A stretch of 64,000 bases of DNA from Actinostola sp. cb2023 (Eukaryota; Cnidaria; Anthozoa; Actiniaria; Actinostolidae): positions 62,001 to 126,000 of the forward strand of contig JAUJYZ010001007.1 in the NCBI GenBank assembly GCA_033675265.1, in the 5' to 3' direction. The notes under the pieces are model-generated. The model saw only the letters and a list, made by a program, of their open reading frames with translations. It was not told the DNA's origin and searched no databases. A program made the translations under genes and the position numbers. Every line of letters begins with the position of its first letter. The first letter of the stretch is position 1. This document shows positions 1-64,000 of this stretch, one piece after another.

Positions 1-351
1 GCACGAGACGCCAACCATCAAGATCGAGCTAAATACGACGCAATATTTAAGCAGTGTCGCCCCCTAGTGAACAACCCGCGCCTACCCGCTGTGGTGGTTC
101 GTCTCTTGGGAGACGAAGGGCAGAAAGAGGTAGCCAATCAAATCCAAAAGATCTTGCGATCACCTGGCACTCCGCCTGGTCAGACATTACTAGAGGGAGG
201 ATATGGCTCCTGGCAGCAAAATGTGGGGCCCATATTTAATGGTCGAGGTCGTGGTCGCGGACGAGGAGGGTGACCCCCAGGGAGGGGCAAATGTTTCAAC
301 TGCCGACAGTATGGCCACTTTGCCGCCCAATGTTATAATTATAAGCAATAA
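1..351 (+). pseudogene. gag C-terminal part with RG-rich stretch and CCHC zinc knuckle
   Basis: Frame 1 is open from the first base to a TGA at 271-273, ending in a run of Gly-Arg repeats (241-270). The same frame continues after the TGA into a classical CCHC zinc knuckle (CFNCRQYGHFAAQC, 292-333) and ends at TAA 349-351. Basic RG stretch plus CCHC is the RNA-binding tail of retroelement Gag. The single in-frame stop between the two either is a mutation or would need readthrough; I regard mutation as likelier. N-terminal part lies outside the window. Confidence 0.7.
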
Positions 352-889
352 TTTCAGTCCCATCTGATAGCGACTACCTATACACCCTATGGAAATAAAG
401 AGGGATCTCGTTAGGTTATTTTAGAAGACCACATTATCAGAGTCCTATAACTACCGAAATATTTTATATTTTTGTCGAAAACTGACACACTTTACTGATG
501 TCGATTTTCTTTCCCTCTCACTTCAAACATGAAGTTTAGCGATTATGGAAAATACTAGCAGCCATTTTTTGCATAGGGTGTATAGATATGGAACTAATCA
601 TACATATGTACGACTGAACAACTGATTGCAGGGACTATGAATAAAAATGGACATGACAATAATATTAAGAATAATTATAATTATTATTATGAAATTAAAA
701 TAAATGAATAAATTGTGTCTCGTTGAATCGCTTTATTTCATATACGATCTTTTTTCGCCCGTTGCGAGCCTCTCCGATGCGGTTATCTAATACCGTTCAT
801 TGCGCCGTCCCTGGACAGCGTATTTCGGGGTTGCTTCGCCTCGGGGTCATACCTATCCTAATCACTTTCTCTCTCTATCAATGCTTTAG
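352..889. other. Non-coding spacer between gag and RT
   Basis: AT-rich, with stops in all frames that matter. A small ORF at 723-944 overlaps the start of the RT frame and has no recognisable content. Nothing else seen. Confidence 0.5.
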
Positions 890-1930
890 AAATGCTACAA
901 GCGACAGAAAACATGTCATTTCTCACCTGAAGAGGACATATTAGATCGCACATCTATACGTTGGTGTGATTGGGAGGGAAAGACCCCGAGCGTCGCAACC
1001 CCGAACCCGTCTCCTCGTGATGTCACGCGTCTCGGTGTACACGCGTCCATTAGAGACCTGCGTTTTCGAGATCCGGAACACTTCGTCGCCGGTGAAATCC
1101 ATAATCACTTGCCCGAATGGGAGGAAATTTTAAAAGATCAGCCAAAGGGCAAAGAGATCCTAGCCTACTTAAATAAGGGGGTATGCGTAGAACATTTCTG
1201 GGTCCCATTCAAAGGAAGTTTTCAAGGCCAGCACTACAACTCCCTCGGACCCCCAAAAGCTACGTTTGATAATAATAAATCGTGCATAGGCTTTGAGGAA
1301 TTTATTACTTCTACGATCTCTCAACGTTTGAAAAATGGCTCTCTATCACTCTGGGGTAAGATTGGCTGCTCAAACCCCCCGTACCTCGTCATGCCTATCA
1401 CCATAGAACCTACAAAACCGAGAATGTGCCACGACGAGCGTTTCCTGAACCTTTGGATCAAGGACTCTCCATTAAAGCTCGACTATATCTCTAACCTTCC
1501 TCGGTACGTCTCGAAGTCGAGCTTTCAAACTACCATGGACGACAAGAGTGATTATGACCACGTGGCCCTATCGCCCCAAAGCAGAGTATACTTTGGAATT
1601 CAATGGCAAGGATGGTACTTTGTGTACAATACTATCCCGTTCGGCTGGAAAGCCAGTGCCTATATTTATCACACCATAGGCATGGCAGCGACAAGTTATA
1701 TCCGCTCTGCTGGGATTCCCTGCAGCCAGTATATCGACGACCGCCACTTCGGACAACTGACAACCCCCGGCGAACACGCTCCCTCAACTCAAGAGTGGTC
1801 TGATTTTGAGCTCGCCGAAGCAGCGACGTTCGTTGCAGCCTTCGTTCTGACCTCATTGGGCTATTTTATAGGTCTGGCCAAATCGTCATTGACACCAAGC
1901 CGTACAGTGCGTTCTTGGATTTATAGTTGA
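890..1930 (+). pseudogene. Reverse transcriptase domain of the YR retrotransposon
   Basis: Frame open from 890 after a TAG at 887-889; the first ATG-like start in the conserved part is not obvious, so the true start is unknown. The protein shows DIRS-group RT features: a KPRMCHDERFLN segment near 1417-1452, LDYISNLP, FQTTMDDKSDYDHV (first catalytic Asp region, about 1525-1563), YNTIPFGWKASAYIYHT (about 1624-1674) and the YIDD catalytic box (about 1729-1740). The frame is lost around 1905-1935, just after LTPSRTVR, where single-base losses put the conserved continuation into another frame. It copies element RNA into cDNA in the retrotransposition cycle. Confidence 0.85.
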
Positions 1931-1952
1931 CTCTGATCGACAGGCTTTCATT

Positions 1953-2147
1953 TTGCCAGAAGAAAAGAAGGCAAAGTTCGCACGCCTACGTGAATCCATC
2001 TTAGAAAGCCGATCAACGTCTGAAAAAACGCTCCAGCGGTTCGCCGGAAAGATAACCTCATTCTCTATTGCCGTGCCCGCAGCCCAACTGTATACTCGAG
2101 AAATCTTCAAGTCGATTGCCGGACACTCCAACTCGTCGCGCCTATAA
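1953..2147 (+). pseudogene. RT thumb / connection segment, shifted frame
   Basis: The 64 codons starting LPEEKKAKFARLRESILE continue the RT downstream of the 1905-1935 frameshift. The segment ends after AGHSNSSRL, where the conserved frame moves again at an A5 run (about 2146-2150). Part of the same polyprotein as its neighbours, not a separate gene. Confidence 0.6.
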
Positions 2148-2857
2148 AAATCTCTGGTCCACTGCGAGAAGAGATCGAGTTTTGGCGTTTTTTAGATACC
2201 TGGCAAGAGTGCCTCTATTGGCCTTACGAGAGACACATCACTGTAAAGATCTGTAGTGACGCATCAGATTATGCTTGGGGGGGAGTAATAGTGGTGCCGG
2301 GTGATTCCCCAGTTGAAATCCGTGATTACTGGGATGACGAGTCGCGTAACCTGCCCATAGCCATCAGGGAAGCTCTGGCTCTTCTTTATACCCTTCTAGC
2401 AAGCCAAAGCGTAATCAGGAATGCCAGAGTAGATGCCCACACTGTCAATATGACCTTTCTACAATCATGGAAGAAACTGGGCGGAAAAAACCGTCAACTG
2501 AATGCCGTCCTTAAGCGACTCTACTCTGCTACATTAGAAAACAATGTGCACCTGACCTTGCAGTACATCCCATCTCATTCTAACCCAGCCGATCCACCTT
2601 CTCGCCAGACGTCAGACCTCGATTGCACACTCTCCCCAGAGATATGGGCCACAGTAGAGGAACACTTCGGGCCCCACACTATAGATCTCATGTCACTAGA
2701 TTCAAATGCCCAACGAGATGCCAGTGGTCAGCCTTTGAAGCACTATACCCCTTCTTCACACCCTTGTCTAGTGGAATCAACGTGTTCGCCCAAGTCATCG
2801 AACGGGATGAAAACGTGTACGTTTTTCCACCATTTGTTCTCGTGGGTCCGCTCTTAA
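2140..2857 (+). pseudogene. RNase H domain of the YR retrotransposon
   Basis: Frame 2 carries an RNase H-like fold: an ICSDASDYAWGG start (first Asp, about 2250-2285), then the LPIAIREALALL helix with its Glu, a VDAHTVNM segment and IPSHSNPADPPSR near the end, typical of DIRS/Ngaro RNase H. A further frameshift near 2740-2760 moves the end of the domain into frame 1. Function: degrades the RNA strand of the RNA:DNA hybrid. Confidence 0.75.
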
Positions 2858-3072
2858 AATTCCTGTCGAAGTGCGAAGCAAGCTTCACGATCGTTGTGCC
2901 CAAACTCTACCCGTTGCCCTTCTGGTGGCCAATTCTGCGCAGTCGCTGCCGGTCTTCGCTGAAATTAGGAAGTAAGGGACAATCACACATACTGCTCTTC
3001 CCTTCCACACATGGTGGCCTTTCCCACACGCGATGTTTGCCATGGGATTTGTTTGCTTTCAGAAAGCATTAG
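2740..3072 (+). pseudogene. Polyprotein C-terminal tail (shifted frame)
   Basis: From about 2740 the frame-1 reading (FAQVIERDENVYVFPPFV and onward to a TAG at 3070-3072) continues the protein past the RNase H domain. YR retroelements often carry a methyltransferase-like tail here; I cannot see enough motifs to claim it. The tail ends 40 bases before the recombinase ATG. Confidence 0.5.
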
Positions 3073-3112
3073 TTAACACCTCCCTTCCTCCCTTGTGTTT
3101 AAGGACAGTAGG

Positions 3113-4423
3113 ATGCGTATCTGGAGACCTGCCGAACCATGCCCGAGTTGTGCCTACTTAAACGACTGGAACTTTAACTTTTGTCAATGGTGCGGGTTTA
3201 GAGTGGAACCCATTCCACGTCCGACCATGCCAATCAGGATTAATACAGAGGAAATTAGTGAACGCCTCTCCCAGCTTGAAAAGAAAAAGAAAGAAAAACC
3301 ATACGAAAGACAGAAATCGGCGTTACATCGCGAATTTACAGCGTTCTTAGCTTCTCTGCCCACTCCCAAGTCGCTTTCCTCAGCCACATCGCGGGACATC
3401 GTATCGTTCCTGGTCTGGAAGGACAAGACGGGAAGAACAAAAGTCCACCAGTCGGACTGCACCCAAGCCAGTATAGATTCTCCCACCGCTTGTGCATGCC
3501 CTACGAGACTGGCGGCCGGCACAATCGATAGTTTGATCGGAAAACTACGAACTATCTTCGCCCAGGCAGAACGGGGCGGTAGTTGGAACTACGAACTCGG
3601 TACGGGCAATCCAGCCTCCCACCACTGCGTCACCGACTACCTAAAAGCCATCAAAGAAGAGCAAGCAGAAGCCAGGGTCCGCCCTAAGAAGGCGGTCCCA
3701 CTATTCATGGATAAATTAGAGAAACTGACGAAGCATATATTAAGTCAATTGCAGACGGGAGAAAATTCTCCCATCGCACTTTATATTCTCAGTCGCGACC
3801 TCTGTTTTTTCAGTTTAGACTTCTTCTCGGGAGACCGCGCGGCGGATTTAAGTATGATACTCTCCAGGGAGGTGTTGTTTTTTCCCGATAGGACAGGCCT
3901 CCTTTTTAATCATACATTCGGGAAAACTTTGCGGGGGGACGCCCTTAACACCTTCGCGATTCGCCGATGTTCTAACCTCATCCTTTGGCCAGTAACCAAC
4001 TTTGAGCGCTACTTATCAATCTGCCGTCTTATAAACATTGACTTACGGGCCGGACACCTTTTTCGTAACACGCGGGACAATAATGTATGTGAAGCGCATT
4101 TTTCTAGTTCGGCGGTGCGCAACAGGCTTAAGGGATACCTTGAGGCGATAGGGGTGGATAACGGCGAGACCCCACATAGCCTACGTTCCGGGTGCGCTAT
4201 CACTCTCTCTCTCCTCGGGATACCACACAAATCTATAGCGCAGCATATAGGCTGGTCAAGCACAAATATGCTGGATCACTATTCCGACTTAAGGGAAGCC
4301 TTGAGACCAGACGCGCCAGCCGCAGCCCTGGCCGCGAGCACAACTAGTGCATCCATGGGGGAAATAGTGTCGGCGTACAAAGCCGTAGATGACGTTTCTA
4401 ACTTTAGATCCGCAGTAAACTAA
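3113..4423 (+). CDS. Tyrosine recombinase (YR) of the retrotransposon, intact
   Basis: First ATG at 3113 (an in-frame GTG lies at 3095); about 436 codons without interruption. N-terminal CPSCAYLNDWNFNFCQWCG is a CxxC...CxxC zinc ribbon, followed by a basic Lys/Glu-rich helix. The C-terminal half has the YR signature: FSGDRAADLS (first Arg, about 3820-3850), PHSLRSGCAI (His/Arg box, about 4172-4201), QHIGW, and MLDHYSD with the candidate nucleophile Tyr (about 4269-4289). It would integrate the circular cDNA without target duplication. It is the only undamaged ORF of the element. Two ORFs overlapping on the minus strand are shadows. Confidence 0.88.
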   Translation: MRIWRPAEPCPSCAYLNDWNFNFCQWCGFRVEPIPRPTMPIRINTEEISERLSQLEKKKKEKPYERQKSALHREFTAFLASLPTPKSLSSATSRDIVSFLVWKDKTGRTKVHQSDCTQASIDSPTACACPTRLAAGTIDSLIGKLRTIFAQAERGGSWNYELGTGNPASHHCVTDYLKAIKEEQAEARVRPKKAVPLFMDKLEKLTKHILSQLQTGENSPIALYILSRDLCFFSLDFFSGDRAADLSMILSREVLFFPDRTGLLFNHTFGKTLRGDALNTFAIRRCSNLILWPVTNFERYLSICRLINIDLRAGHLFRNTRDNNVCEAHFSSSAVRNRLKGYLEAIGVDNGETPHSLRSGCAITLSLLGIPHKSIAQHIGWSSTNMLDHYSDLREALRPDAPAAALAASTTSASMGEIVSAYKAVDDVSNFRSAVN

Positions 4424-4650
4424 GCTGCACAATTTCACCTTATCGCTTAGCTCAACAATAAAGATCGTAATTTAGTGAACGTGCAAACACAAAACCTGCG
4501 GAACATATACGCTGGTGAATGCAGAACTGGTGCCACATAGGCTATCTTCACGACATACGTTTCATACTCAAAGTCCTCGCTTAGATACATCTATCTATAC
4601 ATTGTGCTCGTTGCGTTTACAATAACCCACAATTTCAGGTTTTGTGCACC

Positions 4651-4693
<43 letters not shown>
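4651..4693. repeat. (CTTA)n microsatellite
   Basis: About eleven perfect copies of a CTTA tetranucleotide in the 3' non-coding part of the retrotransposon. Confidence 0.95.
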
Positions 4694-4961
4694 ACCTTAC
4701 GCCAGAATTTCCGGTAACTACAGCATAATTCAGCATATATACTCCTCAGGTTTAATGTTTACACCCTTATTATAAGTATACACCATTATATATTAAAAGT
4801 TTGTTAGTAGATTTATTGGGTTTTGAGTTGTGGGAGGATAACACCGTTGTTTGGGTCCTATTCACGATAAGGGGTGACCCTTACTATCCTCCAATTCAAC
4901 ATAGGGTCAACTTTAATGAAGGGATTTAGCATACAGAGCCACTAAGGGAGTATCCACCGTA

Positions 4962-5035
4962 GAGGTCATTCTCCCATATCTTAGTCTTACTCGAGGCATT
5001 GTGTCGGGTAGTTCTCAGTGGGAATATATTACTAT
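4962..5035 (+). repeat. Split direct repeat, copy 1 (B1)
   Basis: 74 bases identical to 5290-5363 by eye (starts GAGGTCATTCTCCCATATC, ends in a TATTACTAT run). Interpreted as B1 of a PAT/Ngaro-type terminus. Confidence 0.85.
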
Positions 5036-5289
5036 TCCCACTGGGAACTTTACGCACGATGCCTCAAATATTACACGGTTTCTGTATTCCGCGGGTGGAA
5101 TTAACCCCAGAGGATTACATTTCACCTCCCCATGTGCACGGGATAGTATAAATAATCTGCCATACACCAAAAAAGCCCACTTTGAACCAGTTCGGAAAGA
5201 GAACACAACCAATCGACGCCCCACCCACCTACCCGCAGCGATGAACCTACCAGCTTCCTACTGCGAGCTACTCGCTCACAACCGCCTCC

Positions 5290-5363
5290 GAGGTCATTCT
5301 CCCATATCTTAGTCTTACTCGAGGCATTGTGTCGGGTAGTTCTCAGTGGGAATATATTACTAT
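5290..5363 (+). repeat. Split direct repeat, copy 2 (B2), right end of YR retrotransposon
   Basis: Second copy of the 74-bp repeat, 254 bp after the first. The sequence after it belongs to an unrelated LINE remnant, supporting this as the element boundary. Confidence 0.8.
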
Positions 5364-5364
5364 C

Positions 5365-5500
5365 TAAGATTAGACATTATGTTGCCCATAACATCTTAAT
5401 TATACTATACTCTTATATATCCTTTTTAACATATGGTCGGTCTTCTTCTATGGGGTAATACCTACCTAACAGATTTAAAGCACAGGACAAATTATTCAAT
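5365..5500 (+). pseudogene. LINE reverse transcriptase C-terminal scrap
   Basis: Frame reading RHYVAHNILIILYSYISFLTYG then, after a one-base shift, a LLLWGNTY segment, is the usual end of CR1/L2/jockey-type RT domains (a Tyr-Gly...Trp-Gly segment). Stops and a frameshift make it dead. Following ORF to 5687 has no recognisable content. Confidence 0.45.
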
Positions 5501-5811
5501 TCCCAATTCTAAAATACTGGGAAATGTCTGGGAAAGATTCCCAACAATGGGGAAAAATGCGGAAAAACTAAACCCATTTGCAAAGAATCTACTAAAACAC
5601 AGTTATGTAAAAATTGCAGACAATGTATCTATTGATAAAATATTGAAAGGAGATATATGGAAACGTTTCTTAGTCTTTCAACAGTGAAAGGAAAGGAAAA
5701 AACATTGTAAAAAGTTCACATCTTGGCAATGTCATTACATTAACAAAGTTGTTGTTATTCCAAAAATGTATTTGTATCCTAATTATTTGGACTCTATGGT
5801 GGGTTGGGAAG

Positions 5812-6190
5812 TGGGACAGAATAAACTCACAAATGGGAAAATAGTGTGACAGAATAAACACAGAAATGATAAAATAGTGTGACACAATAAACCAAGAAAT
5901 GGGAAAATAGTGGGACAGAATAAATCCAACAATGGGAAAATAGTGGGACAGAATAAACCCAGCAATGGCAAAATAGTGGGACAGAATAAACCCAGCAATG
6001 GGAAAATAGTGGGACAGAATAAACCCAGCAATGGGAAAATAGTGGGACAGAATAAACCCAGCAATGGGAAAATAGTGGGACAGAATAAACACAGCAATGG
6101 GAAAATAGTGGGACAGAATAAACACAGCAATGGGAAAATAGTGGGACAATAAAATCCCATGATTGGGGAAATAGTGGGACAATAAAATCC
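5812..6190. repeat. 33-bp minisatellite (about 11 copies)
   Basis: Unit GGGACAGAATAAACCCAGCA plus ATGGGAAAATAGT, repeated with few changes. Because 33 is a multiple of three, long ORFs appear on both strands (plus: 11-residue repeat VGQNKPSNGKI); these are by-products, not genes. Flanks (about 6150-6270) hold diverged pieces of the same unit. Confidence 0.95.
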
Positions 6191-6302
6191 CTAACCAGGG
6201 GAACTATTGGGATTTTTATGTCCCATGAATGGGACTGGTACCATTTTGCCAATCATGGGAAAAACCCAATAAATCTGGCCCAGGATCTGGCACATGAGAA
6301 AA

Positions 6303-6578
6303 TCAAACTGTATATGTCAAGGTGATGAAAAGGACCAACCATTTCAAATCAGTGGTTAGGGTCCATAAAGGGTTTACAAGCTCACGTTCAATATGGCCCA
6401 GTTGGCCTCTAATGTAATAGACCTTGAAAGCGCGGCCTTTAGCTCCAATTGTTTTAGTTACCATAAACTCTTCACCAATCCCAACCTCAATTGAGCATTC
6501 GTGGTATCCGTTAACAACACAATGGATGGTAATCTTTACAGCCTCGCCGTTTTCTGTTCTGGTTTGCGTTGACAACAT
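6303..6578 (-). CDS. HIRAN-like small protein (91 aa)
   Basis: ATG at 6578, stop at 6303. The order of segments (IHCVVNGYHECSIEVGIGEE, then VTKTIGAKGRAFKV, then RGQLGHIERELVNPLWTL) follows the HIRAN domain: start strand, 'GEE' turn, an exposed-value strand, and a 'GxLGHIxRE' strand-helix end. HIRAN domains bind 3'-OH DNA ends in helicase/repair proteins and also occur as stand-alone proteins in transposon-rich invertebrate genomes. The usual REPxNPxDxNAV middle is replaced here by TKTIGAKGRAFKV. It diverges from the zinc-finger gene at 7133 with about 550 bp between the starts. Either a small gene of a mobile element or an exon; similarity is judged by eye. Confidence 0.5.
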   Translation of the reverse strand: MLSTQTRTENGEAVKITIHCVVNGYHECSIEVGIGEEFMVTKTIGAKGRAFKVYYIRGQLGHIERELVNPLWTLTTDLKWLVLFITLTYTV

Positions 6579-6599
6579 TTTAACTCAGCGTAGCCTCAG

Positions 6600-7130
6600 T
6601 AATTGATTAACTTCCGACACTATTTGGATTACGCATGCATAAAAGAGCATTGGAGCAAAGCGGATATTGTTTCACCATTGTTGTTTCAGTTAATGCTAAT
6701 TTGAGTGGTTCAGTTGTATGGGTTAATTAGAAGCTTATGAAAATAACGTACATCACGATATACAGAGGAAAAATAAAAGATTCTATGGTTTGGAATCGAA
6801 CTTAATTTAACCATACAACTTCCTACTCATAGGCTACTCATATTTTACACTGTTTCATGTAAAAAAACAGTTTTGCACTTCAAACAATTAATAATTGACC
6901 ACAAATGACAAGTAATCTAGACAACAAAAAAAGGCCGGCAAAAAAGCAGACCATTGTTGCTTCTGCGCTTTTCGCGCAAGTTTTTCTCTGTTTATGTCAT
7001 TTGTTTTTGCTTTTTTTTAGCCGCCTTTTCGCAAAAAATATTGTTATCACTTCAAGTTTTTGACTGACAGTTTTTGTAAACGAAATAATTTATTAATATT
7101 ATGTTCACTGCTAAATTATTAGAGTTGCAA
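6600..7130. promoter_or_regulatory. Possible shared upstream region of HIRAN-like and zinc-finger ORFs
   Basis: Intergenic AT-rich stretch between two divergent ORF starts. No clear TATA pair or inverted termini were found; the shared-promoter role is inference from layout only. Confidence 0.2.
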
Positions 7131-7132
7131 AC

Positions 7133-7784
7133 ATGGGAAAAGACAAGCGAGGCATTACTACAGGGAAATGTACAGTATGTTCTTGCGAAGAATTCGAAAG
7201 TAGCTCAGTGCGCTGTGACAACTGTGCACATACATCAATGGAGCACATTGAACTTGACCAAAACCAGGAACTCCAGCAAAACAAGGAAGAGATTCATTCC
7301 CTGGCCGAGCCCGCCGGGCCACCCCAAAAGAAAATGAAAGAAGACGCTGATCTCATTGCCATCCCAGATCACGAGGAAAATAATACTACCATTGATGATG
7401 ATATTATGAGGAAGTTACAAAATCGTGCCGATACGATGGCCTCGGAAAGGTTCGTAGATTGCCTTTTGCAATGCTTGTAGCATCACAATTGGTACAGGCA
7501 AGTCCAATAAAAGGGCTCAATTTTCTGAAGCAACATATGACAACCCAAAGTCATTGCGTAAAATGTTCAACCTGGTTGAAAAACAATACCCAAGGGTGTT
7601 AATTGTCCAGAAGAATTGTGATGTTTGCCGTACCTGTGGTACAAACATTTCACTGTTGCATAAAGTAGGAGTAAGTAACATACAGCAACACGTGGAATGC
7701 AATGACCACAAACGGCTTGTTGCCAAATCAGGAGCTTCAGGATCAAAGGTCATAACCTCATTTTTAGCTATTGAACTGAACTGA
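7133..7784 (+). pseudogene. Zinc-finger protein, two frames
   Basis: ATG at 7133. First part (to 7480) has a Cys/His cluster CTVCSCEEF...RCDNCAHTSMEH near residues 13-42, an acidic Gln/Glu-rich stretch and a PPQKKMK nuclear-signal-like segment. The second part, in another frame from about 7476, continues as FSEATYDNPKSLRKMFN and a second finger CDVCRTCG...GVSNIQQHVECNDHK, resembling the BED/C2H2-like finger preceding hAT-type transposases, ending SGSKVITSFLAIELN. One frame change around 7440-7480 separates the two. No transposase core follows, so this is probably a transposon-derived remnant or a small regulator. Confidence 0.45.
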
Positions 7785-7904
7785 ACAACAACTGGAAAGC
7801 AACTTTGCCAGGGGTTTTATAAAACAGCTATGTATATAAAACATCGGACAGAACTGTAAATGTAAATACCAAAATTTTCCTAAACAGTTACAGTCAAACA
7901 CTGT

Positions 7905-8000
7905 AAATTTACCCCCAATCTTTTGAACCCTCGATTTTTCGAACCAATTATTGGCTCCAGTGGCCAAAATTGCCCTCGATTTCTCGAACCTGGTAAATTT
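7905..8000. repeat. Fragment of pogo/Tigger-like terminal sequence
   Basis: Repeated 'cccTCGATTTYTCGAACC' phrases (7930, 7975) with a third, related stretch at 8385-8450 (TTCGATTTTTCGAAC ... GGTTCGAAACAACGGGATTCCACTG). Such phrases are the termini of Tc1/pogo-like DNA elements in many invertebrates. Only scraps are present. Confidence 0.35.
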
Positions 8001-8170
8001 AGGCACCAATTATGCGCACTTTGATCTAAATTACAACTTCCGGTAAGATGTATTCAAGGACGTTTTATTACAAACAAGTGAAAATATGTCATCTGTTACT
8101 AAATCACTGTAAAATATATATAAACGCAGTCATAATTTATATAGCCTGCATCCCCCTCCTCCTTTCTTTA

Positions 8171-8192
8171 AACCCCCCCCCCCCCCCCCCCC
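8171..8192. repeat. Poly-C tract
   Basis: Run of about 22 C within a longer C-rich stretch (8150-8215). Confidence 0.9.
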
Positions 8193-8659
8193 TTCCCAAT
8201 CCCCCTCCAGACCGCCAAATGACGCAGGCTAGAATTTATTGGTTTTTGTTTTGCCGAATTAACTCTAATCTTTAAATTTACGTTTCATTTGTACATAAAA
8301 ATATGTTAAAGAGTGTCATAATACTTTGTTTGCCTTCTACGTTGTTATAACACAATATAACCAACATTCTAACGTAATTCGATGCCACCTTCGATTTTTC
8401 GAACTCCCGATTTGTCTCCCTTGCATGGAGGTTCGAAACAACGGGATTCCACTGCAGGAACTTAGTATTATTACTATTATTTTTATGTTATTTTTATTAT
8501 TAAACTTTACCAAAGTCATAGAAATCAATATTATTATATTTAAATTTCAAATTCCCTAAAAACATAACCCCTAAAATATATGACATTGACTGCAATTTTA
8601 ACCTCCATTGAACACAAAGATTCACCTACCAATATTAGTCCCTCATCCCCCAGGGTAGC

Positions 8660-9158
8660 GTAACGAGTTAAAGCTTAATGTACCACGTTTCAACACCTAT
8701 TATATGAAAAACTCTATTGCCCACAGGGGCGCTATAACCTGGAACACTCTATTACCAGAATTAAATGACACTATAAACACTGCCAAGAAGTACCATTTAA
8801 TGGCAAAGAAATCAAAAGCTCTGTATTGTTTAGATTTAATTCGACATCGCCTCAGACAATGCATTGTAATGATATTAATTATACATTTATTAAGGCTTGT
8901 TAATATATATATTTTTGAAATTAGTCAGTAATATAACATCGATATAATACTTTTATATTCTTATATTAGTTATTTTAGAGTAGAAATTTAAATTATATTA
9001 GTAATTTAATTAGTATTAATAGTAATTATTTATATAGCATTTAGAATTTCATATACATATTTTTATTTTATTTTCATTGTTTTGTACACGACCCCACAAG
9101 CTTTTCAGCTTTAATTTTAATCGTGTATAAATAAAGTTATTGTATTGTATTGTATTGG
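8660..9158 (+). mobile_element. 5'-truncated LINE 3' end with (ATTGT)n tail
   Basis: Frame 1 reads LKLNVPRFNTYYMKNSIAHR then GAITWNTLLPEL (8670-8766), the usual C-terminus of CR1/L2-like RT proteins (a G/A-x-x-x-W-N-x-L box), then decays. It is followed by an AT-rich 3' UTR ending in TAAATAAAGTTATTGTATTG repeats at 9130-9158, the microsatellite-like tail of such LINEs. Confidence 0.65.
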
Positions 9159-9965
9159 GGGAAGGGGGGTTGTGATCACGCTTCACATGCCATTTTTTCA
9201 TAAATTCACAACTCAAAATAATCATTTAAAGGGGGACTTGAACCAAAACGTGAATTTTTTGAAAGCAAACGTAATAAACAGCTGAAAGTGTGCTAAATAT
9301 CACTTCGTTGTTGATTTTTCTCAAAACTTTCGGGAAATCGTTCAAATTTAGCGTTAAAGACAGGAAACCGAACATTCTCCGAACGCATCCCGAAAGAAGG
9401 ACGCCCTGTTGTGACGTCACAACAGGGAGTCATACTTTGAACAAAAAATGGCGGACAACCACGAGCGGATGTCAGAAGTTTTACTAATTAAATAGATGTT
9501 TTATTGAAGAGGAATTAGATGAAGGGAGAAAATTAGTGCAGTAAAGTGTAGAGCTATACTAATATGAGCCAAATAGACACCAAGACGATGATGGAGAGGC
9601 AGAAGAAGAGCCACAGATTGTAATGAATTTTCGAATTCGAGTGCAGTCTGCAGATCGTCTGGGATTAAAGCTTACTAAATAGTAAGCTTTATATAGATAT
9701 AAACGTTTTAAAATGTGTTTCACATCATTTGACATAGTTAGTTGTCTTGTACTTGTTGAACTACTTGAAAATGTGCTTGAAATTGAAATTGAACAATTGT
9801 AATGGAGACTGAGACTGAAAGTTGATTATAAGCTTATTATCATTATTTATACTGTAGTAGTGTAGAGTCGAATCCCTAGATTTTCTAGTCTATTTCCTCC
9901 ATCCACCAGCTTACTCATCCAAGTTTCTCCAGCATGCCTGTGTTGCTTTCTAATTATTTTTCTAT

Positions 9966-10109
9966 TGACTGTTGTTGTGATCTCACTCTCTATTTACAAA
10001 ACAAATGTAATAATACAACAGAATATGTAATTGAACTAGTACAATGACATATTCTGTTGTATTATTACATTTGTTTTGTAAATAGAGAGTGAAATCACAA
10101 CAACAGTCA
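9966..10109. repeat. 63-bp near-perfect inverted repeat (hairpin)
   Basis: Arms 9966-10028 and 10047-10109 are reverse complements with one mismatch (GATCTCAC versus the complement of GTGAAATC), separated by an 18-base loop. Lies inside the non-autonomous Kolobok. ORF 9983-10210 on the minus strand is a by-product. Confidence 0.9.
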
Positions 10110-11193
10110 TTACCATTATTTGGTGAGAGCATAAAATAACTGCTATTTATTATACATGTAAGGTTATGTATTTTAAAAATCTTAGTACTGATTAAATTTG
10201 ATTTTGACATTCAAATTGAGGGACTGCATACATTGATATGCCATATAATATTATTAATAATTTTATTGTGGTGTCAATTACTGAAAGTAAAGTCTATTAT
10301 TATGTACTTTTCTAAAATCACCTACTCTTTTTATACTTTCTGGTATGAAAAAGTTGGTTGTCATCACTACATGTATGTAACAGCTTCCACTGTGTGACTG
10401 TTTTTGGTAGACTTCAGCCAAAAGTATAAAGGATACAGTTTAGTTGTAATTTCTATGGAAACAAATACTATCCGATACTAAGATGGGAAGTAATTTTAAT
10501 ATTAAATGCCCCCCCACCCTCCCCTCCCTCCCTCAAGAATATGATCAATAACAGACAACCATTATTCTGCAATGTGTAATATATGCCACATGCTATCAAA
10601 ATTGATCAGCATAGTTTCAGCTGTCATGCTGGTTCAATATGATTAACATTAATGATAGGGGAGTGATTGCAACTAGTCTGACGAGTAAACTACCTTTTAT
10701 ACATACTCAAATTACTACAAAGCACAAAAGAATGGTCTCTTATTTATAGCTACACAAAATAAGAAAAGGTTAAGTATGTCATGTCTATGTACATTGTAGT
10801 ATGGTGAACGTACAAGTTATCATACATTGTATGAACATAAATAAATATGCCTGTTGTTACCCCCGGGTACCATAAATAAGCTATTATTATGGGTTTTGCA
10901 CCACACATTATTATTATTTCTCATTGGGCCATGTCGTATAATGCACCAGGATGGTGTAAGGTTTTAGAGCCCCTGATCACTGAATGGTATCAATTTTCTA
11001 AAATTTAAATGCTGAAACAATTTCTGATCCTTTGATATATTGTGGGGTAACTTTCTCCAACCCTCATAATAATACTTTATTAATTCTCCCCATGGGGCTT
11101 TTCAGAATTACTACAAAACTAATGTACAGCGATAATTTGAAAATGTCGATATGAAATATAAATTAATAAATCATCATCATAATTAATTAATTA
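10110..11193. other. Interior of non-autonomous Kolobok, no gene seen
   Basis: AT-rich sequence with a C/T-rich stretch at 10508-10535. No coding signal, RNA gene or clear repeat. Confidence 0.4.
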
Positions 11194-11213
11194 TTACAGC
11201 ACGAAGCTCTCAA

Positions 11214-11361
11214 CTATGACCACCTTTAATGTATTCACATACTTTTGTCTCGCCATCCTCCAATTAGCCGTTGTTAGATCAGAGATAAGATAAGACAATC
11301 CTGCAAAGCTGATTGGATAATGGCAGAGATGAAAGTATGCAAATACATTTAGGTGGTCATA
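11214..11361. repeat. Foldback MITE inside the Kolobok
   Basis: Arms of about 41 bp (TATGACCACCTTTAATGTAT... and ...AAATACATTTAGGTGGTCATA) with several mismatches; the interior is also partly self-complementary. Confidence 0.6.
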
Positions 11362-12539
11362 CATTAACCATTTGCATTTCGCGCTGAAAGGGTGGGGGTC
11401 GGGTGGAGGTGTGTCACTGCGTCTGAACTCTGACAATGTTTCAATGCATCAATTTTCATACCCTGCTTACTAGCTTATCACCCTGTTTCAGTGTACCTGT
11501 TTCTGTGAGGGTGGCACACACACATGTACCAATTATAATGGTGTACTAAGTACCCCTGCCCCTGGGTTTTAGTTATTGACAAAAACTACTACAGATGAAT
11601 AGCACAAAAAAGCTGTTTATGAAACAAACCTGGAATACAGAATGTAGGCTAATGTCAATTTAGGATTGAGGTGAATGTAAATTTAGCTTTGGTTTGATAG
11701 TATACAGTAATACAGCCCAAACTTGGCACTTGACATCCAGCCTGTGGACTATACTATCAGATAATCACCATCTCTATAAGCTTACAACAGCACAACAATC
11801 TCGCTCAGTAGGAAAAACTAAATTTTCTAAAGGTTCCAGCATGATGAGTCAGCTCTGGCTGGAGGACAAGGAGAAGAGAATGGTTAATGTCATGACAATG
11901 AAATAATTAGCCTCTTTAAGTAATCATGCAACTGAATTGCAAACATACCCGACGTCTTTCTCTCTTTATAAACGCTGAACGATCATTAGATAAATCTTGG
12001 AAGTGCTCCGGCTATTTGAGCGGTTTTTGACGTTTTTGTTTTTTTTTATAAATCGAACCCACACTAATCGGCCATGATCAATGTTTTCAATCAGAAGTAA
12101 TCAATGTTTGTCTTCAGCTTCTTTCAGAAACAAATTCAGGTCTCTTCGCTTCCAGAAACTGTGCACAAAGTTGGCATTTAGAGCAGAGAAACGAATAAAG
12201 AAGGAGATATAAACAACTCACAACACTGAACAAACATGGTGTCCCGCGAAGTGACTCCCTTCTATTACGTCATCCCGACAAATTTCCGAGTGCATCCCGG
12301 ACTTTCCCGATTGCTGAACGGAAATTTTTCGTACTTTAAAAACGTTTTTGAGAAAAATCAACAACGATGTGATAGTTAGCACACTTTCAACTGTTTATTC
12401 CGTTTGCTTTCAAAAGATTCATTTTTCGGTTGAAGTCCCCCTTTAAGCCATTTCTTTTTAATTTGTTGCAAATTCATGGATCACGGTTTTATCTTTTGTT
12501 TATGAAGTGTTTTTCACGATTCACACGCCATTATTGGGC

Positions 12540-14450
12540 CAAATTAAATCATGCGTCACATGTAACCCCTTTTAACCATTTTAAATTGGTTACAACTATT
12601 TATATTTTGGTTAAAACTTCAACCATTGCATATTGGTTGTTTCAGCCAAATTGTGATGGTTCAATTAACCAATACTTTATTGTCATTGGATATGACCAAT
12701 CAAAATGGTAGAAATGACCATTATAAATTGGTAAGTATAAATGATGACAAAACCAATGTGAAACCCGTACAGTTACATACCAATAACAATGGTAGAAACA
12801 ACCATTATAAATTGGTACGTATAAATGATGATATAACCAATGTGAAATGGTATAGTTACATACCAATAACAATGGTAGAAATGACCATTATAAATTGGTA
12901 AGCATAAATGATGATAAAAGTACAGAACTTTACATACCAATAACAATGGTAGAAACAACCGATTATAAATTGGTATCACGTATAAATGATGATAAAACCC
13001 TGGGTAAAACCAATGTGAAATTACATCATACAGTTTGGACTACTTTCTGAGATTATCAACAATTGACTTAAATCTTATGCAACAAAAGTATTCCTGAGCT
13101 TCACATTTGTTCAGATTGAGAATAGCATTACTAATGCCGTGTTTACACTTGAGCGCTTTACCAAGGTACAAATCAGAAAACTAAGGTTGACCGCTCAAGA
13201 AACAATAGCTTTCTAATTTCTACCAAGGTTCGGTAACTCGTTTACTTCAGTAAACCTTCAAGTGTAAACACGGCGAACAGGAGGACAATATTATGAAAAA
13301 CCACTGTTAGAAAATCGGCCCGTAACGGCAAACGCGACGGAAAAATAAAATTTTGAATACACCCATAAAATCCTAGATGTTTGAGTTATTACATGTGTTA
13401 AATGCATAAATATCCGAGTGTTTTTGACGCGATACGAGCGAGTTAAAAAAATTACAAAATGCACTCGTAATTATGTTGGAGTCACCTGAAGGCTCCATAT
13501 GGAATTCCCTGAGCTTAGAGTGCAGACACTATACTTGAGAAACAACACCAAAAAGTCTAATTATTACCTCCATTTGATGCTATTAAACCAAAACCTTCAT
13601 GGGTATAGTGTCTGTACTTAACTGTCTAGCTGAAGGTACTCTAAAGACAGGTGATACATATAAATGTAGGCATACCAATAGTTAGTCAGTGATTGTATTG
13701 CTTAATAACAGTGCTAGTGTTTTCTCACTATTACATAATAATAATAAATCAGGTGTACTCAAGTCTGAAGATGTTGCTTATCAGTTTAAGTTGCTGGTGT
13801 ATTAAATCCGGGCTTTGACTTAATTTTCACTAGTGTGTTGTTGATATGCATTTATAGATTTATCATAGATCATTTTTACACGTTCGTATTTTGAACGAGC
13901 TTTTGCTCCTAGACGCTAACGTGGGTAAATAACCGATTGATTGATTGATTGATGTTTGGCTGTTGAAGGAATGGTTGTCTACACTTTAAGCCAGCAAACA
14001 ATGAAGTGAATGCAAATGCAATACATTTGTATCTAACACATTGGGGTAGAGATTTTCATATTGAGTGTTTTAAAAATACTTATTATTATTGCAATTGAAG
14101 CCATTTAACTTTGAATATTGGTCTAAGATCTTGGATTGACAGGATGTTTTATTTTGTATAGTTTTCTCAATATTAATGCAATAAAAAATATGGTTGATAT
14201 GACCAAAAATGTAAATTGTTGATTTGACACTATGAATTTAACTATTAATAAATGGTTGAAATAACACTTTTCAACCAAAAAAAAAATTGGTTTCCTCAGA
14301 TCCACCCTGGGTACACACATAAATAGGTTGAATATACCATTATGAATTGGTTAACTATAACCACATAGAAATGGTTGGTTCAACCATTTCTGAATAGATA
14401 CTTTTAACCAATTAAATAACTGGTTAAGATAACCATTACTTTTGTGGGAC
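12540..14450. repeat. Family of 'AACCAT...ATTGGTT' repeats
   Basis: Both ends of this stretch (12565-12670 and 14325-14450) consist of repeated AACCA/TTGGT phrases that pair with one another in inverted orientation. Between 12700 and 13010 a unit of about 80 bp (GGTAGAAATGACCATTATAA followed by ATTGGTA) occurs four times (12707, 12791, 12872, 12948). ORFs in this part on either strand derive from the repeat. Confidence 0.6.
13136..13274. repeat. Foldback MITE with GCCGTGTTTACACTTGA ends
   Basis: Left GCCGTGTTTACACTTGAGCG and right TTCAAGTGTAAACACGGC are reverse complements over 17 bp, with more pairing inward. Confidence 0.75.
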
Positions 14451-14467
14451 AATTACCTCAGTTCCAT

Positions 14468-14735
14468 ATATAATATTCCTAAATAACCTTGTAGTTATTT
14501 TATAAAAGAAATAAAAAACGGTTTTCCGTGTTTGCACAGGCTTATGCAAACCGAGGGGAAGTTTGGGAGAACTCGAGAGCAGACAGTGAAAACCCGAGAC
14601 CGCAGGTCGAGGGTTTTCACCTGCTCGAGAGTTCTCCCAAACTTTCCCGAGGTTTGCATAAGCCTGTGCAAACACGGAAAAACGTTTTTTATTTCTTTTA
14701 TAAAATAACTACAAGGTTATTTAGGAATATTATAT
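14468..14735. repeat. 268-bp near-palindromic foldback element
   Basis: Two arms of roughly 130 bp, each running from an AT-rich outer part (ATATAATATTCCTAAATAAC) through CCGTGTTTGCACAGGCTTAT to a centre at about 14600 (GACCGCAGGTC). Few mismatches. The two ORFs on opposite strands here are the same palindrome read twice. Confidence 0.85.
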
Positions 14736-15199
14736 TTATTTACGCAAGTTTTCAGTGATCAAATGTGCGATTCTCCTGAAAAGCGTCAGAAATCGCGTGA
14801 TATCCAATCAAATTTCACGAAAGAAATCAAGTTTAGACAAATAAGCGACTCATAATTTGATAGAAAACTACAGAAAGCAAACATTATGCAAAAGTATAAT
14901 GACATTTTTATATCGCATCACATTCTTGTATATCACTCAACACTTGTCGTCGCACGTGGTCCAAGGGCGGAGGCTAAAATACCCGTGGGACATTGTACAT
15001 TGGGAATTATGGCAAAAATTTCAAGAGGGGGTAAAATATTTCATTTCCAACTTTGTTTGATTCTTACAGAGACCTGTTCTTAATGGGACAAGAACATTTT
15101 GCGTGCAATTCTATTAAAAGTAGTTTACATTTACTGTATGACACGCTATACGTGATCTGTCTGTTTTCTGTCATTACCTTTAGTATCAAACATCTGGCT

Positions 15200-15349
15200 A
15201 GTGTCCGTCTTTAAAATTAAAAAGTTTCCGTTGTCCGTCTTAGAGAGGTGTCCGTCTTATAGAGGGTTTAGATACATTGAGCAAATGGTGTCCGTTATAG
15301 AGAGGTGTCCGTCTTATTGAGGTGTCCGTTAGGAGAGAGTTCACTGTAT
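15200..15349. repeat. pogo-like terminal repeats ('GTGTCCGTCTTA')
   Basis: Phrase GTGTCCGT(C)TTA(TA)GAG occurs at least six times (15201-15330) and the block ends GAGTTCACTGTATT, the style of pogo/Tigger element ends. No partner terminus recognised. Confidence 0.4.
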
Positions 15350-15359
15350 TAGCAACTGC

Positions 15360-15632
15360 TTGCGAGGATACCACCTCCATATGTCATCGCTGATAAAGAC
15401 CTCCAGCACCGTTGGCAGAAAACCCGCCCAGCCAGTAAGAAAACGTAACAGCGTTCATACAGAGCCAAGGGACGTTTGTAATCACACTGACAAATTACAG
15501 CGCAGTGATACGTCTTCCTCTACATCGGATCAGTTCGGGGTGGTGTTTGTAAAAGAAACAAGGATGCAAAAATGTTATGGTTGCTGTGGCACTGTAAGAG
15601 CCAACCTCAATGTGCAGCCTCCGTCACCATGA
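15360..15632 (+). pseudogene. Fragment of a transposon-associated zinc-finger protein
   Basis: Short open frame with RKPAQPVRKRN basic stretch, a Ser/Thr-rich part and KCYGCCGTVR (CxxC) followed by a Pro-rich end. This arrangement is familiar to me from the C-terminal part of repetitive invertebrate proteins near transposons, but I cannot name the family. Starts at a non-ATG codon, so it is an exon or fragment. Confidence 0.3.
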
Positions 15633-16222
15633 AACATCAGGGACCTTAAGAGGCTGTCCGTTTAAGAACCGGACGCTCGATTTTCTGCCCGTAATGGATT
15701 TTCTTTACATTTTCCATGCAAGATAACCAGTCTATATGATAAACAAAAACCACAATAATTTGGAGTGTAGTGCACTTTTTCGATATTTTTAGCGACATTT
15801 TCCGAAGACGGTCAAATGTTGGCTTTGGACTGGAATGATATACAATCTGCAATAATGGTAAGATATTTATAATTGAGCAAGTAGAGAGAGAATAATGATT
15901 TTTTGAAAATGCCTTACAAACAGTGCTTGAAAAAATTGAGTGAATATGATGCTGTACTTCAAAACAAATTTTCTCTAAATTCTGACGTGATCTGGAATTC
16001 TGGCCATTATCGATGTTCAGTACTAGGGCTAGTGTACTAGAAACAGGAATATAATTTTTGGGGTTCATGTCTTAATTAAATTAATTTTGAAAACTCGTTC
16101 CCAGTCCTTTACTCGTTTCCAAAGTGGCTAATTTCATTTGTTTCACATTTGTCCTGGGATTGTATGATGTGATGACTGTATAGACTTTTCCAGCTTGTGG
16201 CAGAACAAAAGGACAGCTTGAA

Positions 16223-16570
16223 ATGGCGCTGAGTAGTGACGAAGATATGAGTGAATTGACGCAAAGTACCTTATCTCAAGAAAGTTTAAATTTGTTCAAT
16301 TTGGATGATATTCTGGGAGTTTTAGAACCTGAACCGAGTACAAATAATCCATGCGAGCCGGCTACAGACATGACAACGTTGCAATCCCCTTCGATCGATC
16401 AAAACATTTCCCTTATTTCAGACGAAAACCTAGAGAAAATGAAAGAACAAAGAATTCCTGAAAATTCTAAAAGCAACACAGCATGGGCATTAGGAGTTTG
16501 GAGAGACTGGGCAGTGGAAAGAAATAGCAAAGCACTACAAACTTCACCCACTGAAAGACTGACATGCTGA
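16223..16570 (+). pseudogene. N-terminal fragment of a DUF3504 (Crypton-derived) protein
   Basis: ATG at 16223; acidic Ser/Thr-rich start, then PENSKSNTAWALGVWRDWAV at residues 80-99, the conserved opening of the DUF3504 / QRICH1-ZMYM-type domain derived from Crypton tyrosine recombinases (compare KTTLYKNNWAVNIFTEWRDN in the gene at 27551). The frame stops at 16570, just after RNSKALQTSPTERLTC; the remaining domain (about 250 residues) is absent. Confidence 0.6.
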
Positions 16571-17029
16571 CATTCTGTTGAACAATAACGAAAACGTAGA
16601 GTAGTAGTATATTCTAAGTACCTACTAGTTTTTCGAGATATTTATTTCTTGGTAAGGAAGAACTTAAGCCATTATTAAATTGATCATGACAGCTAACAAT
16701 ATCATTCGCATTGACATTAAATAAGAAAAATTTAAGTCAAAATTACGTAAAACACTATTCGAATTCCTTTTGATAGCTATGTTGACACTCCCACAATTGT
16801 AGACAGGCTAGATTATAAATCATAACGCTTTCTAGAAATGAATGTATTTATTATTATTTATTTATTATTTATTATCAATTTATTAATTATTATTATTTAC
16901 CTTCTCAATGTCTCTATTAAGTTATTTTTATCTCCATTTTTGTTTTGTCTTTTATGTTACCCTTCATTTCCTTATCAAGTATTTGTAATTTTTCTTCTTT
17001 TTCTTTTTTCTATAATAATGTAATATATC

Positions 17030-17120
17030 ACCTCCCGGCTAGATTAGTGTTTTGCAATTTGCGGGATGGTGTTCAAATTGCAAATTTAATTATCTTTTGT
17101 AATAAACTTGAAACTTGAAT
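17030..17120 (+). mobile_element. LINE-like 3' end with (TTGAAAC)n tail
   Basis: Ends TTTTGTAATAAACTTGAAAC followed by a second TTGAA; a polyadenylation-like AATAAA precedes the short tail repeat. No coding part recognised. Confidence 0.4.
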
Positions 17121-17638
17121 ACACACAAATACATAATGAGATATGGACGAGAAAAAGGCGTGCCATTCCTTTCGTTCGACTGCTAAGAGCTGGGTTAAAA
17201 TGAAGAAAACAGGACATCCCTCCCATTCTACAAGTGAATCCCTTGTTCTAGTGTGGAACTCATGCAGGGGCAAACCTCGACTTTTTGTGTTCAACTTCTG
17301 ATATACAAATTCGTGCTCGCTAAGGAACTCTCCGAGACACTGGCCACAGACAGTACAAAAGTTTCAGGGGCACGAAATAGGAAGCTCTTCAGGGGTGAGA
17401 TGGTGGGGTATGTACGGTGGGCTAGACTTGTAGACGCAGTTTGTATCATTAGGCTAGGCTGTGATTCCTTCGCGATTCTCCTGGGTTTCACCGTCCATGG
17501 TGATCCAGCGTACGTCTGACTTTTGATGGACTTCGTGACAACAATGTGGTGCTGATCAAGGGTAGGCATTGTACGCTATCAGTCTTAACTTCCACGAAAT
17601 TTAAGAGCGAGTGACTGAGAAGACCGGGCAGATCCAAC

Positions 17639-18066
17639 GGATGGGGGTCAGCCGATTCTTTCCATACTTTGGCTGTTTTATACATTTGACCAATGATGTT
17701 GAAAACAAATATTATTTTTTGTTGTCCTTTTTGAAGATAAACATCGTGTTTTCAACTCAAATGTGTATGGAATCTATTCAACTTTTGTAGTCTGTTCTTA
17801 AAAGCACTATTGTATACTTCTAGGGCTAAATCGAAGTCTATGAAGTCTTTTTCGTGAATTAGGCACGTTCATAATTCGCATAATGAAAATTTCGAAGATT
17901 TTGACTATGCCTGAAAACGCATACAACGCATCAACGTCACGCAATAGACTTATTGTGTCCTTCAAAGTAATCAAGCTTTCGCCTGCTTGACTTAGTTTTT
18001 CAAGCACAACAATTACTTTTATCATTTTCATCAAGTTCTAAATGTTTTAATTGGCGAATTATCTTT
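17639..18066 (-). repeat. Left inverted repeat of the unnamed transposon
   Basis: Reverse complement of parts of 32136-32814. It lacks about 170 bp present in the right copy (around 32270-32440) and the G-run insertion near 32640-32710. Confidence 0.75.
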
Positions 18067-18603
18067 ATTATTATTATTAAGGTACGAAAAATCTAGTTTT
18101 AAGCATTTTAAATATATGCACATATTTTAAAATTACCGTAGTTCAGTGCGACTAGTCTGAGTAACCAGAATTTCCAGTAAAATAATTAAGATGAGTTGTT
18201 CTTTTGTAAGCGACGATTGCCCATGTAGTGCTTCTCCTGAAAACGTTGATTATACAACAGTTATACAAGTTATATCGTGTACCAATGACATTAGCAAGCA
18301 TTTGTCAGCACTTGGGATAAGCAAAGTCACAGGACGAACAGAAGAAGCAATTCCAGTTAGAGAATCCAATGTTATATTAAGTCGTGCTGAATTGATTATT
18401 TGGAGAGAAGAAGAAGAAGACGTGCTAAAGTTGACAGTCTGTCCATTACATCGCCACCGATTTACCAATGGATGGGTTGGAAGGAAAGAGAGGGTACCGA
18501 AATGAGGACAGGGGTGTGCCGCAGTGATGTCGAAATTGGAAAATTCTTACCCTTTCCAAGGATTGTTACTGAAATATAGATCCAATTTAAGGAATAAGTG
18601 AAT

Positions 18604-18929
18604 ATACCGTATTTCCTCGATTAAGCGGCCTGGGCGCTTATTTTAAATTTTGTGATCAAGGGGGGCGCTTAATCGAGGGGGGGGGGAGGGCACGGGGGCG
18701 CTCTTAAATTAAAAACGTGATTTGAACTCGGAAACATAACTTCAATACGGTACTATATAAAGGAACTGTAATAAAACGCAAGTTGTATGCCACATTCTGT
18801 AATTTTTACTGACCATATTTCTTAGGGGAGGGGAGGAGGCGCTTAATCGAGGAGCGCGCTTGTTTCAAATTTTGTGGGCAAGGGGGGCGCTTAATCGAGG
18901 GTGGGCGCTTAATCGAGGAAATACGGTAT
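18604..18929. mobile_element. Tc1/pogo-like MITE in intron of the unnamed transposase gene
   Basis: Perfect 24-bp inverted ends (left 18604-18627 starts ATACCGTATTTCCTCGATTA; right 18906-18929). Interior repeats CGCTTAATCGAGG several times (18665, 18839, 18889). TA lies at the junctions. Confidence 0.8.
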
Positions 18930-19249
18930 TCATTTGCTGTTACGCATAGCGAATGTTTTTTTTAAACTAAAGAGTGTACTCCAAGGATCGGATATTTTAA
19001 TTGATAGTGAAAAATATGGTATAATATGGTACCCAATTTAAGGTTCTGGAGGTTCAAAAATCATACCCTATTCGGGACACATACCTATACTAAGTACCTA
19101 CTAGAAAGTATAATAGTTTACATTTGTTTTCTCTACGTTATTATTAAATTAATCCAAGCTTTCAGATCAGCGATCCATCATCAGGGAAACATAATGTGAA
19201 TACAAACGAGAAAGATTTCAGTCACTCTTTGAGTTTCTCTCTTAAGAGG

Positions 19250-19425
19250 ATGTTACAAGAGATGGCAACGATTTCTAGTGCAACATTGTTGCGCTAAAAG
19301 TTGGCATAGTATAACATAGCGCGCGGTTACGATTTTTAACGATACGATATTCAATATGTATTGCCGCGCGCGTGCCTTTTTTAACCCAACAATGTTGCAC
19401 TAAAAGTCGTTCTGTGTAATATCAC
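19250..19425. repeat. Foldback MITE
   Basis: CGATTTCTAGTGCAACATTG at 19269 pairs with CAATGTTGCACTAAAAGTCG at 19391; the outer flanks also pair weakly. Interior is GC-rich (GCGCGCGG ... CCGCGCGCG) and itself palindromic. Confidence 0.65.
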
Positions 19426-22400
19426 CTACAGTTTTCCCCTATGTTGCCTTTCTCCGTACATGGAGGATCTGCTATCAATTTATAATTAATATGTAACAGT
19501 GAGCAAGTTTTATGGTTATTTGTTTAGAAGTCTCTAAAATAGCCAGCAACGAAAATCATGAAGAACCAACAACCATTGCCAGCATGAACGAAATTACATA
19601 TGACACCAGTACGATTCAAGAGACTATGTTATCCACTGGAGATCTAGATCAAGAAGAAGCAAGTATATGGATAGACGAAAAGGAGCTTCAGCATGAGAAG
19701 AAGGGTGTTTTGAATAACGCTCTCATTCTACAGTCCAGTGTCATCGACTCTGAATACTTCCTGGGAAGATGTGTCAAAAACCCAGCAAAAATATTACTTT
19801 AGAAAGGCAAAAGAGGTTTTTCAAACAACACTATCTGTAATCGTGCCTGGACAAGAAGAAGAACTTTGGAATTGTCTTCGGTATGAAGAAGTAGTCACAG
19901 AAAGTCAAAGAAAGTGAACCAGCAAAGAAGAAAACTAGATTGGATACCGGTGTTGTTGATACACCTATATCAAGTTATGAAGACACAGACAACTGGCAAA
20001 CTAAACTTCAGCTACTTTCCTTGTTTGCTAATGACTTCAGTAAAACGGAACTTACACAAATGATACCGGGCATTTCTAAGTGGAGAATCGACCGTGTTTG
20101 ACGGCATGCAATAGATGTAGGTGTGGGGCAACCTCCAGTCGAGCAACCAATATATCGTACACGCCTCGATCCTGTTAAGACTGACCACTTCATTGATTTT
20201 ATATCCAGGCCGTGCTTCCTACAAGACGTTGCATATGGAACTCGAAAGCTGAAAATGGATTCTGGTGGACATGCTGTAATCCCTGCAGTTATAAGAACTC
20301 TAATCCCATCAAGGATAATTGCTCAATATAAATCATATTGTAGCGATATAGAATTTGAGCCAGCAAGTGAACAAACCCTTTTTAGAATTCTAGAAGTATG
20401 TTCAGCGTCCATGCAAAAGTCATTGCATGGCCTCGACTACTTGATAACGGAAGGTGTCCAGGCGTTTGAGTCCTTAGAGTCTATCGCTGAGACTGTCAGA
20501 TCATTAGGCAAAGTGAAAGCTGGTACGAACAGTGCAAACAGCAGATGAAAAATGGAAAGAGGTACCTTAAATCAGACTTCAAGCTTCATGTTGGCGATGA
20601 GGAAAGGAGTACTGATCACTGCATTGCGTTTGCCTTGAGCGATACTGGCGATCCGTCTTTCAGGAAACCATGTAGCCATAGACATGGAATCATTTGTGAC
20701 TCTTGTCAAGACATTGTTGCTGTCATACAAGAAGTAAGTCGAAAGATTACAGATGATTCATTTACACCAGATGATGGTACAAGAGCACAAATGAAGTGAA
20801 ATTAATGCATGGAAAGCCCACAATGTTCGTACGGTAAACCAAGAGATGGCAAAGCAAGATGTCCTTTCAAACTTGGCTCAAAATAGCTGCCTAATAGAGA
20901 TGGATTGGGCAATTAAATTGCTCCCGATGTACTACAGAGAACATATGAAGAATTTTTTGGCACAAAAAGGGAAAAGCTGGCATGTAAGTGCAGTGATTGT
21001 CAAGCAAGATGGTGGTTTTGTTGGACATTGCTATGTTCACTTATTTGAAAATTGTACTCAGGACTGGTTTGCAGTTGCGTCCATTGTCGAGCATTCATTG
21101 GAAACCATCAAGGTTGAGCAGCCAAATATCACCGATGTATAACTTCGATCTGACAACGGTGCTTGTTATCATAATGCTCCTTTGATGTTTACTCTACCAT
21201 CTATTGGCACTAGATCCCGAGCGTTAGAATTAAAATATATGATTTTTCTGAGCCCCAAGCGGGCAAAGACATTTGCGACAGAAAAATTGCGCCAATGAAA
21301 GTGCACATCAGAAGATATGCTAACGAAAAGAACAATGTCATCACAGCTAGCGACATGAAGAAAGCACTGGAATCTCATGGTGGTGTTAGAGGGTGTAAAG
21401 CAGCTGTTGTAGCTGTGGACACCAACATGTACAATGAACGTGGTAAGGAAAACAAGCTTAAAGGGGGACTAGCACGTAATTTGAACCAAAAACACAGAAA
21501 TTAAAATATCACCTCGAAACAATGCTGTTGTAATCTTTATCTTGTTAACGAACTTTGTCTGCAATATTTTGTCGAAATTCCAACGCGAAGTCGTATCAAT
21601 TTGCGATTACTTTTACGACCGCCATTAATCAGATGTCGCCTAACCAGGTTTCCGAGTAAGACTGGTGCGAGCGGGAAGTGACGTCAGACACTCCAGCGAA
21701 ACAGACTAACGTGGCTAATTTCTATGCAAACGTTAGGTAGCGCACCGGACGATATCAAAGAGAACTTTAAATAAAATAACTCCTTCAGAATGCCAGCTAA
21801 TCACTGTGTTATTCAGGGATGCAGTAATAGGTCGAATTTAAAAAACGGAATATCAATGCACGTTTCTCCAATAAATAATGCAGAATGCGCGAAGTGGAAA
21901 CGCTTTGTAAGAACACACAGAGCGAATTTCACTCCAGACGATCGTTTCCCTATATGTTCAGAACATTTCGAAGATAAATGTTTCACAAGATCAGTGCACG
22001 TTAAAGAGTGTAGGAGAGTTCTAAAGACGGGTTCTGTGCCAACCATTTGGAATACAAGCTCTGCAACTTGTGATCAACAAACTTCTGTCAGTGACAGAGA
22101 ACGCCGACAGGTGAGTTTCACAATTTGTTCAGTGTAACAGTGTCAACTGTATACGTTTCCAAAACTTACTGAAATAACGAGAAGAAAGAAAGTTCAACCA
22201 ATAATGTAGAAATCAGAAGGATGATCGGTTGTTCATTAGTTCCCAGAGCTTTTAAATAGGCTTTTGCGATGATCGCGCCTTTGGCGCGAAATATAAGCTT
22301 ACGTCTTTGGCGCGAAATGATCGAGCATTGTTTACTATAGTCAATTCATCATTGAGTTTGATGATTACTCTACGATCTGATGCATTATTTGCCTCAATTC

Positions 22401-23503
22401 ATCAATAATTAAGATGATTTAGAACGCATTATCTCTTATAACAGAATGAACTGTTAGGACATTGTAGTTCTCAAGTAATAAAAGGAAGCCGGCTAAAGTA
22501 ATAAGCTAGCTATACTAGTATAGCTATGCGAAATTCACATTCGAATCTTTATAGACACATTCGATAAAGCCAATATGAAATTATACTAATAAAAACTTAC
22601 AAAACGAATCATCTCAATTAATTATTGTGCGAAATCTTATAAATGATTTGGCATGGTGATACCTACTCACGGGATTTTTCCGCAGACACTTAGAAATGCA
22701 TTGCACACTTCCATCGAAGAGCCGGCAAACACCGGATACAGTACAGCTAGCGACGATCAAACTTCCATTGGAACACCGACAGAACCAACCGAAGTGGAAT
22801 CAAATGAAGAAATGCTCAATACAGACCCAACTATTGATTTCTAAGCCACTTTAGAGGCTTCGGAATGACCCTCTGATGAATCTAACATTCTGACAGCCGA
22901 ATCTGTAAGTATCGTCACAACACACCACAATAATAATTCAATTATGTCTAGATCCAACAAATACGCATGTCATTTATTTTCGTTTGTAGATTTCACAAGA
23001 AAATAATCAAAGCGGAAGTACAAAGAGCATCGCCAATCGAGTGAACCGACAGATCGAAAACGAACTCAAACTTTCCAAGAGAAAAGTGAAAAAGCTACAA
23101 AGAAAAATTCGAATGGAAAAAGAACAACAACAAATGCTGACGTTATTAGGCGAAAAAGAGAAAAGACAGCCTATGACCTCTTCAGGTATTGTTTTACATA
23201 AAAATACTTCAACGTACCAATATATTGGTAATTTATATTATTTATATTTTCTAGTTACCCAGACGTATTGGTACGATTTTGAACCTGATCATGATCAAAC
23301 AGCTAATGACCCATCATGGTCACTAGATGCACAGAAAGTTGAACTAGAAGATCTCATGGATATTGATAAACCAAATGAACAACCTTTGGAGAACATAGAA
23401 ATGCTTTCTCCACAAGAAAACGATCAAGAGTACGTGGAATTTGAAGATGACGAAGAGAATAAGGACCAAATTGTGAAAACAAGGTTTTTATTGTAATACA
23501 GTA

Positions 23504-23616
23504 ATGCATCAGTCACTTTTTACTCAATTTAAAGCCAGTGAAGTCCCCGGTCACCGGGGCAGAAATGAATGGTGAACTCCCTCGTCAGTACTCATTTGTT
23601 CTGTAGATAATATTTT
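23504..23616. repeat. Partial copy of the TA-MITE found at 62927, inside Kolobok intron 4
   Basis: Begins after TA with ATGCATCAGTCA, matching the 62927 element end, followed by about 95 bp nearly identical to 63000-63095 (CTCAATTTAAAGCCAGTGAA onward). The C-run and the right half are missing. Confidence 0.65.
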
Positions 23617-25639
23617 CATGTTTACCTGTGTCTATGTCTGTAACAGCACACACACAAATCCCTGGATGATGATTTTATAATTATTGGTGTATACATGTAT
23701 TTACATATATTACATTGTATGTTTCAAACAGGTTGGAACTAGAAGCCAAAGATATACGCGAAGAGCCAAAAGCAATAGTTTTCTTGTCAAAGCTGCTTTT
23801 ACTTTTCCAATTTTGTCATTATTGCTTCTGGCCAAAGCCATGTGTCAATATCAACCAGTCTGGCACTTCCATTTCAATAAAGGCAACATGTGAAAAGTGT
23901 AAGCAGACCTTTTCCTGGGATAGCCAGCCTATGCTACTTGGACGGTTTCCTGCTGGGAATCTCCTGCTTAGTTTTGCAGCCATATGTGCTGGTGCATCAA
24001 TAAAAAAGCTCCTTTTGGTATTCCAACACATGAATGTGTTGGTGTATCATGAAGCCAGTTATTATTACCATCAGCGTCATTTACTGATCCCAACAATAGT
24101 GACCTTTTGGCGTGAATACAAGGAAAAGATAATACACAGTCTGTCAGGAAAAGAGGTTGTGCTAGCTGGAGATGGCAGACACGATAGTATGGGGCATTCA
24201 GCCAAGTTTTGCACATACTCAATCCTCTGCTGCACTATTGGTCTTATCATTGACATAGTCCTTGTACAGGTACAGATTTGACAATCCATCTCTTAGCTTA
24301 CTATCCCAAACTTTAGCATTTTATCATACTCAAGAGAGTAAGGGAATGCAAAATTGCTACCCTATGATAATCGCTCTGTTACTTTTTTTACATTTTGTTA
24401 CCAGGCTCTGCTCACTATTCGCTATAATATTGAATTTGGGACAGCGAGCATGAATGATGTAATTGAAAATTATTATATGGCTTTCACTCTCTTAATTATA
24501 CTCTTTTGTCATACTATATTTTGACCAACTATTATTCTCACATTCATCTAATCATTCATCCATTTAGTTAGAACAAAGAAAAATATTAATTTATGCAATA
24601 CCATCCATAAAGTTAAATATTATTATTATTATTTCCAGGCCAATGAAGCTGGTAGCAGCTCTGAGATGAAATTCATTGGACATCAAAGAGCCTTTGGTTT
24701 CTTATTGTCAACTGGAATGATAAATACGTCATTCATTTCCGACCGCCATGCATCCATTGCAAAATGGATGAGAGAACAATGCCCCCTAAATTGTAAAGCA
24801 TTAGGAAAACGAGTAATACTTCTTTTTTTTTTACCTATGGCACATAGCAAAGAGTAAGTATTCAATCATGTTTGGTTGGTACATGTATGTCATGAAATAA
24901 TATGTTATTTTTGTTACACATTTATGGTCCATGAAACCATAAATATTATTTTAGTCATTTGACTGACAAACCATTAATTTACTTTTAAACCAAACTATTT
25001 TTGCTTGTAATCTAGAAATCCAGAAGGTACTACTTAATCTAAGTAAAGAAAAAACATGTGAGATCATTGGGAGATGGAGAAAGGCCTGCATTAGACAATT
25101 TTATTGGTCAATTACATCCACACAAGAACTCCTGCGTGAGGTGAAACTGGCAAAATTTCAAAGTTTCTTGTCACATGTCATCAATAAACACAAGACCCTC
25201 CCTAACAGATTGTTTAATGAATGTCATCATGGTGAGATCACTACACAAAAAGTGTGGATGCATAAAAGTAAGAACTGGCTTGTTTCAGTATATCATTATT
25301 TGTTGACAAAAATTAATGAAGTGATAACTATAGACAATTTCAATACTTTAATATTTATATCTAGGTTCAGTGGCATATGAAAAACTGGTTGATGCCCCTA
25401 ACAACACAAGATTGGTATCGGCTATAAAAAAGCATCATCAAATGGGCAAACCAGCTGCCTCGAAAGTTATCACTCAGTGATAAATCAGTTTGCACCAAAA
25501 ATGCTAGCCTTCTCTTATCTTGGTATGCTAAGCAGGTATGTCGTAGGATTTTAACATTTTCCATAATTATTTATGTACAATGTACATGTACAATGTATAT
25601 ATAAACATCATGTAAGTCTTAAATTAAAGATATACTTTT

Positions 25640-25720
25640 GTCTCTGACTTTAGCTTTTTTATTCAGATGTTTCGACTGTAAATCAACAGTCTTCATCAGT
25701 TGGATATCATGTAAGTCATT
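25640..25720. repeat. Penelope-like terminal phrase in Kolobok intron 8
   Basis: CAGATGTTTCGACTGTAAAT ... CAGTCTTCATCAGTTG has the 'TTTCGxCxG...TCATCAG' look of Penelope-like element ends (compare 34448-34485). Only the terminus is present. Confidence 0.3.
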
Positions 25721-26959
25721 CTCAAATAGATTGTCCATATGGTTTTCATGATGATAATGAATGTGGATGTATCCATGATATAGTTATTGTATAATATATA
25801 CAACGTACATATTCACACTGAGTCAAGCAATGGGTGAGCAATTCTTTCTATTTTATGGACAAGCTTCTTGAGAATACTAATATTGTAACAAATATTAAAT
25901 ATAACTCATAATAATTATTAACTCATAATAAATATTATTATACTGCACTGCACTTGAATTTCAACTTGAATCTATATCATGTATCTAGATACATCTCAGT
26001 TTATATCGCTCTCGTCATCTGTAGTGTCCTGAAAGATAATACATATATATACACATAAATAAATACAAAAACATAATTCTTACTTTCAAATTCTGTGATC
26101 ATCAGGACCATCCTAGCAGCACTTCACTTTAATTACAACTTGAACCGAGAGTCAAAACTCGATGATCATGGGGAACCACGTCTAACAGTCAACTATGTAA
26201 AGTACAAATACGGGGAGGCAACAATCAAAGAAGTGAAAATACCACAAAATTATGGTAACAAATTCAATATAACTATTTCAGGTTATGAAATTTATATATT
26301 TTTTATTCAGCAACCACAGAGACAACAAACCTAGTGACTGAGACACGTACAGTGCCTCATTGTAACATTTCTCAATATACATACATGTATATCTTATCCC
26401 GACACAACTTTTTTTGGTTTACAGACTACGTTGGTGAAATCTATGAAACACTGGCAAATACACCTAGAAATGAGTTGAAACTGACAAAGGAAAATCTACA
26501 AGCAAGTGTACCAGAACCAATGTGTTCTGCTTTGGATAAGCAGTCAAAGAGTGAAGCAATTCAAAAATATACTGAAAGAAAAGCCAAAGAAACAGTACTA
26601 TGCCCCCCAACATGTACAGGTATAGTTGTAGTTATACTTATTCACATGCATAATATTATTAAAAATATTGAAAGAATAAAAATGATCTTAGGTGAAGAGA
26701 TTGAGGCTATGCTGCAGAGGGAGCAGGAACAACAACAAGGAGTCAGAAGACCAGTCCAGGGAAGAAAAGCACCAACCTACACAAAATGTGGTGCTCCACG
26801 AAAGGGACACAAAAGAGGGCAGTGTGAAAACTAGAACTTCATTTCTAATGATTTTAAATCACTGGCCATGTAATATTTTCATAAGTTGAGTTCATGTTCT
26901 ATTTATTTCATGACTACATGTAATTACATTTTTAAGCTTACATTTCACAGTAAGTAATG

Positions 26960-27092
26960 TTTAAAGGCCGACAATGAGGACTTGACGGGATTTCAAAGTC
27001 CGCGCAATGAGTTCAAGTCCGAGGCGAAGCCGAGGACTTGAACTCATTGCAAGGACTTTGAAATCCCGTCAAGTCCGAATTGGAGGCCTTTG
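26960..27092. repeat. Long imperfect hairpin
   Basis: GGACTTGACGGGATTTCAAAGTCC and CAATGAGTTCAAGTCC on the left pair with GGACTTGAACTCATTG and GGACTTTGAAATCCCGTCAA on the right around a GAGGCGAAGCCGA centre; the outermost AAAGGCC / GGCCTTT also pairs. It lies between the THAP gene and the DUF3504 gene. Confidence 0.75.
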
Positions 27093-27246
27093 AACGACTT
27101 CAACTCCTCATTAATTATTCGGGAGGAATCAAAGACAAATAAAAGTTGCTGGTAGTTGAGTATTTTGCAAGGAAAACTAAAAAATATCGAGAAAATAGGG
27201 CTACAAATTCTTTTAATCACTGTTATTATGAAGAGCAAAGTTAATT

Positions 27247-27545
27247 GAACAATCAGTGCTATTCAATTGCCTTTTGTTCATAATGCAATCAAATATTTTT
27301 TAAAGCATAGTCTCTCGGGATATGTTAGCTGCATTACCTGTTACAGTTACTGGTTTCAATTAAGCTAGTTCAGTGTTAATTGAACAAAACTTTATTGAGC
27401 AATCATAATAATAATCAGTGCTATTCATGCCATTCGTACATATTGCTTTCAAGTAATGATGTTTTCTAAAGGCATAGTCTCTCGGGATATGCTAAATCAA
27501 GCCTGAGTTGCGAGTTACAGTTTTCCGGTTCAGTTCAGTGCAAAT
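27247..27545 (+). repeat. Imperfect 140-bp tandem duplication upstream of the DUF3504 gene
   Basis: 27247-27384 and 27408-27545 share CAATCAGTGCTATTCA and GCATAGTCTCTCGGGATATG in the same order and spacing, and both end near GTTCAGT. The second copy ends at the start codon (27551), so this may be the promoter region. Confidence 0.65.
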
Positions 27546-27550
27546 CCAGC

Positions 27551-29081
27551 ATGGCGTCAAGAGCAACCGATTCCTCTGACGAGTTTGAGCCTCCACTAAA
27601 GCGGTTCAGAAAACCTCTAGCGCCGAAGGAACAAGATTTAAAATTGAAAAATGCTATCCCAAAAACAACATTATACAAGAATAACTGGGCAGTGAACATC
27701 TTTACTGAATGGCGTGATAATAGAGAAAACAAGATGGCCACTTTTGAACCCAAAAGTCAGTCAAGATTTGTACCTCACGAGGAAGTTGAAAACTTGGATA
27801 TTAAGCCATGGGAAAAAATGAGTGTGCCGTCACTTAATTTTTGGATTTCCAAATTTCTCCAAGAGGTGTGCAACAAGAAAGGAGAGAGATACCCGGCAAA
27901 AACTCTGTATCAGATTGTTGCTTCCCTAAAAAGATATTTGGAGTCGAGAGGCCGGTCGGATGTAAATATGATGAATAAATCAAATGAAAGGTATGCTGTA
28001 TACATAGTATATTATATGCATGTTCTATTAGAGGTATTACTCATATTATAGAAGCTATTTTTTCATTGCATAAAGATAACATGTTATTTTCTGCTCTCAG
28101 TTTCAGCTATCTGCGTCAAGTCTTAGATGCCGAGATGAAAGACGTGCACAAAATGGGGATCATAAACCAGAATACAGAAAAACTACCAATGTCTGACATG
28201 GAGGAAGAGAAGATGTGGGAAAGCGGACTATTTGGACCTTTAACAGCTAAGACTATTCTTAATACACTTTATTTCTATAATGGGAAATTATTTGGAATGA
28301 GATCGAAGGAGCATCGTAGTTTAAGGCTTTCTGATATTATAGTAGACTCGGAAACCATTACATTTAAGGAGAATTCATCTAAGACGTATCATGGGGGGAT
28401 CTCAGACTTGAAAAAAAACACCAAGGAAAGTAAGACACTTATGTCATAGTGTAGGGGAAGAGAATCACGAGCGATGCCTAGTTTCTATTTATAAGCTTTA
28501 TTATGAGAAAGTCAATAGTTTAGCTGTTAAGAATAAGGCGTTTTTACTTTCAGCCATTTGAAAACGATATATCGTTTAAGAATGCTCCAGTTGGTATTCA
28601 CAGTTTAAATGCAATACTCCCTAATTTGTGTGCCGCAATAGGAGCTCCTAGAAAAACGAGCCACAGTCTTCGTGTTACAACTGTAACTAAATTGTTTAAT
28701 GCTCAAGTAGAAGAGAAATTAATTCGGAGTCGTAGTGGCCACACTAGTAATGCTCTTTTTGCATATGAGAAATCGAGCAAGGAGCAGGAACAAAATGTTT
28801 CAGAAATTCTGGGTCCTGTAAAACCCAGTAAGCAGGATTTTATTGAAAGTAAGCCTAAGCCGAGTGCTTCTAGTAGTTCAACTGAACAAGAATTGCCTGT
28901 TTTTGAAATAGACGAATTGGATAGCTTTTTTGATGAGATTTTGGGAGAAGATGAAAGCTTAAGTATGTCTAATAATGTAGCACCTCCACAACCGCCCGGA
29001 TGGAAGTATGCTTCCGATGGGCCAATTAAGATAAGTGGCAATAATTGCAATGTAACCATTAATCAAATCAGAAAGCCTTAA
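27551..29081 (+). pseudogene. DUF3504 / Crypton-like tyrosine recombinase gene
   Basis: Exon 1 27551-27990 (ATG at 27551), intron 27991-28100 (GTATGC...CTCTCAG), exon 2 from 28101. KTTLYKNNWAVNIFTEWRDN opens the domain; GMRSKEHRSLRL (about 28297-28330), SHSLRVTTVTKLF (28658-28696), RSGHTSN and LFAYEKS (about 28757-28778) supply candidate R, H-x-x-R, H and Y of the recombinase. The conserved frame is lost at an A8 run (28411-28418), runs in another frame to about 28550, and returns for 28555-29081. It ends in NNCNVTINQ, a tail common in this family. Family members are Crypton-derived recombinases or domesticated, DNA-binding relatives. It lies inside the Kolobok. Confidence 0.7.
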
Positions 29082-29365
29082 ATTATCATTTACAGTGCAT
29101 TCAGCCGAGAGAGAATCTTCTTTTGTGTTAAGTAAATTCATATAAATAGATATTATATCCAATGTATCTTTATCAACGGACGGATGATTGATTGATGTGC
29201 AAGTTCAGTTTATTTCATGGTTTAATGCACTTGGATGATAATCTAACTTAGTAAAAGAGGTGTATCCACCTCATAATGATAATGAATGGAATTTGAAAGG
29301 AAATTGTTTAATCTGATCAATAAAAGAGTAATTATGCATGCCATGATGTTTTTCAATAATTTATT

Positions 29366-29437
29366 CGTAGTAACTGGAAAAATTTCCAGTTACTGGAACA
29401 ACTTGTTCCAGTAACTAGAAACTTTTCCAGTTACTGC
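29366..29437. repeat. Cluster of three small palindromes
   Basis: TAACTGGAAAAATTTCCAGTTA, then CTGGAACAACTTGTTCCAG, then a related AACTAGAAACTTTTCCAGTT stretch, back to back. Confidence 0.75.
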
Positions 29438-29563
29438 TAGGAGGACTAGACCAGGTATCCAGTGTCCTCAAGGGATTAAAATCAGACCATTGGATTGGCT
29501 GAATACCTCGTGAATAATTAATGAGGATTTGAAGCTTATTTGAAGTATTTTGAATGAACGTAC

Positions 29564-30318
29564 CTCAAAATTATCAGACTCTCCTTCTTCATCCACAACT
29601 TCCTCATCCTCATATCCTTTATACTCGCCATCCTCAGAGGGGAATTTTCCTCTGATAGCATTATACGCACAGCATGGTAATAATGGCAGTCGCTTTGCAT
29701 ATCCCATATACTCCCAAACAAGTCAAGTAAACTGACGGTATGATACAGATCGAAGAAACCTGAATTAGAATGGACAATGTGGATTTGTTTTTGTTACTGA
29801 CTACTAATTTAATTAAAATATATTACCCTGATGAATCTTTCAATTATACAGTGTATCGCTTTTTTCCGACTATGGCGGCGATTTGTAATACCCACTCATC
29901 CAAACAAACTGAAAGAAAGCCATCAATGTCCAACTCCTAAAGTATTTCTTTGCATCAGTCGATTTCTGTACAACAGAAGCATTCTTCTGGCTTTAATAGC
30001 TACAAGTTCTACAGAACACTGCGAGCAATGACACCTGAAATGACAAGGAAAAATATAACTTTATATGTCGATACATTCTCAAAATGTTGACTACAATATA
30101 GTAGCAATATGATTTCCTAACATACCACGAAAACGATCCTGTAACATTTGTTGCTGTTCGAGTTCTTAGTCGACTTGCTGTTGATATTCGGCGATCTCTT
30201 GTTCTGTGGCAATAGGTTCTTCGTCTGAAACACTGTCAAGTCTTTCGCTGTTTATCGTAGATGGATCCTGATTTGAGATGGAGTCCAGAATGCTTACACT
30301 TTCAGCAAAAACTTCCAT
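29564..30318 (-). pseudogene. P2X7 'ballast'-domain-like gene
   Basis: Minus strand. Exon 1 30318-30126 starts ATG (MEVFAESVSILDS), is acidic and has an in-frame TAA at 30168-30166. Exon 2 from 30034 reads WCHCSQC, then in a shifted frame PEECFCCTEID and GFLSVCLDEWVLQIAA. Exon 3 29759-29564 reads SYRQFT ... LVWEYMGY, LPLLPCCAYNAIRGKFPSED and GEYKGYEDEE. WCxC-xxC, ECxCC, VCLD-x2-VLQ, YRQF, PxCC-x5-IR-x2-FP and G-x-Y-x-G are, in this order, the conserved points of the zinc-binding cytoplasmic 'ballast' domain of P2X7 receptors, also known as single-domain proteins in invertebrates. No P2X channel is present. At least three stops/shifts make it inactive as assembled. Confidence 0.65.
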
Positions 30319-31795
30319 TTTAGTTCGGTTTTACCACCACGACTTATGAAGATGGCCGATCTGGCTGGAGTATGTGACGTCACAATATCAACCGCTGACC
30401 GAAATTCGCGGGTAGATCTGGCGACAACTTAGTAATGGCGGACGGCAATATACTGCTGCTTTACGTTCAATATTTCCTTGTTATTTCAATCAAATAACAT
30501 AATTCTTTCAAATTTAGAGTAAGTGTCATATAAGTAATCACATGAGATGGATAAATTGGCTTTTAAAAATGTCAAAAATTGACCAAATTACGTGCTAGTC
30601 CCCCTTTAAAGGAATCAGTAAACTAAACAACTTTGAGTTCAAAGATGAGGGAATTCAAGTATGGCGTGCATATAATATCGGTCATGGACAGTTAATTCCA
30701 TTTGATGCAATACAGCCACAAACAAAAACTGGTTTGACAATTATCGAGCCTTTTGGATCTACACAGCCGTCATCTTTGATTTCAAGACCAGTTCCTAAAC
30801 CATCACCGAAGGCTGAAGTATTTTTTTTGCAACGTAGCAGGCGGTGTGCTTACATTTACCTGCGAAAGCGATGCTGAAGCTCACATGGATACATAATTTA
30901 GTACCTGAAAAGGAGAGCTTATAAGATTCTGTGAGACGGAAATGGGCTCAAAATGTCAGTGAAATTGTTTCCACAACAAAGGAAGTAAATGTTGCAAATG
31001 TAAACGAGGTCAATTTAAATTCATCGACTGCAGATCTTGAATGTACAGAACAAGGATCATCAGAGGGATGGGTATTAAAATGCCAGAAAACCGGTTCGAA
31101 AACGTCAGCAAATGTAAAAGTGTTTTTGATAGGAAAATTTAATGAAGACTTACAAATAGGCCAAAAAGCAAGTCCAGCTAACGTTTCTAGAGAGATGCAG
31201 AAGACAAAAGACTGTGAAGGTTGTTTTCTCTTTACTCCAGAGGAATGGAAAACAGAAAGACAAATAGCCACCTTCTTCTCGCGCTTGACAGCATTGCAAA
31301 GAAAAGAAGCACATCCAATTACAATACACGAGGAATAACACTTTGACGAAGAAGAATACAAAGCAATAGAAGAGAACACTGCCAGTCAGAATCTCAGGGA
31401 CGCCTTTTATGAGGCGGCAGACATAGGACACCCTCTTATTTTTGAAGGGCACAACATATGTGAGTTAGCAAGGAACAATAAGCTCACAAATTGCAAAGTT
31501 GCCGAACTTGACAGAATTTGCAGCCTTTATGGTCTAGTCGTCGATGGATCAAGAAAGCAAAAACTTTCCTATGTTAACAGTACCACATTTGCCAAAGTTT
31601 GCCCTTGTTTCAGGTGATAAGGTATGGCTGGAAGATACAATTTACCGTGTCGGAAAATTCGGGAACGCGTTGCAGTTATTTGGGGGTGGGGGGAAATACT
31701 AAATTTAACCTTAACCTTACAACGCTCTTTATTTTATTGCTAATAATAATTATTATATTAGAGTAAATATATTAATAGTGCCACTTTACTATAGA

Positions 31796-31814
31796 CAGGG
31801 CCGTACACAGCACA

Positions 31815-31852
<38 letters not shown>

Positions 31853-31931
31853 AGAAGATACCAAAAAGTACTGAGAAGTGATCTATTTTTATTTCAGTAT
31901 CTTTTTTGCTGTTAAAGTCTTCCTCCACCCC

Positions 31932-31972
<41 letters not shown>

Positions 31973-31996
31973 GAATTTTGGGTTGTGTACGGCCCT
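31796..31996. mobile_element. Foldback element with internal G37 and C35 tracts
   Basis: Ends CAGGGCCGTACAC / GTGTACGGCCCTG are exact inverted repeats. Directly inside lie G(37) at 31815-31851 and C(35) at 31933-31967, which would pair in a foldback. CAGGGCCG-type ends resemble hAT MITEs, but an 8-bp target duplication was not found. Confidence 0.7.
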
Positions 31997-32135
31997 GATA
32001 GATGGCGAAAGAAAACCCTTTGAAAATGTTTTCGTAAAGTTGAGATAATTACCGTACGATTATACGATTATAGTACGATTCAATGCACAACTCAGTACAT
32101 ACTTACAAAACGAATCTTAATATTGATCTTGAAAA

Positions 32136-32814
32136 GATAATTCGCCAATTTAAACATTTAGAACTTGATGAAAATGATAAAAGTAATTGTTGTGCTTGAA
32201 AAACTAAGTCAAGCAGGCGAAAGCTTGATTACATTGAAGGACACAATAAGTAGATTGCGTGACGTTGATGCGTCACCACAGCAATTAGTGGTCAAAGTAT
32301 GGTCCAAAAACTTACTCAGATTAGGAAGAAATTTAAAGATCCCAAATATCTGATACATTGCCGTGAAATTAGAGATAATACTTAGCACTGGGAACTTTGT
32401 TTTGTTCTAATCAAACGCCGCCGATTGGAGAAAATGAATTTTGAAATATGCATTTTCAGGCGTAGTCAAAATCTTCGAAATTTGCATAATGCGAATTATG
32501 AACGTACCTAATTCACGAAAAAGACTTCATAGACTTCGATTTAGCTTTAGAAGTATACAATAGTCCTTTTAAGAACAGACTACAAAAGTTGAATTGATTT
32601 CATACACATTTCAGTTGAAAACACGATGTTTATCTTCAGACGCCGTGACGGCCGAAATTTCACTTCGTCGAATTCGCATATTTAGGGGGGGGGGGGGGGG
32701 GGGGGGGGGTCTCAGGAACTAAAAGGACTGAACAAAAAATAATATTTGTTTTCAACATCATTGGTCAAATGTATAAAACAGCCAAAGTATGGAAAAAATT
32801 GGCCGACCCCATCC
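32136..32814 (+). repeat. Right inverted repeat of the unnamed transposon
   Basis: Pairs with 17639-18066. It carries an inserted stretch with 25 G at 32685-32709. Confidence 0.75.
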
Positions 32815-33439
32815 AAGCCAATCGAGCAAGAACATACGTGAATCTTTAATCACCTTTTGTGATCATCAATATTTTTTAGATCCACAAGTTTTACCATGGA
32901 CATAGAAACCGGCAGGAGAGGAAGGAAAAACAGCCAGACCAGGTAAACTTGGTGGAGAGTTGTACTCCTGTTTCAGGCTGAGAATCCAACTCTTCATACA
33001 CGGTTTCCCGGAAGGGAACACTTTTCCATGAAAGCTCTATAAATCAACCCCATTAAAGGGGCAGGGAACTCTAGCACGATCACACAGCATACAAGCTCTA
33101 AATTGGCCACATCAATGGGCGGGGATCTCTAGTACGAACCATTATATTGGGAACAAAAAAAAATGTTTGCGTCGATTGTTCTGTGCAATGCCCGATCCCG
33201 CCCAGCGACCCGTGGAAGACTAATAAAGGACAATAGCACTGTTTCTTTTACCGGCCACTGGTAAAGGTGTCAACTTGAATATTTAATGAAACCGGAAAAG
33301 AATTATGCAAATGATTACCGTCATGTAGCTCAATATATTTGGCCCAAAAATCTGTAGTAAACGCTCGCGTGGGCTGCATGCGTTCCAATACCAAGAGTTT
33401 GTGGCGAGTTTGTGGTCACCTGCAGCTCGCCCGGGAGGG

Positions 33440-33640
33440 TTTCTTTGGCCACACTCGGTCAGTAAACCACTTTGGAATACCACAAGGGGTTGTGGTCACT
33501 ACGACTTTGGCTTCATTCACAATGGGTGAAGGCCACACTCGGCCGGAAAGTATATCACTTTGGCTACAGTCCACAAGAATTTTTAAGTCACACTCGACTG
33601 TATACAACTTTGGCTATATTCACAAGGGTTTTAGTCCCTC
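33440..33640 (+). repeat. Degenerate tandem repeat (about 65 bp, three copies)
   Basis: The phrases CACACTCGGYC, CACTTTGG and TTCACAAG recur in order at about 33450, 33532 and 33590. ORFs on both strands here are by-products. Confidence 0.5.
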
Positions 33641-33744
33641 TTCAGCCTTTACCAAGAAGAAGCCTTTCTGAAACAGGAATCAGGTCAATGTAAAGAACAT
33701 CTGATGCGGCTGGCAAAGCAGTTAGAATAAGTGTGCTCAAGCGG

Positions 33745-34110
33745 GAAGTAGAGAAAGCACACAAGCGAATGGTGGATGCTCTCGAGTCCATGGGCATTGT
33801 GAAAAAGATGGCCGAGTTTGATGGCCGTCAGCAATCCAATGTTTAAGGTTTTTCGTCGGTATATGTGTATGATTTTAGAGATGATGATGTACATCCGGGC
33901 CATTCGTACCGCTACCTGGAAGCTTCCCCTCCAAGCCCTTGAGATATTTACCAAGTACTTCTTCATCTATGACCACCTCAACTGTGCAAGGATGATTCCT
34001 ATGTATCCCGCTGAAATTATGTCTTGGAAAAACAGCGATCCTGTCATCTACAAAGAATTCCAGGATGGGAAATGGATGCTGACAACGCTCTAGAGTACAT
34101 CAACCGATCT
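33745..34110 (+). pseudogene. Fragment of a repetitive cnidarian-type protein, two frames
   Basis: The first frame ends EKAHKRMVDALESMGIVKKM; after a shift near 33818 the second reads RRYMCMILEMMMYIRAIRTA ... EIFTKYFFIYDHLNCARMIP. A sequence of this shape (long hydrophobic helix, YFF.YD..N.AR) is familiar from large repetitive protein families in cnidarian genomes, but I do not know a function. Stops at 33844 and 34091. Confidence 0.35.
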
Positions 34111-34439
34111 ATGAAGGTAATCGATGGCTTGGTTGGGATAACCCCCACCCTAATGATCGCGTAAAGTTCTTCTTGATAATAAATAACAAAACAATTAATC
34201 GGTTCTTATATAGCGCATTTCACATTGTCTCAATGCGCTTTTCAACCGATGGATGACTTTTTCGGGCTACATATGAAGGTGCCTATGGTAGCAGAAAAGC
34301 TTACAATCATGAGTTAGTATGTTAGTGTGTTATGCCTCCAATTTGAAGTAGGACGTTGAACCGGGTAACAATCCCCTACTCTTACGAAGAGTTCAACAGA
34401 TTCTTTAAAGTCAATAATTTGATAAAGATTACGACAATT

Positions 34440-35030
34440 TTTAATTTAAACATGTTTCGGCAGTGCTGCTGCCATCATCAGTAATTTAATGAGTGATCTA
34501 TACAATGTATGAGCTTATATATAATATATCAGTATGAAGAACAAAAGAACATTGAAGTATGTGATTACAGTGAAAGTTTTAAATTTACATGAGAGACTTG
34601 TTGATTTAAAGAGGGCTTTTCCCAAAGGATGTGAATGGCTTCCTTAATTTTCAATTGGAAGCCAGTTCTGGCCTGATCAAGTATCTTAAATGATTCACTG
34701 GAGCATAGGGCTCGACATTCCGACGAGCTCTCTAGATGTTTGTAAATGTGAGAGGCCTTATCCGTAGTAAGGTGTTCATGCATGCGCGTAGTAAGGTGTC
34801 GAGAGGTTTCACCGACATAGCAGGCACCACAGCCTGCACAAGAAAATTTGTAAACTACGCTCGAGCGGAACCCACTAGGGATAGGATCTCTCGCACTGAA
34901 CAAAGAACCTATTTTAAACGCGGAAAACACTACCTTGATATCAATATTATCGCAGTACCGCTTAAGAAGAATGCGAATGCGTTTCTGTGTGATTTGAGAA
35001 AATTTACCTATATAAGGGAGTTTAAAATAA
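34440..35030 (-). mobile_element. 5'-truncated Penelope-like element, 3' part with GIY-YIG endonuclease
   Basis: On the minus strand from about 35030 to 34565 one frame reads ...FKIGSLFSARDPIPSG, then SSVVYKFSCAGCGACYVGET, then SRHLTTRMHEHL: the RT end followed by the GIY-YIG nuclease of Penelope-like retroelements (CxxC followed by YVGET). It ends at 34565 and is followed by the typical 3' sequence containing GATGGCAGCAGCACTGCC (minus strand, near 34466). The 5' portion (RT core) is absent. Confidence 0.8.
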
Positions 35031-35049
35031 AAAATAAAAATGCTATTCT

Positions 35050-35510
35050 TTAAAGTGAATATGAAGCGAATTGTTTTCTTTTAAAAATCGATTACATATG
35101 AAGTGAAGGGTTGTTTCAGTATTTTGTGTTTTGAGCTTCGCATTTGCGAGTTATAAAGGTTTGAAATCGTGATATGCTGATATCACGACGTCATTTTGGT
35201 TGCAATTTATTATACAAAAGCGCCCTTGTGCAAATTATTGACATTTTTTAATCTGGCAAAAAGTTTTCTACAACTTATATAAATGATGTTAAACTTTGTT
35301 TTCTATTTCAGAAAAGAATGCTACTTGTAAAAATCTAAATAAGTTACGGCATGCAACCAAGTTGACGTCAACGAATTTGCATATCACGATTTCAAACCTC
35401 TATAACTCGCAAATGCGAAGTTCAAAACACAAAATACTGAAATACCCCACTATTCACTTCATATGCAATCTATTTTTAAAATAAAAATGTTTGCTTCATA
35501 TGCACTTTAA
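35050..35510. mobile_element. TTAA-flanked MITE with about 150-bp inverted repeats
   Basis: TTAA at 35050-35053 and 35507-35510; ends AGTGAATATGAAGC (35054) and GCTTCATATGCACT (35506), allowing one mismatch. Long arms share TTCAGTATTTTGTGTTTTGA, CTTCGCATTTGCGAGTTATA and GGTTTGAAATCGTGATATGC. It begins about 20 bp from the truncated Penelope copy. Confidence 0.8.
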
Positions 35511-35776
35511 GGTATCAGGGTACCCCAAAAAACCTTGAATATTATCTATTATCTCCAAAAAACAGAATCTTAAAATATTGTTTTCCTAAAAAGTTAGAAT
35601 CAAAAAACGAATTTTGGATTTCATTTGAAGCGAAAAGCTGTTGACAAGCGAGTATTCACACACCTTCATCACAGTGTGGTAATTAGTCACGCAACAGACG
35701 TCCCGCAAATATTTCACAATTGTTTACATGAAATCACGTATGTTTGAATACTGTACCAATGTGTACTGGCAATAGG

Positions 35777-36403
35777 TGCGGTTACACTAGGACTTTTACC
35801 CACGTGTAAATTGCCTTTACCCAGAGAGAAACGATTTTTGTGTGTAACCAGTCTTCCCAGAGTGAAATTCCCTACAATGTATTTCCATGTATACATCAAA
35901 AAGAACAAAAGAACTTACCATGACAGTTCCCCGAGCAAAGTCGTATGGTTTATCAAAAACCCAGAGCGTCTGCACCAATCACATAGCAGCGATTTCCAAA
36001 CAAAGGAAATCACATGCTGTGAAGTCTTGGCTGATATAAAAGCACTCTACGTGAACTTTAAAAATATAAATACAAAATCCTGAACGACTGGAGAAAGCGT
36101 AGCTGGAGTCCACGTCTCCGTTGTCTTCTTAGAAAAAAATACTGAATCGCAAAGTTTAATTGCGCTGGAGGTTGTTGAAGAAGAGTGAGAATGACCGATA
36201 ACAAGCCAAACACTTCACGATGCGTGGCATCCATGTTTACAAAAAGTTTCCCGCAAATAAAAATAGGACGCCTCAGTGACTTCCCATTGGGTAATTATCA
36301 GTGTGTAACCGTAAACCCGAAATCATGCAAAACCCAGATCAAACCCAGCCCAAGTCAATTCCAGCACACGGGGACCTCTAGCAACCGGCCTAGTGTAACC
36401 GCA
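35777..36403. mobile_element. MITE-like element with 15-bp inverted ends
   Basis: TGCGGTTACACTAGG (35777-35791) and CCTAGTGTAACCGCA (36389-36403) are exact reverse complements. No coding content. Confidence 0.65.
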
Positions 36404-36631
36404 ACTAATGTATGTAATTTTCTGCAAGCATGAAATGATTAGGCAACAAGTAATGCACGTTGTGTGACTGGACAACAGATACTGTGGTCACTATCTGGTC
36501 ACAGTCTGACAGTGAGTATTAAATTAGATCCCATTGTCATGGTATGGACTAATCTACTTATGTAAACAGAGGCACATTGACCTTCTTTCGGCTTTTTCTC
36601 AAAAGATGAAATGCCAACAAAAACCATGTCT

Positions 36632-36783
36632 GATAATCGATCTTGAAAAGGGTGTCTCTTGAGTAATTATTGACTGATTAGTAAAAAACAATGTATTTTT
36701 AGCGTACCGAAAGTTTAGTGGCAAATAAAAAAGCAATAGGGCAACTTATCGAAAATCGGAGACACCCTTTTGATAATTGATAT
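36632..36783. repeat. Small inverted repeat
   Basis: ATCGATCTTGAAAAGGGTGTCTC pairs with GAGACACCCTTTTGATAATTGAT with a few mismatches. Confidence 0.55.
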
Positions 36784-37111
36784 CTCTAGAGTGCATAAAG
36801 ATAATTATCTTCAATTTCCGATAAAATGTGGCTATGAAAGCTAATGGCGATGGAGGTAACTTGTCCATTATTCAGTCTGACTTTCAATGCGGTTGCAATA
36901 CACTGATCTTTTAATATTCGTTATCGTGGCCAGTTCGGCCGCCTGGAATATATTTATTCACCATGGTGTGATTCCAAACCACTGGCACCCATCAAGGAAT
37001 GATGTAAAAAAAAAAATTATGCATGTGAGTGCTGATTTGAATTTGTCACCATGTGCAGTGGATTAATACATTTCACAGATGCATGCATAGTGTGCACGAT
37101 TATCTCAAGGT

Positions 37112-37408
37112 GCAGTAATACGGGCAACAAAATCGTGCAACTTGTTGCAAGTTGCAAAGCAATGCTTCTTGTATTACCAAAGTTCGCGCAACTTGTCGCA
37201 TTTTCGTCTTGCAGGTTGCAAAACTTTGTTGCGCAAAGTAGAAACTCTTTCCACTTCATGCAAAAAAGTTTTGCAACCTGCAACACCGAAATTGAATTTG
37301 TTGCGCGAACGATGGTAATACGAGAAACATTGCTCTGGAAATTGCAACGCAACAATCTGAAAAATGTTGCACGACAAGTTGCACGATTTTGTTGCTCGTA
37401 TTACCGCA
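37112..37408. mobile_element. Foldback MITE with GC(A/G)GTAATACG ends
   Basis: Left GCAGTAATACGGGCAACAAA and right TTTGTTGCTCGTATTACCGC are inverted copies; the arms continue (AATCGTGCAACTT) and the interior repeats GTTGC-type phrases on both arms (CGCGCAACTTG / TTGTTGCGCGAACG). ORFs here on both strands are by-products. Confidence 0.75.
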
Positions 37409-37628
37409 GCTTCAGCTACAATTTTTCCCCGCAGGAATGATTACCAATACCAACATGAAATTGTGTCAGAATTGCGTGCAATTTATCAATTCAATGATTC
37501 AAACTGTGATTTTTGTTATTGCTATGTGCAACGAAACGGTTGTTCAATCAATAACGCTTATTGTCTCCCTGGACAATGCATGACAGGAACAATTTGTTTA
37601 CACCATAGAAGTATAAATAGCGGCAGCG

Positions 37629-38330
37629 TTGCAAATCACGTCACTGTGCATTGGTATGGACAACAACATATTTTGGAACGCTGCATTAAGCGGGAAAATA
37701 GTTTCTCCCAGTAAGGCGTTGAAGCGCAGCCCACACCAATGGTATACTGACATAGAAGACGAGGCAATGAGCAGAAAAGTCGTTTCTCCCAGTAAGGCGT
37801 TGAAGAGCAGCCCACACCAATGGTATACTGATATAGAAGACAAGGCAACGAGCAGAGAAGTTGTTTCTCCGAGTAATAGCAGCTCACACCAATGGTATAC
37901 TGACATAGAAGACGAGGCAATGAGCAGAAAAGTCGTTTCTCCCAGTAAAGCGTCGAAGAGCAGCCCACACCAATGGTATACTGACATAGAAGACTAGGCA
38001 ATGAGCAGAAAAGTCGTTCCTCCCAGTAAGGCTTCGAAGAGCAGCCCACACCAATGGTATACTGACATAGAAGACGAGGCAATATGCAGAAAAGTCGTTT
38101 CTCCCAGTAAGGCATCGAAGAGCAATCCACACCAATGGTAAACTGACATAGAAGACAAGGCAATGAGCAGAAAAGTCGCTTCTCCCAGTAAGGCGTCGAA
38201 GAACAGCCCGCACCAATGGTATACTGACATAGAAGACAAGGCAATGCGAAAAAAAGTCGTTCCTCCCAGTAAGGCGTCTCCGAAGAGTAATCCTGCAAAC
38301 CGATGTTGAGGACGCGATGATAATGAAAGG
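37629..38330 (+). repeat. 81-bp tandem array (8 copies) with a coding-like 27-residue unit
   Basis: Unit starts GTTTCTCCCAGTAAGGCGTC at 37701, 37782, 37863, 37935 (shortened by 9), 38016, 38097, 38178 and 38259. The plus-strand reading repeats SPSKA-x-KSSPHQWYTDIED with AMSRKVV; it has a TAG at 37995 and a TAA in copy 6. The minus strand is open through 38343-37636 (235 codons). Since 81 is divisible by three, openness alone is no proof of coding. All length changes are multiples of three, as would be expected under coding constraint. Confidence 0.6.
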
Positions 38331-38343
38331 TCTGGATTATCAT

Positions 38344-39134
38344 GGGAGAGACTGAAGAAATAATTTACTGTCTTTTATGAGAAAACATTCGGATGTATTA
38401 GGAGTGGAACGAGGATTAAGGTACAAAGAAGACAACGTTAACGACAAAAAAGCATGATTAACCCTTTGGTGACTGCTACTTTTTGGCCCAATTTCGACAA
38501 CTTTTGAATAAAAAATAATATAGGTTCAATATTCAATAATACGACACTTCCAATACAGCATTTTAAAGGCAAATGAATGAACTTTCATGTCTTATTACCA
38601 AAACTTAATTATTGTAAATGAGTTAATTATATTTTCATTAATTAGTATACATTTTTGAGTCACGTGACCTAAAAAGGTAAACATTAACCTGATCAACTGT
38701 CTTCCTGTTTTCCATTTCAGAATAATTTCAAAAGAAAACATGTTTATTATTATATAATGATTTTATAGAGAAAATTTGGTTGATATAATGTTGATGTATC
38801 AAGAAATATACCATTTCAAAACGCGGTAGGTATATGACCACAGGGGAAGATATTTACTGCCAAGTAAATTGGAGAAAAGGTGGTCACAAATATTGGTGAT
38901 AATTGTTGTTGTAAACAAAGTTATATCACAACTGTCATTCAAAACAAGACACTAGGCCTTGCTGCAAGAAATATCAACAAGAAGTATACTATTATAGAGT
39001 AAAAGACTGTGTTTATCGACAATCTCAAGACATTGTGAGAAACATATATATACACATATATATATAACTTATACTGGCTATCATAATAATTATTAGCTAG
39101 TATATAAATGAATAGTAAGAGTACTATTATGACA
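38344..39134. other. Left flank of piggyBac gene; TTAA + CCCTTTGGTGAC candidate terminus
   Basis: TTAA at 38458-38461 is followed by CCCTTTGGTGACTGC, a piggyBac-style end. The matching right end next to a TTAA was not found, so the boundary is tentative. The rest is AT-rich and non-coding. Confidence 0.4.
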
Positions 39135-41622
39135 TTACTGATGGTAAGCATTGCTGTGCCATATAGCAAAACAGTTATTTTTCTGAGTGCAATGCAAATA
39201 GACTTGACACTGAGGTGCACTGCAGTAAGATATGACTTTCAGTTCTGTCTTGGAGGTCTTGTAACACACTTTGCAGTTTCTCTTTGTATCAGAGAATTGA
39301 GGGATGTGGACAGTCTCAAATTGTGCAGGTTCTTTGGTTCTACCAGGTCGGAAGACAGGAGGCTGACCATATTCCTCAAGTCCACTAAGCTGTCGCACAA
39401 GCTCCTCTCGATATTCTGCCAAGGAGTACTTTTGAGGCCTCTTCAATTCTTGTACATCTTTATTTTGCCTTCGGTACATCTGGAATAAAATAAAGCTATT
39501 CACCACAGCGATGTCTATCATGTGGAAGAACAGTGTTTTCCACCAGCGCATGCATTTTCTGAGCACATTGTTCTTTCCAATAATTTGTTCAGATAGATTG
39601 ACACCATTCATGAAGTTATTATAGTCATCAATGGTTTTGGGCTGCCTAACCATAACTTTTGTCCATCGAGCATTCACCTTTTCTTTTCTTTCTACCATCA
39701 CAAAGTCATTTGCATTATGGATAGAGGATAGCATAGTTAATACCCTTTTGTCCTTCCACTGCATTGCCAAACAATTATCATCTTCCCTTACCCACCTCAT
39801 GGTACCTCTTTCCTTTCGTCGAGCCCACTCCTTTCCTTTCTTCATGGACTCTGGGAAACCTCTTCTGTTCTCTGCAGAAGTACCACAAGATGGAAGGAGA
39901 AGATTGAAAAGGTCAAGCACAAGTTTTGGAGAAGTATAAAAATTGTCAAAATAGATATGGTATCCTTGATTGACGCGAGGTTGGATCAGCTTCATTACCA
40001 CATCATAACCAAGGCCATTCACACTTTGTACTTCATCAGCTGCTCTTTTTCCAACATAAACATCAAAGTCACATGTGTATCCATTGAGACTATCTGCTAG
40101 AACCCAAAGCTTTATCCCCCATTTGGTGGGCTTGTCTCTAATATACTGCCTGATCCCAGGGTGTGTTATTATTATTATTATTATTATTAGAACGATGCTT
40201 AGATTTCACCATCCGTTCATCTACTGCTACATGCTGGAATGGCTGGTAAAGGGTCTTACAAAGTTCCTTGAAAGAGTCCATAAAACTGCGAACCTTTCGT
40301 AATTTATCTCTTTCGTCTTCAGTGTTTGGATCGACAATGTGAAGCACTGCCAGTAATGCTTTGAATCTATCCCTTGACATAATACTTCTTGCCCAGAGAC
40401 CATGATACAACGACTTTGTGCTCCAGTAACGGTGGAAAGTAGAGACATTCACAAGACCCATATATATGAGCAAAGCAATGAGGTGTTCAATTTCTTGGGG
40501 ATTAGTTTCCTGCCATGCGCCATCATTATTGGCATAGTACTGCTTATTGCCAATCACACCCCATGCATAACCATTCGTGTGCTGACATATTTCAAGAAGC
40601 AGAGCATTTGTTATAAATAGCTTGAAAAAATCAAGAGCTCTGGTCATACTTCCTCTCAGAATTGGGGCAGTAAAATGTAAACCAGGTGGGCGGTTTGGTA
40701 GAAAATCAGGTAGGTTGTTTCCTATGTCATTGTCTGTATAACTTTGAAAGGCTTCATCAGCTTGTCTCGGTGCTGCGACTCTCCCTCTGCCTCTTCCTCT
40801 TAGTCCTATTCCTCTCCTCCCTCCTCTTGCTCTTCCTCTTCCTCCTCTTGCTCTTCCTCCAACTGCTCGTCTCAGTACCCTTCCTTTACCTCTCTGAATA
40901 GGTTGATAATCAGAACTCTCACTACTGTCACTCAATTCTGGCGATGCAGTAGCATTAGTTGCACCACTTTCAGTCTGAGTACTATGAAAACAAACAATGT
41001 CAGTATTAGAGGTAGTTGTTTTGAATCTCAATTCAATTCAATTCATTTTATTTTTCAATACCACATGATTGGAATCTAGTTTTAGGATGTGAAATAACAA
41101 TACAAAACCTATACCGGCAATATATCAACGACTTAGAATAAATAAAAAGGTTTAGATTATCAATAATAACCCAAATATTGAATTTTCCTGCTTCAACAAT
41201 GACACGTGCATGACCCGTAATTTGCATATTACGCGAAACACTCATCTGTTATATTTAGCTTGGAATTCGATTCCAAAATATATCCAACAAAGGTCCCAAG
41301 TCTTTATTTCGTTAACAGAAATGTTCAGATATCATTTATACATCATTCTAAGTACGATTTATATAAAAAAATCGATAGCTTTTACTCTGAATCAGCCACT
41401 CTACTATGAACATGTTTGTTTACGCTTCGTGACTCACCTCATGTCTTCATCAAAATCACTTGAATCTTGTAGTTCCCCGTCGATTTCAAACTCCTCGCCA
41501 CTAGATAAACCCCCAGTGACACTATCTATATCACTTCCAACCTCATTTTCATTTCGTGCACACATTTCTATGACTTCTTCAACAATGAAATTACCACGAG
41601 TTGTTCGCTCATGGGACGCCAT
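39135..41622 (-). pseudogene. piggyBac-family transposase gene, two exons, catalytically altered
   Basis: Minus strand. Exon 1 41622-41438 (MASHERTTRGNFIVEE, acidic), GTGAGT donor; exon 2 starts 40981 (TCATAG acceptor, in phase). The RGxGRG-rich stretch is followed by the DDE_Tnp_1_7 domain: FFKLFITNALL, VAVDERMV (first Asp, about 40210), YFDNFYTS (second Asp, about 39945). The third motif, normally GVD, reads MNGVNLSEQ (Asn codon 39597-39599). The C-terminus has a Cys/His-rich zinc domain (CKVCYKTS ... CSAPQCQVYLHC). An (AAT)n stretch at 40165-40190 sits after KHRS and shifts the frame. It would move DNA between TTAA sites; as assembled it is inactive. Confidence 0.88.
41035..41340. mobile_element. 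LINE scraps inside the piggyBac intron
   Basis: On the minus strand, a 3' UTR ends AATAAAATGAATTGAATTGA (tail at 41030-41050). On the plus strand, from 41208, YLAWNSIPKYIQQRSQVFIS resembles the C-terminal W-N-x-x-P box of LINE RT proteins. Two fragments in opposite orientation. Confidence 0.4.
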
Positions 41623-41829
41623 TTTGAATTCGAATACGTAATGAGCGTCACTTGAGTTTCCTTTGAGATTTACCGCAACCAATGAGAAGTAAGAGAAAAC
41701 AATGCCCTTTGACGTAAAATATATTACGTTGACAATGTCCAGAGCCTATTGAATCACTTAATAACAAAACGGCGTTGCCATAGATATATTTTTACGTCAC
41801 CGTTCGAATTCGAACGATATTTAAAGGGA

Positions 41830-42380
41830 CCGTTAGCGATGACGATAATAATGATCATTACGATTGTAAAATACATAACAATATGAGATTATTATTAAGA
41901 TAAAATCCTTTAGACATGGGCATGTAAATGCCAAACTGGGAGTGCAGTAACGATTGTAATGAATTGCATTACCATCTACATTATTATTACATCAAATAAT
42001 AATAATTTAATACTTGAAAAGCGCTTTCCATATATATATCAATGCTCTTTACACGTAAAGTAATGAACAATAAAGGCACTGTTTTAATAGACGTTCTAAT
42101 GAGAGAGAACAAGAGTCACTCAACCTTTTGTTCTTCTTCTTCTTCTCTCGTTTAGGAAACCCAAGAAAATGAAGAGAACAGCCAAGACCACGAGAGACGA
42201 AAAGATGGATGCACTGCTTGGCATGTTACCAAATTTATTGAATAACGCAAATTAATAGCAAATAGCAAACGAAGCAGCTAAAGCTCACACGCAAGCCATA
42301 AAGAAATGGGAGAGCAAGAATGATCTACACAGTGACAATGAATAATTTATTGATATAAAATATTGACATTATAAACCAAG
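41830..42380. other. No gene identified
   Basis: AT-rich; a short stretch at 42150-42340 reads Lys/Arg-rich and Glu-rich in one frame but is interrupted by stops. Confidence 0.3.
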
Positions 42381-42383
42381 TCA

Positions 42384-42596
42384 GAGTTTAAGGGGCACGC
42401 AGGGTCTGGTAACGATTCGGGATAAAATCTGTCCGAAGTGAATTTTTCTCCCATGTGTAAACAGGGAAAATACTTTATTAATACAGACAAATAGTGCAAA
42501 ATGCTCCTAGAAAACTCGACAAAAATACAAGAGAAAAATTCACTTCAGACAGATTTTATCCCGAATCGCTACCAGGCACCGCCGCCCCTTAAACTC

Positions 42597-42597
<1 letters not shown>
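42384..42597. mobile_element. Foldback MITE with AGAGTTTAAGGGGC ends
   Basis: Arms about 65 bp: TAACGATTCGGGATAAAATC / GATTTTATCCCGAATCGCTA plus matching outer AGAGTTTAAGGGGC / GCCCCTTAAACTCT. It is followed immediately by the (AAT)n stretch. Confidence 0.75.
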
Positions 42598-42598
<1 letters not shown>

Positions 42599-42650
<52 letters not shown>

Positions 42651-42651
42651 T
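42599..42651. repeat. (AAT)n microsatellite and A-run
   Basis: About 13 AAT units followed by a run of A. Confidence 0.9.
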
Positions 42652-42654
42652 AAT

Positions 42655-43910
42655 ACCTTTAATCTTTAAAGAGGAAAGCCTAGATCACAGATGTGGTTTT
42701 CACCAGGGTCCTAACATCAATATATTAATAATATTATCTCTGATTTGGCTTATTATAATTTTTCATTTGTCTTCAAACATAGTATAAATGACAGAAACCC
42801 GTGAAATAGATGTTAGCGTATTTAAACAATCTCCGGATTTAATAATAAAAATCACTTTGTTGAAAGTAATGTATGACTGAAATTTAATAAAATACAACAT
42901 AGCAATAAAGAAGCACAAAATACGTCATTTCTTTCCATTTTAATATACGAATATACTAATAATGATTTTATTCACAGACTTGCTCAGACTAGACTACAAG
43001 TACTAACTTAATTTACAATAGCCACAACCAAGGTTTTTTTCCAGTGTATACCGGTATAACTATCGAGTAGATGACCCCAACTGCAAAAAAAACTATGTCT
43101 GGTACGGAAAATCACCGAGGTGAGACAAAAGTTATCATTTTGTTTGCGTTTCAATCGAAATATCGGGTTATTGCGTACCCCTACCGCGTCGTGTTTCCTC
43201 AATTTCAAAGGCTATACTGGTAGAATGTATGCCGACACTGAAAATGCACCTCAAATACAGTGCTCACACTTAATTCGAAAAACAGTAGAAATATCGCAAA
43301 AATGTTAAAAATCGTTTGGTTTCTATTGTTTAAACAATAAAAGGCAAAATGATAGAGTGCAATTTAGAAAAGCTTGAAAACTAAATAACCAATTAGTACT
43401 AAATAGCACTAATGAAACAATTGAAAACAATATAAATACCTCTATTTAGTACTATGCTCAGCGGTCTCTCACAGCGTATATAAGGGCTGAGTAACCATGC
43501 CCCATCGTCACTCGATAGTAAGCGTTGAGCAGCGAACAGTGTCGTCTTCACAAAGGTCTACATTTAATGCTTCTACCAGTTTATGGCTTCCCAACGTCCT
43601 GCTCCATAATTTCAAGCGCGCAACCCTTCTGAACTTCAAGTCGTCGATGTTCATGGCGGACCAACTGTCCCACCTTCTGGTACGTCTAATCATTCCTTCG
43701 ACCCTGACATCTATCCCTACAGTCGAAGGAAAAGAGATTTTAATGTAGCCTGAATATCAGCCGTCTCCTCTGGGTCAAAAATTTCCCCGAGTGAGACGTC
43801 TGAACTCCGAAGTCGATAATCGTGTCCAGTGACGTCACACTACGCCGGATCCGGGTAGTGTGTTCTGATTGGCTCACACGATAATTTATACAAATTCGTG
43901 GGTTTTTCAA
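42655..43910. other. No gene identified
   Basis: AT-rich to 43440. A TATATAAGGGCT box-like sequence at 43478 precedes a short ORF (43497-43748) without recognisable content. Confidence 0.3.
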
Positions 43911-43912
43911 GA

Positions 43913-44130
43913 TGGCGGGTCTGTTATTTCCAAACCGCTGTTCGAAACGTAAGTCTCTTGGTTGGAATAACAGGCCAGGGCTGAATCCACAGCAAGAAAA
44001 ACTGAAGCTCTTTATGAATTTATTAACAGGAAGAATGTCTATGTTGACCTTCCGACTGGCTACGGAAAGTCGTTTATTTTGAAATGGCTCCACGCCTGCA
44101 GCGAACTGAGCGAACTATCCCTTTAGAAAC
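43913..44130 (+). pseudogene. RecQ-like helicase N-terminal fragment
   Basis: An ATG at 43913 starts MAGLLFPNRCSK; further on, LNPQQEK and (one base shifted) EALYEFINRKNVYVDLPTGY followed by GKSFI contain a Walker A (PTGYGKS) in the setting usual for RecQ-type helicases of repetitive invertebrate gene families. The rest of the helicase (DEVH etc.) is not seen. Fragment or first exon. Confidence 0.5.
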
Positions 44131-44493
44131 TACATGTACTTGTACTACCAACTGAAGACGAAGGGCTGCTATAAAGTTGTCTTTCTTTCCCGCTTCTTCT
44201 ACGGAGTCTACTAGTTTTTCGCATACTGATTGTCTTTCAGTTTGGCGTTGATATTTGAACATAGATTTTGGGGATACGTCAGTACGACTGATACGATTTT
44301 GTCTTGACTATTATTTTAAATTTCGATAATTTTCGTATATTCTAAGGTGTTTCACTGTCTACTAGCTATCAACAATATTTACAAACATAACTTTGTCCTA
44401 ATACCGGTCTGTCTTTATTTCTAAAGTCAAGCCTCAAGTGTTGACAAGTATTAGAAATCTCTAATATGAACATTACATTTATTTATTTTTTAG

Positions 44494-46089
44494 ATGTACT
44501 CATTGGGCCAGGTGGTGGTCGTCAAGTATGTGGGTTTTGGCTGGTGGCCTGGCAAAGTACGGTATTTTACAATTTAATATTATTTGAATATTGAGTTGAT
44601 TATTCACTCTGACTCCAAACTTGAAAATAAATTATCTACTTGAATTTTTAGTTCAACAATTGCCATACAGAGGTAGAAAAACACCTGGTTCTCTCCTGCC
44701 ACAATGAGCCACTATGTGGAATCCACTGTTAATTCGCATTGATTATTATTTTATTTATTTATCATCTCTTATCTATACCACGTTCGTTTTTCCTAGTTTA
44801 ATGTAGGGCAACATGAGCAGGAGGAGGAGCAGATGTCTAGCCATGGTGAGGAGGTAAGGGTTTAACTGTATTTATTTTCTGTATCTAACTTCGTTTTACA
44901 TCATCTCTTATCTACACCACGTTCGTTTTTTCTAGGTTAATGTAGGGTGGCAACATGAGCAGGAGGAGGAGCAGATGTCTAGCCATGGTGAGGAGGTAAG
45001 GGTTTAACTGTATTTATTTTCTGTATCTAACTTCGTTTTACATCATCTCTTATCTACACCACGTTCGTTTTTCCTAGGTTAATGTAGGGTGGCAACATGA
45101 GCAGGAGGAGGAGCAGATGTCTAGCCATGGTGAGGAGGTAAGGGTTTAACTGTATTTATTTTCTGTATCTAACTTCGTTTTACCATCACGGGTAGCACTC
45201 ACCAATGCAACCCGGGTTGGAGTCCTGCCGGGCTCGGTGTTGTATGTGAGTAGAGTTGTTTGTTGGTTCTCTCCTGCCACTATGAGCTACTATGTGGAAT
45301 CCACTGTTAATTTGCATTTATTATTATTTTATTTTATTTATTTATCATCTCTTATCTACACCACGTTCGTTTTTCCTAGGTTAATGTAGGGCAACATGAG
45401 CAGGAGGAGGAGCAGATGTCTAGCCATGGTGAGGAGAATGAGATATATATAAACTCATCTCTGATATCTTTTTAGGTTTCATTGTAAGGTAATAAAAACA
45501 TCCAGATATGTGGATATATCGACAAGAGGTTTACACCAGGTCTATTTGCCTTGCTTCTTGCATGATTTCTTGTAATTGTAATTTATATTTAAGAAAGAAG
45601 TATAATGAGTCATGTCTTTGTTGTTGCTGTTCTTTCATACTCAAGGCGATCCCTGGATTTCCAAATTATATTCCCTAATCAAACCATCTGGCAGAAAGAG
45701 GGGAGGATTTCATCTGGAAAAAACCTCTTCAGCATTGACATCGTGGAGGAAAATGTGTAAGATATGTTGATATACCTTCGTTTGAGTTCCTTCGTTCGTT
45801 TGAATTTTGTTGCCGCCCGCGTCATGGTTGAAAAACGTTTATTCGCAATGTAAGCATATCGAGTTATATTATAAGATTGAAAAACTGTTGAATTCGTGCG
45901 AGCCAGCAAAAGCTGATAATTTATCTATAGGAATATATTTTATTCTTAGAAATCTAGTATATTTTCGTAGCTTCCGTTGCATTATCATCATCATCATTAA
46001 TATTATGTTGTTGTAGGCAGTCCGTTATTTGCTGTGAAGTTATTTATGTGTCTAAAGAGAGCTTCAAATATCATATCCACAAGGAACAT
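44494..46089 (+). CDS. PWWP-like gene with multiplied acidic mini-exon and C2H2-like exon (partial)
   Basis: Exon 44494-44556 (AG|ATG ... AAA|GTACGG) encodes MYSLGQVVVVKYVGFGWWPG + K, the start of a PWWP-type chromatin domain (WWP with a preceding KYxGFG). Mini-exons 44797-44853, 44936-44995, 45078-45137 and 45380-45436 encode VNVGWQHEQEEEQMSSHGEE or a 19-aa variant; the first three have GTAAGG donors, the fourth has lost it (AATGAG). Exons 45646-45756 (ends NLFSIDIVEEN) and 46017-46089 (CCEVIYVSKESFKYHIHKEH, zinc-finger-like) are in phase with each other (V codon split 2+1). Mini-exons are all phase 0 and multiples of three; the join from them to 45646 needs a missing exon or the fourth copy's read-out. 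Function: likely chromatin binding. Confidence 0.5.
44761..45440 (+). repeat. Tandem duplication of a 140-bp exon-intron unit (4 copies)
   Basis: ATCATCTCTTATCTACACCA starts at 44761, 44900, 45042 and 45344; each copy includes a CTAG acceptor, the 57-60-bp mini-exon and (three copies) a GTAAGG donor. 45180-45340 between copies 3 and 4 contains a SINE-like stretch and a second copy of TTCTCTCCTGCCACNATGAG (first copy 44690). Confidence 0.85.
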
Positions 46090-46404
46090 GTAAGTAAATT
46101 ATTTGTATATGCCATTATAAAATAACTACGATATAACGCGTGCTCTGATTGGTTGAGTGGCATGCTTTAAATCAGCACGCAGCACGGTAGCACTGCCTTT
46201 CTTTTTTGGTATCTTCGATTTTTGTATTTTATAAAATAAATAAAAAACTCATTTGCTGTGCTGTGTGTAGATTAAAAAGCACTTGGGGATTTATCAGAAC
46301 ACTCCACGTCGGGCTGGCACGCATGCAAATTCGGCACGCTCGTAAGCCTGCGATGTTTGGAAGAACTTCCGGTCAGCGGTTAATTAATTCAAAATTAATT
46401 CAAA

Positions 46405-47034
46405 ATGTCGGATCTTATTGTGAACATCCACGAAGCGGTAAACAGTCATATATCACGATCCAATAGAGCGAATAAAAACAAAGCCGTAGAAATTGGAAAT
46501 GACATTTTGCAGCTATCTAGGGCAGTGATTAAACATCACACCTTACCGGAGGAAAGACGTCACAAGTATTGTTTAGCTCAGCCGTTGAGAATGCTTTCTA
46601 GAGAAGTACCGAGATGTAATGCCATTATTTGTAGAATAATGAGAGCATCTCCTTGTTTGAGACATCCATGGAATATCAAGATAAAGAGAAACATGCCATT
46701 TGAATTATTTGAGAGTTTAAAGGCTCATGTTTTACTCGATCATCCAGAAAGACTATCGCGGAGCACTCGTTGTGTTGAAGAGCTTGCAATAACAGAGGAT
46801 GACGACTTGAAAGCAATTTTGTTGACGTTGAGCAACAAGTTCAAAACACGGTTGGTTGAAGAAAGTACGCTATGGAGAACACACACAACTGGAGGGTACA
46901 GCACAGTAGTCGTTTCTATTTCTTGCCCTGCTTTGTTCAAGTACTCAAAAAGTCAAGAAGTGCTGTCCATCTCTTTATTTTATGGATACTGGAATAGAGT
47001 TGGTGTACCACAGCACACTTTCAACCATCACTAG
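46405..47034 (+). CDS. Unrecognised 209-aa ORF
   Basis: ATG at 46405 (MSDLIVNIHEAVNSHISRSN), stop at 47032-47034. Basic, helix-rich first two thirds (RHKYCLAQPLRMLSREVPRC, then NAIICRIMRASPCLRHPWN), an acidic ITEDDDLKAILLTLSNKF helix, then RTHTTGGYSTVVVSIS. No transmembrane segment or known motif seen. Intact reading frame in a region where most frames are broken, which speaks for a real, recent or constrained gene. Could be an exon of a larger gene or a transposon protein. Confidence 0.45.
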   Translation: MSDLIVNIHEAVNSHISRSNRANKNKAVEIGNDILQLSRAVIKHHTLPEERRHKYCLAQPLRMLSREVPRCNAIICRIMRASPCLRHPWNIKIKRNMPFELFESLKAHVLLDHPERLSRSTRCVEELAITEDDDLKAILLTLSNKFKTRLVEESTLWRTHTTGGYSTVVVSISCPALFKYSKSQEVLSISLFYGYWNRVGVPQHTFNHH

Positions 47035-47292
47035 ATTGGGTACTTCATTTGTTTGTAACAGATTTCTGTTATTATAACATATATGTGTTGCATTTAAAAT
47101 CGTTGATTGTTGTAATATGTACTCCAGTTTATAGCTTCTCTATAGTTTATGACCTCTATGGAGTACACTCAAATTTACTCTGCAATGTTTTACAACAAAT
47201 AATACTAAATGGTACTAATTATGAATAGAAACAAAAAGTACTATATAGCATTCACATTATATTCTCTGGGATTTTCATTGGTCGAGAGACGA

Positions 47293-47392
<100 letters not shown>

Positions 47393-47398
47393 CGGAGG

Positions 47399-47739
47399 GT
47401 ACTCCCTTTGTCCAAGTGGTAGGGGTGATCGGCGGTCCTTTTAGGGTTGAAAATATTTCCTGTGTGTACCTTTTAGGGTTCCGACACAAAAGTCAGTTAC
47501 GTAACACGAGTCCGTACCTTTTAGGGTCAATTGAAAGAACAGACGAAATATGTTGTCCAGTCACTGATTAAACGATATCAGCACAATCACTTTTTCGCCA
47601 TATATGGTCATATATGGTCGTACCTTTTAGGGGTTGAAATCAACATGGCTTCAACAGCTCTTTTAATTTATGCGTACCTTTTAGGGTCGTTTTCAAAACC
47701 GACTTCCAATCACCCCTACCACTTGGACAAAGGGAGTAC
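47399..47739. mobile_element. Foldback element with 31-bp perfect ends and five 'CCTTTTAGGG' motifs
   Basis: 47399-47429 (GTACTCCCTTTGTCCAAGTG onward) is the exact reverse complement of 47709-47739. The phrase GT(A/C)CCTTTTAGGG occurs inside at about 47436, 47465, 47514, 47619 and 47674 in the same orientation. The G99 tract abuts the left end and CCCCCGGG follows the right end, so the true ends may include these tracts. Confidence 0.75.
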
Positions 47740-47759
47740 TTCCCCCGGGACTACATTCC

Positions 47760-48165
47760 TACAAATAATGCTTTAGTTCTCCTCGACAATTCGATTTTTT
47801 CCAGTGGTACTTACATGTACTGTAGGCGAGAGAAGATAATCTGAATGATATAAAACAATATTGAACTTGGTTTTTGCAAAATATCATGATTTTGTCAGTG
47901 TCTCCAGTCAGATTAATAATTTGCCTCTGCCTTCGGTATCGGCAAATAAAATGTAATTATTAAATCTGCTGGCCACTGATAAATCACAATATTTTGCTCA
48001 ACCTCGTCCAATAATTGCTAATTATGTTGCATGCATGGTTAAGTGTTTGTACTCTAGCATGTAATATGTGTTATTTACAAAATGAGTAGCTGTGTTGTAT
48101 CAGTGGATATAGATACAAGGTCATAGATACAAGCTAGTATCACGATTTTGAAGTCACTTTGTTTT
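47760..48165. other. No gene identified
   Basis: AT-rich, short ORFs only. Confidence 0.3.
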
Positions 48166-49309
48166 ATTTTGAGACGTCAATATTTTGTGGTATTGACGTC
48201 TCAAAATTACCGCGCGCGATTGGCTCACAGGACTGATTGACAGCGAAAATTAATTTTTTTTGGTATCTGGCTTTCAACTACAATGCGAATGCAGGAATGT
48301 TCTTCGATTTTTCAAGGAAAATTCAAGGTTATTCCACAGTAAAAAGGAGTTTCTACAATGCAGTATTATCAGTATTATGTTATGTGTATAAACAAGGGAA
48401 GCTAAGGTCGTAGTTAAGGTGAGAAATGATTCTGTCAAACCTCATTCACAGCTAAAATTTCATTTCACGGCGAAAGCTACGAACACTCTAGTTTCTTGAT
48501 AAAACTTGATGCTGTAAAAGTGTAAATTACAATCAGGCACATGATGAAAACCTTGATCAGTTTAAGACAATAAAACAGTTATTATAATTATTTGGTCGTT
48601 TGTTTATTGCAGAATAACATTGAATGAAGTTGAATGAATTTACAGTGAAAGTTGTTCTTTGCCGTGAAAATCCGGCCAATCTTGTAGAATCTTGTGCTTA
48701 ATTTGCCGTCTTTTGAGCTATTTTCCACCCTGCATTGGACTTGACGTCGACTGACATATTGCAGTCACATTTGCCCTTGTATATACAGAAGATTGAGGGT
48801 TAAAACATCGTTGAATTTTCACGAAATTAAGTAATTATATTTACTGAATCGATTCACTTTCAATCCGGCGAACCATACGATAATCTTTGGATTTGTTTTC
48901 ATTCGCTTTTCTGCCAAAATAAGAGATGAAATGCTTGTCATGACATAAAAGAGGAAGCTTGTCAATAGTTCTTTATAATCACTATCATGTTAACTTGTTT
49001 AAACTGTCATTTTAACTTTTTTTTAAATCTTTTTGTACTGAAAACAGTTTTCAAAAACTTCAATCGTCGCCACGTCAACGCGCGAGGTGGTGAGAATTTG
49101 AACCAAATCAGAATGCTTTCCTTGTTATTTTATTAGTTTTTCTTGCGAATTATTGTAGAATCGTGATACAAAACTAATTGCGATTTTGAGACGGCGATAC
49201 CACAAAATATTGACGGCGTTGGTAGAAAATATATTCCGTATTGGGCTCCTCCCAACTAGCCGTCAATATTTTGTGGTATCGCCGTCTCAAAATCGCAATT
49301 AGTTTATAA
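48166..49309. repeat. Pair of palindromes with the core GTCAATATTTTGTGGTAT
   Basis: 48173-48206: GAGACGTCAATATTTTGTGG followed by TATTGACGTCTC, a short palindrome. 49167-49306: TTTTGAGACGGCGATACCAC plus AAAATATTGACGGC pairs with GCCGTCAATATTTTGTGGTA plus TCGCCGTCTC. The two share their core, and GCGCGCG stretches lie just inside each (48216 and 49078), suggesting the ends of one element of about 1.1 kb. Confidence 0.55.
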
Positions 49310-49899
49310 CGTTACGAAACAAACCAAGCCGAAATTACAGTGATTTGTGGGGGGAAATTATACATTCAACTGGCCATATCTCAGCCGTTATTTAACCGAT
49401 TGCTCTCAAATTTGGCATGTAAATGTGTTTATATTGGGCAATCGTAATTAGTGCCTCGTTTCCCTTAGAACTTTATTTATAAGTATAAGCTTGTTGTCCC
49501 TTTGTTCCTCACTTGACACTTTCAGTTCCACCACTCGGTTCTACCAGGGATAAATGTTCCCACATAATTGTTACTCTGGTACATCCATGTACGTATTGTT
49601 AACCGTATCAGTATTAATTCATGCCATATCAGAACTTGAACACTGGGAAGTGTTAACACACAGCATATTTTTACCATTTGGTAATACGATACACGTGCAA
49701 AATATTAGTTTCGTACAACTGTCGGTTTTTCTACGCGAACACATCGAAAATGCTTAATTTTCGCTTCGCGTCATCGTCGGCCGAAGGCTATTTTGAGGGA
49801 ATTTCGACTTTCTCCAATTTTGAAGAAAATAAAAAGCTCTTTAAGTTTTCGATACTATTTTTGGAAATGGTACACCAAAGGGGTTCTATTGGTGAAATA

Positions 49900-52241
49900 A
49901 AATGAAATTCGATTTTTTGCAACTGTCCGCCGATTCTCGATATTTAGAGGCAGTGGCTCTTAACAATTCAAGATTTATCTTAGTCATCTTAAGCATTGCA
50001 TCCCAACTAAGACCGGGAGCTGTGTAATACCATGCAGGATCTAACTTGTAATTCATAACACAGACATCTCTAAAGGCTTCAAATACATCGGCCAGCAGGA
50101 TGACATCACTAATGAGATAGAGATCGTGGTATTCTCTCATGTTTTTCATTTTGAATGTATTCCAGACTTTCTGGGCATGTTTGTAATCATCTTCTGAAAT
50201 ATCAGTGTTATTGAGTTTGGAAAAGAACGCGTCTTTTGGAGGAAGGCATGTTTCATCTAACTTCTCAAACCGATTGACATAGTCATAGGGATATACTCCT
50301 TTCCTCAGTAACATATCCAGCTTCTCACCTTCATAGAAAATACTCATATTTCTGAACTGCTCTTTTTTAAGATTACCAACTAGCTTGTCTAGTCCCATCA
50401 ACGTGAACTTGAGACTATCAATGAATCTAATCTCACGTTTTACGTTGCATGTTTTTCCATCTTTTACAAATGTGTCCACATCCTTTTTGAATGATATGTA
50501 CTTCTCTTCATTGTTAGGGATACAATCGACTTTACCCTTGGTTACGCCCAAGTTTCTAATAAACAAATGAGCGTCATATCCTGCAAGATTGTGGAATATT
50601 ACTGGAATGTGTTTGGGGATTTTGTAGTTTAAATTACAATCATTATGAGCTGCTCCGCGGTATTTCCCTGTAAGGTGATCATGATCTAATACTTTATCAC
50701 CACTTAACTCTTTACTGCATATGTGACACTCTGCATTCTTAAAATCTTCACTATTCTCATCTGTCATTACAACCTTTTTCTCATAGGTCTTTGAATATAG
50801 GTCTCTGACAGACTTTTCTATAGAGGCTACAAAGAGTTGGCTAATATCTTCATCCGCACTCTTTGCTGTGTGTCTTACTATTTCCGGTTTAAACAACTCG
50901 TCGTCATAACATTTAATCATGTAGCAGTAGCCTGATGGCTTGTGCTTTTGATATTTTCAGTATATGATTCATCTTCATCATGTTGGTGTGAATCAATACT
51001 CTCCGTGAAGCATTCGAAATCTGCATATATCACAAAAGGCACTCTCATGCTGCGGTTATAGTTTTTGAATTGTAGTGTAGTACCTTTCTTTGGTAGTGTT
51101 ATTTTAACAGCATCATGATTCTTACAATATTCAGAATGTTTGTTAAGACTATTCTCTGTTTTAAACGAGTTCAAGCCTCTTTCACAGAAATATCTTTTTC
51201 CGTTGTGCTTTGTAATTTGTGATGACAACAGTCTGGACATACTCTTAATCCAGCAGTAATGATTTGTTTTATCATCCAACACCATTAGAAGGTCGATTGT
51301 TAGCTCTCTATCACTATTTTCACTTATTCGAAGTGGATAAACACTTTCTTTGTACCCATAGACATTTATACCATATTTGGGGTTGTTCTTTTCAAAGATT
51401 TTAATCATATCAAGCTTTACTGGAAACTCAAGCCCATCCCAGTTTAATTTTTCAGCGTTCGCTTTCAGAACTTTGGAGATTCTTTCTGCATTCTTCTTTG
51501 GTGTGAAAACAGATAGTGTAACAGCCCATTTGAAACACTCGTTATCCTTATTTTTTATGTTAAGTATTGCTTCTTTCCTTCTTAAAACTTGTGGAAGCTC
51601 AATATAACTTTTAGCTTATACTGGTTTATCAATGTGATATCTAAGCTAACAACTCTATTGAAAATCCATCCAGAACCTTGGTTTTGAAAATTATCAACCT
51701 TCTCTAAGATCTGATCCTTACATCGATTGTAAACCTCATCCAGATCGGTCGGTTCTGTAACTATCACGATCGTTGAATGAAAATATCCGTAAGTGTGAAC
51801 CTTCTTCTTATAAAATTCGCACTCTAAGAGAAACTTCATCTTGATGGGCTTTTCATGTTGTTTTAGAAGGTTAATAACATCTTGTTTGCTGTTTTCTAGA
51901 AAGGTTTTCGGATTTGTTTTATAACCTTTGATTCGATAAGATGAGACAAATCCCTTCAATGCTGACTTCTTCTTTTGAACTTTAGTGGCTGTTTTTGATT
52001 TGATGTTATTGTAAATATTATTGACTTCCTTCTTCAAGGCTTCAACACGTTTATTCACAAGCTTCTTATTCGTTTGTGGAACCCACGAGAGAATCCAATT
52101 TGCGAATTCGTTAATTTGTTTATTAACAGAGCTAGCCGCCTTTCCAGCTAACTGTTTCAATGATTGTGGTTGCAGTTTTAGAATAGGTATATTAATTTCA
52201 GGCACAGGCCGATCCATTATGTTAAACACTTTTGAGCTCAT
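49900..52241 (-). pseudogene. Polinton/adintovirus-type family-B DNA polymerase, N-terminal part only
   Basis: Minus strand, ATG at 52241 (MSSKVFNIMDRPVPEIN). Order: helical N-terminal region, QGSGWIFNRVVSLDI (about 51670), a zinc-type RYFCERGLNSF ... H...CKNH, exonuclease motif I VIYADFEC (about 51020), an endonuclease-VII-like insert with CHICSKELSGDKVLDHDHLT and a GAAHNDCN end (about 50640-50740), exo motif II around FIDSLKF, exo motif III YHDLYLISDVILLADVF (about 50080-50130) and PAWYYTAPGLSWDAML. The match ends near 49960; the palm motifs are absent. The frame breaks twice (about 51605 and 50945). Such polymerases are protein-primed replicases of Maverick/Polinton elements and related viruses. 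No capsid, integrase or packaging ATPase gene lies nearby. Confidence 0.85.
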
Positions 52242-52249
52242 CTCTATAT

Positions 52250-52700
52250 AATGGGATATAAAGTTCTTAAATAGTCGTCTCGAACTCAGACGTGCCAGAA
52301 AGGTTGACCTTGACCTTGGGATCCTTTCCAAGAATTTGACCTTGGAATCTTCCAAGAATTTGACCACCCCTCCCCCATCACTTTGACCTCAATTCCCATT
52401 TCAGGGGAACCCCCTTTTGAAGTCCGACTAATGCAGGTATTCCTGGTGTCCTTTATTTGCAGGTATTCCTGGAGTTTCGTCTGAGTTCGATCTCTCCTTT
52501 ACCTACTACTACTCCTCTGAAAAACCGCATGAGTGGAGAACATACTGGCAAGTTAATGAGGACAATGATTGTAGGACCAGAGAGGGCAGGCTTTGATTAT
52601 CTATCATTCAGCCTTTCTCAAGTGGAAAAGCGAAAGAAGCAGACAGATATAAACATTCTTTAAAATGTTGTGCTTTACATTCCTAAAAATGCTCAAGTGA
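52250..52700. other. Upstream of the polymerase fragment; small inverted repeat
   Basis: TCTCGAACTCAGACG (52279) pairs with CGTCTGAGTTCGA (52479); between them GACCTTG/GAATTTGACC phrases repeat (52310-52365) and CAGGTATTCCTGG occurs twice (52434, 52460). Confidence 0.4.
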
Positions 52701-52719
52701 CAACAACAAATAGTCCGGC

Positions 52720-53185
52720 AGATTCGTGCTCAAATTGTGGGATTTATGGTAAAAGCACCAAATTTGGTACACAGATAGAGAACCACCTATAGCACAATAT
52801 TGGCTATGGACCCACTCAGAATCTATCCCATAATTGCAATTACAGCAGTTTTAAGGTGGCTCTACACATCGTAACCATGGAAATTGTCAGATGTGTTGAA
52901 AAAAACAACAATTTGGCACATAGATAGGTAATCACCTATAGAACAATATTGAATATAAACCTAGTCGGAATCTATCCCATAATTGCAATTATAGCGATTT
53001 TAAGGGGGTTCTATACCTCGTAACCATGGTAATTGTGGAATTCCGGACTAAAACACCAAATTTGCTATATAGATTAAGAATCGCCTATAGAGCAATACTG
53101 ACATTGGACCCACTCGGAATCTATCCCATAATTGCGATTATAGCGGTTTTAAGGGGGATCTATACATTGTCACCATGGAAACGAG
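52720..53185 (+). repeat. About 150-bp tandem repeat, three copies
   Basis: AATCTATCCCATAATTGC occurs at about 52820, 52969 and 53119, each followed by TTTTAAGG and CTCGTAACCATGG-like phrases. Confidence 0.85.
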
Positions 53186-53209
53186 ATAAATCATTAAAAA
53201 TACAAAATC

Positions 53210-53560
53210 TACCACATGAACTTAGAATAGAGAATGTTTTCCACACAAGTTCTAAAGAAGGATAATGTAGTAGACTTGGATATGCCAGATGTGATGCAGT
53301 TGATTTCAGGCATTGCAATGAAATCCTTATTGCTTTGATCAGCAACATAAGATCCAAGATAATTACAGTCGTCGACCTCCTTGAGTGGAGTGCCACCCTT
53401 GTACGGAGCAGATGGATTGGTGGTTGACGTCCTCGTTGATGGTCATCAACTCAGTCTTGTTGGCGTTGATAAGGAGAGGCGATAATAGTGATATGACTTT
53501 GAAAGGAATGTTGGATGGCTTTCCTGATTTCCTTGTTTGTTGCCTTTCATAAAGTCGCAT
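53210..53560 (-). pseudogene. LINE reverse transcriptase fragment
   Basis: Minus strand: LINANKTELMTI in one frame, then GGTPLKEVDDCNYLGSYV and SFFRTCVENILYSKF in a second. These are the palm end and thumb (K-T-E, YLGS, R.C.ESILLYG) of LINE RTs of the CR1/RTE group. Broken by a frameshift at about 53395. Confidence 0.6.
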
Positions 53561-53592
53561 TGTTTTAACAGCTTTGAAAAAGGTACCTAAAT

Positions 53593-53593
<1 letters not shown>

Positions 53594-53626
<33 letters not shown>
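53594..53626. repeat. Poly-C tract (33)
   Basis: Uninterrupted run of C. Confidence 0.95.
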
Positions 53627-53805
53627 AGTTGTACTGGGTCAAAGCTGTCATCTATCTGCCGACTTGACGAGGTTCTCTTGTTTGCCATGAATTGACTCGA
53701 CAACCTATACACATTTCATCCTCTTGTAAAGAATATCATGACATTTGGAAAAGAGGTGGAAAAATTTGCCTTCCAGCCTGGACAGCTCCGGAGTAAAATT
53801 GCATG

Positions 53806-54808
53806 TTAACCCTTTGACTCCCACGGCGCCCGAAACCGCCCGTAAAAATCGATACTGCTTTTAAAAATTCAAACTTTCTGAATTTTCGTAACATCGATCT
53901 CATGACCAGTTTTTAGTGACAACTAGATAACTCTTCAAATTTTAACTTCAAGTAAACTGACTTACAGGTCCGATTTCTGGGCACTAGTTCAATTTATTTT
54001 TCATAGAAATAAAAAATGCGCGTTTTTGTCGCAATTTTACACCTCGAAAATGAACGACATTTGACTTGGATTCTCTTCCAAAATACATCCTTCCGAAACA
54101 AAACGCCACTTTCTCGGCAAACTTCCATCTCTCTTCTTGATATAGTCATGAATTTTTCACTCTCTCTTCCTTAGCTTGCAGAACAATAGCCATTTCCTTA
54201 GGACCACTTTCGCTAACACGTGTTTTCCTTCTGCACATCCCAAAAAGGATGCCGGGAACATCTGGGAATTTTCGACAGAAAGTATCCCGCCATTTCCTTT
54301 TTTTAGAGTTTTATAGAGTGTCGAGCCACTCGGTCCTATAGGCAAAATATTGCACCGGTTGCATTCTTTTCAAGTTCAAAGTCGCCAAAAATGCCTTTGT
54401 AGGCCCTGGAATCCACCACAGAAAGACCAGAGAGACGATTTCACTTTGAGTCCGCCATTTTGGAAAATCTGAACGAGCTGCCGAAATGTGTTCGTGAATT
54501 CGTATCTTCCTCCTGAGTTCTTCCAGGAGAACGGTCTCTACCACACCAGTCAAGCTTAATGATGCTGTCCTGGAGGCTTCTGTGGTGAATAATGGCTATA
54601 AACACTCTAAAAATGCAAAATTGGCCTCTTCGAGTAGTGATTACTACTAGCCCCTACGAGCTCCCAAGAAGAAAGGCAGCACACGTGAAGACGCGAGCCC
54701 ACAGGCATTCAGAACTGTCAAGATTTCCATGGAAACCCCTTATATGGAATCGAAATTTCCTATGACGTGATTAGGTCCAGAAAAAATCTCTGGGTGTCAA
54801 AGGGTTAA
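53806..54808. mobile_element. piggyBac-like MITE (995 bp) with TTAA target duplication
   Basis: TTAA at 53806-53809 and 54805-54808. Left end CCCTTTGACTCCCA, right end complement CCCTTTGACACCCA (13 of 14 match). No transposase inside. CCCTTTG ends plus TTAA suggest mobilisation by a piggyBac transposase such as the relative at 39135-41622. Confidence 0.8.
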
Positions 54809-54825
54809 ACAAAAAAAATTAGAGG

Positions 54826-55004
54826 TCACGTGACCAGGACTTTTGTCACCTCCGGGAAGAAGTTAGGGTTGGGGTTAACTCAAAACTAGGGTTAGGGTAA
54901 CGATTCAGGCTTAGGGTTATTTTTTTTTGCCATTGGGATAGTTCTGGAAGCTAGGGTTAGATTTGACTGAAGGCTGGCTTAGGGGCTAGGGTTAGTCACG
55001 TGAC
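54826..55004. repeat. TTAGGG-rich stretch between two GTCACGTGAC palindromes
   Basis: GTCACGTGAC at 54826-54835 and 54995-55004 frame a stretch with several (C)TAGGGTTAGGG-type phrases (54868, 54890, 54911, 54950, 54988). Degenerate interstitial telomere-like sequence or a simple GGGTTA-rich MITE. Confidence 0.55.
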
Positions 55005-56370
55005 AAGCATCACTCCCCCCCTGGATCACCATAGGGTGAATGTGACCATTGGTCTGACTAATATCCACGACAACTATTCTTCTCTGCTGTCTAAATTTCA
55101 CAATGACCACTCCCTCAACTTTGACTTTTTGACCTATATGTAAAATTGGGCTTTTGAGGTCTATAACAAACATCCTCCCCCCTAAGTCCTTCAATCAAGC
55201 TCAGTTTCAAATAAAATTTGGCATGTATAACCGTCTTAGGTAGACTTATTGTTTTAAATAGTTTTTGGTAGGAAAATGTCAAGTCAGTGAAAAAAATATT
55301 TTTTATTTAAACAACCGTTAAAAGGGTTGATTCAGATGGAAGCCCCGTTACGGTCGGTAGCGGGATAACAGCTAACCGCAATCGTGAGAAAAGGATAAAT
55401 CAAGTCGAATGCGGATACTTCTTGTTTTTTTATACCTCCCGTATTGGTAATGGCAGTTTGTGTGAGTATTGGAGAGTTTGTTGTAAGAATGGGGTGATTA
55501 GGATGTTAATTGAGGTAGTAGAGTGATTTGATTGAGTAAATAAAGGAACAGCTAGATAGGCCGAGTGGCGCTGATCCATAATTATCCCATATCTTAAATG
55601 AACTGAGTATGAGTGGGAATGTTGTAGAATAAGTACTTCTTTGCAGCTGAAACCTGGCAATGACATGAGAAACAACTATGGCACCTTAGTGTAGGTGCGT
55701 CCTATCAGGGCAATTGATCTTTTCAAAACATATCTGCGCCTTTGTAGTACGTAATAACATCTTGGACCGCCCAGTTACTTCGTTTCCCTGATCCTGCAGT
55801 CACCAACAACCCACGCAATTTATGTCACGCTACATGTTCACAAACATACAAATACGCCACGGGACTAGGCGGATATTCACGTGCTAGATACAAACAACTC
55901 ATCTGCAGAAACCTCCTCACATGATCAATATTCAAGTCATGAACTTGGACATGCATACAAACTCGCTTTAATTTGCAATTATCCAACAACTAGACATATG
56001 AAAGAACTCACGCTACAAATAAAAAAGCGAACCCGGCAAAGTCTTCCCTCGCTAGCTGTACACACTAGCCTCTTGACTGCCAGAACCTGGTAATCCCGCT
56101 TTTCATTTGCAATCATCCAACAACTCGGACACATCGAAGGATTTTAATGCTACAAATAAAGCTCACTCATCCTGCCAGCCAATGATACTGATGATAATTC
56201 ACTTATCCTGTGGCGCTTCTGTCATTAGTTCCACAATTTCTGTGGCTACGATATATATAACCCCCTAAAATAATAATAACTAGACACTCTTGTAGCGTTA
56301 AATCGGGCTTCTTAAAGCAAGCAGTGGTTGCTGCGATCGGTAATCTCGACTGAATCTGATTTGCTCTCGA
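55005..56370. other. No gene identified
   Basis: Small ORFs on both strands without recognisable content; nothing conserved seen. Confidence 0.3.
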
Positions 56371-56718
56371 CCATATTATGATATATCCATTGTCAATGAT
56401 GATATTGTCAATGGCAATAAAGCTCGTCGAGCAAGAGCCTGCGCGACGTAGACTAAGGCATCAAACACGTAGGCAAGGTAATTCATTAACGCACTATGGT
56501 TTAGAATGATCATAAAGTATTGTATATGTACAATAATCAAATCTCCCAGCACAAGAATAGCTTTTTCTAGAATATCACAATCATCAAGAGTATTTGCCAT
56601 ATCTTCTACTGAATACATGAAATTCCATAAACAGGACGTGACGAGATAACGATCGCTTCTACAATAAGTTACTAATAACTTAATACTGATTGTACAAACA
56701 AAATAAAACCGTATTTTA

Positions 56719-57000
56719 CTAGCATTTAACGGCCGCATTTAACACAATGAAACAAAACAAAAGAATGACGATATTTACTGTGAGGACTGTAAGAGCCACA
56801 TGTGCTGAATAAGTACTTTTCCAGGTGCTTCGTGGACGATCATCTTTCCGCGCTTCATCTAATATGGCGACGTTCAAGTTCAGGTCAAGATCAGTCTTGC
56901 TCTTGCTTTTCTTGCAATCAGAGTAGTTCTTTTCAGCTTCAGAGTTCGTTGTTAAGTCAATAGTCATTGTTTTGTCATTTTGTTCGTAGCTTGTGTTCAC
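56719..57000 (-). CDS. Possible small membrane protein (93 aa) or exon
   Basis: ATG at 57000. Polar, charged first 65 residues (MNTSYEQNDKTMTIDLTTNS, Lys/Ser/Asp-rich) and one strong hydrophobic segment near the C-terminus (VALTVLTVNIVILLFCFIVL). A second frame on the same strand (56738-56376) follows with hydrophobic stretches. No family recognised; intact but short. Confidence 0.3.
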   Translation of the reverse strand: MNTSYEQNDKTMTIDLTTNSEAEKNYSDCKKSKSKTDLDLNLNVAILDEARKDDRPRSTWKSTYSAHVALTVLTVNIVILLFCFIVLNAAVKC

Positions 57001-57662
57001 AGTTTTCTCATTTGCTTAATAATAATAATGCTTTTGATATTTCATAACATTTTGACTTTAAGACTTTTTCAAATATTTGAATCCGCGGAACGACCTGGTC
57101 CGAAAACGCTCCACATCTTTTAGAGTAGGTCTACCGCTAACGGTGTGTGAGTTTGTATGTGAGATGAGCGTATTAGACATACTTCGTTCAAACACGTCGG
57201 GCACAAAACGCACGGAAATCGGCAGCAACATTTGTCCGTTGACGCCATATTGGACGTGAGGTTATTTGGAGACTGGTACCGAATATGAATTTTGAAAAAT
57301 GGCATTACCTTTCCCCTCCCCTGACCTTTTTGGTAAAATATGATCTTGATGTCGAGGCTACAGGATCACATCGTCAACAACAAGCTTTCCATGGAGACTT
57401 TTGCCGGCTTTGTAGCTTGTTCGCGCGAGAAATAACGATTTTTCAAGAACTAGTCATTTTACATTTTTGGTAATTTATTGATTTTGAGCTTTTTAACGGT
57501 AATTTTCGGCCTGGATTCAACTTTTTTGCCGTAAGTCTCTCTTTACGGAGATGACTTCAGTCATGTCCGCCATTTCACGTAGTGCAATCGTATGATTTTT
57601 GTTTTTTGATTTTTTTCGCTCGCGACGAGAAAACATTTTCTTCCTGCACACGATTCGGGATC

Positions 57663-60213
57663 ATGGCAACACGAAAGACGGGTAAGAACAAGTTTGATCT
57701 TTGTAAATTCATGAAGCAACAGCGAAAGAAACGAGAGTCGCACGAGAGGCTCGTTGAAGTTGAGCGCGAGCTCTGCGTTGCAAGAAAACAACTGGAGACA
57801 AAATCCAAAAGCTTGAAACGAATCAAAACAAAAGTAAGTACTTTCATGATTTTATTTTGCTGTTATTTAATGAATTAACGAGTGATGTTATACTGTGATC
57901 TCATCATGTCAGAAACATTACGCGCATTCGTGAGATTTCATTTGCGCACTATTATCATTACGAATTTTAAGGTAGAAGAAGCAATCAGAGAGAAGGAAGA
58001 AATTAGAACAGAGTTAGATCAGGAAGTACCAAGGAAGAAAGCTAGGTTTATGTCAGATCACAGTGCAAAAATGAGAAGAGAGAAACCATCTCAGTACAAG
58101 GAAGGTAAGTTACAACCAGATGAACGAGCAATGAGGCAGAGAAGATCAGACACATACCAGGCAGCCCAGGAAATTCATGGTGGTACAGATATTGATAGTA
58201 CACCAGGTGAAATAGGATTAATCGAGACAGCAACAAGAAACTGTAGTACAAAAGGTTTGTATGAAGGTATGTGCAAAAGTAAGAAGATCTCTAAACACGT
58301 TATACCTAAGATATTCAATTCAAGTGTACAGCAATATGAAAAATCTGATGGTAACATGACCAGAAGTGTTGCTGTATACTATAGTGGAGGAGTAATGGGG
58401 AAAAAGAAATACCGCTCAGTATATAAGGACAGTAGTTACAGACATACGAAGGTTAAGAAGGGTACCAAGAAGTCGGTACGTATAAAGGTAAACCACTGTC
58501 CACTACCAAGGTTAGTACCATATCATAAATTGATGCCTTTTATCAAGTCCATAGATATTGGGAGCTTATACAGTGTAAGGGAAACTCTCTGTGAAGGTTT
58601 GCCTGAAGAGGAAAAAGTTGATGGTGTATACAGGAAACTTCCAGAGATGTTAGCCAGACTTGCAGAATACTATCTAAATCAAGATCAGTATGAGCTCACA
58701 TGGTTTAATGGAGAAACTAATTGTTTTTATGTTTCTTTAGGTGGTGACGGAGCTCCCTTCGGAAAGGACGACACTGCATGTGCTTGGCTCATCAGTTTTT
58801 TAAATATTGGAAGGGGCGTTCTAAGTAGTAATGACAACTTTCTACTCTTTGGTGGTAATTGCTCAGAGAATTGTGATGTTATGACTAGGTTTATTCGAAA
58901 TCTTATGCAGGAGATTAGTGAGGTAGAGACCCAGACATTCTCTGTTAATTGTAATGGTTCTTCAGTGGAAGTGAAGTTTTGTTTTTCTGAGTTACCAAAT
59001 GACATGAAAATGTTATGCTACCTTGCAGGTGAGTTGAGTAACAGTGCAAGATATTTTTCCACTTTTGGTAATGTTTCAGGTGATTGTAATAGTCTCTCTG
59101 GTTCGTTTGGTCATAGTAACACCCATACATGGAAACCTTGGAACTACCAACACAGGGTTAAAGTTGCGCAGAAGGTTCAGCAGTTTAAGCAGTCTATTAA
59201 CAAGAAACTAGCTGCCTCAACTAAGCGATCAAGAGTAACAACTTATATTTCTAGTTTGAAGAGCAGACAAGAGTTTGTACCACTAGTTGGCAAACTTATT
59301 GACAAGGCACATGCTGATCCTCTACATCTTAAGAATAATGCATGTGCTCTTGCTCACAGATATTTGTTAAATGAAGTTATTTTGCTGTCAAGCCTTAAAC
59401 ATTGCCCTTCTGTTCTTTTTTCACAGCTTCCTAAATCATCCCCTTTTGTTAAGTACATTACTGCTATGAAGCAAAAATGTAATCTTACTAGGCTAGCAAA
59501 GAGGGTTATCAGATGGTTTGATGAGACCAAAAGCCATGGTAAAGAGTTTGATTACAGGTTCACTGGTAGGGATTCCAGATTTTTTTTTGCACAATTTTAT
59601 GCTTCTCATTTCAGCTATTGATCCAGGTACTTCTTGTTCAGGTAGACCAAGTAAGATTTGCCACTGTATTGCATATTTATGCCTTTGCTTGCGTGATTGT
59701 GTTTCTTTGTTCTCACGCGTAGATATAACTGATCAGGAAGTTGCAGAACTAAGAAGTCTTTGTTTCAGATATTTCCGTGCTAATGTTCTTTTCTTCAAGG
59801 TTAATCCAACAGTCTGGACGGTTGGTCATGTCGTGCCTGTTCACACAGAGTGCATGAAGGGGTTGTATGGATTGGGACTTGGTCTCAATTCCATGGAAGG
59901 TAGAGAGGCAAAGCATATATTTATTTCTAAATATAGCACCAACACTTTGCCAAAGTACAGGTGGGAACAAATCTTTTTACATGAATTTGTCTCTTTGTTG
60001 TGGCTAAGAGAGAGATGCTACAATATCTCAAAGCCTGTTAAGTCAAGCCACCAATCATACCTACCAAAGAGAGTGGTTAGTCAGTCTCCTGATGTCTGCT
60101 ATTGTGGTATGGCAAAAGAGGTAGACAAGGAAAAGTGCTACTACTGCTCACATCCTCTACGGGCAAAGATTTTGGCCAGCATAGAAGAAGGAAAAGATAA
60201 GTGTTTTTCCTGA
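57663..60213 (+). pseudogene. Transposase-like gene with D/D/E candidates, two exons plus frameshift
   Basis: Exon 1 57663-57833 (MATRKTGKNKFDLCKFMKQQ, basic coiled coil; AAA|GTAAGT), exon 2 from 57972 (TTTTAAG|GTAGAA), in phase. About 700 residues in total. VSLGGDGAPFGKDDTACAWL (Asp codon 58746), FSELPNDMKMLCYLAGELS and, near the end, LNSMEGREAKHIF (Glu codon 59896) are candidate catalytic residues of an RNase H-fold. The C-terminus CYCGMAKEVDKEKCYYCSHP looks like zinc ligands. A T9 run (59580-59588) shifts the frame; the continuation to the stop at 60213 is otherwise open. No terminal repeats recognised, so it may be a mobile element gene or a relic. I do not know a name for this family. 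Confidence 0.65.
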
Positions 60214-60913
60214 TTTGTTATAACCTGTTATAAAATTTTGTAATTTGTTATCGTTTAATTAGTATTAGCACATTAATTTTGATCATTTCGCCATGGAATA
60301 TGTGCTACATTTGTATATAAGTTATTAAATTATTATTATTAATATTATTATTTACATTACAAAAATAAGTTTTGCCATTATCTTTTTAATTAATATTATA
60401 TACATGTAGATTAGATTATTTCTTGTAATTTCTTATTTATTTATTATATAGTCACGTCAAGCTGCGTGCTCTGATTGGTTGAGCACTGGTGTAGAATAAC
60501 ATACCAACTTGCTTGTCGGTCGACAGTGGTGTTTCTCTCTACTCTTTTTGTGCTCTTGTTACTTCCTACGTGCTTTATTACTTAAACGAGCACGGTTGAA
60601 GCTGTTCTATTTATTATGCATGGCATGTCTGAAAAACAGGTTTATTGAGCTACATGTATTTACCGTGCTTGAATAAAGTTAATATTATTGATATTGGTTT
60701 TCTCCACTGGTTTAAAGATTCCCATTTTTTCTGACTATTCAATGGAATATACTCACCAGATGGCATTCCAATCCAGTAAAGAGGTAGGAGGGTGGGAGCA
60801 AAATAAATACCACTGACAGCAGAGCTGTCGTAAGCAAACAAAAATATTCACAGCATTTTATGACTACATGACGGTACATTTTAACTGATTTGAGTTAGTT
60901 TTACTACAAGTAT
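60214..60913. other. No gene identified
   Basis: AT-rich; GCGTGCTCTGATTGGTTGAG at 60466 recurs at 46138, a dispersed repeat. Confidence 0.35.
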
Positions 60914-61163
60914 AATTTTATATTCGCATGATAAGGAATATTGGGCTTTTACTGGTAGTCCCAGTTAGCATCTCATGAACTCACTCAAATACATGTGCAC
61001 TTACTAACCATGACTTGAACAAGAAGATCATCAAGAGGGCCCACTTGATGATCCATCATTCTGTTCATGGATATTAAGTGCACATGCATGTTAGTGAGCT
61101 TACAAGATGCTAACTGATGAAGGCTATCAGTGAAAACCCAAACTTGTGAATATAAAATGTTAG
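60914..61163. mobile_element. Foldback MITE
   Basis: Arms of about 85 bp with mismatches; best pairs are AGTTAGCATCTCATGAACTC / GAGCTTACAAGATGCTAACT and CATGTGCACTTA / TAAGTGCACATG. Confidence 0.7.
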
Positions 61164-62847
61164 CCAGTAGTATAAAATGGAACTCAAATGAAGTTAAAGA
61201 AACTCATAACAGTTAGCTTTGAGTATTACTGAAAAACTTGAGGCAGGTGGTGCAAACCTTGAGGTTCAAAAGTTAATTTATTTCCACATTTATTACCCCT
61301 TCTCCCCATCAGTGCTTGTTTTTTACAGATATTTAAAGCTTGGATTAGAGAGTAGTCCTACTTACCAACTAGGCCACACTTGCTCTTAGTTTTAAACTAT
61401 AATAAAACGTTTTGAAGAGTATTTAATTTATTCATGATTTTTGGCTTAGTAGTGTAGTTCTATCTCTGCTTTTTAGCACGCTGATATTTTATTTACCTTA
61501 CAATGGATTTATAAAAATGTATACCATTACTAATATTTGCATATCACGTGGTTCACAGGAAGTCTAACTACCATAGTTGAAACCTTGATATACATGTATT
61601 AACTTGTAAGAGCATAGAGACAATAGTGTTATGCTCCGAATACATATTATTATTATTACCTTGATATATAATCATTTTTGGTTACCTGTTTTTGGTATAT
61701 GCTTTTTTTTTTATTGGTGTGGTTACGGTAGAGGTCATAAGATTTCGAATGAACCTAGCTAGACATAACATCACAACACTACAGCCTATATCCCCTAGAC
61801 AGCAAATCAAGGTAAGGAATGCGGAGGAGCAGGGCAATGATTAAACATTGTTGCTATGTATGGTAGATCTGGTTAAATCAAACCAACAAACATACTGGCT
61901 GAATGAGGCTCTTTCTCTATGTACTGGCATAGTGTATGTTACAATATTATTGTATTGAAATAAAAGGCAATGATTATAGTTAAACAATACCATTCGATCC
62001 AGACAAATGATGGACATTTCTAGGAATACAATGCATTCAAGTACACAGAGAAGGACCCATGAATGAGCCCTGTTCTTTCTTCAACTACATGTAACATTGT
62101 GTGTTTTTGAAAAGCATATAAAATAATCTTTTTTGGGGTATTTTGATTTTCTTGGTAATATATATATATATATAGTAATCATATCTTGTACTATTGAATA
62201 TCAGAGGTTTTTTGTCAATAAAAATGTTACAACCTACATGTACCTTCTAGTCAAGAGTGATATTCTATTTGGCACTTTATAGCCATTACCTACATGTACA
62301 TTCTTCCTTCTGTACAGGTATTAAATTAATAATGGTAATATGACTGAGTGGAGTCTAATTCGGTCTCTAATCATATGATGAATAAACAAAATTGCACGAG
62401 CGCGTAGGGGGATTTCTTCTGATGCAAAATCCTGTTCCCAATTAATCATTAGGCATTCAAATTCTGAAAGCAGTAGAATGGTTGGCTCATAAAACTATCT
62501 GATTACAGCCAACTATCTGATTACAACTGTCTTGCTTGAATGTTGAGTGAAAAATATAGATTGTCCACCAATCAGATTTGAGGAAATAATTGAAATGGTT
62601 ATGAATTGCTTGATATTAATCAGCTGTTAAAACTCCTTGAATCTCATTATTTGCTTCAAATGACCGGCAAACACTGCCCTCCATGTGCTACCAAGCAGAG
62701 AGTATTCTATTGAAAAGGTGCAATTCAGCTGATGAAAATTCCTCACGAGACTGGAAATGACATCTAATGAAATCAAGCAATAGGGGAAATAATTCATCCA
62801 AATTGTAAGGTAAGGGAAATCAGTGATCTGTTATCACAAGAAGCCAT
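61164..62847. other. No gene identified
   Basis: AT-rich; a (TA)n stretch at 62158-62174. No coding signal seen. Confidence 0.35.
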
Positions 62848-62945
62848 TAGGGCCATTTATACGAGCGAAAATAAGACGCGACTTATCTTAGACGCGACTT
62901 ACATAAGACGCGAGTCTCTTCGTATAATGCACCAGTCAAGCGAAA

Positions 62946-62979
<34 letters not shown>

Positions 62980-63236
62980 GCATAAGCGGGGCATTCACTT
63001 TTTACTCAATTTAAAGCCAGTGAAGTCCCCGGTCACCAGGGCAGAAATGAATGGTGAACTCCCCCGCCAGTACTCATTTGTTCTGTAGATAATATTTTGA
63101 AGAAGAAAAATGTGAGTCACGAATCCCCCGCCTATTCCCCGCTCTGGAAGGCGAAGGGGTGAAAGGAAGTGTATTCCCCGCCTACTGGGGAACGAAAAGG
63201 TAGTGAATTTGAAGGAAAGTCCCCCCGCTTTCCCCC

Positions 63237-63272
<36 letters not shown>

Positions 63273-63459
63273 GGGGAACAGGGATTTCACTTGACTGAAG
63301 CATAAACAGCACTTTTAGACCTAAGACGCAGACAAAATATGAACAGCTCAGAACGCTGTTCTCCGATAAGTCGCGTCTTGGACTAAAAGTGCTGTTTATA
63401 CGAAGAGGTTCGCGTCTTATCTAAGTCGCGTCTTATTTCCGCTCGTATAAATGGCCCTA
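62848..63459. mobile_element. TA-flanked foldback element (host of a nested insertion)
   Basis: TA at 62848-62849 and 63458-63459; ends GGGCCATTTATACGAGCG (62850) and CGCTCGTATAAATGGCCC (63457) are exact inverted repeats. Arms carry repeated AAGACGCGACTTA-type phrases. The left arm is interrupted by the element at 62927-63302. Confidence 0.8.
62927..63302. mobile_element. Nested TA-inserted MITE with internal C31 and G32 tracts
   Basis: Ends ATGCACCAGTCAAGCGAAAT and the complement ATGCTTCAGTCAAGTGAAAT; TA at both junctions (62925-62926, 63303-63304). Inside the ends lie C(31) at 62947-62977 and G(32) at 63239-63270. The interior has CCCCGCCTA phrases. Removing it with one TA gives a left arm that matches the right arm of the host foldback (CTTCGTATAAACAGCACTTT). 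Confidence 0.85.
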
Positions 63460-63573
63460 TTATGTCTAACAAAGTCAAAGGTTGCACCTAGATTATAGAG
63501 AATGCCACTTTAGTTTGAGAATAATTAATGAAAAATACATGTATTTGATAAAAGTGGTATAGAGTACAAACAC

Positions 63574-63754
63574 TACAGTTGAACCTCCAGTTGTGACCAC
63601 TCGTAAGCGACCACGTCGCCTAAGCAACCAAAAGTTCAATTCCAAGTCAAATCACTATAGTTGGAACAAGTGATAAATATATAAGTGATTGCCTCTCATA
63701 AGCGACCACAAAGCTTGACATTCTAGGTGGTTGCTTACAGGAGGTTCAACTGTA
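63574..63754. mobile_element. Tc1/pogo-like MITE
   Basis: TA at 63574-63575 and 63753-63754; ends CAGTTGAACCTCC / GGAGGTTCAACTG. Interior repeats TAAGCGACCAC. 177 bp. Confidence 0.85.
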
Positions 63755-63844
63755 TTTATGTTGTACTTCATAAACCACTTTCATGAAATATGCAACTTCT
63801 ATTTTTCATTAATTGAGAACCAAGGTGGTATTTTCTATTAATAT

Positions 63845-63941
63845 CACATCTACAAAAAAATATGTGTCTCTGATAAAACTATAGTAAAGTACAGTTCCCA
63901 GATATGTACAATATTGATTAACATATATTTTTGTAGATGTG
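63845..63941. repeat. Small inverted repeat
   Basis: CACATCTACAAAAAAATATG pairs with CATATATTTTTGTAGATGTG with one mismatch. Confidence 0.7.
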
Positions 63942-64000
63942 TTGTTATTTTACAGGTCAGTCAAACAGTCAGTTAATAGTGAAGTGGGACTCCACAAGTG

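Follow-up and report, generated by a model that had tools for sequence, protein, structure and literature searches.

Organization of the locus

The window, the whole 64,000-nucleotide stretch of the Actinostola sp. cb2023 contig that we analyzed, contains an inverted-repeat element to which the following features were assigned.

17601..17604, no strand: TTAA, left target site, found at the same place in the sister copy L009, which has it at both ends; the right partner is lost here
17605..18081, plus strand: left terminal inverted repeat (arm alignments, blastn, and sister copy)
18191..18493, plus strand: exon 1, N-terminal Cys/His segment (CPLHRHRFTNGW), similar to the N-terminal ends of the P0068 and P0080 gene models (E about 1e-10) and seen in complete copies
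19536..21461, plus strand: main coding exon, part 1, frame-broken (P0001 alignment and motifs)
21462..30605, plus strand: nested Kolobok-like element with a THAP gene, termini AGGGGGACTAGC..GCTAGTCCCCCT, TTAA at 21458-21461 and 30606-30609
27470..29078, plus strand: tyrosine-recombinase-like gene within the nested element (QRICH1 domain PF25561, E 9.1e-11)
30608..31614, plus strand: main coding exon, part 2, with a C2H2 motif (30828-30890), homeodomain-like helices (by eye), and a SAP-like C-terminus (P0001 alignment)
32116..32814, minus strand: right terminal inverted repeat, which has additional sequence inside 32639-32720 and 32274-32446; its outer end is short by 34 bp

A first-pass annotation had described inverted repeats enclosing one multi-exon gene. 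The repeats were confirmed: three pairs of arm segments (17644-17723/32731-32810, 17732-17923/32447-32638, and 17926-18066/32133-32273) aligned at 94-97% identity, with a local alignment score of 675.6 for the arms versus a best score of 30.2 among 50 shuffles of one arm. Extension by blastn took the arms to 17639-18081 and 32116-32814, the right arm being longer than the left because of insertions. The left end had been misplaced; comparison with L009 showed that the repeat reaches 34 bp further out, to TTAA. The same outer 34 bp are absent at the right end of the window copy, and a 26-nt pattern from them had no second site in the window at up to three mismatches. ATCCAA, picked by eye as a target duplication at the ends first drawn, was dropped because the sister copy places the true ends further out.

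The plus-strand gene with the SDNGACYH and DFSEPQAGKDICDR motifs was present, and P0001 (989 aa) aligned along it, but the interval also houses a nested element of 9,144 bp that contains two further genes. The multi-exon structure was borne out by exon 1, through its match to the two gene models; the complete copies L041, L042, and L043 have the same exon ahead of their main frame. Pieces of the RNase H core were located in the main exon at 20798-21235 (EMDWAIK and SDNGACYH) and then from 21238 (YDFSEPQAGKDICDR), and the C2H2 remnant noted in the first pass coincides in position with the conserved C, C, H, and H of the relatives. A SAP domain (PF02037) scored E 0.00035, short of the cut-off, in the relative P0003.

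The nested element is flanked by TTAA on both sides, and joining its flanks over a single TTAA gave NKLKGISKLNNFEF, which matches P0001. One of its genes encodes a THAP domain (PF05485, E 5.7e-13), some of its homologues have PF05485 and/or PF20700, and the tyrosine-recombinase-like gene gave a weak Phage_integrase match (PF00589, E 0.0016, short of the cut-off). The window copy is dead: its frames are broken, a Kolobok-like element sits at a TTAA inside the gene, and its right end is truncated.

Complete copies and empty sites in the genome

The first-pass annotation had suggested a genome-wide search for full copies and empty sites, and this search recovered complete copies that have an inverted repeat at either end and target duplications of 4 bp, along with empty sites. 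The terminal repeat gave 13 matches on three contigs. In the protein search, 46 of 1,343 candidates were scored, and the resulting 50 rows fall at 46 places, the window among them; 11 of these rows have an open frame of at least 900 aa without a stop. L041 (7,626 bp) and L042 (7,676 bp) are 99.2% identical to each other, their repeats aligning over 737 columns at 98%, and contain ORFs of 980 and 981 aa, respectively. L040 has a repeat of 912 columns at 96.5%, TTAA at both ends, and a frame of 999 aa, and its protein is just 38% identical to P0001. Four loci with long open frames, L041, L042, L043, and L040, were read to their ends on both sides, and all four had paired repeats; intact paralogues lacking the repeats, which would have spoken against a transposon, were not encountered among them. 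A single end was seen in L044 within the 8.5 kb read. The proposal of an autonomous element was supported; the complete copies read are 6.5-7.7 kb long, compared with the approximately 6 kb first suggested.

Terminal inverted repeats together with a target duplication of fixed length are expected of DDD/E elements, and both were found here: among 16 sets of element ends, ten had TTAA/TTAA, one TTAT/TTAT, and one TATTAA, and four were irregular. Empty sites were recovered for four of the five insertions examined, on contigs with identities of 100% over 316 bp (C252), 99% (C1542 and C1518), 96% (C1521), 95% (C643), and 87% (C860). The overlap at the empty site was 4 bp for L041, L009, and L042 (versus C860) and 6 bp for L043. 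The family is characterized by inverted repeats of approximately 400-900 bp in the copies read, by one gene comprising a main frame of approximately 1,000 aa and an upstream exon, and by target duplications of 4 bp, which are TTAA and in one case TTAT. Its copies are dispersed and nearly identical, and some are derivatives with deletions. With such copies having unbroken frames, and with deletion derivatives and empty sites at hand, its activity can be tested directly.

These data also bear on two other explanations. One is a family of host genes that happen to lie beside inverted repeats. The many uncharacterized homologues in cnidarian gene sets are the one point in its favor, and the 99%-identical copies at separate sites, the exact boundaries, TTAA, and the empty sites contradict it, making such a family extremely improbable. 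It is also unlikely, if less so, that the same enzyme moves the element replicatively, by copy-out-paste-in or some other form of copying. Full-length copies that are nearly identical, and empty sites, are compatible with replicative and cut-and-paste movement alike. Internal-deletion derivatives with both ends are usual for cut-and-paste elements, and L009 and L036 are of this kind, although this is not decisive; besides exon 1 and the transposase frame of 994 aa, the only long frames in L041 are six others, which by length are 96-166 aa.

Predicted RNase H fold

Structure prediction, likewise suggested in the first pass, produced two models that show RNase H topology and in which the acidic residues are invariant, the order of strands and helices being b1-b2-b3-a-b4-a-b5-a. 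D466, D549, D578, and D590 were conserved in 20 of 20 aligned sequences, and their equivalents in set A3 were nearly as constant (D117, 57/61 with four gaps; D200, 61/61; D229, 61/61; D241, 60/61). D587 was discarded as the third acid because G or A occupies this position in 14 of 20. The models are consistent with the RNase H fold and three acidic residues of DDD/E enzymes, and a catalytic role of these residues is probable. With retroviral integrases and the Mos1 mariner transposase (PDB), only the fold is shared: the flanking domains differ, and identity to these structures was 8-20% among the matches listed (VIA-align).

The approximately 1,000-aa protein would be the transposase, in which D466, D549, and D590, the last lying 41 residues past D549, may bind metal ions, while the zinc-binding, C2H2, and SAP-like parts may contact the inverted repeats. 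It would excise the element and insert it at TTAA through a staggered cut, so that 4 bp are copied. The predicted topology, the complete copies with both repeats, the 4-bp duplications, and the empty sites support the autonomous transposon proposed in the first pass, and the element at 17605-32814 is very probably a decayed copy of an autonomous, TTAA-targeting DNA transposon. The family has its own predicted RNase H-fold enzyme, inserts at TTAA, and has unbroken copies elsewhere in the same genome.

Relationship to known transposons

At a threshold of E <= 0.001, two protein searches returned 308 and 428 matches, possibly overlapping; the matches listed (120 of each) included "uncharacterized" or "hypothetical" proteins from corals, anemones, and amphioxus. 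No Pfam transposase domain was matched in the 16 relatives scanned, and NCBIfam gave nothing credible for six proteins. PDB sequence searches with P0001 and the profile as queries found nothing credible on the catalytic core, BFVD gave no match below E 0.001, and no prokaryotic or viral relatives were confirmed in viral_contigs or genome_contigs. The open-licence PMC text searched, largely titles and abstract openings, showed no description or name of the family.

Sola3 is a TTAA-targeting lineage. On balance, we favor the view that the family represents a novel superfamily of eukaryotic DNA transposons, with a DDD RNase H transposase of approximately 1,000-1,150 aa, long inverted repeats, and a TTAA target, as a fourth independent TTAA lineage beside piggyBac, Kolobok, and Sola3. 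The same view includes a domain plan of an N-terminal Cys/His segment, an internal HxC..CxHxH..CxxC cluster, a C2H2 finger, homeodomain-like helices, and a SAP-like tail, and proteins widespread in anthozoans and amphioxus. The proposed superfamily would be set apart by Pfam/NCBIfam scans, published descriptions, and stand-in profiles rather than by Repbase/Dfam grouping. If true, it would add one more lineage to eukaryotic transposon classification, tidy annotations by recognizing "uncharacterized" coral, anemone, and amphioxus proteins as transposases, and allow comparison of how unrelated transposases reach the same target.

A possible but less probable explanation is that the family is a divergent branch of a named superfamily (Kolobok, Academ, Sola3, or another in Repbase) reachable only with better profiles. 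The piggyBac transposase likewise has a DDD triad, and Pfam contains a KDZ model. Kolobok (PMC9587614) shares with this family the DDD/E class, inverted repeats, a 4-bp TTAA duplication, and occurrence in cnidarians, and the window-family termini GA..TC obey its 5'-RR..YY-3' rule. Against this, the L036, L043, C849, and L040 families have GT..AC and so start with GT rather than RR, the C/DxxH that Kolobok has between the second D and last E is absent, the conserved motif between D549 and D590, taken as the third acid, being CxH (553-555), and THAP was not matched in the Pfam scans. In hhalign, A2 scored a probability of 0.1 of 100 (E 0.55) versus A4, a set of homologues of the nested THAP/TTAA element that serves as a provisional stand-in for Kolobok, and 0.6 of 100 (E 0.089) versus the window's piggyBac-like piece, a single piece named by eye. 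A1 and A3 were joined at 100 of 100, but they have four sequences in common and hence are not an independent control.

The family also differs in several features from the other candidates. piggyBac (PMC2872659) has the same TTAA duplication and repeats of generally 12-19 bp with a CC[C/T]T end, whereas the repeats here are approximately 400-900 bp and start with GA or GT; its Pfam domain was not matched in the 16 relatives. Zisupton/KDZ is likewise a eukaryotic DDD/E DNA transposon, with 8-bp duplications (PMC12730594), but the family here duplicates 4 bp in three comparisons and 6 bp at one insertion, and KDZ gave no match among the Pfam scans of relatives. CMC/Transib elements (PMC12730594) have C(2)C and H(3-4)H between the second D and last E, whereas in P0001 residues 549-590 contain only the cysteines C553 and C589.

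Inverted repeats and the interrupted putative transposase gene

The inverted repeats reported by the first-pass annotation are real: their arms align as complementary blocks at 94-97%, with an alignment score of 675.6 against at most 30.2 among 50 shuffles. The end assigned to the repeat was too short, falling 34 bp inside the true end as read in L009, the copy on contig C1571. The gene described between the repeats is recognizable but broken, and a separate element lies between its coding pieces.

Features of the window copy
17639-18081 and 32116-32814: inverted repeats, from the alignment of the arms
18191-18493: exon 1, a recognizable exon of the broken gene
19536-21461 and 30608-31614: coding pieces, in differing frames
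21462-30605: nested element flanked by TTAA on either side, its ends matching over 22 bp (AGGGGGACTAGCACGTAATTTG)
27470-29078: tyrosine-recombinase-like gene inside the nested element

With the joined gene pieces as query, 308 proteins were found at E ≤ 0.001. Among the best 120 listed, the top relative was P0001 (989 aa, 91% identity), followed, where a source was named, by proteins of corals (Oculina, Paramuricea), anemones (Actinostola, Exaiptasia), and amphioxus; most were nameless, the names present being hypothetical, uncharacterized, Hypp8275, C2H2-type, and once "Transposon Tf2-6 poly". A second, approximate query gave 428 proteins (best 120 listed), and 14 of these, when aligned with P0001, showed 25-36% identity. 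Profile comparison of the two alignments of relatives, A1 and A3, gave 100 of 100, although six of the 61 A3 rows came from the first search and four of these were also in A1. The putative transposase has invariant residues and a predicted RNase H fold. Its core had no Pfam match in the 16 relatives scanned, and the C-terminus of the related protein P0003 gave a sub-threshold SAP match (E 0.00035; 20.6 bits, cut-off 23.9).

Exon 1 is part of the putative transposase gene: the related proteins P0068 and P0080 start with it, and its CPRHR segment is common to several proteins of the second set. The exon also precedes the main frame in the sister loci L041, L042, and L043 (on C455, C1570, and C444), where it matches P0068 at E below 1e-43. 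It was looked for and not found at a more distant locus, L040. Within the intron, at 18618-18905, a 66-nt unit containing CGCTTAATCGAGG occurs twice in direct orientation (82%). Between the gene end and the right repeat lies a short MITE-like insertion (31795-32000); its ends, CAGGGCCGTACACAGCACAG / TTGTGTACGGCCCTG, are inverted, and it contains long stretches of poly-G and poly-C. Further poly-G or poly-C runs occur at 32685, 47294, 53593, 62947, and 63240.

Nested Kolobok-like element

Joining the flanks of the nested element over one TTAA restored the reading NKLKGISKLNNFEF, which is also present in the unbroken relative P0001. The element carries a THAP domain, and among the 56 homologues listed for it some have THAP and/or PF20700; over 56% of the query, its gene is a 100% match to QZH41_009897 of Actinostola sp. 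cb2023. The TTAA and the AG..CT ends of the element agree with Kolobok as described in PMC9587614. Outside it, a 128-aa frame at 16184-16570 has a NTAWALGVWRDWAVERN stretch resembling, by eye, the first part of the recombinase-like gene at 27470, and is perhaps another fragment of that kind.

Sister copies in the genome

The window corresponds to C270:62001-126000 of a 424-Mb assembly. The genome search with the repeat, as proposed in the first-pass annotation, located copies on C1571 and C264 (L010, partial). Both ends of L009 carry the repeat, and on each side the similarity breaks off exactly at TTAA; being 3,632 bp long and matching only residues 865-989 of P0001, it is a deletion derivative. 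The protein search gave 50 rows at 46 places including the window (46 of 1,343 candidates scored), and 11 of the 50 rows had stop-free frames of at least 900 aa, three of which were read to both ends (L011 as L041, L012 as L042, and L040).

Recent copies are present: among 30 loci, several pairs share 98-99.9% identity across most of their length. L041 and L042 share 99.2% identity over 7,685 aligned columns and differ in their flanks; both have 737-column repeats, and their ORFs, counted from the first Met, are 980 and 981 aa long. As further long frames, L041 contains exon 1 plus six measuring 96-166 aa. L040 (C330:419661-426209; 38% identity to P0001) has a 912-column repeat at 96.5% that differs in end sequence; the element is flanked by TTAA on both sides, and its frame is 999 aa. 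Outside its ends is a second inverted match (L074 and L075; C330:419200-419350 / 426383-426533; 151 columns, 89%), as though L040 had inserted between a pair of copies of some other repeat.

Target duplications and empty sites

The family has defined ends, a target duplication, and empty sites. Sixteen elements were read at both ends, 10 of them pairs picked from 40 rows of matches to the L036 repeat; the tally excludes L010, which is partial; the window copy, which has lost its right end; and L044, for which the sequence read showed one end.

Terminal flanks of the 16 elements
TTAA/TTAA: C1571, C1570, C333, C330:419661-426209, C858, C330:653741, C992, C973, C849, C330:852240 (only ends read, 17.8 kb apart)
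TTAT/TTAT: C455
TATTAA: C444
Irregular: C1183 (TTAA/TCAA), C218, C820, C433

The TTAT pair of C455 is in direct orientation, which rules out a palindromic repeat end as its source. Thirty of the 40 scored L036-related matches had 72-75% identity, and nine of the pairs read span 3.3-5.0 kb, which suggests shorter elements, read at their ends, that would be mobilised in trans.

Five flank pairs, each joined over one duplication copy, were compared with the assembly for the empty sites that the first-pass annotation had also proposed to seek, and four gave uninterrupted matches; the C333 flanks had no match across the junction in this assembly.

Empty sites
C455: C252 (100% over 316 bp; elsewhere on this contig, 93% over part)
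C444: C1542 and C1518 (99%), C903 (84%)
C1570: C1521 (96%), C860 (87%)
C1571: C643 (95%), six places (81% over part)

At the seven sites read, the flanks overlapped by 4 bp at C252, C860, and C643 and by 6 bp at C1542, C1518, and C903, and C1521 had an extra T at the junction. The 6-bp duplication TATTAA of L043 (958-7846), seen on three empty sites, lies in AT-rich surroundings and perhaps reflects a shifted cut or slippage.

Mechanism and classification

The zinc, C2H2, and SAP-like parts may bind DNA, and the enzyme would cut and join DNA in a metal-dependent manner, with movement probably by cut-and-paste rather than copying. PMC9587614 lists 20 DDD/E superfamilies. We lean slightly towards a new superfamily, which has candidate status because the sequences were compared with stand-ins for only two of the 20.

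Other elements in the window

By eye, open frames at 890-4423 resemble a DIRS/Ngaro-type retroelement (reverse transcriptase, then tyrosine recombinase), those at 39135-41037 (minus strand) a piggyBac transposase, one piece of which served as a comparison sequence, and those at 49886-52388 (minus strand) a protein-primed DNA polymerase B, as in Polintons. Large uncharacterised frames of 580 and 238 aa (57879-60213), behind a shorter ORF, look by eye like other unknown cnidarian repeat proteins.
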